From positions 1 through 64,000 of the IMG/VR virus record IMGVR_UViG_3300020391_000005: a stretch of DNA of 64,000 bases; one strand, given 5' to 3'. The DNA comes from a virus. A program made the position numbers and the translations under genes. The notes under the pieces are model-generated. The model was not told the DNA's origin. It did not search any database and saw nothing but the letters and a program-made list of their open reading frames with translations. Of this stretch, positions 1-64,000 are shown in pieces (position 1 is the first letter of the stretch; each line of letters begins with the position of its first letter).

Positions 1-24
1 AAAATGAAAGAGAAGTCTTTATAA
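1..24 (+). CDS. 3' end of an upstream gene (partial)
   Basis: The first bases read in frame as a short C-terminal tail (KMKEKSL) ending in TAA at 22-24. The stop overlaps the ATG of the next gene as TAATG, a junction used repeatedly in this genome. Only seven codons are visible, so no function can be given. It could also be non-coding sequence. Confidence 0.4.
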   Translation, partial: KMKEKSL

Positions 25-311
25 TGTGGGAAGTATTTTGTATTCTTAGTTTTTTGATAAATATATTTTTAGCACTTTATATTAGATGGTTACTGAAATA
101 CGTGGCATCAAATGCTGAGGATGTAAAAAGTTTGTCTATTATGATTGCTAGCTTTTCAGATCATATATCGAAAATATATGAATTAGAGATGTTCTATGGA
201 GATGAAACTTTAAAATCTTTAATGCAGCATGCCAAAGAAGTAATAGAGTCTATAGAGGAAATGGATTTAATAATAGAAAATGATGAAACAGACACAGAAA
301 AAATTGTTTAA
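24..311 (+). CDS. small single-pass membrane protein, unknown function
   Basis: This 95-residue protein has one hydrophobic segment at about residues 3-24, followed by a charged helical region with the motif YELEMFYGDETL near residues 52-63 and an acidic C-terminus. The shape suggests an inner-membrane anchor with a cytoplasmic helical tail. I recall similar small proteins next to the late sigma gene in marine T4-like phages, but no function is known to me. Its start overlaps the previous stop (TAATG), and its last 32 bases overlap the gp55-like gene in another frame, so the two are probably translated together. A link to transcription would be inference from position only. Confidence 0.75.
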   Translation: MWEVFCILSFLINIFLALYIRWLLKYVASNAEDVKSLSIMIASFSDHISKIYELEMFYGDETLKSLMQHAKEVIESIEEMDLIIENDETDTEKIV

Positions 312-1005
312 AAAACCTAGAAAAAAAAGAACAAAAAACAATTACTTTACAAAAGTTCATGAGGAAGCGATTGTTAAATATGCTAATACTTCCTGTATTA
401 AGGAAAGAACAGAATTGTATTCATCATTAATACAACCGGCATTTAATGAAATGGTTAATAAAATTATTTTCACATATAAATTTAATAATCTTCCCAATAT
501 TGACCCACTCAGAGAAGATTGTAAAATTTGGCTTACAACAATTTTAGATAAATATGATCCGAATAAAGGATCAAAAGCGTTTTCTTATTTTTCTGTTGTT
601 ACAAAAAACTGGTTTATACATAAAACGAAAAAGAATACAAAAAGAATGAAGAAAGAAGTTTCTTATGAAACTCTTGTTGAAAGTGGAGGCCCAGATATAT
701 TGGGAACATCAGATGATCACAGCTTATCATATACTTCACAAAGAGAAGAGATGGAATTTTGGAACTCGCTGCTAACTCAAGTAGATCGTTGGGATACAGG
801 AAATTTAAAAAATAATGAAAAGGCAGTCCTAGATGCTGTTAGAATTTTGCTTCACAATATAGAAGATATAGAAATATTTAATAAAAAAGCTGTATATCTA
901 TATTTAAGAGAGTTGACCGGACTTAACACCAAACAAGTTGTTAATAATTTGAACAAAATAAGAGAAAAATATAGAACTTTTAAATACAAATGGGATAGAG
1001 AATAA
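280..1005 (+). CDS. 55: late-transcription sigma factor, T4 gp55-like
   Basis: The 241-residue protein resembles the divergent sigma factor gp55 of T4-type phages, which replaces host sigma70 so that RNA polymerase recognises short late promoters. The best evidence is the block KYDPNKGSKAFSYF at residues 91-104, followed by a basic helix (WFIHKTKKNTKRMKK) matching the conserved core of marine gp55 proteins. The N-terminus is strongly basic (KKLFKKPRKKRTK). It is longer than T4 gp55 (185 residues), with an extra C-terminal helical region. ATG 280 is followed by another ATG at 283 and either may be used. The gene overlaps the preceding membrane-protein gene by 32 bases. The expected partners, a gp33-type coactivator and a gp45 clamp, are not obvious here. 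Confidence 0.85.
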   Translation: MMKQTQKKLFKKPRKKRTKNNYFTKVHEEAIVKYANTSCIKERTELYSSLIQPAFNEMVNKIIFTYKFNNLPNIDPLREDCKIWLTTILDKYDPNKGSKAFSYFSVVTKNWFIHKTKKNTKRMKKEVSYETLVESGGPDILGTSDDHSLSYTSQREEMEFWNSLLTQVDRWDTGNLKNNEKAVLDAVRILLHNIEDIEIFNKKAVYLYLRELTGLNTKQVVNNLNKIREKYRTFKYKWDRE

Positions 1006-1021
1006 ATAAAAAATATTTATT
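1001..1021. repeat. AT-only inverted repeat after gp55
   Basis: AATAAATA (1001-1008) and TATTTATT (1014-1021) are perfect inverted copies around a five-A loop. It overlaps the gp55-like stop codon and sits just before the next gene. With no GC pairs it is unlikely to terminate transcription. It could be a protein-binding site or a chance product of AT richness. Confidence 0.35.
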
Positions 1022-1022
1022 T

Positions 1023-1033
1023 CTATTTATTAT
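1023..1033 (+). promoter_or_regulatory. recurrent intergenic motif CTATTTATTAT, copy 1
   Basis: Exact copies of this 11-mer lie at 1023, 36482 and 57324, each before or between genes. This copy touches the ATG of the next gene, so if it is a promoter element the transcript would be leaderless or begin further downstream. The reverse complement contains AATAAATA, close to the T4 late box, so the working strand is uncertain. Confidence 0.35.
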
Positions 1034-1336
1034 ATGAGTAAAAAACTAAATGATTTTATTGAAAAAGCCACAAATAATATAATTGATGATAGAGCAGCAA
1101 CACAAGCTTTGCTTGTTACTCTTATGAAATATATGCAAGTTTCTGAAGATAGACACAAAGAGGTTGGATTAGTTGCTGCAAAATATCTTGAAACTTTACA
1201 AAGATCAAATGAACAATTAGTAAAGCTAGCAGCTTTGGTGCAAAAAAATCAAACATCTAATCAGGGAATTACAGAAGAAGACAAAAAAGACTTATTTGAT
1301 TTAATTAGTTCTGATCCTGGAGACACGAATGGTTAA
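1034..1336 (+). CDS. conserved 100-aa phage protein, unknown function
   Basis: This small, mostly helical, soluble protein has no membrane segment. Residues 1-75 look like a continuous amphipathic helical region (for example RHKEVGLVAAKYLETLQRSNEQ), and the acidic C-terminus contains DLFDLISSD. A hydrophobic-acidic tail of this kind resembles the clamp- or polymerase-binding ends of T4 gp33 and gp55, and the gene directly follows the gp55-like gene, so a role in late transcription is possible but only inferred. There is no clear Shine-Dalgarno before ATG 1034. The gene overlaps the next one by eight bases. Confidence 0.7.
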   Translation: MSKKLNDFIEKATNNIIDDRAATQALLVTLMKYMQVSEDRHKEVGLVAAKYLETLQRSNEQLVKLAALVQKNQTSNQGITEEDKKDLFDLISSDPGDTNG

Positions 1337-2135
1337 ATATGTAGACAAAGATATAGATCAACTAGCTTTTGGTACACCTGGTAACTCTCCGGTGCAAACA
1401 CCAGCTGATTCCATGTCGGCAACTGACTTTTTTGATCAAGTTTTAGCAAGTCAGAAACATACTGAAAAAGAAATAAACAAAAAACATAAAGAATATAAAT
1501 TTCCTGGCTTAGTGCTAGATGCAACTAAAATAACAGCAGAGGATCTTCGACTTAGAACTTCACAAGATTTTTATAATTATATATCTAGAGGTAATAATTT
1601 AGAAGAGGGTGTCATAGAGTACAGAGTTCACATAAAAGAGTTAACCAGTTATCTACCAGTTCCTACTTTAACAGATTTAAATTTATATCATACTAGAGGT
1701 ACGGGAGCCGAACAATTAACAGAACAAGAAATATCTGATGCAAAAAAATATGGCGTTTCCCTTACTGAACAGCCAGCAGATGATCAAACTGCAAGAAGGA
1801 TAAAAAGATTTCCATGTTTTTACAAAAGTGTTAAGGATGGCGGCAAGGTAGACTTCATGTTCACTTGCAAGGTTAAATTTTTAGATCAAAATAGAATGTT
1901 TTATGGTGTAATGGAATCTATAGATAAACAAATAGAGATACTATCTATAGGTAAAGAATTAGTTGATAGTATAAATCGATCAGCCGCAGCCGAGAAGAGG
2001 AATGAGATATCTAGGGCAAAACGTCTAGCAACTAGGACTCCGGAACAAATAAAGAAAGATGAAGAGGCCGCCGCGGAGTTGCGAAAACTATTAAATCAAG
2101 TTCCTAGTCTACCAAGTACAGAGGGAAATAATTAA
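1329..2135 (+). CDS. putative baseplate-hub-associated protein
   Basis: The protein has 268 residues. The middle part, about 50-210, is beta-rich (VIEYRVHIKELTSYLPVPTL; VDFMFTCKVKFLDQNRMFYG) and resembles a small OB-like barrel of the type found in baseplate hub proteins. The C-terminal 60 residues form a charged helix rich in Arg, Lys, Glu and Ala. The first 45 residues look disordered. It overlaps the preceding gene and is followed after three bases by the spike-like gene, so the three are probably co-translated. The hub assignment rests on position upstream of gp25 and gp6 and on fold impression. No catalytic motif is seen. Confidence 0.5.
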   Translation: MVKYVDKDIDQLAFGTPGNSPVQTPADSMSATDFFDQVLASQKHTEKEINKKHKEYKFPGLVLDATKITAEDLRLRTSQDFYNYISRGNNLEEGVIEYRVHIKELTSYLPVPTLTDLNLYHTRGTGAEQLTEQEISDAKKYGVSLTEQPADDQTARRIKRFPCFYKSVKDGGKVDFMFTCKVKFLDQNRMFYGVMESIDKQIEILSIGKELVDSINRSAAAEKRNEISRAKRLATRTPEQIKKDEEAAAELRKLLNQVPSLPSTEGNN

Positions 2136-2138
2136 ACA

Positions 2139-3383
2139 ATGTCACACAATGATTATAACTGGGGGAATCCAATCTCAGCGGATGGCGATGAAGATGGCAC
2201 CGACGCGGGTAGCTCTGAGCAAAACCAAGAACAAAACCAACAACAAAACCAAGAACAAAACCAAGAACAAAACCAAGAACAGGAAGAATTCCAGGAACCT
2301 AACCCTCCTCCTTTAAGAGACTTTGTTAAAATAGAATCCGGCAAATCTCATGTATTTTGGCCACCCTTTGAGACAGGGCAAAATGGGGAAAATGAATCTG
2401 CTTTAAGTGAACCAATACCTGAATATTTTGCTCGCACTGGAGATTGTATTATAAATGCTGGAACCATGAAGCAAGGTGTAGATAATAATACCATGATTAT
2501 ATTGGGTCGCGACAGAACAGGTATTGGAGAAAAAGACACAATATTAACAGATAAAAATTCAAAATCAGGATACTCTAATTATATGGGAGCCGGACAAATT
2601 GACCTTGTTGCTGGGAGAATGGCTCCATTCCCTGTAGAACTACCAGGTTACTCATTAGGGCCTCTATATCTTACGCACCATAATATACCAGAGCTTAAAA
2701 TGCAAGCATTAACAGGCAAAAATCCTACTGATTTTATAACATTTCATCCAGGCTATGCGATGGATGCATCTAGAATACTAATAAGTCAAATGACTAATAT
2801 TGACGAAAATTTTGCCATAGATCGTAATCCAGACGGCCGCAGACCTTACGGGTATGCTCGACGCGGGAAAGACCCCGCTGCTTCAGCTATAATGCTAAAA
2901 TCAGATAAAATTCGCTTTCATTCTCGGCAAGACATAAAAATTGTAACCGGTGGCAATTTAGAAGATATTAATTCACAAGGAAACGAAATATTGAGAGTGG
3001 GTGGGGTTCACTTAATGGCCAATAATTGTAGTTATCCAGCCGGCAGAACTCAACCAATTCCAAAAGGTGGAAATCTTTTAGAAGCAATGAATAAAATGAT
3101 GGACCAGATGTATGAAATTTGTGACATACTGTTTAAATTTATGGAAATAGAACAAAAATTTGCAAAAGTTGTAAAAGATCATGTCCATATATCGCCTGTC
3201 AATGGCAAGCCAACTTCATTTTCTCCGACCGTTGCACCAGGTGCATCTGTGGCCATAAATCAAATTCGAGCAGCTGGAAAGAGAATAGAAGTTGCAGAAA
3301 AAAGAATGAAAAATTTTCAAAATCAATATTTAAGAGCAGGTGGCAATTTTTATGTAAATAGCTACTATAACACAACGAATTAG
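2139..3383 (+). CDS. putative baseplate spike or hub protein (gp5-like position)
   Basis: The protein has 414 residues. Residues 25-50 are a low-complexity Asn-Gln-Glu tract. The central region is rich in glycine and short beta strands, and around residues 247-275 (LKSDKIRFHSRQDIKIVTGG) it resembles the strand-turn repeats of VgrG/gp5-type spikes. Residues 305-400 are helical with a heptad-like tail. In T4 the spike gp5 carries a lysozyme domain; I see no lysozyme motif here, so if this is the spike it lacks that domain. The gene lies between another hub-like gene and a giant baseplate-region gene. Structural protein is likely; the exact role is an inference. Confidence 0.5.
   Translation: MSHNDYNWGNPISADGDEDGTDAGSSEQNQEQNQQQNQEQNQEQNQEQEEFQEPNPPPLRDFVKIESGKSHVFWPPFETGQNGENESALSEPIPEYFARTGDCIINAGTMKQGVDNNTMIILGRDRTGIGEKDTILTDKNSKSGYSNYMGAGQIDLVAGRMAPFPVELPGYSLGPLYLTHHNIPELKMQALTGKNPTDFITFHPGYAMDASRILISQMTNIDENFAIDRNPDGRRPYGYARRGKDPAASAIMLKSDKIRFHSRQDIKIVTGGNLEDINSQGNEILRVGGVHLMANNCSYPAGRTQPIPKGGNLLEAMNKMMDQMYEICDILFKFMEIEQKFAKVVKDHVHISPVNGKPTSFSPTVAPGASVAINQIRAAGKRIEVAEKRMKNFQNQYLRAGGNFYVNSYYNTTN
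2220..2279 (+). repeat. 12-bp tandem repeat (CAAAACCAAGAA) x5
   Basis: Five adjoining copies of CAAAACCAAGAA, the second with one changed base (CAAAACCAACAA), encode an Asn-Gln-Glu/Gln tract in the N-terminus of the spike-like protein. The unit is four codons long, so gain or loss of copies would keep the frame. Confidence 0.9.
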
Positions 3384-3396
3384 GTGATAAATAAAT

Positions 3397-6300
3397 ATGC
3401 CAACCATTGCAGATAAAATATTTCTTATTACTCATCAAAATGAGCAAATAACTTTTTTTCCTAGATTTATGCAGCAAAAAGGAAGAGATATCTTATGTGT
3501 AAAAATCGCTCTTGGCCAAGTTATTTCACCGCCCGCAGAGAATAGATCACCTTCAGATTCTACAGTTGGAACACAGTGGTTTGATTGTGATTCGGGTAAA
3601 GAACTAACTATAGATAGTGGAGTAACATTTGACAAAAAATTAAAAAGATATTTAATGTCATATCAGTTACAAAATCAATTTTTAATTTTAAGTTATTATT
3701 TTGAAAAATATTCTGTAGAAAAGCTAAAAACAAAAGAAGATCTTTTAAAGCAAGTGTATGCTTGTATAGCGTTTTTTGATAATGAATTTGGTAATATTAA
3801 TGAGGCAACACTAGCAGTTTTACATGGCTGGCGTCCTGATTCTGTATTTTCTAATAAGTCATACTCTAGCGATGAGGATAATCCTGTTGATCAAGTATCT
3901 GGTTTTTTGTGGCAACTTTGCAAAGACGGAACTATATCTTTTCCAGATGATGCATTAGTAGAAGAAACAATCGAAAAAACACCTGAGCAATTAAATTTGT
4001 GGGAACAAACAAAACGTGATTTTTCAACAAGAAAACAATCATATAGAAATTGGGCTTTAAATATAGAGAGCGAGTATCCAGAAGTATATATTAAGTACAA
4101 AAAAGCAGATGAAGAAAGTTTATTATTTTCAGCATCTAAAAATGTTGCTGAAGCTGCAATAGAAATGCAACAAGATGAAATGACACCACAACAAAAGGTA
4201 GATTTAGCATCCAGAGCTTTTGAACCTAATATGGCTATAGATCCAGATCCCTTTGATATTAATAGTAAAAAAATAGGATATTTTTTAAGAACAGAATATA
4301 CTTTTATAAATTTACCACTTTTTTCTGGAGACGATGATTTCAGAGAACAAACTAAAACTTTAACTGATAGTGCTCTATCTGAAGTGTTAAAATTTTATAA
4401 TAAACCAGTTATATGGGGGTCTTCATTTGAGGATCCAAAAAACGTAAGATTGTATTTTGACAATACAGACTCTATGAATCTTGCCAGTTCTAGTCCAAGA
4501 GTAACTACAAATACGTTTATAGACGAAATGCAGATAAATGAAGATCAATATGATTCTTTATATCAAGATTATGATTCATTAATGAACGAACCTTTAATAA
4601 CTTTTGTAGAATTTAGGAGCCCATCGCTAAGACCTGGTGACGTATACCGAGCATATTTTGAAATAAATAAAGAAAAATTTGATATTATTACGACAGAGTC
4701 TTTTGAAAATAATCAGCAAACTGATTTTTTTATTCCTGATTCTAAAAAAATATTACAAGATTTTAGTGATGAATTAAATACTGTATACTGCGCAGATGAT
4801 GCTCCTTTAACAGAAGAACAAGCTAGGAATCAATATGCTAGATATAGAGCATTTGCATCAAAAAAGAAACTTGAAATATCTCGTCAAATTAGAGCGGCTT
4901 ATATGAAAGCCATTGAGAATGGCCAAGATATAGATGATGTAGAGGTTGATTTAGGTGTTTTTGGTAAAATTAATTTATCAGACGAAGAAATAATCAACAC
5001 AACACTAAATGCCACATTTCTAGGTTTATCAGAAGGTGTAGGGGCACTGCTAAATACTGATTCATTATCGGAAGTAAAGGGTTTAATTCAAGATGATGTG
5101 TCAAATGAGTTAACTTTAACTTTTGAAGAGTTAGAAATAGGATGTAAGGAAATAGCAGAAAATTTAGCAAATGCAGAGCCGGATTTGAAAAATTTTGATA
5201 TTAGAAATCAAAATGGACAAAAATATAATGCAACTGGTGAAGGCAATAAAGTAAAGTCTATACCAAGTATAATTATTATAATGGCTCGTAGGAATGCTGG
5301 TCTAAGGTCAAGTGTAAGAGATAATGACGGGTTTGATGATGTTGAATCTTATTTAAGAGGACCACCCGGACAGTTATTTAAAGGTCCATCACAAAGAACT
5401 AATATAGAATTTAAATTTTTAATAAATAATCAGGGTGATACTGAAATAGAGCATATTAAAGTTTATAATAAAGAATATTCAGAGATAGGAACACATTATA
5501 TATTTAGACAAGGCACCGGAGGGACTCAATTATTATCATCCTTAACAGATTCTAGATCAGTAGAGTATTTGAGAAATATTTATGGTATGACATCTTTAGC
5601 AGATGGTGTTGGGTCTTATATAGGACAAATATTTGATTTGTCAGGTCCGGGCTGTGGCCCTGCAGGTTCACAATTAGGCTTAGGCATGGCTTACGTTAAA
5701 AAATTTACAAAAGATATACAAATTGCGCAAAGTTTTAATTCTTATGTTCCATTGCACCATTGGAAAGAAAATGTTATAAATCAAGCACCTATTAAATCAC
5801 TTGAAAAAACAACAGATGAAATTGGCAGTTATTTTCAGAGACAATTTTCAAAAGAAGCCATTGATACTAATTTGCTTGAAATGACCGGACTTGCCGACGC
5901 AGTACCCTTGATAGGCCCAGATTGCAGTAGAGAATCAATATATCATGATGTGGCTCAAACATTTCAACTTAAAAAACTTATATGTAACTATGCAGCTTGT
6001 TTAAAACTGCCAGATTTTGAATTTAAAACACCAAACTTGAACTGGCCAGATATAGGAGAAATACCAATATTTAAAATTAATTTTGGACTCGATCAGCTAG
6101 ATGACTTTTTACAACAAGTTCTTACTAGAGCAATATGCGCTTTCATAAATGGATTATTGGATATACTTAAAACTCCATTTTGTCAAGAGCAACTCGCTCC
6201 AGCGCTGTATGGAGCTGGATCTGACACTAGCCCAATAATACAAAGAGCACTAGTTGATGGCATTTTAGATATTGGTATTCCAATCGGAAAAATGGAGAAT

Positions 6301-9300
6301 GCAAAGTCTCTTGTAGACAAGCTGTTAAACTTGCTAACTCCAAGAGAAATTTGTGCCCTATTGGAAGGCAAGACCTTAAATGATGAAGTTATATTTTTGA
6401 TATATCGCATAGCCGAACAAGAAAATTTATCAATAGAAATATCCAGCCCTGAATCAGTTATAGAATTTTTTACAACTTTGGGACAGTTTATTGATGAAGA
6501 AGTCTGTGAGCAGCTTAATAAATTTGATGAAACACTAGGAACGTATACTTGTACGTCAGTATCCGATATGCTGAGTGAGATCAGGAAATCAATTATAAAA
6601 GGCAAAGAGGTTAGTGCAGAGCAAATTAATGAAGCTGTTAAACTTGCAAATGATAACTTAATGGACAAAACAAAGGCTTTACAATCTTTAGGGAATGGTG
6701 GATCTTTAGCGGATTTAATACCTGAATTATACGATTTGGATTCTATTGTAAACCAAAACTCTATTCCAGTCACTGCTATGGAAAAGTTAGCAGCTTCATC
6801 CGCGTTTGAAACGGCCCGTTTGAATTTTTTAAATTCAATGAATTCTTTTGTAGACTCGATGTATCTTGAATCACCCAGGGTAGCAGAATATAATGACCCT
6901 GGGTACGACCCAGAGGCAACAAGGATAGTTCAACGCGCTACGGCTAATTTACAAAGATTATCTCATTTTGCAGGTACAAGTTTAGAATCTGTTTTCTCAA
7001 CTATTAGAGAACAAAGCACAACTAATTATTTGAGAAGAACTTTACTTTACTGCTCAGATGATTATAAAACTCAAACTGTCCAGAATTTTTTAGGTGAAGA
7101 TATACAAATTTATACACCTCTACAAATAGAAGATGAAAATCAAGCAGGCGCAACTCCAGACGATCAAAAGGCATATCTATCTGGATCATTAGTTCGTTTA
7201 AATGATATTTTAGCTCAAGCTCCGGACAATGATGAAAATATTTCTGATGTAGTAAATAAACTTGAAAATAGAAGAGTTTTAGAAACTGTGTTTCCTATTG
7301 TTGTTGGAAGTTTTCCAAACCCTGAAGATCTTGTTGGTGAGTCTACCCCACCAGAAAATATTACAACATATAGAGACTTTCTTCGAGATGTATTTATAAA
7401 CCCAGAACCGGACGCTCAAGCTCAAACTGATAACATAGAGCACCTAAATAGAGCGTATGTTGCAAAAATTGTAAGTTTAATAGATATATACAAAAGGCAA
7501 ATAGAGAGCAATATTGACAAAGCTTATAGAATAATATCAGAGCCTGATTTTTTAAAAATATTAAAAGATTTTTATGATACTTCTAAAGAAGTTATTAGAT
7601 TACAAAATAATCAAGAAATAATAAAAGTTACAACAGAGGGAAATACATTAGTAACAAAATTATCAGAACCTTCAGATACGTATCAGACTTCAATAACAAT
7701 GATTGATAAACCAACAGTAGGGGGCTTGGAATATGAAATAACTGTTGATGATGAATTTTTCTTTGGTGGAAACAAAAAGTTTGTAGGCTGCGACACTCTA
7801 CCCGAGCAATACAGTGATTTATTTGATAGTTCGGAAGATATAGTTAATCCAAGAGCAAAATCTTACAGGATATCTATATTGAAAAATTTACAAGATTTGT
7901 ATTCAAAGTATAAACTATCAGGCATGCCTCAGTATTCTCAAATTTTACAAGAGTACCCCTCTATTGAAAATGACTTAGAAAAATTATCCTTTTCCAATAC
8001 TTATGAGGGATCTCTAGAACAGTTAATAAATCTTGTTGGAGACTCAAAACTATTTAGTGATTCTCAATTTGTTAATAGGATGGATGCAAAGCTTCAAAGC
8101 AAATCTTATTACGATCCGCTATCTCTCTGTGTTAAGAATCCAAGAGGTTTACCCTCTTTTGGAATACTCAATTTTGAAAATATCGTTTTTGATATATTTG
8201 AGGAAGAAAGTAAAAAAGAGTCTCTACTTCCGATAAATTCTATTTTATTGCAAGATCCACTAAAACCGGGAGCATATGAAAAAGCTATACAAAATACAGC
8301 TGTTAGGGGATTCGTTAGAATATGTTTGCTAGAAATGGTTATGAAAGGTGCAGTTTCATACTCTGCTTGGGATATAGAGTATATAAAAAATGATAATTTT
8401 TTTAAAGAATATGTATATAGATTTATAAAAAATCAGTTAGAAAATCAAAATCTTTTTTCAAATAATTTACCGGACTTGCACAGATGCCTTGAAAGAATAA
8501 CAGGTAAGAAAAATATTGAAGCCTCATTAAGACAAATAGTGTTAGAAGAATCAGATTTTGTTTTTAAGTATTCAAAAACTTTATATGAAAATAATAAAAA
8601 TATTGATTATAGAATGTGGTTCTTAGAACAATTAGAACATGTTGAAGTTCCATCTAGCAAAGTCCTTGACACTAGCTTATCAAAAAATGTGTGGATAAGT
8701 AATCTTGAAAAATCAGTCCTTCAACAATCAGAAAATAATTTTGTATTTCTAGAAAGGTATATCAGAATATTCGGAGCTTTAAGAGGATCTGGCGCAGACG
8801 CGTCTGGTATTGCTCAAGCTCAATATCAATCTTTTTTGCAAAATTTAGATTCACTAAACACAGCTGTTGACAAAACTGGCTTTAATAGGCTTGGTTTAGA
8901 ATCTTACAATATATCCGACTCTTCTTCTGTTACGATAAGTGAATATGTAGACGATGATGATTTTCCAGACAAAGAATTATTATCAATTTCAGATCTTACA
9001 AAAGTTATCAATTCTCTTTTTGACAATAATTCTGAAATAAATAGGTATTTTCATGACTTAACCAGAAGGATTTATAACCCTGGAAACATACTACATTCAC
9101 TTCCAAGAGCTATAAGTAGACTGCCTGCAAAACTTATAATTAGAAAAAGAAATAGATATGTTTTTTCAACAAATAATGCTTTTAGCGCTCATTTAAGAAA
9201 TGATCCAGATCTAGCTCCATTTACTCAGCGACGATTTGAATCTAATATATACCAGGATCAAGTTGAACCACAACGTTCAGATGGTGAGATTGATCCTTCA

Positions 9301-12300
9301 GTTGGCGGCGCAGCAGGTTTAGGCGCTGAAAAAGCTCAAGCAGATGAAAGGTTCTCGGACGAAGATAGATATTATGTTATTCCAATAGATGGAGCACAGG
9401 GTCTTCCTGAAGCAGAATCCATAAAAGCCGGGGGCCAGTTTTTTACTAACAACCCCAATGAGGATGTAGAAAATTTTGGGTTTGAACCTTCTGCTGCTTT
9501 TTCTGGAAATGAACCTGGACTGATTATGAAAGATGTGGTTTTAGAAGGAGAGAGAAAAAGACCTTTAGATCCGACAGCCAGCTGGCTAAATGTATCAGAT
9601 ACAACTAGCGAACGACCACCCGAAGATGTTATTTTTAAAAGAGTCCCTGTGCCCAGAAATCCAAATTTTACTACCATTCGAAAAGTTTTTGATAATATAT
9701 ACGGACAAGTAAATCAAGAGCAGTTTAATAATATAAGTAATACTAATCAAATTGCAGAAGAGATTTGGGAAGAGTCTGTTATAGACCTTGTAGGTGACGC
9801 AGCTCCAATATTTAATTTTCCTGGTGATTCTAAATTTATTCCTAATGATCACATGTCTACATCAGATAAAAGTAACCTGGGGTATTATCTCGAAACCGCA
9901 AGTAGATATTATAAATCTGGTACCGGTCGCAACCGAGGCGCATGCAACTTTTATAACAGTGAGGACCGTCAAAAAATATTTGAACAAACAAGCTTTGACT
10001 CAGGTAACGTATTTACAGTTCAGGGAGAAGTTGATAGCGAGTACGGCGCGCCATCACCGAATGCAGTAATATCTAGACCCATGGGATTAGAAGACCACCC
10101 TGGGGGTGCAAATGATTTAACTTTTGCCAGTAACAATGTTAGTCTGGGTGCAGTTCCAGGGAGCCCAGATGCTAATTGGAGGGTAAAAGGTGAGCATGAA
10201 TTATTAGGTAGAAATGATTACAAAGTTCCGATTAGAATTTTAATAACACAAATAAAAGAAGCATCAACAGGAAGAATAATGCAGGTTTTTGTAAAATATG
10301 TTATACCTGAATTAATGGATTTTGCAGATACTTCTTTAAATCCTGATCGAGCACGCGCGCTAAAAGATGCTGCTGTAGAATGCTTGCAGGCTTTTAAAAC
10401 ATTTATCGAGAATGGATTCAACGATCTTAAGAACGACCCCGGCAGAAATGGTCAAATTCTTCGCGACGATGGCCACATAGCTAATGCGGAAGACACTACG
10501 CCCGCAGCAGATTTAGGCATGCGCGTAAAAGCTAATGAATCATCTAAACATTTTTGCGTTTATTTAGCCATGGGTAACGACCGTGTTAAAGTTCCTGTTC
10601 TTTTTAGGCAGAAAGGTGCACCAAATTTTGGCGCTTCAAGTGCTCCATCTTTTTGTTCAATATCAAAATTTTATAGCATTGCGGCTCTTAATGAAGCAAA
10701 AGACCAAAAAGGAAATTTTAAGATAGATCAAGCTTCAATTGACAATCACTTTGCAGATCCAGGAAAACTTTTGAGAAATTCAGACTATGATATTAATTCC
10801 TCATATTCAGTTCTTGATGAAGGTAGAGCAGCATTTACACAACACAGTTTTTATGCAGATTCAGTTCGTAACATAATTAAAGTGTCTGGTGTTGATTTTG
10901 ATTCGCAATCTGTTGATGATAATTATGATCCAAAACGTACCCTTGTAAGTATTGGGAACCTAGTAAGTTGGTTTTCTCAAAAAAGAAACGACGCATTTTG
11001 GGGTAGAACGCACAAAACGCAACCTGATAGTCAAGCCATTTTTACTAGGTGTGGACCAAGTCTTTTTTACGGCGATGGCCGCGGCTCAATAAAACAGTTT
11101 TTCGTAGCGGGAAAAGAAGCAATACTTAATTCCATGAGAGACACACCAGCCGATGCTAATATAGCACTAATTGATCATATTCAAAACTTGTACAATCAAG
11201 ATGAAGTTGACAATAAAACGCTGGCCACTAGACTGACGACTGCGATTGCAGATCAAAAACAGGCATTACAATTTTATAGAACATTATTTGAAACTCCAGC
11301 CGGAGAAAGAACCGAAGTAAACAATTCAAATTTTGCTACTCTCGCTCAGGATCCTACATTTGGAAATTTTGATGTTACTCAATTTGGATATGGCAGCGAC
11401 CCTCCAAGAATCAATTATAGCATGGGTCATTTTCTTAACGGTGATGACACCAATTTGATTAGAGTATTTCAGGGTGGTAACTCTAGTGTTAAAAGTATAA
11501 CTTATGAAACTTTACAAAATTTAAACTTTTATAAGATTCATAATTCTGCTAATACTGAAAAATATATGAATACTGCTATGAACATGAGAGCTAGGTACAA
11601 TGCTGGTCTAGAAGAAACTGAAATATTAAATTTTATGGAGCAGATATTAACTTCTTTTTTCATTCAAAATGAAGATGGTGAAAGTGTTATTAAAAATATT
11701 ATTCAGGAGTCAAGCATTAAAATAGGGTTAAGAGCAGTTTTGGCGACTAATGGAGACAATGGAAACCTTGAGTCATTTGTTACAAAGACGTTTAATGAAA
11801 CTTCACAAGTATCTGAAGAAGAGCGAACGGGTCTGGTAAAGATAGGAGAAGATAATGCTTATGAAAACTTACATTGTATTCCAATTGCATCTTTTGAAGC
11901 AGATCTTTTATACCCCTCGTGTTTTAATATTGATAATTTGTCAGGATTAACTGAAGTGGTGGATTCTTTCAAACCGCAACTGATGCAAGGTTTATTGGAT
12001 TCAGATCAATATAAGCAATTTTTTGATTTTTCGATTCCTCAAAAAAGACAAGCATCTGTAATTTCTTTGCATAGTACTTCTTTATTAGCAGGTTATAGTA
12101 CTATGCCTGATGTATTATCTTCTGTTAAGGATTCTTTAGCAGGCACATTTTATTTAGCCTTTCAGACAGACACCACATCTAGCTCCGAACTTAGTTTTGA
12201 TTTATCATCAGCTGATCTTTTAGCAGTAACGGATCAATTTATGACCTCTGATGGTCTTAGAATTGATTGTATGAACTTTCCTGGACTAGGCGATTGGATG

Positions 12301-12900
12301 AAATTGCTCTCTGAAATCATTAAGAAATTTGTTAAACAGTTTCCTTCAATAGTTTTGAGAGGTATAGCAAATGAAATTGATCCTGCTTATAAAGAAATGC
12401 GTCGACACTATCTAGCATGCGAAATAGAAGATTTAAGATTTAAGGGGTTGCATTACACTGGTGGCGAAGGCAAAAATCCTCTCGGACTTAGAGGTGGTAC
12501 AGTTGGCGAGAAGAAGTACATACCTTTGAACGTTGGTTTGCCATACGATATAACCGTTGGTGGCTACAGAGCTATATTTGAAGGGAATCCTAGATTATTG
12601 GCAGCTAGTATTTCTAAGCTTGTAGGTTATATATTTGGCGGCCCATTAGCATTGCTAGACCCAAGTTATGCATTTAGGGTTCCGTGTAAAGATGTAGATA
12701 TTTCTGGTGAAGGTATTTTTAACTGGGAAAAATTTACTATTGGTAATATGGGTAGATATGGTCATCCATTAACTCCAATCACTTTGCTGGCATTGTCAAC
12801 AAAACAACTTCCAGGAGACATAGATCAAAAGAATGCATTCTGTATGGATAGAGAGACTATGTTTAACCCACAATTGTTCTGTTTCGAAACTGAAGAATAG
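3397..12900 (+). CDS. giant structural protein (3167 aa), baseplate region, unknown
   Basis: This single open frame of 9.5 kb lies between the spike-like gene and gp25. I do not recognise the protein. It looks globular and multidomain rather than coiled-coil: there are Asp/Glu-rich linkers, a cysteine- and helix-rich part near residues 820-1080 (for example LICNYAACLKLPDFEF, IICALLEGK-like helices), beta-rich parts further on, and a glycine-rich C-terminal part near residues 3020-3130 (LRGGTVGEKKYIPLNVGLPY). There is no signal peptide, no clear membrane segment and no nuclease or lysozyme motif. A tape-measure role is possible by length, but the lack of long regular helices argues against it. 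ATG 3397 follows GTGATAAATAAAT, with only a weak ribosome-binding site. Confidence 0.8.
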   Translation: MPTIADKIFLITHQNEQITFFPRFMQQKGRDILCVKIALGQVISPPAENRSPSDSTVGTQWFDCDSGKELTIDSGVTFDKKLKRYLMSYQLQNQFLILSYYFEKYSVEKLKTKEDLLKQVYACIAFFDNEFGNINEATLAVLHGWRPDSVFSNKSYSSDEDNPVDQVSGFLWQLCKDGTISFPDDALVEETIEKTPEQLNLWEQTKRDFSTRKQSYRNWALNIESEYPEVYIKYKKADEESLLFSASKNVAEAAIEMQQDEMTPQQKVDLASRAFEPNMAIDPDPFDINSKKIGYFLRTEYTFINLPLFSGDDDFREQTKTLTDSALSEVLKFYNKPVIWGSSFEDPKNVRLYFDNTDSMNLASSSPRVTTNTFIDEMQINEDQYDSLYQDYDSLMNEPLITFVEFRSPSLRPGDVYRAYFEINKEKFDIITTESFENNQQTDFFIPDSKKILQDFSDELNTVYCADDAPLTEEQARNQYARYRAFASKKKLEISRQIRAAYMKAIENGQDIDDVEVDLGVFGKINLSDEEIINTTLNATFLGLSEGVGALLNTDSLSEVKGLIQDDVSNELTLTFEELEIGCKEIAENLANAEPDLKNFDIRNQNGQKYNATGEGNKVKSIPSIIIIMARRNAGLRSSVRDNDGFDDVESYLRGPPGQLFKGPSQRTNIEFKFLINNQGDTEIEHIKVYNKEYSEIGTHYIFRQGTGGTQLLSSLTDSRSVEYLRNIYGMTSLADGVGSYIGQIFDLSGPGCGPAGSQLGLGMAYVKKFTKDIQIAQSFNSYVPLHHWKENVINQAPIKSLEKTTDEIGSYFQRQFSKEAIDTNLLEMTGLADAVPLIGPDCSRESIYHDVAQTFQLKKLICNYAACLKLPDFEFKTPNLNWPDIGEIPIFKINFGLDQLDDFLQQVLTRAICAFINGLLDILKTPFCQEQLAPALYGAGSDTSPIIQRALVDGILDIGIPIGKMENAKSLVDKLLNLLTPREICALLEGKTLNDEVIFLIYRIAEQENLSIEISSPESVIEFFTTLGQFIDEEVCEQLNKFDETLGTYTCTSVSDMLSEIRKSIIKGKEVSAEQINEAVKLANDNLMDKTKALQSLGNGGSLADLIPELYDLDSIVNQNSIPVTAMEKLAASSAFETARLNFLNSMNSFVDSMYLESPRVAEYNDPGYDPEATRIVQRATANLQRLSHFAGTSLESVFSTIREQSTTNYLRRTLLYCSDDYKTQTVQNFLGEDIQIYTPLQIEDENQAGATPDDQKAYLSGSLVRLNDILAQAPDNDENISDVVNKLENRRVLETVFPIVVGSFPNPEDLVGESTPPENITTYRDFLRDVFINPEPDAQAQTDNIEHLNRAYVAKIVSLIDIYKRQIESNIDKAYRIISEPDFLKILKDFYDTSKEVIRLQNNQEIIKVTTEGNTLVTKLSEPSDTYQTSITMIDKPTVGGLEYEITVDDEFFFGGNKKFVGCDTLPEQYSDLFDSSEDIVNPRAKSYRISILKNLQDLYSKYKLSGMPQYSQILQEYPSIENDLEKLSFSNTYEGSLEQLINLVGDSKLFSDSQFVNRMDAKLQSKSYYDPLSLCVKNPRGLPSFGILNFENIVFDIFEEESKKESLLPINSILLQDPLKPGAYEKAIQNTAVRGFVRICLLEMVMKGAVSYSAWDIEYIKNDNFFKEYVYRFIKNQLENQNLFSNNLPDLHRCLERITGKKNIEASLRQIVLEESDFVFKYSKTLYENNKNIDYRMWFLEQLEHVEVPSSKVLDTSLSKNVWISNLEKSVLQQSENNFVFLERYIRIFGALRGSGADASGIAQAQYQSFLQNLDSLNTAVDKTGFNRLGLESYNISDSSSVTISEYVDDDDFPDKELLSISDLTKVINSLFDNNSEINRYFHDLTRRIYNPGNILHSLPRAISRLPAKLIIRKRNRYVFSTNNAFSAHLRNDPDLAPFTQRRFESNIYQDQVEPQRSDGEIDPSVGGAAGLGAEKAQADERFSDEDRYYVIPIDGAQGLPEAESIKAGGQFFTNNPNEDVENFGFEPSAAFSGNEPGLIMKDVVLEGERKRPLDPTASWLNVSDTTSERPPEDVIFKRVPVPRNPNFTTIRKVFDNIYGQVNQEQFNNISNTNQIAEEIWEESVIDLVGDAAPIFNFPGDSKFIPNDHMSTSDKSNLGYYLETASRYYKSGTGRNRGACNFYNSEDRQKIFEQTSFDSGNVFTVQGEVDSEYGAPSPNAVISRPMGLEDHPGGANDLTFASNNVSLGAVPGSPDANWRVKGEHELLGRNDYKVPIRILITQIKEASTGRIMQVFVKYVIPELMDFADTSLNPDRARALKDAAVECLQAFKTFIENGFNDLKNDPGRNGQILRDDGHIANAEDTTPAADLGMRVKANESSKHFCVYLAMGNDRVKVPVLFRQKGAPNFGASSAPSFCSISKFYSIAALNEAKDQKGNFKIDQASIDNHFADPGKLLRNSDYDINSSYSVLDEGRAAFTQHSFYADSVRNIIKVSGVDFDSQSVDDNYDPKRTLVSIGNLVSWFSQKRNDAFWGRTHKTQPDSQAIFTRCGPSLFYGDGRGSIKQFFVAGKEAILNSMRDTPADANIALIDHIQNLYNQDEVDNKTLATRLTTAIADQKQALQFYRTLFETPAGERTEVNNSNFATLAQDPTFGNFDVTQFGYGSDPPRINYSMGHFLNGDDTNLIRVFQGGNSSVKSITYETLQNLNFYKIHNSANTEKYMNTAMNMRARYNAGLEETEILNFMEQILTSFFIQNEDGESVIKNIIQESSIKIGLRAVLATNGDNGNLESFVTKTFNETSQVSEEERTGLVKIGEDNAYENLHCIPIASFEADLLYPSCFNIDNLSGLTEVVDSFKPQLMQGLLDSDQYKQFFDFSIPQKRQASVISLHSTSLLAGYSTMPDVLSSVKDSLAGTFYLAFQTDTTSSSELSFDLSSADLLAVTDQFMTSDGLRIDCMNFPGLGDWMKLLSEIIKKFVKQFPSIVLRGIANEIDPAYKEMRRHYLACEIEDLRFKGLHYTGGEGKNPLGLRGGTVGEKKYIPLNVGLPYDITVGGYRAIFEGNPRLLAASISKLVGYIFGGPLALLDPSYAFRVPCKDVDISGEGIFNWEKFTIGNMGRYGHPLTPITLLALSTKQLPGDIDQKNAFCMDRETMFNPQLFCFETEE

Positions 12901-12931
12901 ATACTACTTAGTAAGAGGAGAGAAGACAACA

Positions 12932-13327
12932 GTGTTTCAGCCAAAGTTCCCATTACAAATTTCAGATTTAGATGGTGCTTATAAATCTATTAAAGATATA
13001 AAAGAAAATATTAAACAAAATGTATTATTTTTATTATCAACCGCGCCTGGCGAATGGCCTGGGAATCCTGAAATTGGAGTAGGGGTAAGAAGGTTCCTAT
13101 TTGAAAACTATCCATCTCCAGAACTTCTTGATTTACATAAAAAAATAAAAGATCAATTTTCTACTTTTTTGCCATTCTTAGATGTACGAAGCGAATTTAT
13201 AGAGAAAGATGGTTATGGTAGAAATTTAATTGAATCAGGAGAACTAAAATTAGTCGTTAAATATAATATTAAACCTTTAGGAGTTGCAGACTCAGTTACT
13301 ATGGGTATATCTGAAGATACTATGTAG
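12932..13327 (+). CDS. 25: baseplate wedge protein, T4 gp25-like
   Basis: gp25 is the small wedge protein that nucleates sheath assembly on the baseplate and is related to lysozyme-like T6SS TssE. The diagnostic segment LFLLSTAPGEWPGNPEIGVG at residues 32-51, with NPE-G followed by RRFLFE, matches the gp25/GPW family core. I chose the GTG at 12932 because a strong AAGAGGAG lies just upstream at 12914-12921 and because it gives 131 residues, essentially the length of T4 gp25 (132). An earlier in-frame ATG at 12833 would overlap the giant gene by 68 bases and add 33 unrelated residues. gp6 follows 51 bases downstream, the usual gp25-gp6 order. Confidence 0.9.
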   Translation: MFQPKFPLQISDLDGAYKSIKDIKENIKQNVLFLLSTAPGEWPGNPEIGVGVRRFLFENYPSPELLDLHKKIKDQFSTFLPFLDVRSEFIEKDGYGRNLIESGELKLVVKYNIKPLGVADSVTMGISEDTM

Positions 13328-13378
13328 AAGATATATTTTACTTAGCACTAATTATTAATGAAAAAGAGGATAATATAA

Positions 13379-15178
13379 ATGTCAAAAAAAATAGTTCCGG
13401 TAGACTACACCAGCGCCGACTTTGAAAAAATAAAAAAAGATCTTTTAAATTACGCAAAAAGATATTATCCAGAAACATATAAAGATTTTAACGAAGTATC
13501 TTTTGGTTCTCTGATGACAGACCTTGTATCTTATGTTGGAGACAATCTTTCTTTTTACCTGGACTATCAAGCTAACGAATCTTTTATAAATACAAGTTTA
13601 GAATATGATAATGTTTTAGCACATGCAAGACAGCTTGGATACAAACATAGTCCTGTTAGAAGTTCAGTGGGAGAAGTAGACGTATATATTCCTGTCCCGG
13701 CAGACAATGCAAATGTCGCCCCAGATTTACAATACTTGCCCAAAATGTTAAAAGGAACCCTTTTTACTACTGTAAGTGGAAACACATTTACACTAAATAA
13801 AGATATTGAATTTTTTTCAAATAGTGTCGAGGTCGTCGGCAGTGAAGTATCTTCGGATGGCTCAAAAACAACCTACTATATACTTAGGGCGAGAGGAGAG
13901 GTGGTATCTGGTCAAGACAAGCAAGCTGTCGTAGAGGTTGGAGATTTTAAGAGATTTTTGAAGTTACCAGTACCCGGAGCAGAAGTTTCAGAAATAATCT
14001 CAGTTGTTGACTCTAACGGAAATGAATATTACGAGGTTGATTATTTAAGCCAAAATACAGTTTATAGATCGGTAGTTAATAGAAATGAGTCATTACCAGA
14101 CAGTTCTGCACCATCAGTTATGAAGCCGTTCCCGGTACCAAGAAGATTTGTTGTGGAGAGAAATGGTCTGGATATGCATCTTGTTTTTGGATATGGCTCA
14201 GAAGCAGAATTAAAAGACAACAAAGTTGCAGATCCTAGTGAAGTAGTTATGCAAATAACAGGTAAAAATTACATTTCTGATGCGACATTTGATCCATCAA
14301 AACTTTTATCAACAGATAAGTTTGGAGTCGCTCCAACAAATACAGATCTAGTTATAACTTATAGAACAAATAATTCAAGCAATGTAAATGCAGCTGCTGG
14401 AACTTTAAATGCAGTTATAGATCCCTTAATAGAATTTAGAAATATACAGAATTTAGATACCGCAAAAATTAATTTTATTTTATCGAATATACAAATCTTC
14501 AATGAGGATCCAATAAATGGCGACATTTCAGTACCAACAACAGAAGAAATAAAAAGAAGAGCAAATGCTGCATTTGCAATGCAGGGTAGAGCAGTAACAT
14601 TACAGGACTATGTTTCTGCAACATATGCAATGCCTGCATCTTTCGGTGCAGTTAAGAGAGCAGCTATTTATAGAGATACTGACGATCTTAGAAGAAATTT
14701 AAATATGTATGTAATCTCAGAAAATTCAGAACAAAAACTTGAAAAATCAAGTACTGTTCTTAAAAATAATCTTAAAACTTGGCTAAATTCAGTTAGGATG
14801 ATAAATGATAGTTTAGACATATTAGACGCAACTATAATTAATCTTGGAGTTGAATTTGACGTGATTGCTCAAAAAGATATAAATAAGAACAATGTTTTCA
14901 ATATAGCGAAAGAATCAATTTTTAAAGAACTAAATGAAATAAAGCCAGAAATTGGTGAGCCATTTCAGATTACAGAAGTATTTAGAATATTGAAAGACGT
15001 TCAAGAAGTTTTAGATGTAGTAAACATAAAGATAACCTCAAAAACAGGATCTCAATATTCAACATTTATGTATGACATAGAATCTAATATATCACCAGAG
15101 GGTCGAACTATTTACATACCACACAACTGTATATGGGAAATAAAATTTAAAAGTGATATAGTAGGGAGTGTAAGATAA
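13379..15178 (+). CDS. 6: baseplate wedge protein, T4 gp6-like (baseplate J family)
   Basis: gp6 forms the iris-like ring of wedge dimers that holds the baseplate together. The 599-residue protein starts with the family signature: DYTSADFEKIKKDLLNYA at residues 9-26 and SFGSLMTDLVSYVGDNLSFY at 41-60. The baseplate-J core near residues 385-430 contains EEIKRRANAAFAMQGRAVT and YVSATYAMP. T4 gp6 is 660 residues, so length agrees. ATG 13379 is preceded by AAGAGGATAATATAA, giving a usable ribosome-binding site. The stop overlaps the next start (TAATG), which ties the following DNRLRE-like gene to the wedge module. Confidence 0.92.
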   Translation: MSKKIVPVDYTSADFEKIKKDLLNYAKRYYPETYKDFNEVSFGSLMTDLVSYVGDNLSFYLDYQANESFINTSLEYDNVLAHARQLGYKHSPVRSSVGEVDVYIPVPADNANVAPDLQYLPKMLKGTLFTTVSGNTFTLNKDIEFFSNSVEVVGSEVSSDGSKTTYYILRARGEVVSGQDKQAVVEVGDFKRFLKLPVPGAEVSEIISVVDSNGNEYYEVDYLSQNTVYRSVVNRNESLPDSSAPSVMKPFPVPRRFVVERNGLDMHLVFGYGSEAELKDNKVADPSEVVMQITGKNYISDATFDPSKLLSTDKFGVAPTNTDLVITYRTNNSSNVNAAAGTLNAVIDPLIEFRNIQNLDTAKINFILSNIQIFNEDPINGDISVPTTEEIKRRANAAFAMQGRAVTLQDYVSATYAMPASFGAVKRAAIYRDTDDLRRNLNMYVISENSEQKLEKSSTVLKNNLKTWLNSVRMINDSLDILDATIINLGVEFDVIAQKDINKNNVFNIAKESIFKELNEIKPEIGEPFQITEVFRILKDVQEVLDVVNIKITSKTGSQYSTFMYDIESNISPEGRTIYIPHNCIWEIKFKSDIVGSVR

Positions 15179-17007
15179 TGTCAATAAAAAGATATACATC
15201 TATAAAAGATAATACTATTTCATCTGCGTTTAAACTAAACCTATCAAGCCGCGGCACTGATGCAAATATGGGAGCCTCTGATATTTTAGAAATGTATTCT
15301 ATATTTGCACAAGCTAGTTCATCTTCAATAGAGCAATCAAGAATTTTAGTTGAATTTCCTTTAGCTACAATATCATCTCAAAGAGACTCAGGTATAATAC
15401 CTACTTCTGGATCTGTAACTTTTAAACTAAAAATGTTTAATGCTGAACACAATCAAACTACTCCAAGTGATGTTACTGTTGAAACAAGAATATTGACGCA
15501 AAAATGGTCAGAGGGCTCTGGTTTAGACATGGAAAGTTTTTTAGACTCTGGTGCAAGTAGTTGGACATCTGCATCAACTGGCAACGCGTGGTTTACAACA
15601 GGAGGTGATTTTTTATCATCTAGCTATATAGCTTCATCACCAGTCCCGTTATCGTACACTCAATTTTTAAGTGAGGGTACAGAAAACTTAGATATAGACG
15701 TAACCCCAATTGTAGAAGAGTATATTAAAAACGTGAAAAGCACAGGAACAAATGCAACTGGTTCAATAGTGTTTAATACTACACATGCACCATCAGTTGG
15801 CCAATCTTTTAAAATATATACATATCAGGGTGATCACAGAATATTTCAGTTTTCTAATACTTCAGGATCTTCCGGTAAGACGGTGTTTGTCTTAACAGGA
15901 TCTTCTGCCTCTGGATCATCTAGTAATCTTATAGATGCTATTAATACAAATTTGGGGTCCTTTATTGCAGCTACTGGTCAAGACAATGATTTAACAGCTA
16001 GCTTATCTCAAAGGGCGGCAACTTTTTATGGAAATACTATAATATCATCATCCGTTGCCTCAGCAACAGCGTCAGTAACAAACTTTACAGGCGGCTCAGG
16101 CGCGATAAACTATGGCTTTATCTTAAAGCTTAGCGGATCACAAGAAGATGGATCGGCATCTAGATCTTATTATACAAAAAAGTTTTTCGCCAGATCTAGC
16201 CATCATCAACTTGAGAGACCAGTGTTGGAAGCACAGTGGGATTCATCTGTAAAAGATGATAGAGCTGATGTAATAAAATCTAGTAGTCTTGCACCAGCTA
16301 GTGATAATCTTAATAACATATATTTATATAACAGAATAAGAAATAAGTTAGTGGATATTCCTAACACTGGGTCCTTGTTGTTAACAAGATTATTAGCATC
16401 AACAAAAACTGGACTGCCCGTTACAGCATCAGGGCCTAGCGCATCTGGAACTTTTATTACCGCAAGTAAAAATTCAACAGGTATCTACAAAGCTCAATTT
16501 GCTTATAACGGATCAGAAACTACTTTGTATGATGTTTGGCAAGCTTCATCTTCCTCTGGCATAACCACTTTGTTTACAGGATCTGCGATTACTGTCTCAG
16601 CAAAAACGCCAGAATCTTTTTATCAAATACCAACATATTTGACAAAAATAACAAATTTAAAATCATCTTATGCAGCTAATGAACAAGCTACTTTTAGGGT
16701 ATTCACTAGAGACAAAAATAAAAAACCAAATATTTATACGGTTGCAAGTAACCAAGCTCAAGTAACAACCATAAGAGAAGGATATTATAAAATATGCAGA
16801 GTGGCAGATGATATGACAATAATAGATTATTCCACAAGTAGTGTACCTAGTTATTCCTCTTTATCTTATGATGCAAGTGGTTCTTACTTCGATTTAGACA
16901 TGTCAATTTTGGAACCAAACTATTTATATGAGATACGTCTTTTATATAAAGATGAGAATGATTATATAGAGCAGAAAGAAAAGTTTAAGTTCCGGGTTGA
17001 TCCATGA
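15178..17007 (+). CDS. baseplate-associated protein with DNRLRE-like domain
   Basis: The 609-residue protein is Ser-, Thr- and Gly-rich. The first 190 residues follow the pattern of DNRLRE-type beta-sandwich domains: a strand with RILVEFPLATI, then VTFKLKMFNAEH, a KWSEGSGLDMES segment, a WTSAS...W..GGDF turn and LDIDVTPIVEEYI. Such domains are found in extracellular and carbohydrate-binding proteins. The rest is beta-rich with SGS repeats, and ends in YEIRLLYKDENDYIEQKEKF. It occupies the place where T4 has gp7 and gp8, but I see no similarity to them. It is joined by overlapping codons to gp6 before (TAATG) and the 4217-aa giant after (ATGA). A baseplate or fibre-attachment role is inferred. 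Confidence 0.7.
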   Translation: MSIKRYTSIKDNTISSAFKLNLSSRGTDANMGASDILEMYSIFAQASSSSIEQSRILVEFPLATISSQRDSGIIPTSGSVTFKLKMFNAEHNQTTPSDVTVETRILTQKWSEGSGLDMESFLDSGASSWTSASTGNAWFTTGGDFLSSSYIASSPVPLSYTQFLSEGTENLDIDVTPIVEEYIKNVKSTGTNATGSIVFNTTHAPSVGQSFKIYTYQGDHRIFQFSNTSGSSGKTVFVLTGSSASGSSSNLIDAINTNLGSFIAATGQDNDLTASLSQRAATFYGNTIISSSVASATASVTNFTGGSGAINYGFILKLSGSQEDGSASRSYYTKKFFARSSHHQLERPVLEAQWDSSVKDDRADVIKSSSLAPASDNLNNIYLYNRIRNKLVDIPNTGSLLLTRLLASTKTGLPVTASGPSASGTFITASKNSTGIYKAQFAYNGSETTLYDVWQASSSSGITTLFTGSAITVSAKTPESFYQIPTYLTKITNLKSSYAANEQATFRVFTRDKNKKPNIYTVASNQAQVTTIREGYYKICRVADDMTIIDYSTSSVPSYSSLSYDASGSYFDLDMSILEPNYLYEIRLLYKDENDYIEQKEKFKFRVDP

Positions 17008-20000
17008 CTAATTATAGAGATAAATTTCAAAATAATCCTACAGAAAAATTGAGTGAAATAGACACTTTAAACAAAAGTAGGGTTTTCAACTTAAATGGCT
17101 CAAAGGTTACAATATCTCAAACAGATAATTCTTATCTTACTGAAGCAGAATCTGAAAGATATGTTAAAGCCTTTATTAAGCAAAAATCTAGATATATCCC
17201 TTCAATAGATTATCTAAATCCATCTACTTTTTGTTTTTATGGTTCTGCAGCAAAGTATTACGAAGACTCTATAAAAAATATTTATAATGCATATCCTTAT
17301 GATGGTTCACGCGCTGAAAAAATGGAGTGGTCAATTTCCGCTTCTCATTTAGACTTGTACATGTTAGAGCATGTGTACCCTAAGAGCACTGGACATGTTA
17401 TATTTGACAGATCTTCAGACACTATTACAAACGATACACATTATCCAACAACCAATAACCCTCAATATATTAAGTTTACTGGTGGTCCACAAATAGGCAC
17501 AATATATAACTCATCAAAAAACCGAGAAGGTAATTTAAAAATAAATGGATCTGTCGGAAACACAGTTGAATTTTGGCTAAAAAAGTCAGCTACATCTTGG
17601 TATGACGCCGGACGTAAAGAAGTAATTTTTGACACGACTACACCAAGTGCAATCTCTGGTGTTCAAACGGGTAGATTATCTATAGAGCTAGAAAATCCTT
17701 CATCAGCAGGGGCGAGTCCATTTTTGTTCACGTACTTATCAGGTACTACAGGAGCTACACAGCTTAGGTTAGGTAGTTCAAATGTTACAAAAAATTCAGT
17801 TGGTGATAATAATTGGCATCATTATGCAGTAACAACCGAAACTAGCGGATCAAATACACTCTACAAACTCTATGTTGATGGTACACTAGACTCAGTATCA
17901 AAGCAATCACACATGGTTGGTCCGGTTGATAGGGCAATGATTGCATCAATTGGTGCCCTCCGATCTGCTAACAGTGTTGGTGGTGCTCTTGGTGCTGGTA
18001 AACTATCTGGATCTATTGATGAATTTAGGTTTTGGAAAGAAACAAGAAGCCAAAAAGATATTGGAAGGTTTTGGTATCATTCTGTTCATGGCGGAACAGG
18101 AGGTAAATATGGAGATCATAACAACGCAAATTTAGGTGTGTATTTTAAATTTAATGAAGGAATAACAAATGTACAAGCTTATGATGAGGTAGTTCTAGAT
18201 TATTCGGGTAGAATTAATAATGGCACATTTGTCAATTGGAATTCAGCAGTTAGGTCTTTAGAATCTGCAATAAATCAATCTTTGTATCTGCCTGAAAAAT
18301 CTTTTACAGAAGTACCTGACCCAATTATTAACTCACAAAACACATTAGTTCAAAATATACTAGATTTGTATAAGACAAAAGGAGAAGCTTTTGACAAACA
18401 AAATAATTCTTCACTGATTAACAGTGTTCCTTCTTTTTTGCCAAATCAAGATAAAAATTTGTTTCCTGAATTGCTTCAAATTATGGCATCATCATTTGAT
18501 GATATATTTTTAAAGATAAAAAATCTACCAAAAATAAAAGATTTTGCATTTCAAGAATTTTTTGAAAATAAAGGCTCGTTTAGAAAATTTGATAATTCAA
18601 AATTTTTATTAGGTTGTGAAGACCAGATTTTATTTCAATTTACAGGAAATCACACAAAACCATGGGTAAATCATATACTAGAACACTTTGGCTTAGTAAC
18701 AACAGAAATATTTCCAAATGCTACATTATTTGAAAATTTTCTAAAAAGATCTGAAAAAGTATCTTTTCAACATGATTTAACAGAAGTTAAGAACTCTATT
18801 CTATCAAATATACATAAAAATTTAATACACATTTATAAAACAAAAGGCACAGAAGAGTCATTTAGAAATTTAATAAGGTGCTTTGGAGTTGATAGTGAAC
18901 TTATAAAACTATATGCATACGGTCATAATGAAGAATATATATTATCAACAAAGCCGATATATGTTTCTGCAAAGACAAAAGCAGCTAGTTTCGAAAAGAA
19001 AAACTTTGAAGCTTCTATACATCAAACAGCATCTTCAAGTGAAGAAATATCATATATTCCTCGCGTAAACAATCCTGTTCCATATACTCTAGAGGCTAAC
19101 ATATTGTTCCCTAATAAAATAAAAGAAGGGGTAAATAACTTTTCTGAGACTTCTTTATTTGGCATGCACTCTGTGAAAGGATCAGATGCTAATCCTGGAG
19201 ATAGTTCTTTAAACTGGTCAGTCCAAGATTCAGGAAGCTTACAGGTACAGTTTGTAAAAAGAACTGCCACAGCAAAAGGAGGATATTTTCAATTAACATC
19301 TTCAGCTGGTGTGATTACTGCTTTAACTTCTGATCATCTAACAAATATTTATGATAATACACATTGGAACATTTCTGTTCGTATAGGTGCTAAATCTGAT
19401 ATAGATTTTAATATAATACCAACAGGATCTTCTACAACTTACTTGGTTGAATTTTCTGGGTACAATTATGATTTAGATGTTTTAAAAAATTCTTTCCATG
19501 TATCAGCTAGTATTAGTAAAGAATTGTATAGAGATATATCGAGACAAGATAAAGCAGTATTTGTAGGTTCTCACTTGCAAAACTTTTCTGGATCTGTGTT
19601 GCAGAGATCTGATGTAAGGATACTGTCATTTAATGCTTGGAAGGATATTCTTAAAGAGTCAGAATTAAAAGAGCATGCTCAAAATCCAAAAGTTTTTGGC
19701 AGAAGAAAGCCTCAAAGTATTTCAAATTTTGATGATGGCTCAAATCTAGTTTCTTCTGATAGTCTCATATTAAGATGGCAATTTGAAAATTTAACTGCTT
19801 CAAACTCTTCAAATCAAATAGACGTAGTTGATTTTTCAAGTGGTTCTTTAGCGTTAGTATCAAGTGATTTTGTAACTGGATATAAATATCCAGGTAAAGG
19901 CATAGATTTTGTTGATCACGATGCCGCGATATCACAAAATTTTATTCCAAGTGTAGAGTATGCTGGACCTGATAACGGTCACTCAAGTGATAGAGTCCAA

Positions 20001-23000
20001 GTATTAACCACTGATACTCAAATTTTTAATACAGATAACAAGCCTGTAACATATTTTTACAATTTTGAAAAGAGTATGTACCAAACAATATCATCAGAAA
20101 TGATTAAATTTTTTGCTGGAGTTGTTGGTTACAACAATCTTATTGGTGAACCCGTAAACAAGTATCGTGACAGATATAAACTTATGGAAAAACTTCGAGA
20201 AAAGTTTTTTGCAAGAGTAGAAAATGAAATAAATTTAGAAAAGTTTGTTGAATATTATAGGTGGATTGATTCAGCACTTTCAAGTTTTTTAAACCAGCTA
20301 ATTCCGGCCAGTTCAAACTTTGGATCAGGCATTAGTGACGTGATAGAGAGTCATATTTTAGAAAGAAACAAGTATCGACACAAAGCACCAACTATAGAAT
20401 TCAAAGATCCAGCAGATAAAATTTTTCCTATTCTTAGTATTAATGAGCTTTTATATGATTGGGAGCACGGCCATGCGCCTTTAATTAGAGATGGTAATAC
20501 AAATTGTTTGTGGGAAAAAGACAGAGCAGAAAGGTCAGATACCAATAGAGAAAAAATAAGAAAAATTGTTATATCAGAAGTTAGTGGCAGCACATATGCA
20601 CTAAGAAAATTAACAAAACCATATAAATTTTCAGTTGATAGTAGAAAAACAATTTCAACTGGTCATAACAGAAAAGCTAATAAATTTTTAAATGCATTCA
20701 CTTTAGTGAATCAAAATAAACAGATTACATTAGCAAGTTCGAATATAATAGAACAACCAGTCTGTAAAGATATAATAAACCCAGAAGAAAAAGAAACATA
20801 TAGGGGTGCAACCGATGTTCTTGGCACAACTGGGTATTTAGACTTAGATTCTGATCAAATTTTTCCTTTTACTCTAGTATCTTCATCAGTTGGAACAGAT
20901 TTTAGTATTTTTAAGCAAAATCTCACTATTGCAAACCAGCACCTGCCACTAAGTATAACTGGTGAAGCATCTTTAAGAGGTCCATTCGCAGAAACACACG
21001 TTGGTGGTATGCCACATCAAAAAACAGAAATAAGCCAGTCAAATAGGCCAGAGGCATATGCAATTTCTGCAGATTCTAGCACCTTAACTATGACACAGGT
21101 ACCTATTGCTAATCCTAAGTCAATGTTTTTTAGACATCGAAGCGCCACAAGTTTTTCGACTATTTCAAACATAAGGCACACTACCGCTTCGTTTTTCTTA
21201 GGAAATTACAGTAACAATTACGAGATTGTTCAAACTGCCGGCAGATTTAACAACAATAGATTTTTTGTAGATCAAGAAGGTTCATTTGTTACAGACGCGC
21301 CTGTCGCGTCTCAATATATATCTGGTGTTATTGATTATGCTCGACCAACTAGAACTAGAACAACTCATATCTTTGTCAATAAATTTGGAGCCCCAGGTGG
21401 ACCAGAGTCTATTTCAGATATTGGCTTAGATCGCGCTTCGGGAGAATTTTCAGTTTATAACTCTTTAAATTATAGAAATCCTGTTGTCAGAGACGTTGTA
21501 GATATACTAGCTTCAGAACACACAGAACAATTTGGGTTTAGAGCAGAGCATACAGCCGAAGACGAAGCAAAAGCTACTGCAACAATAGAATTTGTATCCG
21601 GTGCTTTACCTCAAAATGATGCTAAATTTGTAATAACATCAGCACCATCTCTTAGTCTGGATGTTGAGGCACTATCTGTAACATATACATTTAAAAATAG
21701 TAGCCCAACAGCATCAAACCAAGAGTTTTCCGGAACTAATCATCAATTGGCAGCGACTAATTTAGCAAATTTAATAACTTCAGTTAATGGTCATCTGGAT
21801 AGAATAACTGTTAGTAATGATCATGATGGAAAAATTACATTAACTCAGCACTTTCCTGGTGCTGCAGGTAATGTAGCTATAGTCTCTAATGCAAATAATG
21901 TAAACATATCTGGATTTAATAGTGGTAAATCAATATTGGGGTCAACTCACAAAACAAATAGAAATCCACAAAGATTTACTGGTTCTTTAGGAAGAGAATT
22001 TAATCGAGACAACTTTTTTGTTCAACACCCAATTCCACAATCAGAATATCAATATTCTTGGATAACTGCGTCTGTTAACGATAGTGTATATGATTTTTTA
22101 AATCGAAATGAAAACATGGGATATGTTCACAACTTCGGAATAAAAACATCTAAAATTACTGATACATTTAACGATAACACTACTAGCAAAGCGCCGTCTG
22201 TATTCACAACAAATCAGTCTGACGAAAGTAAAATAATAACAACAACAACATTTGTAACGGGTGTTTTTGGATCGGATGATTCAGAGTCTGGCCCCACTGA
22301 CAACCCGGAGGAATTTGGAAAATTTGTTTCCTCCATGAAGATTAGAAATAATCGCGCAATAGTCGGCAATCCCAATGATGATTTTACTGCTTTTTTTGGC
22401 TTCAAGGCTAGAGGAAAAGTATTTACCTATGTATCAGGTAGTCCATGGTCATCTATGGCAATACTAACATCATCACAATCTTATAGTATGTTAGGGACTA
22501 GTAATTCAGATAAATTTGGATCCTCTGTACAACTTTCAAATAATTTCGCGTTTGTTGGAGCACCAGAAAATGATGCACATGGCACCACCAGTGCTGGCGC
22601 CATATACATATATTCTGCTTCCGGTGGGACTTGGAACAATTATCAATTTATCACAGCTTCCACCATCGCCGCCTCCGGAAAATTTGGACAAGAGTATATA
22701 TCTGCTACTGACGATAAGATGATTACAATTGGAAAACAGCGTACAGATAATTTATATGGTCAAGTATATGTATTTGACAGGACTGGATCACACTGGGATG
22801 AAACACAGGTTATAAATCTTTCATCTAGTCAAGTTAGACCTACTGCGGCATCTTTCAACGACACGCATCTTTTTGTAAATGGAAAAGATTTAACTGACGA
22901 AGAAGGTGATACTTATAGGGTTTATATATATGCTTCATCATCAGGTGCTGGATATTCTCTAAATCAAACAATAAATAGCAGCGCAAGAGTTATTCCAGCT

Positions 23001-26000
23001 TGTACTAACACACATTTAGCTGTTGCTCAAGGTGTGGATAATCTATTTGATACAACTGCATCTGTGGGGGTTTATACGTACAATGGTTCATCGTGGACAA
23101 TACAGCAAACTGTAACAGGTAGTGATACTGTTCCGGGAGATGGATTTGTGGCACCGTATCAAACAGATACTGGTCTGCCTCCTTCCTCTCCTACAATCGC
23201 AATAAGTGGTAATGTTTTGGTTGTTGGGTCTTGGATAGACGATATATCTTTAGGTCCAAAAAATTCAACAGAAGCTAAAAATAGTAATTACGGAAGTGTT
23301 TATTTGTTTGGCCTACATTCAGATTCTATCTGGCGACAGGAAAGAAAGTTACAGTTTAATAATTTTACCAATTTTGCAAATGCTAAATCTTTTGGCAGCT
23401 CTGTTGATATTTCTTCAAATTATATTGCCGCAGGTACCTCAAGAGCACACTTAGAAATTAGTAGTGATAATCAAATATCTCATTTTGCTATTTTATCATA
23501 TGTAACCTCATCTACAGAACAAAGTAGATTAGATGAAGGTCCAATAGTCAAAGAGTTATCAACTGATTCAACCAAAAAAATATTAGCTCTTGTGGGTGAT
23601 AAAGACGTTCCGATGGAAGTGGATCAGATACCAGATATTTATAAAAACTCACTCGATATTGAACACAGATTTGTATCTAGAGTTATAAATACGAAATCTG
23701 AATTCGTAAATATATCATTTGACTATATCAGAGGATCTTCAAATAGTAACGATTTATCTTACAAATATGGCTTAACGGCTGCACCTAGGGAAAATGATTA
23801 CTTAGTAGTGCAGTATAAGATCGGTTCTGGTAATTACCAGACTCTTGAAAATATTGCAGGCGGTGCAATATCAGGCTCTACAGATCAAAATAATTTCAGC
23901 AGAAAAGTTTATTCGATTCAAAATACAGAAAAAGATAAAATTACAGTTCGTTTAGTCGCAGGCACTTCAACCACTGGTACTGATGCCAATTGGGGTATAG
24001 ATAATTTTATACATGAAAAAGCTGCTTATTCTGTAAAACCATCTAATCAAATTGGCTTTACAAGAGATCTTAGATTTGATAGAACAAGCACAGAATTAGA
24101 TATAAATTGTGCAGAGCTGAATGTGTTCAACACACAAGATATTGGTTCGGCAGGAGAAGGTTTTCAAACCTTAAATACCAGACAGGTTCAATCACCTCAT
24201 TTAGCTTTTTCTGGCTCAGATGGTACCGACGATCCTTTTTCTGTGGCGGCTTGGATTAAGCCTAATATTGTAGATCATTCATCTGTAGAAAGTTCGGTAT
24301 CTGGCAGTGCAATTGTTACCAATGAGGGGAACTATTCTATTCATTATGACTATCAGGGAAAAATAACTTTTAAACTTTTAGGAGATACAACTCAAAAAAA
24401 GGTAAATTTTATAAGTACAGTTTTTTATTCAGATAAAACACCATTTTTAGCTGTTCAGACAGCAAATAAAGTTTTATCTTCTGGTGATTGGAAAATGGTG
24501 ACCTGCACATATGATGGATCAAAAGACGCTTCCGGTTTAAGCATATACGTTAATGGGGTCAAGCAGGCAGTTGAAGTACGAAAAGCTGGTTCATATCAGG
24601 GAATGATCGGAGTAGACAACGGAACAGATGCAAAACTTGGAGCAGGCCTTGTCAACATCGGCTATCACCAGTATATACATGAAACTAATTTTGGATCTGG
24701 TTTTCCAGTAGATGATACTGAAAGATACCTTTCAGATTTCAATATAAGATCTTTGCTGGTACATAATGAAAAACTTTCTCAAGAAAAAGTAACTGAGCTT
24801 TACAATCTTAGAAATATAAAGCCATTTGAAAATAATGCTAAGGGAGTTTATATACCATTTGAAAATTTTTCATCTTACAGTAATGTTGTCGCACACTGGA
24901 GATTTTCGAATCCAACTACAATAACAACAGGTAGTCAAACATACATAGCGTATGTTGATAAAAAGAATTCTATTGCTTTATTGCATGCAACTAGAACATT
25001 GAGAAATGCTTCAGCATCTAATGCTCCCGGTTTTCGATTCGCAAATGCATTTGGTAAATCTCCAGAGGTATCAAACAAATTTGCTAAATTTGAAACAGAA
25101 AGAAATTTAGTGAATGAAATCTCTTCATCTATGTCAGACACTAGTGATACATTTCAGTATTTAGGATTAACAATAGGAGAAAATAGTTACCCTTCTTGGA
25201 AGCAAATAAGAGCAGGTGAGACACCAATTGGCAGATATCAAAAATCTAAAAATATAATAACAATATCAACAAGAGATACTGAAGTTTTTCCTAGTCCTAT
25301 AGTAGATTATAAATATGATATCAATAAAGACCTTGCAAATCTCCCGCTTGAGTCAACTAGGACTAGTGCCAGAGAAGTGTCTAGTTTTAATGAAATATTA
25401 ACAACTAATAGATTTAAACCTATAACTATAACTTTTCACAGTGAAATACCCACAGAGAGAAATATAAGAGAGGAGATAGATCAAAAAACTCAAGAAAATT
25501 TGTGGATCCAAGATTTAACATCTTTAATGTCATTTAGTCAAAATTTCTCTGCAAAAGATTCTAGAATAATATCTATAAAATCAACTCTTCAAAATGATTT
25601 AACTTCTTTTTCTAATAAGTCATTAACAGATAAATTAAAAATCAATGATTACAAGCATAATAAATTTAGTGATCCTGAAACCGGCACCTTTTCTAGATTG
25701 TCAAGTATCGCAGGATCATTCGAAAGTGTTTTTGGTGTAGAAATTAACTATGTAGAAACTTTATATCCTAAAGAAGTAAATACGTTTACTGAAAACGCCC
25801 GCAGAAGAACTTTATTTGATTTTTTTGGATGGAGAACATTAAGAAGTGATCGATCTTTAATTCTAACAGGATCAAATGTATATGGTAATTTTATCACTAG
25901 ATTTGGAGATAATATAGCATTCCCTGAAATAAGCATAGATAAAAATAATTTTAAAAATACAAATAGCAGTTTTGTTGATGTAGTTGATTTTGAATCTAAG

Positions 26001-29000
26001 TTTAAGCCTTTAACGTATTCCCATATAACATCTTCACGATGGCCTTTAGATTCTAGATCAGATTTTACAAAAAAGCCATTAGATATTTCTGTTTCATATT
26101 TTAATAAGGGTGATAAGTTTTATAATTCTAAGCAATCAGGTAGAGATGGTTCTGGTGTATTCCAAAATGATTATAGTATTTTTGGATTAGGTTACAATGG
26201 CGTACACGGCACGCCACCTGTTGCTCTAATATATAATAGGCGTATACCACAGGTATCAGGGTCTAGTGTGTATTTATCGGGAGAATCTAGATGGCAAGCA
26301 GCAGAACAATCAAACTATGCACCATTTGGAAATAGCTATTTGGATCACATAGATAACTTATCTCCACTGGCTCAAGATCACTCATTAGTGCCAGAATATA
26401 AGGTGTCTGATTTTGTAGAAGATATAGTGAATCAATCAGAAGGTGATTATACAAAAGTTAGTGAAAAGGTAAATTATTTATCAGTAACTGGTGCCGTATA
26501 TCACACTTCGTCTCAGGAACTATTAGTTGGATCTAAATTTTTTAAAACATATGGAACAACTGATTTCATGAAATACTTTGGACTAGTTTCAGAGATGGTG
26601 GAAGACAATAATATTGGCTCTGCTTCGCGAATAACATTAAGGTGCAAAGCAGCACTAAAATTTACTCCATATAGAGGATTTTACCCTGCAGAAAGAGTGC
26701 TACAAATAGGAGAGCTTTTTTCTAGAGGATATATGCCAGATTTTAGTTTTGATGATATTAGAGACACAACACCCGGTAGTGCAGATTTGAAGCAAGTTTC
26801 AGATCCTACAAAATTATTAGAAAAGAAAATAAGAGCAAATTTACAGCAAACTATAAAGCCTTTCATGGCACCTGGTGTTTTAATGAATTCTATAAAAAGT
26901 GGAATTGCTGTTGATTATCCGATTTTTGGATCTGATTCAAATGATACTGCACTAAATAATTTTAATACAGCCATAAAACAAACAACCACTTCAAAAACCT
27001 CTTTTGATAGTAGTTTAAACAATTTAACCATGTTTACAGGTTCAATTATTAACTCAACTCATGGCATTGGTGGCGTACCTAGACTTAGTGGTTCTGTGAC
27101 AAGAAGAATTACCTTTGATGACCTACTTGACCCACAGCGAGTTATTGGAACAAAAATTTATGATAATGAGCCTCATCAGTCTGCAAGCATATATTATGGT
27201 GATGGAGCATTAACAAAAGTGTTTGATTATCCTTTTACTTTTGGAAGGTTGGATGATACTAACAATAAGCAAAAGATATTTGCAGACGACTTTGTGCTGA
27301 AAAAATCATTAAACGATACATTAACACCGTACAAAATGGCCATCAATAACTTTTGTGCTGAAACTGTAAACTTCTTTTTAGAAGGAGGTAAATTATCAAG
27401 TTTTGAATCAGATCAGGTTGTGTCGCCATTTTTATCTGCTAGCGCTAACTATAAAATGAGAATAACTTTTAAAAATAGTAATTTAAAAATGTATGACAGA
27501 CATTCAGCCTTCGGACCGCCTGTAGACGAAGGTGCAGGTCTGACAAAGACAAGGATTACTGGATCTCTTACAACCGCACCTGGGGCTGGCTCTACCGCGG
27601 ATTTTGGAGATACGCGACCTGCAGGTTTTCTTGTGGTATCATCGGATTTAACTGGCTCGACAGATGCTAAACTACATGGATTCACAATGACCACACCAGC
27701 ATCAAACACTGTTTCAGTTAAAGTGTTCAAGTCAGGATCTTACATGCCTTCATCTAGTGCAGGTGAATACCTTTACATATCATCTGGGTCAGAGGGATTT
27801 CAAACATCATCATATGATGTATCTTCTTTTGGTGATGTTTACGCAAATGGTACGAGTTCATACATTGACCTTGCAAGTATAGAAAGTAAGCAAACCGGAA
27901 CTGCTGCCAGGGGCCTAGCCTTTAACAGACTGCTTGAGGTCGCAATTAATCATCATCGATGGCATAGTGGTTCTAAAATAGAAGCTGGTTTCGTAGATGG
28001 TAATAATGTTAGGGTTAGGCAGATTTTAACCGGCACCGCCGGTGATACAACTATAACTCAACATGGTGGCACTAGTTCATTTGGTGTTGCAAGCCCAATG
28101 GCAAATTATTTTTCATCATTTCCCTCTTCTTTTTCATCGGGAATAAACCAGGCGACAACTTTAACAAATGTTACAACCAGCACCATAACTGAAAACGATT
28201 CGCATGAATATGCACCATTTGTGCCGCCTTTCTTAGACAAAGGATCTGACCCATATGTAGAAATAAATTTTACACCAGATAAATCAGAGGAATATACATT
28301 GAGCAAAATATTTGACGGTGCACAGTATACCTATAGAAACTTTAAAGATACACCTTCAAATCACAATGTAAATACAAACTTTAAAGAAGCTATGAACCTG
28401 TCAGCTTCATTTGATTTATCTAATTTTTCCGTATATAAAGAAGATGAATCACAGGCTGGTGTAACAACACTTGAACAGAGAAAAAGGTGGGTGATACAAA
28501 CTAAGTGGGAAACACCAATACTTAATTTTATAAATGCATCTTCAAGTGCACTAAACTTAAGCAGTAGCACCGTTGATCAAGTTGTAGGATCACCATGGCA
28601 AGATAGAACATGGGATAGGTATCTAACAAAATCTGTTATTAGTACACCAACCCCGTATATAACTTCTTCAACAGGTATGTGGCATCAATATGGATCAAAT
28701 CTGGAAAGTGATCAGGAAGGTTACATAATATCAATAGATAAAGTACCAGGAGTATCTGACAATCATCAACTTGCTAGAATCTTAGGATTCATTCCAGAAT
28801 CTATGGAGCCAGTTCAAATCAGACCAGGTAAAATAGCTGAAAGAAAAGAAATATCAGAAGCGGTTGTCGCAATACCTTTTTATTATAAGAGCGAACTAAT
28901 ACAAGGATCGTCACAAGCGCCGAAACTTTTTACTATGAAAGAGTCAAATCTTCAAGCAGCAATTGATTTAAATTCTGGCAAAAAAAGATCATTCGAGGAA

Positions 29001-29657
29001 GTAGTTCTTGGTCGCAGTAAAGACGATCCAACTTCTGGGTATAACATTGAATTAGAAAAGTATTTAAAATTTTACAATACACCTGGACAAGCACCAGAAG
29101 AAGTTTTAGCATATCAATTGAGAATGATGGAAAAATATGTTTTTCCTCCTCAATTTGATTTTTTAAATTATCCTGAAATGTTGCAAAAGCCAATGATGTA
29201 TATATTTCAGTTTAATGCTGAACTCACTAAGCAAGACCTAACTAATATTTGGCAAAATTTAGCTCCTCAAACAGCTAGATCTGCAGCAAGGGCTAGAAAC
29301 TCAGGAATAGATACTAATATAGAAAAATTTGGAGTTAGAGAAGACGTTCAATATGTATCTCATTTGTTTAATCAAAGAGATATACCGGTTGAAGAACGAG
29401 AGCAATTTTTAGAAAAAAATGTTAGATGGGTTATATTCAAAGTCAAGCAAAGAGCGGAAGCTGATTTGTCAAAGATAAAGATTAATTCACTTCCAGGCTC
29501 CAGAAGAAACCTTGTTGTTGATCCATCAGTGTCATCCCTAAAGCCATCTGATTATTTAGTAGGAAAGAAGTATAGCTTTAACTGGCCATATGATTACTTT
29601 TCTTTAGTAGAACTAATTAAACTTGAGGCAAAAGTTGATTTCTTGCCTTTTGGATAA
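17004..29657 (+). CDS. giant baseplate/tail protein (4217 aa) with LamG and propeller regions
   Basis: This unbroken 12.65-kb frame is the largest gene in the window. An N-terminal region (about 1-150) includes an Ile/Tyr-rich virion-type segment. A LamG-like sandwich lies at about residues 185-360 (VEFWLKK, NNWHHYAVTTE, LYVDGTLDS, GSIDEFRFW). A second is likely at 690-900, and a third is clear at 2410-2605 (FSVAAWIKP, GDWKMVTCTYDG, IYVNGVKQ). FG-GAP-like propeller repeats cover about 1770-2150 (FGSSVQLSNNFAFVGAP). A MAM-like sandwich lies near 2235-2340. The C-terminal 300 residues are helical. LamG and propeller folds usually bind glycans or proteins, so a multivalent host-contacting or wedge-scaffold role is inferred. 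It overlaps the preceding gene by ATGA. Confidence 0.85.
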   Translation: MTNYRDKFQNNPTEKLSEIDTLNKSRVFNLNGSKVTISQTDNSYLTEAESERYVKAFIKQKSRYIPSIDYLNPSTFCFYGSAAKYYEDSIKNIYNAYPYDGSRAEKMEWSISASHLDLYMLEHVYPKSTGHVIFDRSSDTITNDTHYPTTNNPQYIKFTGGPQIGTIYNSSKNREGNLKINGSVGNTVEFWLKKSATSWYDAGRKEVIFDTTTPSAISGVQTGRLSIELENPSSAGASPFLFTYLSGTTGATQLRLGSSNVTKNSVGDNNWHHYAVTTETSGSNTLYKLYVDGTLDSVSKQSHMVGPVDRAMIASIGALRSANSVGGALGAGKLSGSIDEFRFWKETRSQKDIGRFWYHSVHGGTGGKYGDHNNANLGVYFKFNEGITNVQAYDEVVLDYSGRINNGTFVNWNSAVRSLESAINQSLYLPEKSFTEVPDPIINSQNTLVQNILDLYKTKGEAFDKQNNSSLINSVPSFLPNQDKNLFPELLQIMASSFDDIFLKIKNLPKIKDFAFQEFFENKGSFRKFDNSKFLLGCEDQILFQFTGNHTKPWVNHILEHFGLVTTEIFPNATLFENFLKRSEKVSFQHDLTEVKNSILSNIHKNLIHIYKTKGTEESFRNLIRCFGVDSELIKLYAYGHNEEYILSTKPIYVSAKTKAASFEKKNFEASIHQTASSSEEISYIPRVNNPVPYTLEANILFPNKIKEGVNNFSETSLFGMHSVKGSDANPGDSSLNWSVQDSGSLQVQFVKRTATAKGGYFQLTSSAGVITALTSDHLTNIYDNTHWNISVRIGAKSDIDFNIIPTGSSTTYLVEFSGYNYDLDVLKNSFHVSASISKELYRDISRQDKAVFVGSHLQNFSGSVLQRSDVRILSFNAWKDILKESELKEHAQNPKVFGRRKPQSISNFDDGSNLVSSDSLILRWQFENLTASNSSNQIDVVDFSSGSLALVSSDFVTGYKYPGKGIDFVDHDAAISQNFIPSVEYAGPDNGHSSDRVQVLTTDTQIFNTDNKPVTYFYNFEKSMYQTISSEMIKFFAGVVGYNNLIGEPVNKYRDRYKLMEKLREKFFARVENEINLEKFVEYYRWIDSALSSFLNQLIPASSNFGSGISDVIESHILERNKYRHKAPTIEFKDPADKIFPILSINELLYDWEHGHAPLIRDGNTNCLWEKDRAERSDTNREKIRKIVISEVSGSTYALRKLTKPYKFSVDSRKTISTGHNRKANKFLNAFTLVNQNKQITLASSNIIEQPVCKDIINPEEKETYRGATDVLGTTGYLDLDSDQIFPFTLVSSSVGTDFSIFKQNLTIANQHLPLSITGEASLRGPFAETHVGGMPHQKTEISQSNRPEAYAISADSSTLTMTQVPIANPKSMFFRHRSATSFSTISNIRHTTASFFLGNYSNNYEIVQTAGRFNNNRFFVDQEGSFVTDAPVASQYISGVIDYARPTRTRTTHIFVNKFGAPGGPESISDIGLDRASGEFSVYNSLNYRNPVVRDVVDILASEHTEQFGFRAEHTAEDEAKATATIEFVSGALPQNDAKFVITSAPSLSLDVEALSVTYTFKNSSPTASNQEFSGTNHQLAATNLANLITSVNGHLDRITVSNDHDGKITLTQHFPGAAGNVAIVSNANNVNISGFNSGKSILGSTHKTNRNPQRFTGSLGREFNRDNFFVQHPIPQSEYQYSWITASVNDSVYDFLNRNENMGYVHNFGIKTSKITDTFNDNTTSKAPSVFTTNQSDESKIITTTTFVTGVFGSDDSESGPTDNPEEFGKFVSSMKIRNNRAIVGNPNDDFTAFFGFKARGKVFTYVSGSPWSSMAILTSSQSYSMLGTSNSDKFGSSVQLSNNFAFVGAPENDAHGTTSAGAIYIYSASGGTWNNYQFITASTIAASGKFGQEYISATDDKMITIGKQRTDNLYGQVYVFDRTGSHWDETQVINLSSSQVRPTAASFNDTHLFVNGKDLTDEEGDTYRVYIYASSSGAGYSLNQTINSSARVIPACTNTHLAVAQGVDNLFDTTASVGVYTYNGSSWTIQQTVTGSDTVPGDGFVAPYQTDTGLPPSSPTIAISGNVLVVGSWIDDISLGPKNSTEAKNSNYGSVYLFGLHSDSIWRQERKLQFNNFTNFANAKSFGSSVDISSNYIAAGTSRAHLEISSDNQISHFAILSYVTSSTEQSRLDEGPIVKELSTDSTKKILALVGDKDVPMEVDQIPDIYKNSLDIEHRFVSRVINTKSEFVNISFDYIRGSSNSNDLSYKYGLTAAPRENDYLVVQYKIGSGNYQTLENIAGGAISGSTDQNNFSRKVYSIQNTEKDKITVRLVAGTSTTGTDANWGIDNFIHEKAAYSVKPSNQIGFTRDLRFDRTSTELDINCAELNVFNTQDIGSAGEGFQTLNTRQVQSPHLAFSGSDGTDDPFSVAAWIKPNIVDHSSVESSVSGSAIVTNEGNYSIHYDYQGKITFKLLGDTTQKKVNFISTVFYSDKTPFLAVQTANKVLSSGDWKMVTCTYDGSKDASGLSIYVNGVKQAVEVRKAGSYQGMIGVDNGTDAKLGAGLVNIGYHQYIHETNFGSGFPVDDTERYLSDFNIRSLLVHNEKLSQEKVTELYNLRNIKPFENNAKGVYIPFENFSSYSNVVAHWRFSNPTTITTGSQTYIAYVDKKNSIALLHATRTLRNASASNAPGFRFANAFGKSPEVSNKFAKFETERNLVNEISSSMSDTSDTFQYLGLTIGENSYPSWKQIRAGETPIGRYQKSKNIITISTRDTEVFPSPIVDYKYDINKDLANLPLESTRTSAREVSSFNEILTTNRFKPITITFHSEIPTERNIREEIDQKTQENLWIQDLTSLMSFSQNFSAKDSRIISIKSTLQNDLTSFSNKSLTDKLKINDYKHNKFSDPETGTFSRLSSIAGSFESVFGVEINYVETLYPKEVNTFTENARRRTLFDFFGWRTLRSDRSLILTGSNVYGNFITRFGDNIAFPEISIDKNNFKNTNSSFVDVVDFESKFKPLTYSHITSSRWPLDSRSDFTKKPLDISVSYFNKGDKFYNSKQSGRDGSGVFQNDYSIFGLGYNGVHGTPPVALIYNRRIPQVSGSSVYLSGESRWQAAEQSNYAPFGNSYLDHIDNLSPLAQDHSLVPEYKVSDFVEDIVNQSEGDYTKVSEKVNYLSVTGAVYHTSSQELLVGSKFFKTYGTTDFMKYFGLVSEMVEDNNIGSASRITLRCKAALKFTPYRGFYPAERVLQIGELFSRGYMPDFSFDDIRDTTPGSADLKQVSDPTKLLEKKIRANLQQTIKPFMAPGVLMNSIKSGIAVDYPIFGSDSNDTALNNFNTAIKQTTTSKTSFDSSLNNLTMFTGSIINSTHGIGGVPRLSGSVTRRITFDDLLDPQRVIGTKIYDNEPHQSASIYYGDGALTKVFDYPFTFGRLDDTNNKQKIFADDFVLKKSLNDTLTPYKMAINNFCAETVNFFLEGGKLSSFESDQVVSPFLSASANYKMRITFKNSNLKMYDRHSAFGPPVDEGAGLTKTRITGSLTTAPGAGSTADFGDTRPAGFLVVSSDLTGSTDAKLHGFTMTTPASNTVSVKVFKSGSYMPSSSAGEYLYISSGSEGFQTSSYDVSSFGDVYANGTSSYIDLASIESKQTGTAARGLAFNRLLEVAINHHRWHSGSKIEAGFVDGNNVRVRQILTGTAGDTTITQHGGTSSFGVASPMANYFSSFPSSFSSGINQATTLTNVTTSTITENDSHEYAPFVPPFLDKGSDPYVEINFTPDKSEEYTLSKIFDGAQYTYRNFKDTPSNHNVNTNFKEAMNLSASFDLSNFSVYKEDESQAGVTTLEQRKRWVIQTKWETPILNFINASSSALNLSSSTVDQVVGSPWQDRTWDRYLTKSVISTPTPYITSSTGMWHQYGSNLESDQEGYIISIDKVPGVSDNHQLARILGFIPESMEPVQIRPGKIAERKEISEAVVAIPFYYKSELIQGSSQAPKLFTMKESNLQAAIDLNSGKKRSFEEVVLGRSKDDPTSGYNIELEKYLKFYNTPGQAPEEVLAYQLRMMEKYVFPPQFDFLNYPEMLQKPMMYIFQFNAELTKQDLTNIWQNLAPQTARSAARARNSGIDTNIEKFGVREDVQYVSHLFNQRDIPVEEREQFLEKNVRWVIFKVKQRAEADLSKIKINSLPGSRRNLVVDPSVSSLKPSDYLVGKKYSFNWPYDYFSLVELIKLEAKVDFLPFG

Positions 29658-29666
29658 AACAGTAGT

Positions 29667-30494
29667 ATGACTTTTGTAAATAAAAAAGAAGATGTAGTTC
29701 AAATATCGCTCACTCAGCATGGTAAAAACCTACTATCAAGAGGTGCTTTTAAGCCGGTATTTTATCAATTTTTTGATGATGATGTTATTTATGACCACAA
29801 ATACGCCGGATGCACCGAAGCGCAAAACGAAATAGCAGATAGAATAGAAACAAATATTAGATTATCCAATCAACATGTAGTTGCTAGTATCGAAGACAGA
29901 TTTGATGACGAAACCGAAAAAATTGAACAGGGCCAAAGAGATATATTTTTGCCTATTACTAAAATTTTAAATGAAATAGAAAGAGAGAAGCTGCTCTCTT
30001 TTCCGATTTCCAATATGTCAACCGGTATTCAAAATACACCTTCATTTAATTTATCATCATTTGATTGCAAAATACAAAATTCTTCATCTGTGACGCATCT
30101 TACTCAATCTGGTTTTCCTGCAAAAATACCGCAAATAGACTTTAATCCTGTTTATTACTTAGAAAAAAATATAATAAACAAGCAAGATGATGACGGTTCG
30201 CTTGTAAGCGAAGAGGAGTTTAGAATAGACTTTTCAGAAACAAAAATAGAGTTTATTGATAAAACATTTTTAGAATTAAAGCCAGAAGATGTTGTGCTAT
30301 TGCTAGAAGAAAATAATGTACCATTTACAAAAGAAAATTTTAAAATAGAAGTATATGAAATTTTTGATGATAATAGTGCATCTATTATAAATGATGTAAA
30401 TGAAATATTTGAATTGTTTGAAATAGAAGTAGATGAATCTGTCAAAGAGATACCAAATGAAAAAAATATAAATAAAAACTTTTTTTCTAAATAG
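29667..30494 (+). CDS. structural protein with shared LT-G-L-RG-F N-terminal module
   Basis: The 275-residue acidic protein starts with a segment (SLTQHGKNLLSRGAFKPVFY, then FFDDDVIYDH) that parallels the start of the protein at 36519 (LTDAGRQRMARGEFKIVKFA, then LSDEEINY). The common pattern LT..G...(L/M).RG.F....F...D(D/E)..Y is a short module I recall from other marine phage virion proteins. The C-terminal half is strongly acidic and repetitive in Glu, Asp, Ile and Phe. It lies 9 bases after the 4217-aa giant. It may be an attachment or adaptor subunit for the large baseplate proteins; that is inference. Confidence 0.65.
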   Translation: MTFVNKKEDVVQISLTQHGKNLLSRGAFKPVFYQFFDDDVIYDHKYAGCTEAQNEIADRIETNIRLSNQHVVASIEDRFDDETEKIEQGQRDIFLPITKILNEIEREKLLSFPISNMSTGIQNTPSFNLSSFDCKIQNSSSVTHLTQSGFPAKIPQIDFNPVYYLEKNIINKQDDDGSLVSEEEFRIDFSETKIEFIDKTFLELKPEDVVLLLEENNVPFTKENFKIEVYEIFDDNSASIINDVNEIFELFEIEVDESVKEIPNEKNINKNFFSK

Positions 30495-30505
30495 GAGTTT
30501 AAAAA

Positions 30506-33500
30506 ATGTTATCTGAAAATTTGGGACCTTTTCCGTATCTAACTGTTAGAAGTGTTATTTTAGATCAGAATGAAACAACTGTAAATGCTGCCATTACAGT
30601 TAGAGATGATTCCCCACGTCCGTTTTGGCTTAACGAAAGAGAGTTTTCCGCATTTGTAAAAATATATTTGATTATGATTCCTCATACAGAACTCAGAGGC
30701 AGAGTGACTGATTTAGGTCCAACTCAGCTTGTAAATTATAAAACAAGAGCTTTTGCACAGAATAACGGACAAGATGTCTCTGCGGCGCTTAACTGGGATA
30801 AAGAATTCTATGATTCTTGTGATCATAGCATCATAACATTAACAGAGGCACTTGATAGTGCGAGTGACTCTCTTGTAACAACGTCAGAAATAGATAGAAA
30901 CGTAGATAATTTAAATGATTTAAATTTTACTGTAACTATCCCACGTACAAAATATAACTATGAAAACGAACAATTAGTTCAGCTGGACTTATACGCGCTA
31001 ACACATTTAGATGTAAAGGGCCTAGTAGAACACTATAATATGACAAGTAGAAGCTCTACAATATATAACCTTTTAGAAATTGGAGGTAATTTTTCTGTAG
31101 AGACTTTGTTAGAGAGACCTTCATCAGGACCACTACAGGTTCCTGCTACAAAAGAAATTTTAGCATATCAGGATAATACTATATTTAATGGAATATATCA
31201 TTTTCATCCGTCATCTTCACCTGGCCCTGGAGGATATGTTGGATTTATGGAGGGTCCTTCAGACCCTATGCATCCAAATGCTAAAAGGCTTAAAACAATT
31301 ACAGTTGAGTATAATAAAGTTACAGCTAATTTTCTGCTAGATGACAGTCTTTTTCTATCGGGATACAATGGGTCAAGACAGGAACTTGAAGCGCTAGATT
31401 ATTCATTTTTAACACCATATGTAGAAACCAGATCAATATATGATTCTGCAGATACAACGCTTGGTTTTCAAACAGGTTTATCAGCTGGTGTTTATGATAA
31501 TGCAGAGCAACAAAATTTGAGAAAAGAATATTTTGAAGAGTTAGCAAGAAATTCAGACTTTGAAATTGTATCCAAAACCGCTGGGTGGATTCATACAGCA
31601 GAAGATGAGGATGGGAATATTAAGGGATCTCACTCTTTATTGTTTGAAATTGATTGGGAAAAAATAGTAAGAGTCAAATCAAAATATGGATTTTTTTTAG
31701 ACCTTCTTAGAAAAAATCCAATAACTCCCTCTTCGGGTGTTGGCTTTGTATTAAAAACAGACTTAAGAACACTTCTTAATAAAGTTGATATTAAAGAGAT
31801 TACCATATATAGAACTAGGGTATCTAATCAGCCAAGGTCTAACAACCCAGTTGGCACAGCTGACTATGATACTTTTAACTTAAATGAACTACCTAAGAAA
31901 CTAATATCTACGCGTGATGAGTATAACGAAGAAGTTAATAAAAATATTTTGATTAAAAAACAAAACGAAAATTGTGTTATTGCACAAATAAATCTTAGTC
32001 GTCCATATTATAAAAAAAGGACGATAAGATTAGAAGATAAAGATATGTTTAAAAACATTAGTTTTGGCAATTATGAATACCATTTTGAAATGCGAATAGA
32101 AGATAAGATAAAGGGAATTTTTATGTTGGCTGCTAGCACCCTCCAAATCTATGCAAAAGAATATAAAAGCTTTCTTAATGCTGCATCAATACCATATATA
32201 GAAAGACCATTTTTTGGCGCTGACAGCAGTTTTATTGAACCTGGTGACACTATCGCTAGAGTAGGAAATTACATTATAAAATCGGAGCAGTACACACCAG
32301 CATTTAAGTCGGAGTCAGAAAATACTTTTGATTATAATACTCGTAGATTAATAAATCTTTATATCATAATGTCTGCATGGATAGGTCAATATGGAGAAGA
32401 TGCTGACCTTCAAGCTAGAAATAGATTAGTACAATTGTTAGAAAATTCTATAATACCAAAGAAGGGAGGAAATCTTGAATCAGCATATAAGTTTTTAGAA
32501 GCATGTCAAAGATTAATTATAGAATATAGAAGGTTACTTGATAGAGAAAACGTAGAACAAATTGATTCATTCATTCTAAATTCTTCAGTAGATTCTTACG
32601 CAAAAATAGGCAAGAAACACCCCACAAAGAGTCCAGGTAATATTGAAATTATAAAAAAAGTTATACCTGGAACAGTTACTGCTTTTAGAAAGGGTGAGAT
32701 ATTTCTTTCCTATGATATGGATGACGTAAACGAAGTTCTACAAAGAAGACAAACATATTTGGACTCACCAGTAAATTTAGATGATCCTCTCGGTATCAGA
32801 GATCTTTTGCCACCATCACGATATTTAACTCAATTAGATTCTGAAAATATTCAAATGTTAGCACAAATTAATACGATGACAGGCGGTGACTTGCAAGCGG
32901 GTATGACTGGAATAGATCTTTCTGTATTAGAAAACACACTAACAACCCCTCCTGAAAATACTTCTATTGATTTGTCTAGAGGAAGCCGACAAATTGATAA
33001 TGTTTTTGGTGCTGGAGGTGTGACTGTAACATTTCCAACTAATGAGTTCTCATTACCTAATGATGCAGATATTAGCCGGCCATTAACAGATACAAAACCA
33101 CTAGACTTAACCAGTGGACTATCTCAAAATTTAGAACAAGGATTAACAGACTCTATAACAAGAGAAGACATTACACAAACTTACACTAGAAATAGTGATG
33201 CTTTTGCTTCTCAGGCTAACTCAAGAACAGCAAATAACATTTTAGGAGAAGTTCAAAACGCACTTGGCCAAAGTGATATTTTAGAATCTGGATCACCTGC
33301 AAATCGTCGAACTGCGTTACCAAGCACAACAGATAGATTATTTGGTCAAAAAGCGTCGAGAATATCTATGGTAGTTAACCGCAATGGTCCATTTTCTGAA
33401 ACAGTTCCACTAACAGAAGAAGCAATAAATTCTGCAGACTCAGATGTTATTGTTTTAGCTGTAAGTGGAGAAGAAGGGCGCTCTTCGGGTCAAAGCTATC

Positions 33501-33727
33501 TACCAGCTAATAATGTAGCAGCAGTATCAGTTCAACAAGCAAGGGCTCTTGCCTCTGAGTCTACATCAGATTCTGATTCCAATACTAATCAATCAAATGC
33601 TTCTTCGGCGTACTCACCGCCAAGAGCTGCTCAAAACATCGAAGCGGCTCTCCCTAGAACAAATATTCCAAGGGTTGGTTCAGCTGGAAACAGGAACTTA
33701 CCCGGACGAGGAGGTTATTCTTTGTGA
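30506..33727 (+). CDS. large structural protein (1073 aa), unknown
   Basis: I do not recognise the family. The N-terminal 200 residues are beta-rich (YLTVRSVILDQNETTVNAAI; FTVTIPRTKYNY), the middle part to about residue 740 is mixed, with helices around LINLYIIMSAWIGQYGEDADL, and the last 330 residues are a Ser/Thr/Asn/Gln-rich low-complexity tail ending in a basic Gly-rich stretch. There is no signal peptide or membrane segment. A usable ribosome-binding site (AATAGGAG) precedes ATG 30506. Position among baseplate and fibre genes suggests a virion component, and the disordered tail may contact a partner. Confidence 0.65.
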   Translation: MLSENLGPFPYLTVRSVILDQNETTVNAAITVRDDSPRPFWLNEREFSAFVKIYLIMIPHTELRGRVTDLGPTQLVNYKTRAFAQNNGQDVSAALNWDKEFYDSCDHSIITLTEALDSASDSLVTTSEIDRNVDNLNDLNFTVTIPRTKYNYENEQLVQLDLYALTHLDVKGLVEHYNMTSRSSTIYNLLEIGGNFSVETLLERPSSGPLQVPATKEILAYQDNTIFNGIYHFHPSSSPGPGGYVGFMEGPSDPMHPNAKRLKTITVEYNKVTANFLLDDSLFLSGYNGSRQELEALDYSFLTPYVETRSIYDSADTTLGFQTGLSAGVYDNAEQQNLRKEYFEELARNSDFEIVSKTAGWIHTAEDEDGNIKGSHSLLFEIDWEKIVRVKSKYGFFLDLLRKNPITPSSGVGFVLKTDLRTLLNKVDIKEITIYRTRVSNQPRSNNPVGTADYDTFNLNELPKKLISTRDEYNEEVNKNILIKKQNENCVIAQINLSRPYYKKRTIRLEDKDMFKNISFGNYEYHFEMRIEDKIKGIFMLAASTLQIYAKEYKSFLNAASIPYIERPFFGADSSFIEPGDTIARVGNYIIKSEQYTPAFKSESENTFDYNTRRLINLYIIMSAWIGQYGEDADLQARNRLVQLLENSIIPKKGGNLESAYKFLEACQRLIIEYRRLLDRENVEQIDSFILNSSVDSYAKIGKKHPTKSPGNIEIIKKVIPGTVTAFRKGEIFLSYDMDDVNEVLQRRQTYLDSPVNLDDPLGIRDLLPPSRYLTQLDSENIQMLAQINTMTGGDLQAGMTGIDLSVLENTLTTPPENTSIDLSRGSRQIDNVFGAGGVTVTFPTNEFSLPNDADISRPLTDTKPLDLTSGLSQNLEQGLTDSITREDITQTYTRNSDAFASQANSRTANNILGEVQNALGQSDILESGSPANRRTALPSTTDRLFGQKASRISMVVNRNGPFSETVPLTEEAINSADSDVIVLAVSGEEGRSSGQSYLPANNVAAVSVQQARALASESTSDSDSNTNQSNASSAYSPPRAAQNIEAALPRTNIPRVGSAGNRNLPGRGGYSL

Positions 33728-33737
33728 ATAGTGCCTA

Positions 33738-33745
33738 TATAAATA
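33738..33745 (+). promoter_or_regulatory. perfect T4-late-type box TATAAATA
   Basis: TATAAATA, the T4 late promoter consensus, lies in the 34-base gap before the next gene. A start 6-7 bases downstream would begin almost at the ribosome-binding site (GAGGA, 33748-33752) and give a very short leader, so function is doubtful. The site also forms the near-palindrome CTATATAAATATAG. Confidence 0.3.
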
Positions 33746-33761
33746 TAGAGGATTACGATTA

Positions 33762-36452
33762 ATGCCGTTTGAGGAAGAAATATTAAATCCATGTGGCGAA
33801 CCAGACAACGATAGTGGTACAGACAACAACGATGGCGGTGGTGGCGGTACTGGTGGAGAAGTTGATGAATCCACTGATATTATTTTAGAAGAGAAGTTTC
33901 TTGTACCAAATCAAACGTTGCAAAACGAAAATGGAATTTTAACTTCTGCAGATAGAGAAATAAATTTAATACAACCAAACTTATTTTTTGACACTTCCGG
34001 TATGAGTAGACTGTCATTACGTACACAGGATTACAGAGAAAAAACAAAATTTCAAATAGCTACAACATCTTCTGCTAGTATAGATCTTTTTAGGGTATGT
34101 TTAAACAAACTGTGGTCTTGGACCGGAGTTTCTGAACAGTGGCTAGAGAATGACACTTTCTTCGGCGAACCTACTACGTACAACCAGCCGAAGGACATTT
34201 TTCAATACGAAATATCTAATGAAAGTTTTGAAAATGGATGGGGCAAATTTTGGCAGAACGATTTAAAAATAGTTTTTAATTCTGAAGATGATAGAGGCAG
34301 ATTTATAGATATTAATGATTCGACCGGTCAAACAAGTTTAAAATTTATAAAGCCATATATGATGACTGAAAATGGTGAACAACAAGGTGTATTTAACGAT
34401 TATGTTTTTTCTACAGAGCAACCATTTTTCAAAGAAGAAACCGACAAGATGATGCTATCTCAATTTACTAGTGCCGAAATAAGCGCAGAAGTTGACTATT
34501 TTAAAACACTACCAGAAGAAAAACTTGTGTTTGAGGTTCCAGAAGGAGAAACTGTAGGCGCTTATCAAGTTGAGCCTCTAGAGAGAAGATTAACAAGTTT
34601 ATATAGATATTACGATAAAACTATTAATGAAGAAGATTATATATGCTTTGAAGATGGTCACGTTCAAAAATTTACTTGTGATGCTGTAAAGAAATTAAAT
34701 GAGGCAAATGAATCAGTAGCAAATGTCTTCCCAGCAAGAGTAAACATATCTATAAATACGCAGCAAGGATCTAGAATATCAACGCTATTAGACACCTATC
34801 AAATGGATAAATATGTATTAGAATTTTTGAATAGTGATCAAATTGAGGAAAAAGATTTTGTTTTAATTTTAGATGAAACTTTATTCAACAGAGAATATAC
34901 TCTTAATGGTTTTACATTTGAGGGTGAAAATGAAAATGATAGAATTGTGAAAGAAGCAAAACAAAGAACTAGTTTAGACTTTCCAGATCCTTTTGGCCCT
35001 TCAGGTATATTTTTTAATATTCAAAACACACTGGAGCCACCAGATGGAGACTTAATTGGTATTGATAGATTAACTTATCCAATACCATTTGAATATGCTT
35101 CTAGTAATGAATATGAAATGTTATTGTTTACAGACACTATTCGATCACAAATATTTAGAAATAAATTTGAATCACTGATAATGACATCTAGAAATATAAG
35201 ATCCTTTTCAGATATAATGTCTGGTAAAAAAGCATTTTCAGAAATACTTGGATATAAAATAGAAAAATACAATATTGGAAAAGAAGTTGAAATAATAGAA
35301 TCTGATAGACCGGTACAAACATTTTATTTAATGGATAGTGATGAAATAACAACTATAAACTTTATAGACACACAAGTGAGACCTGGTTCTAAATATATTT
35401 ATAGAATTTCAACAATTAATTTTGTTTTAGGGTCTCAATATTATTATTTTCCAAATCCACAAGATCCAACAAAACCACTAGAGTATACTTACCTTGTGCA
35501 AACACTTCCACTTGGTAGAATAGTCGAAGCTCCGTTTTTTGAAAAAGTAGTGAGATTATCAGAAAAACCACCATTATCGCCTCAAGTGTCTTTTCTACCA
35601 TTTCAAGGTATTGATAATAAAATGCAAATTTTAATACAATCTAATTTTGGAGAAAGAAAAGAGATACCGATATCAATTTTACCATCAGATCAGGAAATAA
35701 TTCAAAAGATGCTAGAATCACAACAGACATCTACAGATGGATCTTTAGAATATGCAACAGATTCACTGCCAAAAATGTTTCAAGTGTTTAGACTGTCATC
35801 TCCACCTGAATCTTATGAAGATTTTAAACAATCAGATTTTATTACAGATGTAACTGTATCTGGTAGGTCTTTTTTATTTTTAGATGAAAATTTTCAACCA
35901 AATAAAAATTATTACTATATGTTCAGAGCTTTTGACGAAGTAGGAGTATCAAACCCTACAGATGTTTACAGAGTTAAAATGATTAGCTATGAAAATGGTA
36001 TATACATGGATTTAGAACAATATGAAATGCGACCAAAAGTAGATCCACTAGAAAATATATTATTTCAAAAGCTTCTTAAAATATCACCATCAAATAGACA
36101 AATAGGATTGCAGTTTGGGCCAGATGTAAGTTCTGTAGACTCTAGAGATTTTGCGTTGTCAGCACCAGATATTGAGTCAATCAAGTTAGGTTTAGTTCAA
36201 GAAAACTCTGTTTGGGGTAGAAAATTTAGGTTCAGAATAACATCACAAATATCAGGAAGAAAGATGGATATTAATGTTAGGTTTAATAAAGTTAAACAGA
36301 CTATAAGCGATTTAGAACAAAACCCTAGCGATCCAACTGATCCGTGTTCAGGTACAGATGCCTTTGATGCGAAGACTCAAAGAGCTTTGTCTAGTGGTAC
36401 TTTTGATGGTTCTATGGGTTCTGGAGAAGATTCTGGTGGCGCGTTTTATTAA
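33762..36452 (+). CDS. structural protein with fibronectin-III-like segments
   Basis: The 896-residue protein opens with a flexible Asp/Gly/Asn-rich stretch (residues 10-40, including a run of five glycines). The centre is mixed alpha/beta. Two later parts resemble fibronectin type III domains: near residues 510-560 (INFIDTQVRPGSKYIYRIST) and near 690-750 (NKNYYYMFRAFDEVGVSNP). Such domains are common spacers and weak adhesins on phage virions. The C-terminus is Ser/Gly/Asp rich. The ribosome-binding site is GAGGA at 33748-33752. It is likely a baseplate or fibre protein, with no T4 counterpart that I can name. Confidence 0.6.
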   Translation: MPFEEEILNPCGEPDNDSGTDNNDGGGGGTGGEVDESTDIILEEKFLVPNQTLQNENGILTSADREINLIQPNLFFDTSGMSRLSLRTQDYREKTKFQIATTSSASIDLFRVCLNKLWSWTGVSEQWLENDTFFGEPTTYNQPKDIFQYEISNESFENGWGKFWQNDLKIVFNSEDDRGRFIDINDSTGQTSLKFIKPYMMTENGEQQGVFNDYVFSTEQPFFKEETDKMMLSQFTSAEISAEVDYFKTLPEEKLVFEVPEGETVGAYQVEPLERRLTSLYRYYDKTINEEDYICFEDGHVQKFTCDAVKKLNEANESVANVFPARVNISINTQQGSRISTLLDTYQMDKYVLEFLNSDQIEEKDFVLILDETLFNREYTLNGFTFEGENENDRIVKEAKQRTSLDFPDPFGPSGIFFNIQNTLEPPDGDLIGIDRLTYPIPFEYASSNEYEMLLFTDTIRSQIFRNKFESLIMTSRNIRSFSDIMSGKKAFSEILGYKIEKYNIGKEVEIIESDRPVQTFYLMDSDEITTINFIDTQVRPGSKYIYRISTINFVLGSQYYYFPNPQDPTKPLEYTYLVQTLPLGRIVEAPFFEKVVRLSEKPPLSPQVSFLPFQGIDNKMQILIQSNFGERKEIPISILPSDQEIIQKMLESQQTSTDGSLEYATDSLPKMFQVFRLSSPPESYEDFKQSDFITDVTVSGRSFLFLDENFQPNKNYYYMFRAFDEVGVSNPTDVYRVKMISYENGIYMDLEQYEMRPKVDPLENILFQKLLKISPSNRQIGLQFGPDVSSVDSRDFALSAPDIESIKLGLVQENSVWGRKFRFRITSQISGRKMDINVRFNKVKQTISDLEQNPSDPTDPCSGTDAFDAKTQRALSSGTFDGSMGSGEDSGGAFY

Positions 36453-36481
36453 TATAAAAAAGAATTAATGAAACGAAAATA

Positions 36482-36492
36482 CTATTTATTAT
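36482..36492 (+). promoter_or_regulatory. recurrent intergenic motif CTATTTATTAT, copy 2
   Basis: Second exact copy of the 11-mer, placed 27 bases before the ATG at 36519 in a 66-base gap. This spacing suits a -10-like late promoter element with a short leader carrying the AAGGAGC ribosome-binding site at 36507-36513. Confidence 0.45.
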
Positions 36493-36518
36493 TGATTTAA
36501 ATACATAAGGAGCAAAAC

Positions 36519-37502
36519 ATGGCTTTTCTAGACAACTCAGGAGACATAATCTTAGATGCAGTTCTAACCGATGCAGGTCGACAAAGAATGGCAAGAGGTG
36601 AATTTAAGATTGTTAAGTTTGCGTTAAGTGACGAAGAAATAAATTATACAACATACAATTCAAATCACCCCAGCGGTTCAGCTTTTTCAGACTTAGAAAT
36701 AATGCAAACACCAGTATTAGAAGCGTTCACTAATAACACTTCTTTAATGAAAACCAAACTAATATCAATAAATAGAAATAATATTTTATATCTACCTCTC
36801 TTGAGACTTAACAACTTACGTCCTGGAACAAAAACTTTTGGTACTTTCAATGGCTTTTATTTATTAGCTGACGAAGCAACACGGAACGCTGTAGGTGCAA
36901 CCAACCCTTCTGATGGGGTTATAGACGGTACAGGTAATAATACCTTTAATAACCTAAAGCGTTATATTTCAATAGAGCAAGGTATAGAGTCTGGTGGAGA
37001 GCCACCTAGAACAACAGATATGCCGGACGACTTAGTAGAAACAGCTTTTTTGATAAGAATAGATCACAGACTATTAAGGCTAAAAGGATACAACGGAGTG
37101 GGTTATGATACAAAAACAAACTCTTTTGTTGATGATGATGCAATAGCTTCTTACTATATAGGGCTAGATGATAGTTCAATCGAATTGCCTGAAATTCGTA
37201 GAGCTGACTTTGTAGATGGAAATGGAGCGGAGAACACTTCAGCAACTTCACTAGAGATGTTTAACGGTCCGATTGGTACGACTGTAAGGTTAGCTTTGGA
37301 AACCTCAATAAATGTAAAACAATCAACAGCCCTATTTAATGAACTAGGAACAACACCCAGCCCAGGAACTCTAGATTTAAATAACGATGGTGCAAATGAA
37401 ATTGCAACGCATTCATTTATTGATACTGTGCTAAACGTTGTGGGAGTCACAACAGGATATTCGATAGATATACCAATAAGAATTATAAAAAAGTTAACAT
37501 AA
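36519..37502 (+). CDS. structural protein, paralogous N-terminus to the 29667 gene
   Basis: The 327-residue protein begins with ILDAVLTDAGRQRMARGEFK followed by FALSDEEINY, a module shared in outline with the 29667 protein and, as I recall, with several marine phage virion proteins. The body is a beta-rich Asn/Thr/Asp protein with no catalytic motif. It has a good ribosome-binding site (ATAAGGAG) and its own upstream motif copy, so it may begin a transcript covering this gene and the two paralogous genes after it. It may be a baseplate adaptor or short fibre base; this is inferred from neighbours. Confidence 0.65.
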   Translation: MAFLDNSGDIILDAVLTDAGRQRMARGEFKIVKFALSDEEINYTTYNSNHPSGSAFSDLEIMQTPVLEAFTNNTSLMKTKLISINRNNILYLPLLRLNNLRPGTKTFGTFNGFYLLADEATRNAVGATNPSDGVIDGTGNNTFNNLKRYISIEQGIESGGEPPRTTDMPDDLVETAFLIRIDHRLLRLKGYNGVGYDTKTNSFVDDDAIASYYIGLDDSSIELPEIRRADFVDGNGAENTSATSLEMFNGPIGTTVRLALETSINVKQSTALFNELGTTPSPGTLDLNNDGANEIATHSFIDTVLNVVGVTTGYSIDIPIRIIKKLT

Positions 37503-37516
37503 ACTAGGAGATTACA

Positions 37517-38587
37517 ATGTCAGCAGGTACATTTTTTAAAACATTTAGCAACTCGGATAAGACAACAACAAGAACACTTTTGCATGAATCAATACCGATT
37601 ACAGGAACTTTAGTATCAGGAACTTATGCCGTATCATCAGATAGAAACGTAAACACTAAAACTTACTCACATGGAATGTTTCAATCCCAGTACGATTATC
37701 CATTTTTAAGTTCATCTGCAAATCACCTATTTGATGTTACTGTCGGTGTATCATCAGTGACAGGTGCAGGGGCAGGTCTAGACTCTTTATCAGGCTCAAT
37801 AACAAATCAGCGGTCTAAGAAAGTAAATGTGTATTCGCAAATGGCACAGGTATTGGCAGGGTATGACACTTCTGGTAATGTTAGGTCTTTTGATGCAGAT
37901 GGAGATTATTCTTCCGCCGGCGGCCATGAAAATGCTATATTTATTAATTTTTCTAGACTTCTTGTAAAAGATGAAATTAAAAAAGGATCTTTTTCGATGG
38001 TAATATCGCAGGAATTTGGTCTAGGGAACCCTGTTACAGCATCGGCAAGTTTGAGAACCATTACAGATGCTGGTTCAGCGACATCCTATAAAGTAAACTC
38101 ACCAGCCGGCGAATACGGAATTTTGAAGAGTGGATCTGCCAATGTAGGTTTAATTTATTATCAGGCAGGAGTAGCAGTTTTAACATCGTCAATATTTATT
38201 CCGGAAGCGGCCGGCGTAGATCCTCAAATATCAACCGCAGGAGGTATGCAAGCTACACTAAAAGCATCAACCATTGATACTGCTTGTGATGGAATAAGGA
38301 ACAGAATATCTAACATATCTTTCAACAATACAACAGAGCTTAACTCTTCAATTTATTTTTGTAGAGCAAATCACAATGAATTTAATTACAGTTCTAATCC
38401 GACATATCTAGATGGATCATCAATAAGAGTTAAGGGTAATGACCGCCTAGCGCCACCTAGATCGTATGTCACTACAGTTGGGCTATATTCAGCTGATAAT
38501 GAATTGTTGGCAGTTGCGAAATTATCTGAGCCCTTGAGAAAAGATCCAACTAACGAATTAACATTGAGGGTCCGCTTGGATTATTAA
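37517..38587 (+). CDS. fibre-like structural protein, tandem paralogue A
   Basis: The 356-residue protein is rich in Ser, Thr, Gly and Ala. Its C-terminal part (NEFNYSSNPTYLDGSS, then TTVGLYSADNELLAVAKLSE and a final LRVRLDY) lines up with the end of the next protein (MELNYSTNPTFVDYDN, IGIYDEYKNLIAIAHLANP, FKLKLDF). The two are therefore tandem paralogues with a shared C-terminal domain and different N-termini. No enzymatic motif is seen. It is likely a virion surface or fibre-attachment protein. The ribosome-binding site is TAGGAG, 37505-37510. Confidence 0.7.
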   Translation: MSAGTFFKTFSNSDKTTTRTLLHESIPITGTLVSGTYAVSSDRNVNTKTYSHGMFQSQYDYPFLSSSANHLFDVTVGVSSVTGAGAGLDSLSGSITNQRSKKVNVYSQMAQVLAGYDTSGNVRSFDADGDYSSAGGHENAIFINFSRLLVKDEIKKGSFSMVISQEFGLGNPVTASASLRTITDAGSATSYKVNSPAGEYGILKSGSANVGLIYYQAGVAVLTSSIFIPEAAGVDPQISTAGGMQATLKASTIDTACDGIRNRISNISFNNTTELNSSIYFCRANHNEFNYSSNPTYLDGSSIRVKGNDRLAPPRSYVTTVGLYSADNELLAVAKLSEPLRKDPTNELTLRVRLDY

Positions 38588-38588
38588 A

Positions 38589-39809
38589 ATGACATTCAAG
38601 AAGTTTTATAAGGATGATATTTTTTACAATACGATTGTAACGCATCCTGAGTTTGAATTCTTTGTACACAATCAAAAAGTCTATATTAATAGAGAATCTG
38701 AAGTAAATGGTGACTTTTCCAACAAAGTCAACCATGTAACACAAGGTCACATCTCTTTACACGAAATAAATGTTAATAGACCAAGTAATAGCCTTGTTAC
38801 GCCGTTTATTACAAAAGACGGTACTCGAACAGCTTTCAGAACAGTAACGACATCTAATTTTCAAGACTCATCACAATTTAGCTTTGGAGATACAATAACC
38901 GGTAAGTATCCTTTATCATCTAGTATAGGAAGAATTTTTGTCCCCGCAGGTCAAGAATCTACATCAATTAGTGGATACCCAGGACCTAATCCAGCAGAAG
39001 TTGCAGCCGCGGCAAATAAAAAATATATTAGAGCCTTAAAAAATCCTATAGAACTTAGCGGAGAAATTAATTCAGAATTTAAATATGAAAACCTAGGAAC
39101 TAAGCAAGTTAATATTATTTCAATACCTTCAATATTTTATGGGTCTTCTGTGAAAAGAGGATCATTGCAGCTTGATTTTTATGTAACAGGGACACTAACG
39201 GCACAATTAAAAGATGATAAAAAAGATGGAAGATTGATGCAAACATATGGAACTAATTCCGGCTCATGCGCAGGAATAGTTTTATACGATTATGGAACGT
39301 GTGTCTTAACAGGATCTTGGTCTTTACATGATTCTCACGTTGATAATTATTTTGACGCATCATCTACGGTACCACCTTCTTGGTTGAGTTTTGGATCTGG
39401 CATAATAGAGCCAGGACTAGATTCAACTAAATCAGGTCAAGTTGCTAGTGCTAATTCTGCATACTTAGTTAAATTAGATGGCACAAACAAAATTCCGACT
39501 GTAACGATGCTGGCACATGCTAATAAGATGGAACTTAATTACTCTACAAATCCCACTTTTGTAGATTACGATAATCAACTAACAGCTAGTATTGACTCTA
39601 TATCATATAATGAAAAACCTGGATTAATCAAAAATATTACAAAAACAAAATATGGAAATCATATAGAAGATTTTCAAAATACAACGTACATATCAAAGAT
39701 AGGAATTTATGATGAATATAAAAATCTAATAGCCATAGCACATCTTGCTAATCCTGTTAAAAAAACAGAAGTTCAAGATTATTTATTTAAACTTAAATTG
39801 GATTTCTAA
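38589..39809 (+). CDS. fibre-like structural protein, tandem paralogue B
   Basis: The 406-residue protein starts one base after the stop of its paralogue. The shared C-terminal domain covers about the last 130 residues, with the matched blocks NYSTNPTFVDYDN and IGIYDEYKNLIAIAHLANP. The N-terminal part is basic and aromatic (FKKFYKDDIFYNTIVTHPEF) and unlike paralogue A, which suggests the pair bind different partners by their N-termini. The gene closes the structural block before DNA-metabolism genes start at 39822. Confidence 0.7.
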   Translation: MTFKKFYKDDIFYNTIVTHPEFEFFVHNQKVYINRESEVNGDFSNKVNHVTQGHISLHEINVNRPSNSLVTPFITKDGTRTAFRTVTTSNFQDSSQFSFGDTITGKYPLSSSIGRIFVPAGQESTSISGYPGPNPAEVAAAANKKYIRALKNPIELSGEINSEFKYENLGTKQVNIISIPSIFYGSSVKRGSLQLDFYVTGTLTAQLKDDKKDGRLMQTYGTNSGSCAGIVLYDYGTCVLTGSWSLHDSHVDNYFDASSTVPPSWLSFGSGIIEPGLDSTKSGQVASANSAYLVKLDGTNKIPTVTMLAHANKMELNYSTNPTFVDYDNQLTASIDSISYNEKPGLIKNITKTKYGNHIEDFQNTTYISKIGIYDEYKNLIAIAHLANPVKKTEVQDYLFKLKLDF

Positions 39810-39821
39810 TAAAATATATTT

Positions 39822-40370
39822 ATGATTAAAAAACAAACTGTACTTGGACTTGACATATCAACTTCTATCACAGGTGCCACGGTAATACAAGAGGGTAAAA
39901 TTTTAAAAACAGAGTTTTGGGATACTAGAAATAAAAACAAGTTTCCTACTTTTTATGAAAAAGCAAAATTTATTAAACAAAAAATCTTGACAGTAAAAGG
40001 TAATCATAATATAAACAGTATATATATTGAACAATCTTTACATTCTTTTAGGTCAGGCTTTTCTTCTGCTCAGACATTATCAACATTATCTAGGTTTAAT
40101 GGTGTTGTATCGTGGTTCTGTTATGAGTTGTTCGGTATTCAGCCTGAAATGATCGCCGCCACCTCCGCTCGTAAACAAGCAGGCGTGGCTATCAAACGCG
40201 GTGATAATGCAAAAGAAAAGGTTCTACAATTTATTATTGACAAATACCCTGATATTGATATACAATATACAAAGCATGGAAATCCAAAACCAGGCACATT
40301 AGATATGTGCGATAGTATTGTAATCGCGTTAGCAGGAGATAAACTTGTCAGAGAAGCTCAAACTACTTAA
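39822..40370 (+). CDS. RuvC/RNase H-fold nuclease, putative Holliday junction resolvase
   Basis: The 182-residue protein shows the acidic residues of RuvC-like nucleases: D11 in GLDISTSITG on the first strand, E70 in IYIEQ, and D161/D164 in LDMCDSIVIAL near the C-terminus. The family cuts four-way DNA junctions with two metal ions. In a T4-type phage it would resolve branched replication and recombination DNA before packaging, the job of unrelated endonuclease VII in T4. Its last 26 bases overlap the primase gene in another frame, so the two are coupled. Fold confidence is high; the exact substrate is inferred. Confidence 0.8.
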   Translation: MIKKQTVLGLDISTSITGATVIQEGKILKTEFWDTRNKNKFPTFYEKAKFIKQKILTVKGNHNINSIYIEQSLHSFRSGFSSAQTLSTLSRFNGVVSWFCYELFGIQPEMIAATSARKQAGVAIKRGDNAKEKVLQFIIDKYPDIDIQYTKHGNPKPGTLDMCDSIVIALAGDKLVREAQTT

Positions 40371-41262
40371 GAAAGCCTTAGGCCGTTGTTGGTCTAATGA
40401 TGACGAGCATCAGTTTCACTGCCCAAAGTGTAATCACCACAAACTAAAATTATCAGTCAACATAGAAAAGGATGTGTTCAAGTGTTGGATATGTGATTAC
40501 TCTGGCACAAAGATATCTCCGCTTATCCGCAGGTATGCACCAGCTTACTATGCAGACTGGCGTAGTCTTGCAGGTGAAGTGGACCTGTCAAAATATGACA
40601 CTATCTTCGCAGAACATGTACCAGAGCCGCCACAGATCATTGACTTACCAGAAAACTTTCAAACACTAACAGGCAAAAAGACAAGACTTAAGCGCCGCGC
40701 TTTGGAATATCTTTACTTCCGAGGGTTTACAGACAGAGACATACTAACTTGGAAAATCGGCTTTTGTGACTATGGAGAGTATCATGATAGGATTATCATC
40801 CCGAGCTTTGATGATGATGGTAACGTTAACTTCTTTGTGGCCAGATCATATACGGACGACTGGATGAAATACAAGAACCCAAGAGTCAGCAAAGATATTA
40901 TCTTCAATGACCTAAACATCGACTGGGACGATGATGTAATCTTGGCCGAAGGTGTGTTCGATGCAATGAAGTGTAAGAACGCTGTACCCTTACTTGGGTC
41001 GACCTTGCGAGAGAACTCAAGGCTATTCCAAAAGATATGTGAACGCAAACCAGATGTATACTTGGCCCTAGACGAAGATGTCAAAGGAAAAGAGTTCGGG
41101 ATAGCAAAGAAACTAAGAGAATATGGTATAAAGGTTATGTCTATTGATGTCAGCGGCTATTCAGACATCGGAGAGATGCCACAAGAGGTGGTAGAACAGA
41201 GAAAACAAAATGCGGATATTGTATCCGATTTAGACTATTTACATTATAAATTAGATTTTTAG
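40345..41262 (+). CDS. DNA primase, zinc-binding and Toprim domains (T4 gp61-type)
   Basis: The 305-residue protein has a zinc-binding N-terminus with C26-P-K-C29 and C47-W-I-C50, and a Toprim catalytic domain with E202 in ILAEGVFDAMK and D243-E-D245 in LALDEDVKG. Together these define a DnaG/gp61-type primase that makes RNA primers for lagging-strand synthesis. I read the start as TTG at 40345 because AGGAG lies upstream at 40333-40337, and the zinc domain needs most of the N-terminus. Base composition is visibly less AT-rich than the structural genes upstream, with more C-ending codons. No helicase partner lies next to it. Confidence 0.85.
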   Translation: MSEKLKLLKKALGRCWSNDDEHQFHCPKCNHHKLKLSVNIEKDVFKCWICDYSGTKISPLIRRYAPAYYADWRSLAGEVDLSKYDTIFAEHVPEPPQIIDLPENFQTLTGKKTRLKRRALEYLYFRGFTDRDILTWKIGFCDYGEYHDRIIIPSFDDDGNVNFFVARSYTDDWMKYKNPRVSKDIIFNDLNIDWDDDVILAEGVFDAMKCKNAVPLLGSTLRENSRLFQKICERKPDVYLALDEDVKGKEFGIAKKLREYGIKVMSIDVSGYSDIGEMPQEVVEQRKQNADIVSDLDYLHYKLDF

Positions 41263-41272
41263 GAGCACAATA

Positions 41273-41470
41273 ATGAAAAAATCAGAACTTAGAAAAATAA
41301 TCGCAGAAGAAGTAAAGACAGTTATCAACGAAGATATTGGTAAATTATTTGATTTGTCTACCAAAGCAGGAGACAATGCTGCGAAGAACCCACCGCTTGC
41401 CATAGGCCAGTTAGTACAGGTGCTTCAAGGTGTTTTACAAGAACTATCAACACTAAAAGGAGCACAATAA
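41273..41470 (+). CDS. small helical protein, KSEL-type N-terminus
   Basis: The 65-residue protein begins MKKSELRKIIAEEVKTVINE, a short charged helix found in variants at the start of two other small proteins in this window (41470 and 53003). The rest is a second helical part rich in Leu, Gln and Ala. It has an AGGAG ribosome-binding site at 41262-41266. The stop overlaps the next start (TAATG). No function is known. Composition matches the adjacent primase gene. Confidence 0.65.
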   Translation: MKKSELRKIIAEEVKTVINEDIGKLFDLSTKAGDNAAKNPPLAIGQLVQVLQGVLQELSTLKGAQ

Positions 41471-41640
41471 TGGAACTTACTAAAAGAAGACTAAAAGAAA
41501 TCATCGCAGAAGAGATGAACCACTTAGCAGAAACAGGTGACCTCAACATGATCACCGAAGCAGAAAAGAAAGCATTCGCTATCATTCTTGAAAAGCTTAC
41601 GCCAAAACAACTGGAAGATCTCGGCCTTAAGAGGCTGTAA
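41470..41640 (+). CDS. small helical protein, second KSEL-type gene
   Basis: This 56-residue reading frame runs from the ATG at 41470, which overlaps the previous stop, to TAA at 41638-41640, which overlaps the next ATG. The AAAGGAGCAC before it is a fair ribosome-binding site. The start (LTKRRLKEIIAEEMNHLAE) parallels that of the preceding protein, so the two are probably related. The C-terminal half (ILEKLTPKQLEDLGLKRL) is a second helix. Tight coupling on both sides supports that it is a real gene. Confidence 0.7.
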   Translation: MELTKRRLKEIIAEEMNHLAETGDLNMITEAEKKAFAIILEKLTPKQLEDLGLKRL

Positions 41641-41963
41641 TGATATCTTTAACAGAATTAGCAGCACAAAAGATTATAGAGATTTTTGATTCTCTAGATA
41701 ATAAACCTGTTGGAATCCAAGCAGGTGTTAAAGGCGGTGGATGTTCCGGTTTTAGTTATTATCTAGATTATGTACATGAGCATAGGGAAGATTTTAAAAT
41801 GTTTGATTCTAACGGCGTCAAAGTTTATATGGACCATAAAAGTTTTTTATATCTAATGGGCACTGAAATAGATTTTGAAGATGGTCTTTCTGGTGCCGGA
41901 TTTAAATTTGTTAACCCTAACGCAAAAAGAACTTGCGGATGCGGAGAAAGTTTTAGTATTTAG
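41640..41963 (+). CDS. A-type Fe-S cluster carrier, IscA/HesB-like
   Basis: The 107-residue protein has the three conserved cysteines of the family: C35 in GGGCSGFSY and C99/C101 in TCGCGESF, with the usual spacing and length. A-type carriers hold a [2Fe-2S] or [4Fe-4S] cluster and deliver it to client enzymes. As I recall, copies are known in marine T4-like phages, where they may support Fe-S enzymes during infection. No other Isc or Suf gene is nearby, so it would work with host machinery. It starts on the stop of the preceding small gene (TAATG). Confidence 0.9.
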   Translation: MISLTELAAQKIIEIFDSLDNKPVGIQAGVKGGGCSGFSYYLDYVHEHREDFKMFDSNGVKVYMDHKSFLYLMGTEIDFEDGLSGAGFKFVNPNAKRTCGCGESFSI

Positions 41964-41964
41964 C

Positions 41965-41993
41965 TTGACATACCTAAAATATTTTGATAAACT
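41965..41993 (+). promoter_or_regulatory. sigma70-type promoter before the SbcDC fusion gene
   Basis: TTGACA (41965-41970) is a perfect -35 box, followed after 17 bases by TAAACT (41988-41993), which matches four of six positions of the -10 box. It is in the 60-base gap before ATG 42024. It suggests early or middle expression by host polymerase, unlike the structural genes. Confidence 0.6.
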
Positions 41994-42023
41994 TATATTA
42001 CAATAACCATTTACGGAGAATAA

Positions 42024-45000
42024 ATGAAGTTTGCTCATATTGCGGATACCCATATCCGAAATTTAAAATACCATTTTGAATACAGAGAAGTATTTAAACA
42101 ATTATATCAATCATTAAAAAAAGAAAAAGTAGACTACATTATCCACTGCGGTGATATCGCCCACACAAAGACGCAGATATCACCAGAGTTTGTTGATATG
42201 TGTAGAGACTTTTTTGAGAACCTTGCAGATATAGCTCCGACTTACATCATCTTAGGTAATCATGATGGTAATCTACGCAATGGTTCAAGACAAGATGCTT
42301 TGTCCCCCATTGCAAAAGCTATTAATAATCCAAATCTTATATTGTTAAAGAACGCTGGAGAGGTAAAGATTAATGATAAGTTTTGCTTAAATGTTTTATC
42401 AGTATTTGACGAAGATAATTGGGTAGAGCCATCTGATTATAATGTAATTAATATTGCTTTATATCATGGAGCTATTGACAAATCAAAGACAGATAGTAAC
42501 TGGACTCTAGGAGGAGATCACAGTATTGAAATCTTCGAAGAGTTTGACTTTGGTTTTTTAGGAGACATCCATAAAACTCAGCAGTTAGATAAAGAAGCGC
42601 GCATTTGGTATGCAGGGTCAACAGTGCAGCAAAACTTTGGAGAAACTTTAGACAAAGGTTATTTACTTTGGGATATTGAAAGTAAAGACGAGTTTAGTAC
42701 AAAGCTCATCACTTTTGACAATCCAAAGCCCTTTGTGACACTTACTTTGAGTGAGAAGGGTAACCTTCCTAGAGCGAAGCCACCAGAAGGAGCTAGGCTT
42801 CGTATTGTATCTGAAAGTAACGTATCTTTAGATAAGGTGCGCAAAGCTGTGGATGTTGCAAAGTTTAGATATAATCCAGAGTCAGTGACTTATTTAAACA
42901 GAGCAGCCGGTAAACAAATCAAAGTTGCCGCGCCCGAAGGTATAAAAAAGCAAGACTTACGAGACTTAAAGACACAAGAAACTTTGATGGCTGAATATTT
43001 GAAAGAATATGAAGCAACTGAAGAGGTGCTTGAAAGGGTTTATCAATTAAACAAAGACTTTAATAAGCAAATAGAAGAGAACGAAGATGTCATGAGAAAT
43101 GTTAACTGGTCTTTACAAAGTTTAGAGTGGGATAGTTTATTCAACTATGCAGAGGGCAACTTCATAGATTTTACAAAACTAGAAGGGATTGTAGGTATTT
43201 TTGGAAAAAACTACTCAGGTAAGTCTTCTATTGTAGATACTTTATTATATTCTATGTACAATTCTACTTCCAAATCTATTCGCAAAAATTTGAATATTAT
43301 TAATCAAAATAAAGATGAGTGTGTTGCAACAGCAACAATTAAAATTGATGGAACAAATTATATTATTGAGCGTAAATCCAATAAATATACAAAGAGATTG
43401 AAGGGTGTTGAAACTCAAGAAGCAACAACCGATCTAGAATTTTATTCGCAGGATCCTATCGGTAATCATGTAAGTTTAAATGGCACTTCAAGACAAGATA
43501 CGGATAAAAATGTAAGAAAATATTTCGGAACACTTCAGGATTTTTTAGCAACCTCTATGGCATCTCAATTAGATTCTTTATCATTTATCAATGAAGGTTC
43601 TACTAAGAGAAAAGAATTTCTTGCAAAATTTTTAGATTTAGAGATCTTTGATAAAAAATTTAAAATGGCTAAAGAAGCATCTGCGGATATTAAAGCATCT
43701 TTAAAACGCCTGGAGGGTATTGATTTTGATACAAACATTAAATCAATAAAATCAGAAATAACAAGAGGAGAACTTGCTATTGAAAAAAATAAGGCTTTTT
43801 GTGCAATTTTAAAAAAAGAACTGGCTGATCTAATATACCAAATTAAAAATCTACAAGATAAAATAGATTCTGTACCGGCAGAAATTATTGATCCCGTTAT
43901 AACGGCTAAGAATATTGCTAAAAAAGAAAAAGCTATTTTAGAAATAAACTCAAAAAAAATAGAAGCACAAAAAAGTCTTAGTGAAGATAAGGTCAAGTAT
44001 GAAAAAATAGAAATTTTTCTAAAAGATTTTGAAATTGAAAAATATACAGAGAAAAAAGAATCGTTTACTAAAGCTAAAGAGGAACTAGATAATCTAATTT
44101 TACTTTTAAAAAACTTGTCTGAACAAAAAGCTTTACTTGTTACTGAGCAGAATAAAGTATGTGACAGTTGTGTTCCATTAGTTGGTGAAACTGTTGAACA
44201 GAAGTCTCATCAAATATCTTTAGTCTCTAAGCAGATTAATGAGATCGGAAAAGTATTCTCATATGAAGAACAAATTAAAATTAATGATTATATAAAAAAA
44301 TATAAATCGTTAATTGAAAAAAGAGATAATCTTGCAAATTCAATAGCCACTAACAATCTTATTGTTGAGCGCGCCGATAGTCTATTATTTAAGGAGCAAA
44401 TTCATTTAGACGATCTAAGAGGCAAGGCTACAGAATACGAAGACAACAAAGAAGCGATCGAAAATTTAAAGCAACTTATGTCAAATAAAGACAAGTTGAA
44501 CAATCAAGTAAAAGATAAAGAACTTGACCTAAATTCTTGTAATCAAAAGATTATGCATCTTCATAAAAAGCATGGATCTTCAGAGCAGAAGCTTCTTCAT
44601 ATGCAACAACAATATAAAGAATTCCAAGAATTAGAACAAGATTTTGCTGCATACCATCTTTTTATGGTCTGTTGTCATCCCAACGGCGTTTCATATGAAA
44701 TTATTAAGGAAAGATTGCCTTTCATTAATCAGGAAATTTCTAAGATACTGACCAATATTGTAGAGTTTGAAGTGTTTATTTCTAACAACGAAGATAAATT
44801 AGATATCTTTATCAAGCATCCCAGCCATGACCCTAGACCACTGGAGATGGGATCCGGAGCAGAAAAGACTATAGCTAGTATGGCAATTAGGCTGGCGTTT
44901 TTAACAGTGTCCAGTTTACCAAAGTCTGACCTATTTATACTTGACGAGCCAGGAACTGCTCTTGATGAAGAAAATATGGAAGGTTTTGTGCGTATCTTAG

Positions 45001-45122
45001 ACATGGTTAAAGGTTACTTCAAAACTGTTCTCCTTATCTCGCACTTAGATAGTCTAAAAGACTGTGTAGATATGCAAATAAACATCGAGAAAATAAATGG
45101 CTATGCGCATGTAAATATATAG
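42024..45122 (+). CDS. single-chain SbcD-SbcC (Mre11-Rad50, gp47-gp46) fusion nuclease
   Basis: The 1032-residue protein joins both subunits of the recombination nuclease that T4 encodes as separate gp47 and gp46. Residues 1-340 are a metallophosphatase nuclease with D8-x-H10, D44 in CGDIAHT, GNHDG at 78-82, H148 in YHGAID and GDIH at 180-183. The remainder is a Rad50/SMC-type ATPase: Walker A GKNYSGKS at 394-401, long coiled-coil arms, a CDSC zinc hook at 713-716, a signature-like MGSGAEK at 942-948 and Walker B FILDEP at 971-976. The complex resects DNA ends for recombination-dependent replication. No stop or frameshift lies between the halves. ACGGAG precedes ATG 42024. Confidence 0.9.
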   Translation: MKFAHIADTHIRNLKYHFEYREVFKQLYQSLKKEKVDYIIHCGDIAHTKTQISPEFVDMCRDFFENLADIAPTYIILGNHDGNLRNGSRQDALSPIAKAINNPNLILLKNAGEVKINDKFCLNVLSVFDEDNWVEPSDYNVINIALYHGAIDKSKTDSNWTLGGDHSIEIFEEFDFGFLGDIHKTQQLDKEARIWYAGSTVQQNFGETLDKGYLLWDIESKDEFSTKLITFDNPKPFVTLTLSEKGNLPRAKPPEGARLRIVSESNVSLDKVRKAVDVAKFRYNPESVTYLNRAAGKQIKVAAPEGIKKQDLRDLKTQETLMAEYLKEYEATEEVLERVYQLNKDFNKQIEENEDVMRNVNWSLQSLEWDSLFNYAEGNFIDFTKLEGIVGIFGKNYSGKSSIVDTLLYSMYNSTSKSIRKNLNIINQNKDECVATATIKIDGTNYIIERKSNKYTKRLKGVETQEATTDLEFYSQDPIGNHVSLNGTSRQDTDKNVRKYFGTLQDFLATSMASQLDSLSFINEGSTKRKEFLAKFLDLEIFDKKFKMAKEASADIKASLKRLEGIDFDTNIKSIKSEITRGELAIEKNKAFCAILKKELADLIYQIKNLQDKIDSVPAEIIDPVITAKNIAKKEKAILEINSKKIEAQKSLSEDKVKYEKIEIFLKDFEIEKYTEKKESFTKAKEELDNLILLLKNLSEQKALLVTEQNKVCDSCVPLVGETVEQKSHQISLVSKQINEIGKVFSYEEQIKINDYIKKYKSLIEKRDNLANSIATNNLIVERADSLLFKEQIHLDDLRGKATEYEDNKEAIENLKQLMSNKDKLNNQVKDKELDLNSCNQKIMHLHKKHGSSEQKLLHMQQQYKEFQELEQDFAAYHLFMVCCHPNGVSYEIIKERLPFINQEISKILTNIVEFEVFISNNEDKLDIFIKHPSHDPRPLEMGSGAEKTIASMAIRLAFLTVSSLPKSDLFILDEPGTALDEENMEGFVRILDMVKGYFKTVLLISHLDSLKDCVDMQINIEKINGYAHVNI

Positions 45123-45130
45123 GAGGATTT

Positions 45131-45331
45131 ATGGTGGCACGTTTAAAAGCAATTGCAGATAAATATACAGAAAGATTTATATCAAGAAAATTTTTAGCAT
45201 GGATCACAGCTACAACTTTATGCGGAATTGGAATGGTTACAAGCGGTGATTGGGTTGCTGTGACTTTAGCATACATTGGATCTCAAGCTTTGGTAGATCT
45301 TGCTGTACAATGGAAGCATGGTCCAAAATGA
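45131..45331 (+). CDS. small two-helix membrane protein, holin-like
   Basis: The 66-residue protein has a basic N-terminus, hydrophobic segments at about 21-36 (FLAWITATTLCGIGMV) and 41-57, and a charged end (QWKHGPK). Size, two helices and charge pattern resemble class II holins, which open the inner membrane at lysis. The next two genes also encode membrane proteins, which supports a lysis or envelope cassette. No endolysin gene is seen nearby, so the assignment is tentative. AGGAGG (45120-45125) precedes the start, and the stop overlaps the next ATG. Confidence 0.6.
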   Translation: MVARLKAIADKYTERFISRKFLAWITATTLCGIGMVTSGDWVAVTLAYIGSQALVDLAVQWKHGPK

Positions 45332-45717
45332 TTTTTAAAATTAAAATAGCTTGGGAGTGCATTAAGAAAAACTGGAAAATAGCAATTCTCTCCATATGGT
45401 CAGTTTTAGTATGGTTTCTTTCACGAAGGTCGTCGTCAGCTGCTATTGAAGCTATGAAAGCAAATAAAAAATCTTATGAAGATCAAATAAAATCTTTAAA
45501 AGAGCAACATAAAATTGAAGTTAAAAAAAGAGAAGAACTTCGCTTAAAATATGAAGAAACTCTTGTTAAGATAGAAGAGAAGTATAAAAAGAAAAAACAA
45601 GAACTTTCAAGAATTGAAAAAAATAAAGTCAAAGAGATTGTAGAAAAAGCAAAGGATAACCCTGATGAGATTGATAAAAAGATACAAGAGTTGTTTGGTT
45701 TTACTTCTGACGCTTAG
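45328..45717 (+). CDS. membrane-anchored coiled-coil protein, i-spanin-like
   Basis: The ATG at 45328 overlaps the stop of the holin-like gene (ATGA) and gives 129 residues. A membrane segment lies at about residues 15-32 (NWKIAILSIWSVLVWFLS), followed by a long Lys/Glu-rich coiled coil at about 40-115. That is the layout of an inner-membrane spanin (Rz type). An earlier in-frame start at 45250 would overlap more of the upstream gene and has no better ribosome-binding site. The next gene overlaps its end by 53 bases, as outer-spanin genes often do. The function is inferred from architecture. Confidence 0.6.
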   Translation: MIFKIKIAWECIKKNWKIAILSIWSVLVWFLSRRSSSAAIEAMKANKKSYEDQIKSLKEQHKIEVKKREELRLKYEETLVKIEEKYKKKKQELSRIEKNKVKEIVEKAKDNPDEIDKKIQELFGFTSDA

Positions 45718-46099
45718 TCTAGCATCAACAACTTTTGCATCTCCTGGAAAATATGTTCGCCTAAAAGAGGGTGAAAAAATACCATGGCAAGGCTGGTGCT
45801 TTGATGGTCAAGCCGTAGCTGAACTAGTAGCGAGTAAAGAACTTGCAGAACAAAAGTGTGAACTGCACACAATGCAGGAGTTAGACCAACAAAAAGCACG
45901 ATTTGACTTACAGATTGGCGAGCTTCTTGCATCAATGGAATATGAAGTTCAAACAAGAGATGTTACAATTCAAGCTTTACAAGAAGAGAATTTAAAAATT
46001 GAACAAGCTTTAATACACGATACTAAGTATGGATGGATCGCCCCCACCGCGCTTGGATTTATCGCCGGCGCCTTAACTATATTTTTGGTAACATTGTGA
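45665..46099 (+). CDS. exported protein with C-terminal membrane anchor
   Basis: The 144-residue protein begins with a classic signal peptide: basic MRLIKRYK, hydrophobic 11-20, and a likely SPase I site after A25 (TTFA-SP). No lipobox cysteine is present. The mature part has a KIPWQGWCFDGQAVAE segment and a helical, probably coiled-coil region, and ends with a membrane segment at about 123-143 (APTALGFIAGALTIFLVTL). It should face the periplasm while anchored at its C-terminus. It overlaps the spanin-like gene by 53 bases. It could serve in lysis or in envelope modification such as superinfection exclusion; I cannot decide. Confidence 0.65.
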   Translation: MRLIKRYKSCLVLLLTLSLASTTFASPGKYVRLKEGEKIPWQGWCFDGQAVAELVASKELAEQKCELHTMQELDQQKARFDLQIGELLASMEYEVQTRDVTIQALQEENLKIEQALIHDTKYGWIAPTALGFIAGALTIFLVTL

Positions 46100-46467
46100 A
46101 GAAAAAAGATTTAAATGAAATAGCAAAGATTGAAAAGGCAATAAGAGAAAAGTATGGAGAGGAGACGATACAAAATCCAAAAAAAGATTGGGATCCTGAA
46201 AAAGAAAAAAAATACTTAGAAAACCTTAGATCATTTTACTCGGAAACATCTAGAAAAAAAGAAACAACTCAAGTTAACGGATTTTTAGTAAGGAAAAGTA
46301 AAACTAAAACTGATATTAAAAGAACGTGCCCTGTATGCGGAGCTTACTCTTTTTCCTCTCAAGATGATTTATATATGACTAAGTTTAGCTGTTGCTTCAA
46401 ATGTTACATACAGTATGTTGAGGATCGAGAGGATAGATGGAAATCGGGCTGGAGACCAAACAGCTGA
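46096..46467 (+). CDS. zinc-ribbon protein, conserved in marine phages, unknown
   Basis: I take the GTG at 46096, which overlaps the previous stop (GTGA), giving 123 residues; an in-frame start at 46033 lies inside the preceding gene. The N-terminal 70 residues are a charged helical region (KIEKAIREKYGEETIQNP). The C-terminal part is a four-cysteine zinc site: C78-P-V-C81 and C100-F-K-C103, followed by YIQYVEDREDRWKSGWRP. It may bind nucleic acid or be a small structural adaptor. It lies between the membrane cassette and the packaging module. Confidence 0.65.
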   Translation: MKKKDLNEIAKIEKAIREKYGEETIQNPKKDWDPEKEKKYLENLRSFYSETSRKKETTQVNGFLVRKSKTKTDIKRTCPVCGAYSFSSQDDLYMTKFSCCFKCYIQYVEDREDRWKSGWRPNS

Positions 46468-46478
46468 CTATTTATATT
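46468..46478 (+). promoter_or_regulatory. CTATTTATATT, variant of the recurrent motif
   Basis: This differs at two of 11 positions from CTATTTATTAT and lies 30 bases before ATG 46508, the first gene of the packaging and capsid module. The position suits a late promoter element. AAGAGGA at 46491-46497 is the ribosome-binding site. Confidence 0.35.
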
Positions 46479-46507
46479 AGTACACTATTTTAAGAGGAAA
46501 CAAAAAC

Positions 46508-46993
46508 ATGGCAACTACTTTAGAAATTATTAATGGCATATCACAAGTATTGGCAAATAGTTATGACGGCGCTCACGACGAATCAGGAGAGCTTGTGACT
46601 ATAGGTCTCAGAAGAGAAGAGGGAAACCCCTTGGTGGACCATCGTATTATGGATGGTTTTTCAGCTTGTGTTAAAGGCGGCCGCTTACACATCAAATATC
46701 ATGCTGAAATACCACTTAAAGAGACACATACAAATGATTTTGAGGGTGAAATGGAGCAGATGGTAGAAAAAGTAAAATCATTTATTCAAAAAGAATATAA
46801 AAAAGTTACAAAACAAGCGCTTTCACTGTCAGACCCAAGTGAAGTAGATGTGTTGGTAGAGTATCTGTCGCGTGTTAGAACAAGCGTTAAAGTACGCAAG
46901 TGTTACAAAATTGGTTCGATGCCTGTCGAGCCTGAAGTTGAAACAGACCCTCAATACGAAAAATTTGTAACGCTTAGCGGTTTAAAATCTTAA
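46508..46993 (+). CDS. conserved protein before terminase, unknown
   Basis: The 161-residue soluble alpha/beta protein has blocks such as GGRLHIKYHAEIPLKETHT and EVDVLVEYLSRVRTSVKVRK. It ends nine bases before the large terminase gene and has the length of T4 small terminase gp16 (164 residues), which lies at this position in T4. However, I see neither the gp16 coiled-coil centre nor a helix-turn-helix, so that assignment is only a possibility. It has a motif copy and a clear ribosome-binding site upstream and appears to open the morphogenesis transcript. Confidence 0.6.
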   Translation: MATTLEIINGISQVLANSYDGAHDESGELVTIGLRREEGNPLVDHRIMDGFSACVKGGRLHIKYHAEIPLKETHTNDFEGEMEQMVEKVKSFIQKEYKKVTKQALSLSDPSEVDVLVEYLSRVRTSVKVRKCYKIGSMPVEPEVETDPQYEKFVTLSGLKS

Positions 46994-47002
46994 GAGAAGC
47001 CA

Positions 47003-48589
47003 GTGCCAATAAAACTTACAAAGCAAGAAATAATGAGAGAAATAGTTAAGTGTGGCAAGAACCCTGACTATTTTATTTATACGTATGCTAAAATTACACA
47101 CCCCATAAAAGGCTTGATACCTTTTCACCTATATCCATTTCAAAAACAATTGATAGAAGATTTCGAAGACAATCGATTCAATGTAATATTAAAAGCTAGG
47201 CAACTTGGCATATCTACTGTAACAGCTGCATATGTAGCTTGGATGATGTTATTTCGTAGAGAAAAAAATGTGCTAGTTATTGCAACTAAATTTAACACTG
47301 CTGCAAATCTGGTAAAAAAAGTAAAAGCCATTATAAAAAATCTACCAGACTGGTTAAAAATCTCTACAGTTGAGATCGATAATAGAACATCATTCGTTTT
47401 AGACAATGGGTCACAGATAAAGGCATCTTCAACTTCTGGGGATGCAGGACGTTCCGAAGCTCTATCTCTTCTTGTTATTGATGAGGCAGCGCATGTTGAG
47501 GGATTGGAGGACTTATGGATGGGCCTGTATCCTACATTGTCAACTGGTGGTCGCTGTATTGCTTTGTCTACTCCAAACGGTGTTGGAAACTGGTTTCACA
47601 AGACATATTCCGAAGCAGAGAATAAAATAAATGATTTTTTCCCTACAAAATTACCATGGGATGTACACCCTGATAGAAATTACGACTGGTTTGAAAAAGA
47701 AACTAAAAACATGTCCAAGAGAGAGATAGCTCAAGAGCTTAAGTGTAATTTTAATATGTCTGGAGAAACAGTATTTGCTTCGGAAAATATTCAATCATAT
47801 TTAAATATGGTTTGTGAACCAAAACATAGAACAGGCTTTGATAGAAATCTTTGGATCTGGGAGGAACGAAAGCAAGAAAATACGTATTTAGTTTCTGCAG
47901 ATGTCGCACGAGGAGATGGAAAAGATTATTCAGTCTGTCATGTTTTAAAATTAGAAACTATGGAGATAGTTGCAGAATATCAAGGAAAAGTTACACCCGA
48001 TATATTTTCTAGAGTATTAAACGATGTTGGTAGAGAGTATGGAGACGCTCTCTTGGTTGTAGAAAATAATTCTGTTGGGTTTGCGGTTTTAGAAAAATTA
48101 AAAGAATTACAATATCCAAACTTATATCACTCGATAAAGTCAACTCATGAATTTGTAGAGGAATATCAAGCAGATCAAATGTCAAATGCAGTATCTGGGT
48201 TTTCGACAACTTCTAAAACTCGTCCTCTAATCGTAGCGAAGATGGAAGAATTCATTAGAAACAATCTAATTAAAATATATTCTTCAAGGCTTCTTATGGA
48301 GATGGAGACTTTTGTATGGAATAACGGCCGCGCTGAGGCGATGAGATCATACAATGATGATTTAATAATGTCTTGCGCCGTCGCCTGTTGGGTTAGGGAT
48401 ACTGCTTTGTCAAAAAACCATAAAGATCTAGAATACAATAAAGCCTTTATTGGAGCGATAACAATGAGTTCAAACCAACTAGATACTAGAATAAAAGGTA
48501 TGACTGGAACTAGAAAACTAAAAATGTCTGAAGAAATCAATAAACATGCAAAAGCAACAACTGACTTCCCTTGGTTGTTTAAAGGATAA
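47003..48589 (+). CDS. 17: terminase large subunit, T4 gp17-like
   Basis: The packaging motor ATPase and headful nuclease has 528 residues (T4 gp17 has 610). The ATPase has a Walker A-like KARQLGIST at 64-72, Walker B LVIDEA at 157-162 and the coupling motif ALSTPNG after it. The RNase H-fold nuclease has D300 in VSADVARGDG, E354 in VVENNS and D452/D453 in YNDDLIM. In the P-loop the position before Ser/Thr is Ile rather than Lys, a form seen in many phage terminases where an upstream Lys/Arg serves. The start is GTG 47003 with AAGAGAAG upstream. The portal gene follows after five bases. Confidence 0.93.
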   Translation: MPIKLTKQEIMREIVKCGKNPDYFIYTYAKITHPIKGLIPFHLYPFQKQLIEDFEDNRFNVILKARQLGISTVTAAYVAWMMLFRREKNVLVIATKFNTAANLVKKVKAIIKNLPDWLKISTVEIDNRTSFVLDNGSQIKASSTSGDAGRSEALSLLVIDEAAHVEGLEDLWMGLYPTLSTGGRCIALSTPNGVGNWFHKTYSEAENKINDFFPTKLPWDVHPDRNYDWFEKETKNMSKREIAQELKCNFNMSGETVFASENIQSYLNMVCEPKHRTGFDRNLWIWEERKQENTYLVSADVARGDGKDYSVCHVLKLETMEIVAEYQGKVTPDIFSRVLNDVGREYGDALLVVENNSVGFAVLEKLKELQYPNLYHSIKSTHEFVEEYQADQMSNAVSGFSTTSKTRPLIVAKMEEFIRNNLIKIYSSRLLMEMETFVWNNGRAEAMRSYNDDLIMSCAVACWVRDTALSKNHKDLEYNKAFIGAITMSSNQLDTRIKGMTGTRKLKMSEEINKHAKATTDFPWLFKG

Positions 48590-48594
48590 TAAAA

Positions 48595-50646
48595 ATGGCA
48601 ACTGGAAAGAAAAATAAAAACAATACAAGAAATCCTCAAAGTCTACTGTTTAGAAGACTAACAAGGCTTTTATCGGGCCCCATCACTCAATATAGAACAC
48701 AAAATAATCACAGGTTACGAAGAATAGACCTAGACAGGTACGCTAATAATTTCACTTCAGCGTCTGGAAAAGATTTTAAAAAAACTGCGTATAATCCATA
48801 TGACAATCTTACTGCAGCCTATATGCAAGGCCAAGTTAGAGTTGAAAGATATGTAGATTTTGATCAGATGGAATACACCCCTGAGATTGCATCGGCATTA
48901 GATATATACGCGGATGAAATGACAACTCATTCGTCTTTGACACCGATGTTAAAAGTAGATTGTGATAATCAGGAAATAAAAGCTATTTTAGAATCATTGT
49001 ATGAAAGTGTTTTAAATGTTCAACATAATTTATTTTCGTGGTGTAGAACAATGTGTAAATACGGAGATTTTTTTCTTTATTTAGATATTGATGATAGTTT
49101 GGGAATTACATCTGCGATTGGTCTCCCAGCAACAGAAATAGAAAGGCTAGAAGGAGAAGACAAAAAAAACCCTAATTACGTACAGTTTCAGTGGAACTCA
49201 GCAGGTCTTACGTTTGAGAACTGGCAAGTAGGTCACTTTAGGATTTTGGGTCAAGATAAATTCAATCCTTATGGTACATCTGTTCTAGATCCAGCAAGAA
49301 GAATATGGCGTCAGTTAACCCTACTTGAAGACGCGATGATGGCATATAGAATTGTAAGATCACCAGAAAGAAGAGCATTCTACATTGATGTTGGAAATAT
49401 TCCTCCGCAAGATGTGGAGCAATATATGCAAAAGGTGATGACAACTATGAAGAGAAATCAAGTAGTTGATGCTCAAACTGGCAGAGTTGACTTGAGATAT
49501 AACCCGCTATCAATTGAAGAAGATTATTTCATACCGGTGCGTGGCCAAAGCGCAACTAAAATTGAACCAGTAGCTGGGGGTAAATATACCGGAGACATTG
49601 ATGATGTTAAATATCTTAGAGATAAATTGTTCTCTGCCTTAAAGGTTCCAGCAGCATATATTTCTTCTGATTCTGACAAAGCATCGGAAGATAAAACTAC
49701 CTTAGCTCAAAAAGATATTCGCTTTGCAAGAACTATTCAAAGGCTTCAAAGATCTGTTATTACTGAACTAGAAAAAATTGGAATTATTCACCTTTACACA
49801 CTGGGATATAGAGATGAAGATTTAGTTTCATTCACTTGTCACCTGAACAATCCCTCCAAGATTGCGGAAATGCAGGAACTCGAACACTGGAAAACTAGAT
49901 TTGAAATTGTCGGTGGTGCTACTGAAGGATTCTTTTCAAAGCAGTGGCTTGCGAAAAAACTATTTGGATTGTCAGATGAAGAATTTGTTCAGTGTAGAAG
50001 ACAATTGTTTTACGACAAGAAATTTGATGCTATGTTAGAGACTGCCGGCGAAGCAGCACAAGCTGAAATGACTGCTGGGTTAGATGCTGGCCCAGATACA
50101 CTTGATACAGGCACCACTCCAGGCGGCGATCTTGGAGAGCCAGGTGGCACCGGTGCAGTAGGCGCAGAACCTGATTTGGCCGCGGCAGGAGCTGACGCTG
50201 GCGCTCCCGGAGAGCCCGGAACAGGCACTCCGCCCGCTACACCTGATACAGGAGCCGGAGGCACACCCGCTGATGGTGGTCTCTTAACAGCACCACCGGG
50301 AAACAAAAGAGATGAAATATCAAAAATAACTTATAAAGATGGAAGCACTTCAACGCCTAAATCACATGGCAAGTATAAGCCAGTAGGTAACAAAGACGGG
50401 CGCAAATCTCGAGGCCCTAGGCTAAAAAATATGAAAAGAGCAGCATCTCCAGAATTTGGTACAATGAGGAGTTTGTTTGCTGGTTCTGGTGAACTATCAC
50501 AATTAGTAAGAGGTACAAGTACTTATGCTACTGAAAATACTATTTATAAAGTAGAGGAAAAAAAGATCTTAAAAAATCAAAAAGAATTAGATTCTTTATT
50601 TGAAAGCTTGAAAGCAAGGAATAAAAAAGATGAGACTAAAACATAA
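48595..50646 (+). CDS. 20: portal protein, T4 gp20-like
   Basis: The 683-residue protein is the dodecameric head vertex channel that docks the terminase and later the neck. Recognisable blocks are MEYTPEIASALDIYADEMTT near residues 100-120, RSPERRAFYIDVGNIPP near 260-276, and FSALKVPAAYISSDSDKASE. It is longer than T4 gp20 (524 residues) because of an extra C-terminal region: a Gly/Pro/Ala/Asp/Thr low-complexity tract at about residues 485-570, encoded by notably GC-rich DNA, followed by a basic tail (KPVGNKDGRKSRGPRLKNMK). The last 17 bases overlap the next gene. Confidence 0.93.
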   Translation: MATGKKNKNNTRNPQSLLFRRLTRLLSGPITQYRTQNNHRLRRIDLDRYANNFTSASGKDFKKTAYNPYDNLTAAYMQGQVRVERYVDFDQMEYTPEIASALDIYADEMTTHSSLTPMLKVDCDNQEIKAILESLYESVLNVQHNLFSWCRTMCKYGDFFLYLDIDDSLGITSAIGLPATEIERLEGEDKKNPNYVQFQWNSAGLTFENWQVGHFRILGQDKFNPYGTSVLDPARRIWRQLTLLEDAMMAYRIVRSPERRAFYIDVGNIPPQDVEQYMQKVMTTMKRNQVVDAQTGRVDLRYNPLSIEEDYFIPVRGQSATKIEPVAGGKYTGDIDDVKYLRDKLFSALKVPAAYISSDSDKASEDKTTLAQKDIRFARTIQRLQRSVITELEKIGIIHLYTLGYRDEDLVSFTCHLNNPSKIAEMQELEHWKTRFEIVGGATEGFFSKQWLAKKLFGLSDEEFVQCRRQLFYDKKFDAMLETAGEAAQAEMTAGLDAGPDTLDTGTTPGGDLGEPGGTGAVGAEPDLAAAGADAGAPGEPGTGTPPATPDTGAGGTPADGGLLTAPPGNKRDEISKITYKDGSTSTPKSHGKYKPVGNKDGRKSRGPRLKNMKRAASPEFGTMRSLFAGSGELSQLVRGTSTYATENTIYKVEEKKILKNQKELDSLFESLKARNKKDETKT

Positions 50647-51451
50647 TAAGAAAAGAAACACTGCATTTGTTTATGAGGCATTAGTTAGGGAACTAACTGA
50701 GTCAGTTGTCAAGAATAATAAAAACAAGCAAAACAAAATAGTTTCAATCTTAAAAGATCACTTTAAAAAAGGATCTATGTTGAATGAGGAATTAAATCTT
50801 TACAAATCAATATATGAAACAAGAGAAATAGAAAAAAATATAGCAGAAAAAATAGTTGTAGAAGTAAAACAAAAGCACGATAGCATTAGCAAAAAACATT
50901 TATTTCAAGAGCAATCTGCTCTTATAAATAAGATAAATAGAATACTTTCTAATAAGGTCTATAATAATTTTGTTCCAAATTACAAAACAATAGCATCTGT
51001 TTATTCTATTTTTCAAGATGCCCTTCCTGTTAAGGATAGAGTCTTATTAGAAGAAAATATAGTAGAACAAATGTCTTCATCTGTTGAGCAGAAGCAAGAA
51101 ATTCAACAGCCAATAGATTCTATTGTCTACGGTACATTTGTAAATAAATTTAATGAAGAATATTCAGAAATTCTTAGTGAAAATCAAAAGCAACTTTTAT
51201 GTCATTATATATCGTCTTTTGCAGATGAAGGTCTAGAGATGAAGCTTTATCTAAACGAAGAAATAGGAAGATTAAAAAATAAACTTACTGAATCTATAAA
51301 AGGACAGTCATTGGGAGATGTTATGAAAGAAAAAGTAACAAAAGTATATAGTATTCTCGATAATACTAAAACTTCTGAAATCTCTACTGATACGATAGAA
51401 ATCGTGTTAAAAACACAAGATTTAGTGGAAGAACTAGATAATGACGATTAA
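50630..51451 (+). CDS. conserved helical protein between portal and protease
   Basis: The 273-residue mostly helical protein begins MRLKHNKKRNTAFVYEALVR, a start I recall from other marine T4-like phages next to the portal. It is Lys/Glu-rich with several long helices and no membrane segment. In T4 the small prohead core genes 67 and 68 lie here, but this protein is much larger and unlike them. A core or portal-associated assembly role is inferred from position. It overlaps the portal gene by 17 bases and the next gene by 11. Confidence 0.7.
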   Translation: MRLKHNKKRNTAFVYEALVRELTESVVKNNKNKQNKIVSILKDHFKKGSMLNEELNLYKSIYETREIEKNIAEKIVVEVKQKHDSISKKHLFQEQSALINKINRILSNKVYNNFVPNYKTIASVYSIFQDALPVKDRVLLEENIVEQMSSSVEQKQEIQQPIDSIVYGTFVNKFNEEYSEILSENQKQLLCHYISSFADEGLEMKLYLNEEIGRLKNKLTESIKGQSLGDVMKEKVTKVYSILDNTKTSEISTDTIEIVLKTQDLVEELDNDD

Positions 51452-51983
51452 GGCAAGTATAAAATTAGATCCTAGAATTAAACTAAAGGCTAGAAGAAGT
51501 TTAAGTGGTGACATAATGATATTAGATCATGAAGATATAGATATAGTCTTGATGAACGAAAAGAAGAAATGTGTCGCCTTTCAAAAAGAATCTTCAATCG
51601 AAAAAACATATGATGCTCAAAATCGCATGTTTGAGTTTTTGGCAAAAAAAGGGCTGATAAATAGGGAAACTGTTCAGGGTGGTAACGTATTTGGCTCAAT
51701 AGAAGCAAATTTTCAAGAGTCAAAAATTCCCGGCGTTGATACTATTCAAGCTTTACTGTTTGGCATAAACGAATATATAACAGGTGAAAAGCCATTCTTT
51801 AAACAATCAATACAATATGATGATGAAAGATTGGATGCCATGCTTCGCCCGTCACCAGAAGACTCCACTGAACTGGGTGATGTACCACAATCTGATAGAA
51901 AAGGTAGCATGCATAAACAAGTTGGTCCATATGGGTTTGAATACAACTACTCTCTCTTGCGAGAGGATGAAAGTGAGGATTAA
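51441..51983 (+). CDS. conserved protein in capsid module, unknown
   Basis: This 180-residue soluble protein has a beta-rich N-terminal half (IMILDHEDIDIVLMNEKKKC), a small helical middle and an acidic C-terminus with a PSPEDSTELGDVPQSDRKG linker. It contains no catalytic motif I can name. Start and stop overlap both neighbours (TAATG at its end), so it belongs to the portal-protease operon. It could be a prohead core component; this is an inference from synteny only. Confidence 0.65.
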   Translation: MTIKASIKLDPRIKLKARRSLSGDIMILDHEDIDIVLMNEKKKCVAFQKESSIEKTYDAQNRMFEFLAKKGLINRETVQGGNVFGSIEANFQESKIPGVDTIQALLFGINEYITGEKPFFKQSIQYDDERLDAMLRPSPEDSTELGDVPQSDRKGSMHKQVGPYGFEYNYSLLREDESED

Positions 51984-52306
51984 TGACATTTATCTGGTTT
52001 TGTCTTATTTCATATGGCCTAACACAAATAATCGTATACGGAAAAATATTCGACCCAATTCGTCCAACAAAAGGAAAGTTAGGGCAATTGCTTGAGTGTC
52101 CAATGTGTACTGGCTTTTGGGTGGGTGTATTTTTATGGTTCGTAAACGATTACACACAACTATTTACTTTTGATAAATCTATGATCACAGGTATGCTACT
52201 TGGTTTTGCAGGTTCTGCCGCAGCCTATATTGGTAATATGATATTTGGCGACTATGGATTTAGAATAGAACAGAAAATTGTAAGTGATAGGAGTAAAAAT
52301 GAATAA
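51983..52306 (+). CDS. DUF1360-like membrane protein
   Basis: The 107-residue protein has hydrophobic segments at about 2-18, 43-55 and 66-86, and the motif LLECPMCTGFWVGVF at residues 37-50 with C39 and C42, typical of the DUF1360 family, whose function is unknown. A membrane protein inside the capsid operon is unexpected. It might tether proheads to the inner membrane, where T4 proheads also assemble, but that is speculative. The gene is coupled to both neighbours by overlap. Confidence 0.75.
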   Translation: MTFIWFCLISYGLTQIIVYGKIFDPIRPTKGKLGQLLECPMCTGFWVGVFLWFVNDYTQLFTFDKSMITGMLLGFAGSAAAYIGNMIFGDYGFRIEQKIVSDRSKNE

Positions 52307-52364
52307 GTTAGTGAGCAAAAAAAGAATATTGAGACCTGTTCGTCGCTGCAAAGCTGGCTGCTGA
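52299..52364 (+). CDS. 21-residue basic microprotein ending RRCKAGC
   Basis: A short frame starts at ATG 52299, overlapping the end of the DUF1360-like gene, after the ribosome-binding site GATAGGAGT. The product is a strongly basic peptide (MNKLVSKKRILRPVRR, then CKAGC). The codons for its C-terminal half fall in a GC-rich patch that stands out from the AT-rich surroundings. It could be a real small prohead core peptide, a translational coupler, or a chance frame within a structured RNA. Confidence 0.45.
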   Translation: MNKLVSKKRILRPVRRCKAGC

Positions 52365-52368
52365 CTGA

Positions 52369-52385
52369 TGCGGGTGATCCCCGCA
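52369..52385 (+). promoter_or_regulatory. GC-rich hairpin before the prohead protease start
   Basis: TGCGGG (52369-52374) and CCCGCA (52380-52385) form a six-pair stem with loop TGATC. The hairpin lies just before the ribosome-binding site (GAGGAAA) of the protease gene and overlaps an alternative ATG at 52368. It could set the translation level of the protease or mask the upstream start. Confidence 0.5.
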
Positions 52386-52397
52386 ATGAGGAAAGTT

Positions 52398-53006
52398 ATG
52401 AAACTTATAAGAGAATATTATGAATTATGCGATGGAGGCATATGCCAAGACCTTTTAACAGAGGCTGAAAAAAGAGAGGTATCAGAAGGAGCTATTTATC
52501 TTTCTGGCGTTGTACAAAAATGTAACACTGAAAATGCTAATGGTAGAATATACGAGAAAAAAACTTTGTTTAGAGAGGTTGAAAAATATAAAAAGCTTGT
52601 ATCAGAAAGGAGAGCATTGGGGGAGCTAGATCATCCAGATAATTCTGTTATATCTTTAGATCGTGTCTCCCATATGGTAACAGCGATCTGGTGTGAGGGC
52701 GATGAAGTCCGTGCAAAAATAAAAGTTTTGCAAGAGCTTCCGTGCGGTAAAATTTTAGCAGGTCTTATAAACGAGGGTGTTAAATGCGGAATATCATCTA
52801 GAGGTACAGGATCTGTGAGAGAGCAAAACGGAATCACAATGGTCGAAGATGACTTCCAACTTATTTGTTTTGATATGGTCTCAGACCCTTCTACTCCTGG
52901 CGCTTTTATGTTAAAAGAGGCAAAACAAATAGCGCAAAACGCAACTAAAATAAATTCAGCCACAAATATGGTCGATAATATTATCAATAAGTTTGGAGTG
53001 AAATGA
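52398..53006 (+). CDS. 21: prohead core protease, T4 gp21-like
   Basis: gp21 is the serine-type maturation protease that cleaves scaffold and capsid proteins after (Leu/Ile)-X-Glu. I start at ATG 52398 (MKLIREYYEL), which has GAGGAAAG upstream and gives 202 residues, close to T4 gp21 (212). In-frame ATGs at 52368 and 52386 are possible, but the first lies in a hairpin. Family blocks are ENANGRIYEK (46-54), GELDHPD with H79, and GVKCGISSRG with S133/S134, the likely catalytic His and Ser. The end overlaps the next start (ATGA). Confidence 0.88.
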   Translation: MKLIREYYELCDGGICQDLLTEAEKREVSEGAIYLSGVVQKCNTENANGRIYEKKTLFREVEKYKKLVSERRALGELDHPDNSVISLDRVSHMVTAIWCEGDEVRAKIKVLQELPCGKILAGLINEGVKCGISSRGTGSVREQNGITMVEDDFQLICFDMVSDPSTPGAFMLKEAKQIAQNATKINSATNMVDNIINKFGVK

Positions 53007-53416
53007 AAAAGTCAGAATTAAAAAGTATCGTAAAAGAATGTATAAAAGAAATTTTATTTGACGAGGGAGTGTTATCAAATCTGGTAGCTGAAGTTGCGGT
53101 TGGTATAACTAGGGCCCAAGGTATGGTTTTAGAAAACCAACACACTGAGCAAGCCATAGCTAATAAAGAATCTGATCTTGTCAGAGAACATCAAAGAAAA
53201 CAAAAATTAATGGAAACAAAGAAGAAAATGTTAGATGCAATATCCGATTCTAAAATGCAGAATGTTTTTGAAGGAACAACGCCGTTAAGAGAGGCAGGTA
53301 CACCTAATCAGGCATCACCTCATTCACCATTAGCGAACAGAGATCCTTCGGATTCAGGTGTAGATATATCTGGTCTTTTTAATATGGCCGGACACAAATG
53401 GAATACTCTAAAGTGA
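53003..53416 (+). CDS. small capsid-module protein with KSEL-type N-terminus
   Basis: The 137-residue protein lies between protease and scaffold. It begins MKKSELKSIVKECIKEILFD, like the two small proteins at 41273 and 41470, continues with a charged helix to about residue 80, and ends in a Pro/Gly/Ser-rich tail (SPLANRDPSDSGVDISGLFN) and GHKWNTLK. I recall this type of tail in proteins at the same place in marine phages. It may be a prohead core protein; FEGTT and similar parts carry no (L/I)XE site that I can point to. The start overlaps the protease stop. Confidence 0.65.
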   Translation: MKKSELKSIVKECIKEILFDEGVLSNLVAEVAVGITRAQGMVLENQHTEQAIANKESDLVREHQRKQKLMETKKKMLDAISDSKMQNVFEGTTPLREAGTPNQASPHSPLANRDPSDSGVDISGLFNMAGHKWNTLK

Positions 53417-53426
53417 AGGAGATACA

Positions 53427-53663
53427 ATGAGTAGAGGTAAACCATGTCACGTTGAAATAGTGATACATGATCAGAATCAAGTAGAGAGGATGATCAAAAA
53501 ATTTACAAGAAAATGTAAAAAGCAAGGTCTTTTTGATGAATTAAAAAACAGGAGATATTTTAAAAAGAAATCTCTTAAAATGAAAGAAAAAAGGGAAAAT
53601 AAAAAGAGGTTGTCCCAAAAATCAACCCAAAAATATAAAGATAAGTTTAATAAATTAGATTAG
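53427..53663 (+). CDS. rpsU: ribosomal protein bS21-like
   Basis: The 78-residue basic protein fits bacterial ribosomal protein bS21, which sits on the 30S subunit near the anti-Shine-Dalgarno and affects initiation. The core KKFTRKCKKQGLFDELKNRR (residues 24-43) parallels the RRFKRSCEKAGV...E..RR core of E. coli bS21, followed by YFKKKSLKMKEKRENKKR in place of the FYEKP and Arg/Lys-rich tail. Length matches (71 in E. coli). Phage bS21 genes are documented in pelagiphages and other marine viruses. Here it lies inside the capsid operon, with AAGGAG (53416-53421) before its ATG, so it would be made late along with virion proteins. Confidence 0.8.
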   Translation: MSRGKPCHVEIVIHDQNQVERMIKKFTRKCKKQGLFDELKNRRYFKKKSLKMKEKRENKKRLSQKSTQKYKDKFNKLD

Positions 53664-53675
53664 GAGAATAAAAAA

Positions 53676-54116
53676 ATGGCAGGATTTAATAACACGCCCC
53701 CACCATCAGAGTTTCACAGATACAGTAGCTGGGGCCGAACGCGCAGACCAAAGAACATTGCTGGGCCAGACGGGACAAAAGTGGTCTCTGTAGCTAATCT
53801 CACAGCATGTAAAAACATTACAGATTTGATTGCTGATATTAATAAAGCAAAACCGTCAAGTGGAGTGTACAGCACGCAAAATCAGCGATTTTTGCATGTA
53901 ACAACCACCAACGGTGGCCAAGTAGATGAAATTTACGTTTATCATTATGCTTCAGCGGTTTGGTCACAACTAGTTTATTCCGGACACGATCAAAATAATG
54001 CCAGCATTACTGTTCCTGGTAATACTTGTAAGGTAATTGAAATCGCTGGTGCTGATTTGGTTGCGTTCAAACTATCAGACAGTACTGATGTATACGCTGC
54101 TTGTTCCACCTTCTAA
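53676..54116 (+). CDS. small virion-type protein, unknown
   Basis: The 146-residue beta-rich protein has an N-terminal basic, Pro-containing stretch (PPPSEFHRYSSWGRTRRPKN) and then a compact domain rich in Val, Thr, Ser and Ala (VSVANLTACKNITDLIADIN; ITVPGNTCKVIEIAGADLVA). The appearance is that of a small trimeric decoration or head-fibre protein. TAGGAG precedes ATG 53676. Codons are less AT-biased than those of neighbouring genes, as for well-expressed proteins. No family is recognised, and the virion role is inferred. Confidence 0.6.
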   Translation: MAGFNNTPPPSEFHRYSSWGRTRRPKNIAGPDGTKVVSVANLTACKNITDLIADINKAKPSSGVYSTQNQRFLHVTTTNGGQVDEIYVYHYASAVWSQLVYSGHDQNNASITVPGNTCKVIEIAGADLVAFKLSDSTDVYAACSTF

Positions 54117-54156
54117 AGCCTCAAAAATTTTTCCTTCCCTTTACAGGCTCTTAGCA

Positions 54157-54167
54157 CTATTTACTTA
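54157..54167 (+). promoter_or_regulatory. CTATTTACTTA, weaker variant of the recurrent motif
   Basis: This shares the first seven bases CTATTTA with the exact copies and lies 53 bases before the scaffold gene in a 103-base gap. It may be a late promoter element for scaffold and capsid genes. I see no strong terminator in this gap. Confidence 0.25.
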
Positions 54168-54219
54168 GAGGCAAACCCTTTTGTCTGTATACGTACATTT
54201 TGTTAGGAGTTAAAAAACA

Positions 54220-55410
54220 ATGTCAGATTTACTCGAAAAAGCCATTATTGATGCAAAGGCTTTGAAAGAAGCAGCACTCAAAAATGCAGAGCAGCTTGTT
54301 ATCGAAAAGTATTCTCAAGAAATAAAACAAGCTATGACTAGAATCCTCGAAGAAGAAGATGAAAATTTAACAGAAGCCCCAGAAGATGACCCAATGGCTG
54401 ACCTGTTTGGTGATGATGCACAAACACCGACACCAGGCCCCGAAGATCCAAACGCAGAAAATCCAGCTACAGACAATAAAATAGATTCCGAAGATATAAG
54501 AGCAGAAATTCCAGACTCATTCAGAACAGATGAAGAAGAACTTATAAGTATACAACTTGATTCTTTAGAAGATGATTTTGATTTTGATGACACCGGCGCT
54601 TTCGCAAGCGGAGATGAACTAGGCGATGACGATATTGGAATAGATTTAACTGATGATGAAGTAAGTTCAGATGTAGAAGCAACGCCAGACATAGATACAA
54701 CCCCAGACACTGAAGCAGGTTTAGGAATAGACGTTGCAGGAATTGAGCCAGCAGCTTTGGAAGAAATGATAAAAGATGCAATTGAGGGTGCTATTGGAGA
54801 ACAATTAGAACAAGAAGAAATAGAATCAGACGAACTTGCTGAAAGAGTTAGAGTAGAAGGCATGCCACAAAAATCCGGCTGGGCTGGTACTCCAGAATCT
54901 ATTATGCAAGAATATGAAGCGTTACTATTAGCCACAGAGCAGGACACCGAAGTTAAGGAACAGAATGCCGAACTTCGAAAAATAGTATCAAATTTACAAA
55001 AAGAAAATAAAAAGTTAACATCCGCTGCTAGAAAATTAGTAGAACGGAACAAGAAATATGAATCAGCATTTGATACTTTGCAAGAAAAGTTAGAAACCAT
55101 GAATGTTTCCAACGCAAAGTTGCTGTACATAAACCAGGCTCTAGAAAATGCCTCCTTGAATGAGCGACAAAAGAGAAAAATTGTCGAAGCCATTTCAAAA
55201 GCCGAAACTGTACAAGAAGCAAAGATAGTTTTTAATACGATTACTGAAACTGTCTCCACTACTTTGGACGCAAAGAAGGAGATGACGTTAAATGAAATGG
55301 TATCTAGAAAATCTTCACTACTTGTCGCGGCTCGTAAAGAGCAACCCACAAAGGATGCCAATCCTATGTATACAAGATTACAGAAATTGGCAGGAATAAA
55401 GACAACATAA
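54220..55410 (+). CDS. 22: prohead scaffold protein, T4 gp22-like
   Basis: This 396-residue acidic scaffold would fill the prohead and be degraded by gp21. Residues 1-45 are helical, 50-190 are an Asp/Glu/Pro/Thr-rich disordered region, 195-350 are helical and coiled-coil (EQNAELRKIVSNLQKENKKL), and the block SLNERQKRKIVEAISKAETV near 305-325 matches the conserved end of marine gp22. (L/I)XE sites for gp21 occur, for example IRAE and IVEA. T4 gp22 is 269 residues; the excess is the acidic region. The ribosome-binding site is TAGGAG at 54204-54209. It is directly followed by the capsid gene. Confidence 0.85.
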   Translation: MSDLLEKAIIDAKALKEAALKNAEQLVIEKYSQEIKQAMTRILEEEDENLTEAPEDDPMADLFGDDAQTPTPGPEDPNAENPATDNKIDSEDIRAEIPDSFRTDEEELISIQLDSLEDDFDFDDTGAFASGDELGDDDIGIDLTDDEVSSDVEATPDIDTTPDTEAGLGIDVAGIEPAALEEMIKDAIEGAIGEQLEQEEIESDELAERVRVEGMPQKSGWAGTPESIMQEYEALLLATEQDTEVKEQNAELRKIVSNLQKENKKLTSAARKLVERNKKYESAFDTLQEKLETMNVSNAKLLYINQALENASLNERQKRKIVEAISKAETVQEAKIVFNTITETVSTTLDAKKEMTLNEMVSRKSSLLVAARKEQPTKDANPMYTRLQKLAGIKTT

Positions 55411-55426
55411 TTCTAAAATTTATAGA

Positions 55427-55437
55427 AAAGGAGGTGA
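55427..55437 (+). promoter_or_regulatory. near-ideal Shine-Dalgarno of the capsid gene
   Basis: AAAGGAGGTGA pairs almost completely with the 3' end of bacterial 16S rRNA (anti-SD CCTCC core) and lies seven bases before the ATG at 55445. It is the strongest ribosome-binding site in the window, which fits a product needed in about a thousand copies per virion. Confidence 0.85.
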
Positions 55438-55444
55438 ATTTATA

Positions 55445-57253
55445 ATGTCTATTTTACAAAAATTAACAGAAGGCGTTCAGAACCGTAATATGGAAGCTGA
55501 AGGAAACGCTCTTCTTCAAAAGTGGGAAGCAACTGGATTGCTTGAAGGTCTTAATGAAGGCCACAACAAGCAGGGAATGGCAGTTCTTCTCGAAAACCAG
55601 GCAAAAGAACTTCTTCGCGAAGCATCCGCAATGGGTAGCGGCGATGTTGAAGGTTTTGCGTCTGTAGCATTCCCAATCGTTCGCCGTGTTTTCGGCGGCT
55701 TGATTGCAAATGATCTTGTATCGGTACAGCCAATGAGCTTACCATCAGGACTTATTTTCTTTCTTGACTTTCTTAAGAGCCCAGACGTCCGTCCTAACCA
55801 GCCTGGTTCCGACCAGTCTGTATATGGCGGAAACGTCATCGGTAGCCAAATAACCGGTGGTGTCGATCTCGGTAGCGAGACAAAAGTTGAACCAGGTCAG
55901 TTCTATGATCTTGATACTGGCTTTTCTCACGCCACAGGTTCAGCTGTTGCTGCAAAAGACGCCAACAGCTACTCTGGAGGTCTTCAAGTAGATACAGTTC
56001 AAGTACAAAACAAGCTTGTTTCTGAACTTACAGAAGCAGAAAAGAAGCTAATTCGTTTTGATGCGGACTTGCTTGAAAACAATTCTGCAGATAAGATTGT
56101 AATCCTTGACTGTGATATTACAAAGCTTGATAACTTTAACAGAGATGCCGCAACTGCAGTTCATGCAGGTTCTGGTACGTCTATTAAGTTTGTTGATGAC
56201 TCGGTTGGCGATAACGTTATCACCGACGCCGGCGCAAATGTACGTCAAGTTCGAAGGCTTACTCAAGTTGTTGATAATGCAACGTTACGTATTGTACTCG
56301 TTGATCTCAGCGGTGCAGACATTGGACCAAGCGCCGGACAAACATGGGCCGCAGACGATGCCGTTGGTATCTTGGCATATCCATTTACCGATGATCGTGA
56401 AGCTGTAACGAACGGTCTTGGTGCAATCAACCTTGATACTACCGCAACAGGCTTTGGCATACCGCTTGAAAAGGCGCAAGACATGGCTGAAATCGATATT
56501 AAGGTCGATTCAATCGCCGTGACCGCACAGACCAAGAAGTTGAAGGCTAAGTGGACTCCTGAGTTGGGACAAGACCTTAATGCTTATCACAATTTGGATG
56601 CTGAGGTTGAGCTTACAGGTATTCTTTCAGAGCAAATCGCTCTAGAAATTGATCGTGAGCTTCTTGGTGATCTTGTTCAGGGTGCAAAGGCTGGTACACG
56701 TTACTGGAGCCGCGCCCCGGGTCTTTTCGTTGACTCACAAGGTAGAGAACTTGGTGCTTCTTCGGCAGCTCCTGACTTCACCGGTACAGTTAGCGAGTGG
56801 TATGAGACTCTCATTGAAACAATCAATGACGTAAGCGCTCAGATCCACAGAAAGACACTTCGTGGCGGTGCAAACTTTGTTGTTTGCTCTCCAGAGATTG
56901 CTAACATCCTTGAGTTCACAAGTGGTTTCCGCGCAAGCGTTACTGCTGATCAGGACCGAGGCACCATCGGCGCTATCCGCGCTGGTAGCTTGAGTAAGAA
57001 GTTTGACGTTTACGTTGATCCTTACTTCTTGCGTAACGTTATCCTCGTAGGTCGTAAGGGTAGCTCGTTCCTTGAGAGCGGCTTTGTATATGCTCCTTAT
57101 GTACCATTGCAGGTAACACCTACCATTTTCGGTACGGAAGACTTCGTACCACGTAAGGGCGTTATGACCCGTTACGCTAAGAAGATGGTACGACCTGATA
57201 TGTACGGTCTTGTTATTTGTCGTGGTCTCCTCGGTGAGGAAGGCTCTAAGTAA
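55445..57253 (+). CDS. 23: major capsid protein, T4 gp23-like
   Basis: The 602-residue protein forms the head lattice. The N-terminal part with VEGFASVAFPIVRRVFGGLI (residues 68-87) and VSVQPMSLPSGLIFFLDF (92-109) is characteristic of marine gp23, and the C-terminus (VPRKGVMTRYAKKMVRPDMYG) also matches. A likely gp21 cleavage site is L57-R58-E59 before A60, close to the T4 cut after residue 65. It is longer than T4 gp23 (521), with a variable Asp/Thr/Ala-rich insert near 130-290. Codon use is clearly less AT-rich than neighbours, with many C-ending and CGT codons, typical of very high expression. A terminator follows. Confidence 0.95.
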   Translation: MSILQKLTEGVQNRNMEAEGNALLQKWEATGLLEGLNEGHNKQGMAVLLENQAKELLREASAMGSGDVEGFASVAFPIVRRVFGGLIANDLVSVQPMSLPSGLIFFLDFLKSPDVRPNQPGSDQSVYGGNVIGSQITGGVDLGSETKVEPGQFYDLDTGFSHATGSAVAAKDANSYSGGLQVDTVQVQNKLVSELTEAEKKLIRFDADLLENNSADKIVILDCDITKLDNFNRDAATAVHAGSGTSIKFVDDSVGDNVITDAGANVRQVRRLTQVVDNATLRIVLVDLSGADIGPSAGQTWAADDAVGILAYPFTDDREAVTNGLGAINLDTTATGFGIPLEKAQDMAEIDIKVDSIAVTAQTKKLKAKWTPELGQDLNAYHNLDAEVELTGILSEQIALEIDRELLGDLVQGAKAGTRYWSRAPGLFVDSQGRELGASSAAPDFTGTVSEWYETLIETINDVSAQIHRKTLRGGANFVVCSPEIANILEFTSGFRASVTADQDRGTIGAIRAGSLSKKFDVYVDPYFLRNVILVGRKGSSFLESGFVYAPYVPLQVTPTIFGTEDFVPRKGVMTRYAKKMVRPDMYGLVICRGLLGEEGSK

Positions 57254-57279
57254 TAAAACTTAGCAACAGCCAAAAGATT

Positions 57280-57317
57280 AAGCCTCATCATTAATTTGGT
57301 GGGGCTTTTCTTTTTTC
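57280..57317 (+). terminator. rho-independent terminator after the capsid gene
   Basis: AAGCCTCATCA (57280-57290) pairs with TGGTGGGGCTT (57297-57307) through 11 pairs including two G-U, around the loop TTAATT, followed by TTCTTTTTTC. It lies 26 bases after the capsid stop codon and should end the capsid transcript or reduce read-through. Confidence 0.9.
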
Positions 57318-57323
57318 TGAAAG

Positions 57324-57334
57324 CTATTTATTAT
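57324..57334 (+). promoter_or_regulatory. recurrent intergenic motif CTATTTATTAT, copy 3
   Basis: Third exact copy, only seven bases after the terminator U-tract and 125 bases before the next gene. A promoter immediately after a terminator is the expected arrangement, and it would produce a leader containing the structured region at 57344-57435. It continues as TATAACTTG, a string also found at 58543-58551. Confidence 0.5.
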
Positions 57335-57343
57335 AACTTGGAA

Positions 57344-57435
57344 TAACCTCCTGGGTCGTAAAGCCACTGGCCCTTGAAGAGATACAACAGAGGTGGCTGG
57401 TTGTGTTTCGTGGAAGTTCGAGGTTAACGTTAACC
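57344..57435 (+). ncRNA. structured leader or small RNA candidate
   Basis: Between the capsid terminator and ATG 57459 is a region, less AT-rich than its surroundings, with nested complementarity: TAACCTC (57344-57350) with GAGGTTA (57420-57426), and inside it AGCCAC (57362-57367) with GTGGCT (57393-57398). The 3' end is a perfect 14-base palindrome, GGTTAACGTTAACC (57422-57435), which competes with the outer stem. The layout suggests a switchable 5' leader or a separate RNA. It is not a tRNA. There is no open frame of note. Confidence 0.45.
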
Positions 57436-57458
57436 ACATAATAAGGAGGAAATAAATT

Positions 57459-58043
57459 ATGGGTAGTAGAAGATTAGGTAGAAGGAGATTATTCTCTTTA
57501 GATAAAGCAGGTCAGGAAGTAGACCTCGGTGCCGGAGAAGGAATTAAAGACGCTATTGTGTCAACAACACAAAAAAGAGAAGGTCATCAAATAATCACAG
57601 AAATTGCATTAGACCTTGGTACGTCGAAGGCTGAAATAAAAACCTCAGGTACCGGAGGCAACGGCGCGAGGAAGCCTTTCGGTGTTGCTGACAAGGAGGC
57701 TAGTATAGGACAGTTAACAGTAGCAAAGGTTGGGGTAGTCAATGAAGTGAGAGTTCAGGTCTTAGAAGCCATAGTCGGTGGTACCACCACATTTGATCTT
57801 GAGAGCGCCAACGATGGAGTTGGTAAATCAGGCGCTGTCGGGGCCCTAGGTACGGGCAACACTGCTCAACTCGACGCTATAACAAACACTGTCGGTGTAG
57901 ACATATCAAAATTGTTTGACGCTAACGAGCTAGCAGATAAATTTCTTTATGTTTGCCAGGGTGAAGACGACAACGCTGCAGCACTCACAGCTGGAAAGCT
58001 TCTTATTACGATCTATGGGGCTGCGGTCCCAGCGGATCTGTAA
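57459..58043 (+). CDS. abundant virion-type protein downstream of capsid gene
   Basis: The 194-residue protein starts with a basic stretch (GSRRLGRRRLFSLDKAGQ) and continues as a Gly/Ala/Thr/Val-rich, beta-type sequence (TSKAEIKTSGTGGNGARKPF; NEVRVQVLEAIVGGTTTFDL) ending ITIYGAAVPADL. It has a strong ribosome-binding site (AAGGAGG, 57443-57449) and less AT-biased codons, both signs of high expression. A head decoration or minor capsid role is likely by position and composition, but I do not recognise the family. The next gene starts 13 bases downstream. Confidence 0.65.
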   Translation: MGSRRLGRRRLFSLDKAGQEVDLGAGEGIKDAIVSTTQKREGHQIITEIALDLGTSKAEIKTSGTGGNGARKPFGVADKEASIGQLTVAKVGVVNEVRVQVLEAIVGGTTTFDLESANDGVGKSGAVGALGTGNTAQLDAITNTVGVDISKLFDANELADKFLYVCQGEDDNAAALTAGKLLITIYGAAVPADL

Positions 58044-58056
58044 GGAGGAGTGAATC

Positions 58057-58167
58057 ATGTCTAGAGCAAGAAGAGCGAAAGCGAGAAAATCTACCTCTAA
58101 AAAGGCACCACCAAAAAAGGTGAAGAAGGCCGAAAAGCCAAAGGCTGAAGAGGTCAAAGAAGAGTAA
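58057..58167 (+). CDS. 36-residue lysine/arginine-rich protein
   Basis: This short frame begins at ATG 58057 after the strong ribosome-binding site TAAGGAGGAG and ends at TAA 58165-58167, directly before a terminator. The product is extremely basic at the start (MSRARRAKARKSTSKK), then a Lys/Pro/Glu tail, and resembles a histone-H1-like or ribosomal-protein-like tail. It may bind DNA, RNA or the acidic inner capsid surface. The good initiation signal and closely bracketed position make it a convincing gene. Confidence 0.7.
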   Translation: MSRARRAKARKSTSKKAPPKKVKKAEKPKAEEVKEE

Positions 58168-58176
58168 AACCTTCAC

Positions 58177-58202
58177 GCCCCCCTGCAAAGGGGGGCTTTT
58201 TA
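58177..58202 (+). terminator. strong rho-independent terminator
   Basis: GCCCCCCT (58177-58184) pairs perfectly with AGGGGGGC (58189-58196) around a GCAA tetraloop, followed by TTTTTA. It ends the short transcription unit of the two genes after the capsid gene. It is the most GC-rich stem in the window. Confidence 0.95.
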
Positions 58203-58221
58203 TTTCACGAAAGGAAAAACA

Positions 58222-58503
58222 ATGGGAAAGAAAAAGAAAGCAATCTTAAAAAATAAGAGAATTGGAAATTTAGGCAAGTATGCAGCAAAGTTTTCAGCAT
58301 TAATAAAAACAACCACAGAAATTATAGAAGATAAAGTAGAAGAAGTTTTAGACAAGGTGGAAGAAACTTTGGACAAGACTCAAGAAATTATAGATTCTGC
58401 AAAGGAAGAGCCAAAGGTTGAGAAACCAAAGACCACAACGAAAAAGAAAACTACCCCTACAACACGTAGAAAGCGAACCACTAAAACTAAAACAGACACC
58501 TAG
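58222..58503 (+). CDS. small Lys-rich protein with helical centre and basic tail
   Basis: The 93-residue protein has a basic start (MGKKKKAILKNKRIG), an amphipathic acidic/basic helix at about 28-65 (DKVEEVLDKVEETLDKTQE) and a Lys/Thr/Arg/Pro tail (KTTTKKKTTPTTRRKRTTKT) like the C-terminus of histone H1. It probably binds nucleic acid and might help DNA condensation in the head. The tail resembles that of the 36-residue protein just upstream, though a terminator separates the genes. AAAGGAAA precedes ATG 58222. Confidence 0.65.
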   Translation: MGKKKKAILKNKRIGNLGKYAAKFSALIKTTTEIIEDKVEEVLDKVEETLDKTQEIIDSAKEEPKVEKPKTTTKKKTTPTTRRKRTTKTKTDT

Positions 58504-58564
58504 GTGAAATGCTATCTTGAACAACTAGTTATAATGAATAGCTATAACTTGTGAGGGTCTATGC

Positions 58565-59824
58565 ATGTCAGCACCAATTTTAACACCGGCAAGTACTTTG
58601 TCTGCGATTGTCTTACCTATAACAGGCACGTTATCAAATGTAAATGATACATTGCCATATAAAATTTATTCAGATACATCTTCGCCTTTGTTTTCATCAG
58701 CTTTTGTGAGTGGTGCTGTTGACCAAGTTTCATATGTATTTAAGAAACTTGGAGGCGATATATTAGATGTTGAGCTAACAGAAGGTAATGTTTATACTGC
58801 ATATGAAGAATCGGTATTAGAATACTCTTACCTTGTAAATGTCCACCAAGCATCTAATATTTTATCTGATGCACTAGGAAATACTACAGGGTCTTTTGAT
58901 TCAAAGGGTAACATTCAAGCTGGATCTTTATCTTCATCTTTAGGTGGTGAACATGTAGCTTTAAAATATCCAAAATTTGATTATAGTATGACAAGGAGAA
59001 TTTCAGATGGTATTGGTTCTGAAGTTGGTTTAAATGGTTCTGTTCAGTTTTCTGCTTCGTTTGATATTGTTAGAAATCAGCAAGATTATGATTTGCAAGA
59101 AATTGTATCTACATCCACAGCATATTCCGGATCGGTCGCCGGGAAAAAGATTTTAATAAAAAAGGTTTTTTATAAAACGCCTCACGCGATGTGGAGGTTC
59201 TATGGCTACTATGGAGGCTTAAATGTGGTTGGGAATCTACACAACTATGGTCAATTTTCAGATGATTCTACATTTCAACTTGTTCCTACATGGCAAAACA
59301 AGCAACAAGCTTTGGCTTTTGAAGATGCAATATATACAAGGATGTCTCACTTTTCTTATGAGTTAAGGAACAATAAATTAAGATTATTTCCAATACCATT
59401 GCATGGCACACCAGAATCAATGTGGGTTGAATTTTCGATACCGACTGATATTTGGGATAATACTGAAACAGAAACTGATGGTATTAATAACATGAATACT
59501 TTGCCACTGGGTAATTTGCCTTTTGAAAATATAAACGCAATAGGAAAGCAATGGATTCGTAGGTTTGCATTATCACTTTGTAAAGAAATGCTAGGACAGG
59601 TAAGGTCTAAATTTGGAAACATACCAATACCAGGAGATCAAGTAACTCTTAATGGAACTGCCCTTTTATCAGAAGCAAAAGCAGAACAAGATAAGCTAAG
59701 AGAGGAGCTTAAAACCACCTTAGCAGAATTAACTTACGCTAAACTAGCGGAAAAAGATGCAACAATGTTAGATAATACAGAAAAGGTATTAGATAAAGTG
59801 CCAAATTATATTTTCGTGGGGTAG
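58565..59824 (+). CDS. 13: neck protein, T4 gp13-like
   Basis: The 419-residue protein precedes gp14- and gp15-like genes, as in the T4 order 13-14-15. I recall marine gp13 having the blocks AYEESVLEYSYLVNVHQASN (near residue 75) and a C-terminal helical region with QWIRRFALSLCKEMLGQVRS and IPIPGDQVTLNGTALLSEAK, ending PNYIFVG. gp13 sits under the portal and joins the completed head to the tail. T4 gp13 has 309 residues, so this form is longer, with an inserted Ser/Gly region. The 61 bases upstream contain a weak inverted repeat AGTTATA/TATAACT and a weak GTGAGGG ribosome-binding site. Confidence 0.7.
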   Translation: MSAPILTPASTLSAIVLPITGTLSNVNDTLPYKIYSDTSSPLFSSAFVSGAVDQVSYVFKKLGGDILDVELTEGNVYTAYEESVLEYSYLVNVHQASNILSDALGNTTGSFDSKGNIQAGSLSSSLGGEHVALKYPKFDYSMTRRISDGIGSEVGLNGSVQFSASFDIVRNQQDYDLQEIVSTSTAYSGSVAGKKILIKKVFYKTPHAMWRFYGYYGGLNVVGNLHNYGQFSDDSTFQLVPTWQNKQQALAFEDAIYTRMSHFSYELRNNKLRLFPIPLHGTPESMWVEFSIPTDIWDNTETETDGINNMNTLPLGNLPFENINAIGKQWIRRFALSLCKEMLGQVRSKFGNIPIPGDQVTLNGTALLSEAKAEQDKLREELKTTLAELTYAKLAEKDATMLDNTEKVLDKVPNYIFVG

Positions 59825-59829
59825 TGTGA

Positions 59830-60318
59830 ATGTCAGATGATAATAAATGGGAACAACCAGCACAGCCACCTCCACCTCTTTTTACTGGAAAAAAAGAGAA
59901 AGACTTTGTTAAACAAGTAAATGACGAAGTTATAGAGAGAGTTGTCGGTCAGACTATAGCTTACTATCCAGTTAGTTTGGAACATACTAATTTTCATCCG
60001 ATATACGGCGAGGCAATAGAAAAAAGTTTTTTAAATCCGATTAGAGTTTATGCAATGGTTAAGTATGAATCGCAAAATACTACAACAACGCCATTAGGCG
60101 TAGATAGAGTGGAAAAAATAAGTGTTTTCTTTCATAAAAGAAGGCTATCAGAAGATCAAGATCTTTTTGTTAGAGAGGGAGATTTTGTTCAATATGGAGA
60201 ACACTTTTATGAAATTCTTAGTTTGGTAGAACCAAAATGGCTTTTCGGTCAAGTAGAGTCAAGGTTTGAAATTGCTGCATCATGTATTAGGGCTAGAGAG
60301 GGCTTATTTAATGTCTAA
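59830..60318 (+). CDS. putative neck/head-closure protein (gp14-like position)
   Basis: The 162-residue protein has a Pro-rich start (QPAQPPPPLFTGKK) and a compact beta domain (KISVFFHKRRLSEDQDLFVR; EGDFVQYGEHFYEILSLVEP) like the small barrels of head-closure and stopper proteins. It lies between gp13- and gp15-like genes where T4 has gp14, and it is shorter than gp14 (256). The function is therefore inferred from position and fold impression. It overlaps the gp15-like gene by eight bases. Confidence 0.6.
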   Translation: MSDDNKWEQPAQPPPPLFTGKKEKDFVKQVNDEVIERVVGQTIAYYPVSLEHTNFHPIYGEAIEKSFLNPIRVYAMVKYESQNTTTTPLGVDRVEKISVFFHKRRLSEDQDLFVREGDFVQYGEHFYEILSLVEPKWLFGQVESRFEIAASCIRAREGLFNV

Positions 60319-61555
60319 AAAAATAACAGATCAAGAATCATCACTAAGAAAAGTACATTTTGAGCCGTCGACGTTGGAAACTATAGATAAATCCATGCTT
60401 AATTATATAGAAGGTTTAGATCTCTTTACTAACACTAATACTGGATGGCGGAAGGTGCCGATAATTTGGGGCTCTGCAGAGAGATCATATCAAGCAAAAA
60501 AACACAGTGAAGTTAGAGATACTCAAGGTATGTTAATTTTACCTATCATAACAATAAGAAGAATGTCAGTTGAAAAAGATATGGCGAGTAAAGGTGTTTT
60601 TCATGGAACAATTCCAGATTTCAAAGATCAGCAGGGAGGTACATTAGCTGTCTCCAGAGTTATATACCAAGAAAAAACCTCAAAATTTGCAGATGCGGAT
60701 GCTCTTAGATTACATAACCAATCTAATTACCCTAGACCTAACGCAAAGATTGTATATAGAACAGTGTCTGTACCAATGCCAGTTAATGTTACGGTTATGT
60801 ATGAGATAACTGTTAGGACAGAATATCAGCAACAGCTAAATCAACTAGTTCTTCCTTTTATAACTAACCCTGGAACGATAAACTACATTAGATTGTTTGA
60901 AGGTGATCATCGATTTGAAGGTTTTATCCAGGGCAATTTTTCATCAAATGATAATTTATCAGATTTTTCATCCGACGAAAGAAAATTTGAATTAAAAATT
61001 CCCATAAAAGTGATAGGATATCTTGTAGGCCAAAGTGATAATAGAGACAAGCCTCATTATGCTATTAGAGAAAATGCTGTGGAAGTAAAAATACCAAGAG
61101 AAAGAATCTCTTTGAACGAAATACCAGAACATGAGTATGGAGCTTATTACGGACTCTCAGGTGTACCTGGTAACATTATTCATCCTGGTTTTCCAACCCC
61201 TTTTATTTTATCTAACGTTCCAGCGGTCGGCGCTGGTTCAAGCACGGGAGGCGGAGGCGGTGGAGGCTCTTCTACCTCTGGCAATATCATTACAACAGAA
61301 AACTTTAGCGAAACTTTATCTAATAATATGGTAATCCGTGAAGTTTTGAAGTTAGACGGTGCTGCCCCACCAGACCCTAGGCAATACACTGTTACTGCAG
61401 CGACTGTAAGAGCAAACACTGAGTCCGTATATGTAAACGGCATGATTCAAGCAGTTGGTGCATCTAACGATTATACTATAAGTGGGAATATTATAACTTT
61501 TACATATGATATAATAGATAAAGATTCTATTTATGTAACCTACATAAAAGGTTAG
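60311..61555 (+). CDS. 15: tail sheath terminator, T4 gp15-like, with fused adhesin-like domain
   Basis: From ATG 60311 the protein has 414 residues. Residues 30-290 resemble T4 gp15, the ring that caps tube and sheath and binds the head: WRKVPIIWGSAERSYQAKKH, MLILPIITIRRMSVEKD, and VTVMYEITVRTEYQQQLNQL followed by PFIT match the order of elements in gp15. T4 gp15 is 272 residues and ends there. This one continues with a glycine linker (seven Gly near 313-319) into an 85-residue beta domain (SVYVNGMIQAVGASNDYTIS, ITFTYDII..DSIYVTYIKG) like those at phage fibre tips. An alternative start at 60266 is deep in the previous gene. Confidence 0.75.
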   Translation: MSKKITDQESSLRKVHFEPSTLETIDKSMLNYIEGLDLFTNTNTGWRKVPIIWGSAERSYQAKKHSEVRDTQGMLILPIITIRRMSVEKDMASKGVFHGTIPDFKDQQGGTLAVSRVIYQEKTSKFADADALRLHNQSNYPRPNAKIVYRTVSVPMPVNVTVMYEITVRTEYQQQLNQLVLPFITNPGTINYIRLFEGDHRFEGFIQGNFSSNDNLSDFSSDERKFELKIPIKVIGYLVGQSDNRDKPHYAIRENAVEVKIPRERISLNEIPEHEYGAYYGLSGVPGNIIHPGFPTPFILSNVPAVGAGSSTGGGGGGGSSTSGNIITTENFSETLSNNMVIREVLKLDGAAPPDPRQYTVTAATVRANTESVYVNGMIQAVGASNDYTISGNIITFTYDIIDKDSIYVTYIKG

Positions 61556-61579
61556 TGACAAAAAAGAAAGGAAAAAACA

Positions 61580-61927
61580 ATGTCATCAGAAAATACAACA
61601 GAAGAATTACTAAATGAAAATAATGAAGAGAGTCAAGAAACATTTGACCCTTCTGAAATAGTAGAGGTTCCTTGGGAACAGGTAGAAAAGCTTTACAACC
61701 AAAGAAATGCTGTAATACAATTTGAAAAAGATGTTTCAGACTTTATATTACAGTCAGAAAAGCAAAAAAATAGATTATTAAGTCAATTATCAGAAGCAGA
61801 AAGAGGCTTATATTCCACAGCAACAGAGCTTCAACAGGAAATGAGTTTAAGTTCAGATCTTACTTATGAATTAAAAATGCCAGCTTCTCCTGGAGAAAAG
61901 GCATACTTTATAAGAAAAGACTCGTAA
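61580..61927 (+). CDS. acidic coiled-coil protein, unknown
   Basis: The 115-residue protein has a Glu/Asn/Thr-rich disordered start, a central helix suited to coiled-coil pairing at about 38-90 (EQVEKLYNQRNAVIQFEKDV; SEKQKNRLLSQLSEAERGLY) and the end LKMPASPGEKAYFIRKDS. There is no membrane segment or enzyme motif. The ribosome-binding site is AAGGAAA. It lies between tail-completion genes and a DUF5659-like gene. It may be a tail assembly chaperone or a minor structural protein; neither is shown. Confidence 0.6.
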   Translation: MSSENTTEELLNENNEESQETFDPSEIVEVPWEQVEKLYNQRNAVIQFEKDVSDFILQSEKQKNRLLSQLSEAERGLYSTATELQQEMSLSSDLTYELKMPASPGEKAYFIRKDS

Positions 61928-61939
61928 ATCTCAATACTT

Positions 61940-61970
61940 TTGAACTAGTTATGGTATCTATATATATAAT
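61940..61970 (+). promoter_or_regulatory. possible sigma70-type promoter
   Basis: TTGAAC (61940-61945) is followed by overlapping -10 candidates: TATATA at 61963-61968 (spacing 17) and TATAAT at 61965-61970 (spacing 19). It lies in the 63-base gap before ATG 61991. A related AACTAGTTAT string occurs in the gap at 58523-58532. It is plausible but AT-rich gaps give such matches by chance. Confidence 0.4.
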
Positions 61971-61990
61971 ATTTATTAGGGTGAGATGAT

Positions 61991-62227
61991 ATGGAGAACC
62001 AAAAAAATTTAAATACTTACGCTACTAGTGACATCGGCATCGCAGCTTACTTACAACTTAAAAAATTTAAATTATTACAATGCAAGCGTTTAGTATCGGG
62101 TAAATTTTATTTTTGTTTTGAAGACGAAAATATAGAGTGTCCCACAATAGCATTGGAATATTTAGATTCAGACTTTTGTCGGTTTGACAATAATGTTCGA
62201 AACCTTAAAAAAATATTATTTTCATAA
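61991..62227 (+). CDS. DUF5659-like small protein
   Basis: The 78-residue protein fits the DUF5659 pattern: TYATSDIGIAAYLQLKKFKL at residues 9-28, a KFYFCFEDE strand, and a final region with RNLKKILFS. The family is common in phages and some bacteria and its function is unknown. It contains several cysteines but no paired CxxC. Its upstream GGGTGAGATGAT is a modest ribosome-binding site. It may be transcribed from its own promoter in the gap before it. Confidence 0.7.
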   Translation: MENQKNLNTYATSDIGIAAYLQLKKFKLLQCKRLVSGKFYFCFEDENIECPTIALEYLDSDFCRFDNNVRNLKKILFS

Positions 62228-62367
62228 TTTTATATTCTATTTAAAGAAGACAGTTTTTTTCTTTTATTAAAATCCCCTATTTTATAATATTACATTACCT
62301 TTATTCCATTCAAATTTGTTTATTAATATAATATTGAATATTGAACATATTTAGGAGGTAATAAAAT
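62228..62367. other. AT-rich intergenic region before the tail fibre gene
   Basis: This 140-base gap is almost all A and T, with a C-run (AATCCCCTATTTTATAATATTAC, split here by description) near 62271-62293 and overlapping TAATATTGAATATTGAA repeats near 62330-62345. TATTTTATAAT-like strings may serve as promoter elements for the fibre gene. I see no coding frame and no convincing terminator. Confidence 0.4.
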
Positions 62368-64000
62368 ATGGCTAATTCAAAACTAAGAAATTTTCAGCTC
62401 GAAAAGTTGACCGATTTTAACAAAGTTGATTCAGCAGCTGTCAACTTGACGGGCTCTTCTGCACACAGTTCTGCAATCGCTGACGAAGATGTGTTACTAA
62501 TCCAAGCAAACGCCGGTGGCGGTGCAAAAAAAGTAACGGCAGCGATACTTCAGAATTATTTTTCAAAAGTAGATATCTCTGAAAGTCAAGACGACGCAGA
62601 TCAGAGAATCATTTTCGCAAACGCAGGATCAGGAGATTTAAACTCTGATGCTTCTGCAGGTTCTGTCCTTGAGTTCGCTCATGGTGATGAACCATTTACC
62701 TTTAACGCGTCTTCGGGCTTGTTGAAGGTACCAGCTCTTCAAAATAGAAGTGGCTCTTTTACAGTTTCTTCAGCAGGTGCTCTAGTTGCATCAACAGCAA
62801 GAGTTTCTGACCTTTCAAGCGGCCGCGTTGTACTCGCTGGCAGCTCCGGTGAAATTGAAGATAGTGCAAATCTTTTGTTCGATGGGACAGTGTTAACACT
62901 TTCGGCATCATCTGGAACAGTCCTACGAAATAACGGATCTGAGTTTACTGTAACGGCTGCCGGTGCACTCGTAGCTGCAACCGCAAAAATTTCAGATCTT
63001 ACTTCTGGTCGCGTAACATTTGCTGGTACTAGTGGTGAACTTGAAGATAGTTCTAATCTTACATTTGATGGTACAGATTTGACAGTAGCTAGTGCTAAGG
63101 TATCTGATTTAACGTCTGGTAGAATCGTACTAGCAGGCACATCTGGTGCTCTTGAAGATAGTAACAAACTAACATTTGATGGTTCAACATTAGTAGTGAC
63201 TGGCGCTGTGGCAAACAGTGGAGGAACATTTTCAGTTACATCTGGCGGCGCTCTTGTAGCTGCTAGTGCCAAAGTATCTGATCTATCATCTGGCAGGGTT
63301 GTTCTTGCTGGTGGCTCTGGTGAGCTTGAGGATAGCAGTAACTTAACCTTTAATGGTTCGCAGTTAGCAGTAACTGGTATCATTTCGGGCTCTAGTCATC
63401 TTCACATCAATGGCGCAGCTGTGATTGCATCTTCTGCATCCGTTGGAGAAACATTAGGTGTCACTGGTATTGCTACCTTTAGTTCTGCTATAGATGCTAA
63501 TAGCACTGCAGACATTGCTGACACCCTTACATTAAGCAAGGGTTCCGGAACAGCATTGAGCGTAAGCTCCGGCGGCGGTGCAGTATTTTTAGGCACTGTC
63601 TCTGGCTCTAGCACACTACAAATTGGTGGCCAGGGTACTTTTGGAGATGTACTTACAGCTAATGGCGCAGGTAACGGTCTTGTTGTGGCTAACAATGCGG
63701 ACATTAACGGCGATCTTGATGCTGCCGGTACAGTACAACTTGGTACAAGCGGTGGTTCCGCCGACACAACTGTACGTGGTGATCTTGCAGTTGGTGAAAA
63801 TCTTACTGTAACTGGTAATTTTACCGTTAATGGTACAAGCACTGTTGTTGATAGTACAATCACAACGTTGAAAGACCCATTGATTGTTTTAGGTTCTGGC
63901 AACACAAGCAATATAAGAGACTTAGGTCTTATTCTTGAGCAGTCTGGATCAAGCACAAATCTAGGTTTCTTCTATGATAGAGATCAGTCAGAGTTTGCAG
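62368..64000 (+). CDS. tail fibre/adhesin-like protein, N-terminal part (runs off the window)
   Basis: The frame starts at ATG 62368 after a strong AGGAGG (62353-62358) and stays open to the window end, giving 544 codons. Residues 1-60 look like an attachment region (KLRNFQLEKLTDFNKVDSAA). The rest is Ser/Gly/Thr/Ala-rich beta repeats. Four copies of a module built on AKVSDLTSGRVVLAGTSGEL and EDSSNLTFDGT follow each other between about 62785 and 63380, then trimeric-fibre-like stretches (VSGSSTLQIGG, VTGNFTVNGTST) that I recall from marine phage fibres. Serine/glycine codons and GC use differ from the baseplate genes. The C-terminal receptor-binding part is outside the window. Confidence 0.8.
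   Translation, partial: MANSKLRNFQLEKLTDFNKVDSAAVNLTGSSAHSSAIADEDVLLIQANAGGGAKKVTAAILQNYFSKVDISESQDDADQRIIFANAGSGDLNSDASAGSVLEFAHGDEPFTFNASSGLLKVPALQNRSGSFTVSSAGALVASTARVSDLSSGRVVLAGSSGEIEDSANLLFDGTVLTLSASSGTVLRNNGSEFTVTAAGALVAATAKISDLTSGRVTFAGTSGELEDSSNLTFDGTDLTVASAKVSDLTSGRIVLAGTSGALEDSNKLTFDGSTLVVTGAVANSGGTFSVTSGGALVAASAKVSDLSSGRVVLAGGSGELEDSSNLTFNGSQLAVTGIISGSSHLHINGAAVIASSASVGETLGVTGIATFSSAIDANSTADIADTLTLSKGSGTALSVSSGGGAVFLGTVSGSSTLQIGGQGTFGDVLTANGAGNGLVVANNADINGDLDAAGTVQLGTSGGSADTTVRGDLAVGENLTVTGNFTVNGTSTVVDSTITTLKDPLIVLGSGNTSNIRDLGLILEQSGSSTNLGFFYDRDQSEFA
62785..63380 (+). repeat. four divergent modular repeats in the fibre gene
   Basis: Four copies encode A(K/R)(V/I)SDL(S/T)SGR(V/I/T)..AG.SG..EDS..L.F(D/N)G. 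They start near 62788, 62980, 63091 and 63262; spacing differs because two copies carry an added segment (GSFTV or GTFSV-type strand with GGALVA). Codon choice varies between copies, so the repeats are old or under diversifying drift and not a recent slippage product. Confidence 0.8.

Follow-up and report, generated by a model that had tools for sequence, protein, structure and literature searches.

A giant protein of no known family, encoded between the spike and gp25 genes, in a large clade of uncultured T4-related phages

The described systems closest to the locus analyzed here are the hub and wedges of the T4 baseplate (gp5, gp25, gp6, and gp53), the VrlC protein of pelagimyophages and cyanomyophages, which is said to be a baseplate protein replacing T4 gp7 (PMC7029224), and the tail of Agrobacterium phage Milano, in which a disulfide network across the tail and baseplate wedges prevents tail contraction (PMC10811340). 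The very large protein described below, hereafter the giant, is encoded in the T4-like hub and wedge neighborhood, on the run from a spike-like protein to gp25 and gp6, and genes for the remainder of a T4-type tail are likewise present. It differs from the components of the T4-type baseplate in that Kyanoviridae and sister lineages encode nothing comparable at this place, no sequence match was found, and models of a relative lack a fold match in the PDB. It resembles VrlC in being a large, lineage-specific protein of the baseplate module of marine T4-like phages, if its presumed place in the baseplate is correct, whereas VrlC is encoded well downstream of gp6. The likeness to Milano is confined to cysteines in a contractile-tail setting; it provides a precedent for a possible function and implies no homology. 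The Milano network links sheath, tube, and several baseplate proteins, whereas here the framework lies in the giant only, is recognized from cysteine conservation and co-occurrence, and is flanked by cysteine-poor structural proteins. The T4-type contractile tail is a known machine, and the giant is a new part of it that falls under no known family.

The window, by which we mean the whole stretch of 64,000 nucleotides that was analyzed, is part of the 84,832-base record IMGVR_UViG_3300020391_000005. This record encodes a T4-type set of head and expression proteins (late sigma factor, terminase, portal, prohead protease, and major head protein) and of tail proteins (sheath, tube, T4_baseplate-family protein, tape measure, gp53-like LysM protein, gp25, and gp6). 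The features around the giant are as follows.

2139-3383, plus strand: spike-like protein upstream of the giant, assigned by position and by homology within the virus group
3382-3387, plus strand: probable ribosome-binding site of the giant, AGGTGA
3397-12900, plus strand: giant protein, 3167 aa
5914-6921, plus strand: family-wide helical cysteine core of the giant, residues 840-1175, with near-invariant C843, C929, and C1052
7861-8526, plus strand: conserved segment in the middle of the giant, residues 1489-1710, with a match in the L009 group of relatives (hhalign probability 72%)
11974-12831, plus strand: Gly-enriched C-terminal conserved region, residues 2860-3145, with the motifs FPS.VLRGIA..IDPAYKEM and GRYGHP.TP
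12932-13327, plus strand: gp25-like wedge protein, 131 aa from GTG 12932
13379-15178, plus strand: gp6-like baseplate wedge protein, 599 aa (phrog_219, E 9e-20)
15178-17007, plus strand: conserved protein of 609 aa in the same cluster
17004-29657, plus strand: protein of 4217 aa downstream of gp6, homologous to sister-phage proteins of ~1.3 kaa

The spike-like protein has no known-family match of its own, and gp25 is recognized by phrog_261 (E 4e-9) and by PF04965 at an E-value of 5e-4, below Pfam's cut-off. The gp25 ORF as listed (12833-13327, 164 aa from ATG 12833) overlaps the end of the giant; a ribosome-binding site at 12914-12922 followed by GTG 12932 gives a 131-aa protein that begins past the giant's stop codon, and 131 aa is also the length of gp25 in relatives, so that GTG 12932, not ATG 12833, is probably the true start. 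The 4217-aa protein is unrelated to the giant and common to sister phages; its homologs in these phages and in relatives range from about 1100 to over 2800 aa. A tRNA search of the 64,000-nt window and an Rfam search of its positions 1-14000 returned nothing. Elsewhere in the record, we observed a 943-aa Ser/Gly-rich protein of near-identical repeated modules directly 5' of the sheath gene (62368-64000, continuing to 65199 of the record), a single 1032-aa ORF at 42024-45122 that matches SbcD-like (residues 1-350) and SbcC-like (276-1028) families and whose T4 counterpart is two genes, gp47 and gp46, and, beyond the window at 79981-81814 of the record (locus L086), two minus-strand paralogs starting MS.MKKIMENWR.F in an otherwise plus-strand record.

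The giant ORF is real. It is intact from its ATG, which AGGTGA precedes by 9 nt, and its frame contains no internal stops, against 261 and 395 in the two alternative frames; 3167 stop-free codons have a log10 probability of -113 by chance. Codon-position GC (46/36/21%) is similar to that of the adjoining gp6 gene, homologs back the reading frame at the protein level, and DNA repeats within the gene amount to short, chance-like pairs. A sequence-only reading of this DNA had placed a 3167-residue ORF at 3397-12900, and both coordinates and length stand exactly. The predicted product has a mass of 357 kDa and a pI of 4.7, contains some amphipathic helices in its core and C-terminal part, and yielded no membrane-like segment when one was sought. 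The same reading had pointed to a cysteine-bearing helical part (about 820-1080) and a glycine-rich end, and both are borne out: residues 843-1052 hold eight cysteines, several of them near-invariant across the family, and the C-terminal ~200 residues carry 12-15 Gly per 100 aa, where the mean is 5.8.

Searches of the giant against Pfam, PHROGs, NCBIfam, and PDB sequences gave no significant match (E <= 0.001 for Pfam, NCBIfam, and PDB sequences), in keeping with its earlier description as a protein of unknown family. Megablast and tblastn with the window protein, taken in two pieces, found no matches among 50,697 phage records, nor did tblastn with members of the family from L060, L026, L057, L027, L017, and L078 against the same records; a nine-member alignment of a relative subfamily gave only weak, scattered matches to known families. 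PHROG, Pfam, and PDB sequence searches linked the giant to neither the T4-type hub (gp27/gp5) nor the wedge (gp6/gp7/gp25/gp53), and no lysozyme, peptidase, or toxin domain was found with Pfam, NCBIfam, and PDB sequences, which agrees with the absence of lysozyme and peptidase motifs noted from the sequence. A clear profile match to tape-measure, hub, or enzyme families was searched for, and none was found. The collections searched contained no cultured member of the family, and a literature search over an incomplete paper collection found no description of it. By these comparisons, the giant is a member of a large family without prior description.

To recover relatives, we searched IMG/VR with the gp6 neighbor, which yielded 157 relatives; the 80 best were retained (L005-L084), and nearly all of those that extend far enough upstream show a giant ORF flanked by a spike-like gene and gp25. 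A scan with the single giant sequence found no matches, its patterns being too specific. Alignments of giants then served as queries for two more scans, which brought in additional loci, among them 32 from the window's own subfamily and the nearest neighbors of that subfamily; the first of these scans recovered at least 320 relatives of the L060 subfamily. Collectively, hundreds of uncultured, mostly marine T4-related viruses carry the giant between the spike and baseplate genes. In every relative, its gene is part of the baseplate gene cluster: among 167 informative gp25/gp6 loci, it lies directly 5' of gp25 as one ORF in 165 (118 closed giants of at least 1500 aa and 47 of at least 1000 aa that run off the contig), and as two ORFs in the remaining two, with eight more loci, outside the 167, too short to score its presence. 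The giant always adjoins the spike-like gene, and the order gp25-gp6 is kept. In the two exceptions, the giant keeps its position but is split into two ORFs with a 4-base overlap, which also provides a useful domain boundary:

L082, 3397-9626: split giant, two ORFs of 1333 and 743 aa
L083, 3340-9626: split giant, two ORFs of 1337 and 758 aa

The core profile (residues 840-1175) matches 116 of 116 full-length members checked, from 1333 (split pair) to 3606 aa, a count that includes near-duplicate loci and members partly gathered with the same sequences and is therefore not independent proof of universality, for which the gp6-based set (L005-L084) is the cleaner sample. The C-terminal profile matches 93 of the 116. 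On this comparative evidence, the giant characterizes a large uncultured clade and is no peculiarity of a single phage. A genome scan for a host recovered only virus-group contigs inside MAGs labeled Actinomycetes, Maricaulis, and Flavobacteriales (L213, L214, and L215); because these labels disagree, the contigs are probably binned virus DNA, and we assign no host.

The gp6 proteins of Mel-JY01, immuto, and LR756508, outside this clade, align over 94-99% to the window gp6, and these genomes have no giant before gp25; the same holds for the MAG contigs L216, L217, and L219-L221, and, by annotation, for the Kyanoviridae Mosig and P-RSM6. Cyanophage P-RSM6 has, directly after gp6, a gene of about 25.7 kb annotated as hypothetical (L212; HQ634193.1 103907-129628). 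Profiles of the giant family matched nothing in complete sister and Kyanoviridae genomes, with sensitivity limited in that the second profile had no positive control and also missed a known far member of the family (G014); the comparison with VrlC, made through the Mosig and P-RSM6 genomes, gave no match to these profiles within the same limit. Sister-phage proteins between spike and gp25, profile-tested as possible fragments of the giant, gave no match. In a gp6 tree of 49 rows, all giant-bearing rows fall on one side of one branch (support 91/62), and presence and absence of the giant amount to a single change in 90% of bootstrap trees. A single gain is therefore the simplest account, and the gene was probably acquired in one event, at its place between the spike gene and gp25.

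The size of the giant within a tail gene cluster, together with the partly helical character of the model of its relative L060, could recall a tape measure. This identification was rejected, as the sequence-only reading had already proposed. A separate 554-aa tape-measure homolog (record 69827-71491; phrog_167, E 1.3e-8) lies ~57 kb from the giant in the sheath/tube cassette, after the sheath, tube, and T4_baseplate-family protein, and the giant itself has no tape-measure profile match. Homologs of the 554-aa protein occur on the contigs of 14 of 36 relatives, mostly the longest contigs. Among 14 viruses, the tape measure spans 537-951 aa and the giant 1997-3669 aa, and the comparison of lengths suggested earlier showed no positive scaling: the longer the tape measure, the shorter the giant (rho -0.87, n=14, kinship uncorrected, with some giant lengths being lower bounds and most tape-measure lengths being stop-to-stop). 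With the compact alpha/beta model of L060 also standing against it, the tape-measure reading is already contradicted, and we regard it as virtually untenable.

Structure prediction and fold search, likewise proposed in that reading, were carried out on the relative L060 (2182 aa), not on the window protein, using AlphaFold2 with 72-row alignments; L060 was chosen because its subfamily is the deepest. Residues 1-1150 were modeled with a pLDDT of 74.6 and a pTM of 0.72, and residues 1000-2182 (1183 residues) with a pLDDT of 85.5 and a pTM of 0.88, the latter forming one well-ordered alpha/beta body that is neither a repeat fiber nor a long coiled coil. Foldseek searches with both halves found no match in the PDB (best E 0.41 and 0.31). 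In BFVD, the first half matched A0A516M7H3, A0A516MAR9, A0A1B1IUZ9, and A0A1B1IUR6 (E 1.6e-16 to 9.9e-6, probability 1.00), with poor global superposition (TM 0.16-0.41); by these model matches, the four viral proteins probably belong to the same family as the giant. The window protein is linked to L060 by profiles over residues 875-1153 (L060 721-1043, probability 98%) and 570-939 (L060 170-538, probability 94%), and more weakly over residues 2763-2893 (probability 46%), while no such link covers the other ~40% of it, mostly residues 1200-1480 and 1720-2760.

The sequence-only reading had offered a new baseplate shell or an ejected protein. Of these, a baseplate part is the best reading, because the gene keeps its place between spike and gp25 and because the C-terminal half of L060 folds in one piece; this reading also draws on the fact that sheath, tube, T4_baseplate-family protein, tape measure, and LysM/gp53-like protein all have their own genes. 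Ejection found no support. In that scenario the giant would pass into or across the host envelope at infection, as cargo or as a pore at the spike, and its gene does adjoin the spike gene and some helices of the protein, in the core and the C-terminal part, are amphipathic; against this, it is a 357-kDa protein with no membrane segment and no enzyme or toxin domain found, the folded half of L060 is large and compact, and the tail tube must already contain the 554-aa tape measure. We consider ejection highly improbable. We return to a baseplate part and hold it somewhat probable, on balance, that the giant is a lineage-specific structural component at the interface of spike and wedges, where gene order suggests it would sit, acting as a shell or clamp that was gained once and is stapled by cysteines. 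No family or fold match in PHROGs, Pfam, or the PDB links the giant to any baseplate component, and linkage to baseplate genes also fits a fiber platform, an assembly scaffold, or an exported factor.

The strongest of these rivals is a receptor-binding fiber platform at the baseplate rim, a fast-evolving host-recognition protein instead of a hub/wedge clamp, and it is the strongest because the giant evolves fast. At the same own-subfamily loci, identity is 27-35% for the giant and 44-65% for gp6, so that the giant evolves much faster, and family members measure anywhere between 1565 and more than 3600 aa. For marine T4-like phages, the literature discusses double-layered baseplates as well as baseplate proteins that are large and lineage-specific (PMC7029224). 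However, the giant matched no carbohydrate-binding, collagen-like, or beta-helix family, it retains large conserved cores and, in L060, a one-piece folded half, and it lies between spike and gp25, whereas the remaining large tail genes are found after gp6. Taken together, we judge a fiber platform unlikely, and the ejected protein and the assembly scaffold less likely still.

The sequence-only reading had named the cysteines, and it was the family comparison that showed them to be, by alignment, the most conserved residues of the giant. In the window's own subfamily, 29 cysteines fall in well-filled columns, and 18 of them (62%) reach at least 90% conservation; for residues of all kinds, the figure is 130 of 2844 (4.6%; p = 5e-18). 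The L060 subfamily conserves 17 of 22 and 5 of 6, and neither gp6 nor the 4217-aa protein has such cysteine conservation. Among diverse cores, Cys occupies the C1052 position in all 112, the C929 position in 104 of 109, and the C843 position in 75 of 79. C986 and C1037 are both Cys in 26 of 112 cores, both non-Cys in 84, and differ in 2, and C863/C868 co-vary in the same way, a co-occurrence that partly reflects shared ancestry and does not measure bonding. This pattern suggests disulfides or metal sites, with metal sites or buried thiols as the alternatives to disulfides. The giant has 32 cysteines in 3167 residues, compared with 27 in 9568 residues of ten other structural proteins of the same genome; these proteins being cysteine-poor, disulfides, if present, would mostly connect cysteines of the giant itself. 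Disulfides form poorly in the cytoplasm, where tails assemble.

The framework also bears on whether the giant could be a baseplate assembly scaffold or chaperone that is not kept in the virion. Such a role would explain the strict linkage to baseplate genes without a match to solved baseplate structures, but an invariant cysteine framework would be more typical of a stable particle component, and known tail chaperones are far smaller than 1600-3600 aa; we regard a scaffold as improbable. Under the favored shell or clamp reading, the giant would be a virion structural protein of the baseplate in one large, mostly marine clade of T4-related phages, building a shell or clamp where the central hub/spike meets the wedges (gp25, gp6, and gp53), which would keep the pre-contraction baseplate together, with the conserved cysteines stapling its domains through metal sites or through disulfides formed after release. 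We infer its presence in the virion, baseplate location, copy number, shell or clamp role, and mechanism, and the oxidation or metal state of its cysteines. A bolder form, which we advance only tentatively, is that the giant has a new fold and was added once to a T4-type tail, in a widespread uncultured group, as a cysteine-stapled shell locking hub to wedges until host contact.

Few injection machines are as well studied as T4-type tails, whose baseplate core is conserved widely. An entire clade is seen here to carry an additional giant part. If the giant resides in the baseplate, the injection machinery of common ocean viruses would include a large component that is still unexplained, and the cysteine framework of the giant may offer a direct and cheap handle, through redox or metal state, on how such a baseplate stays closed.
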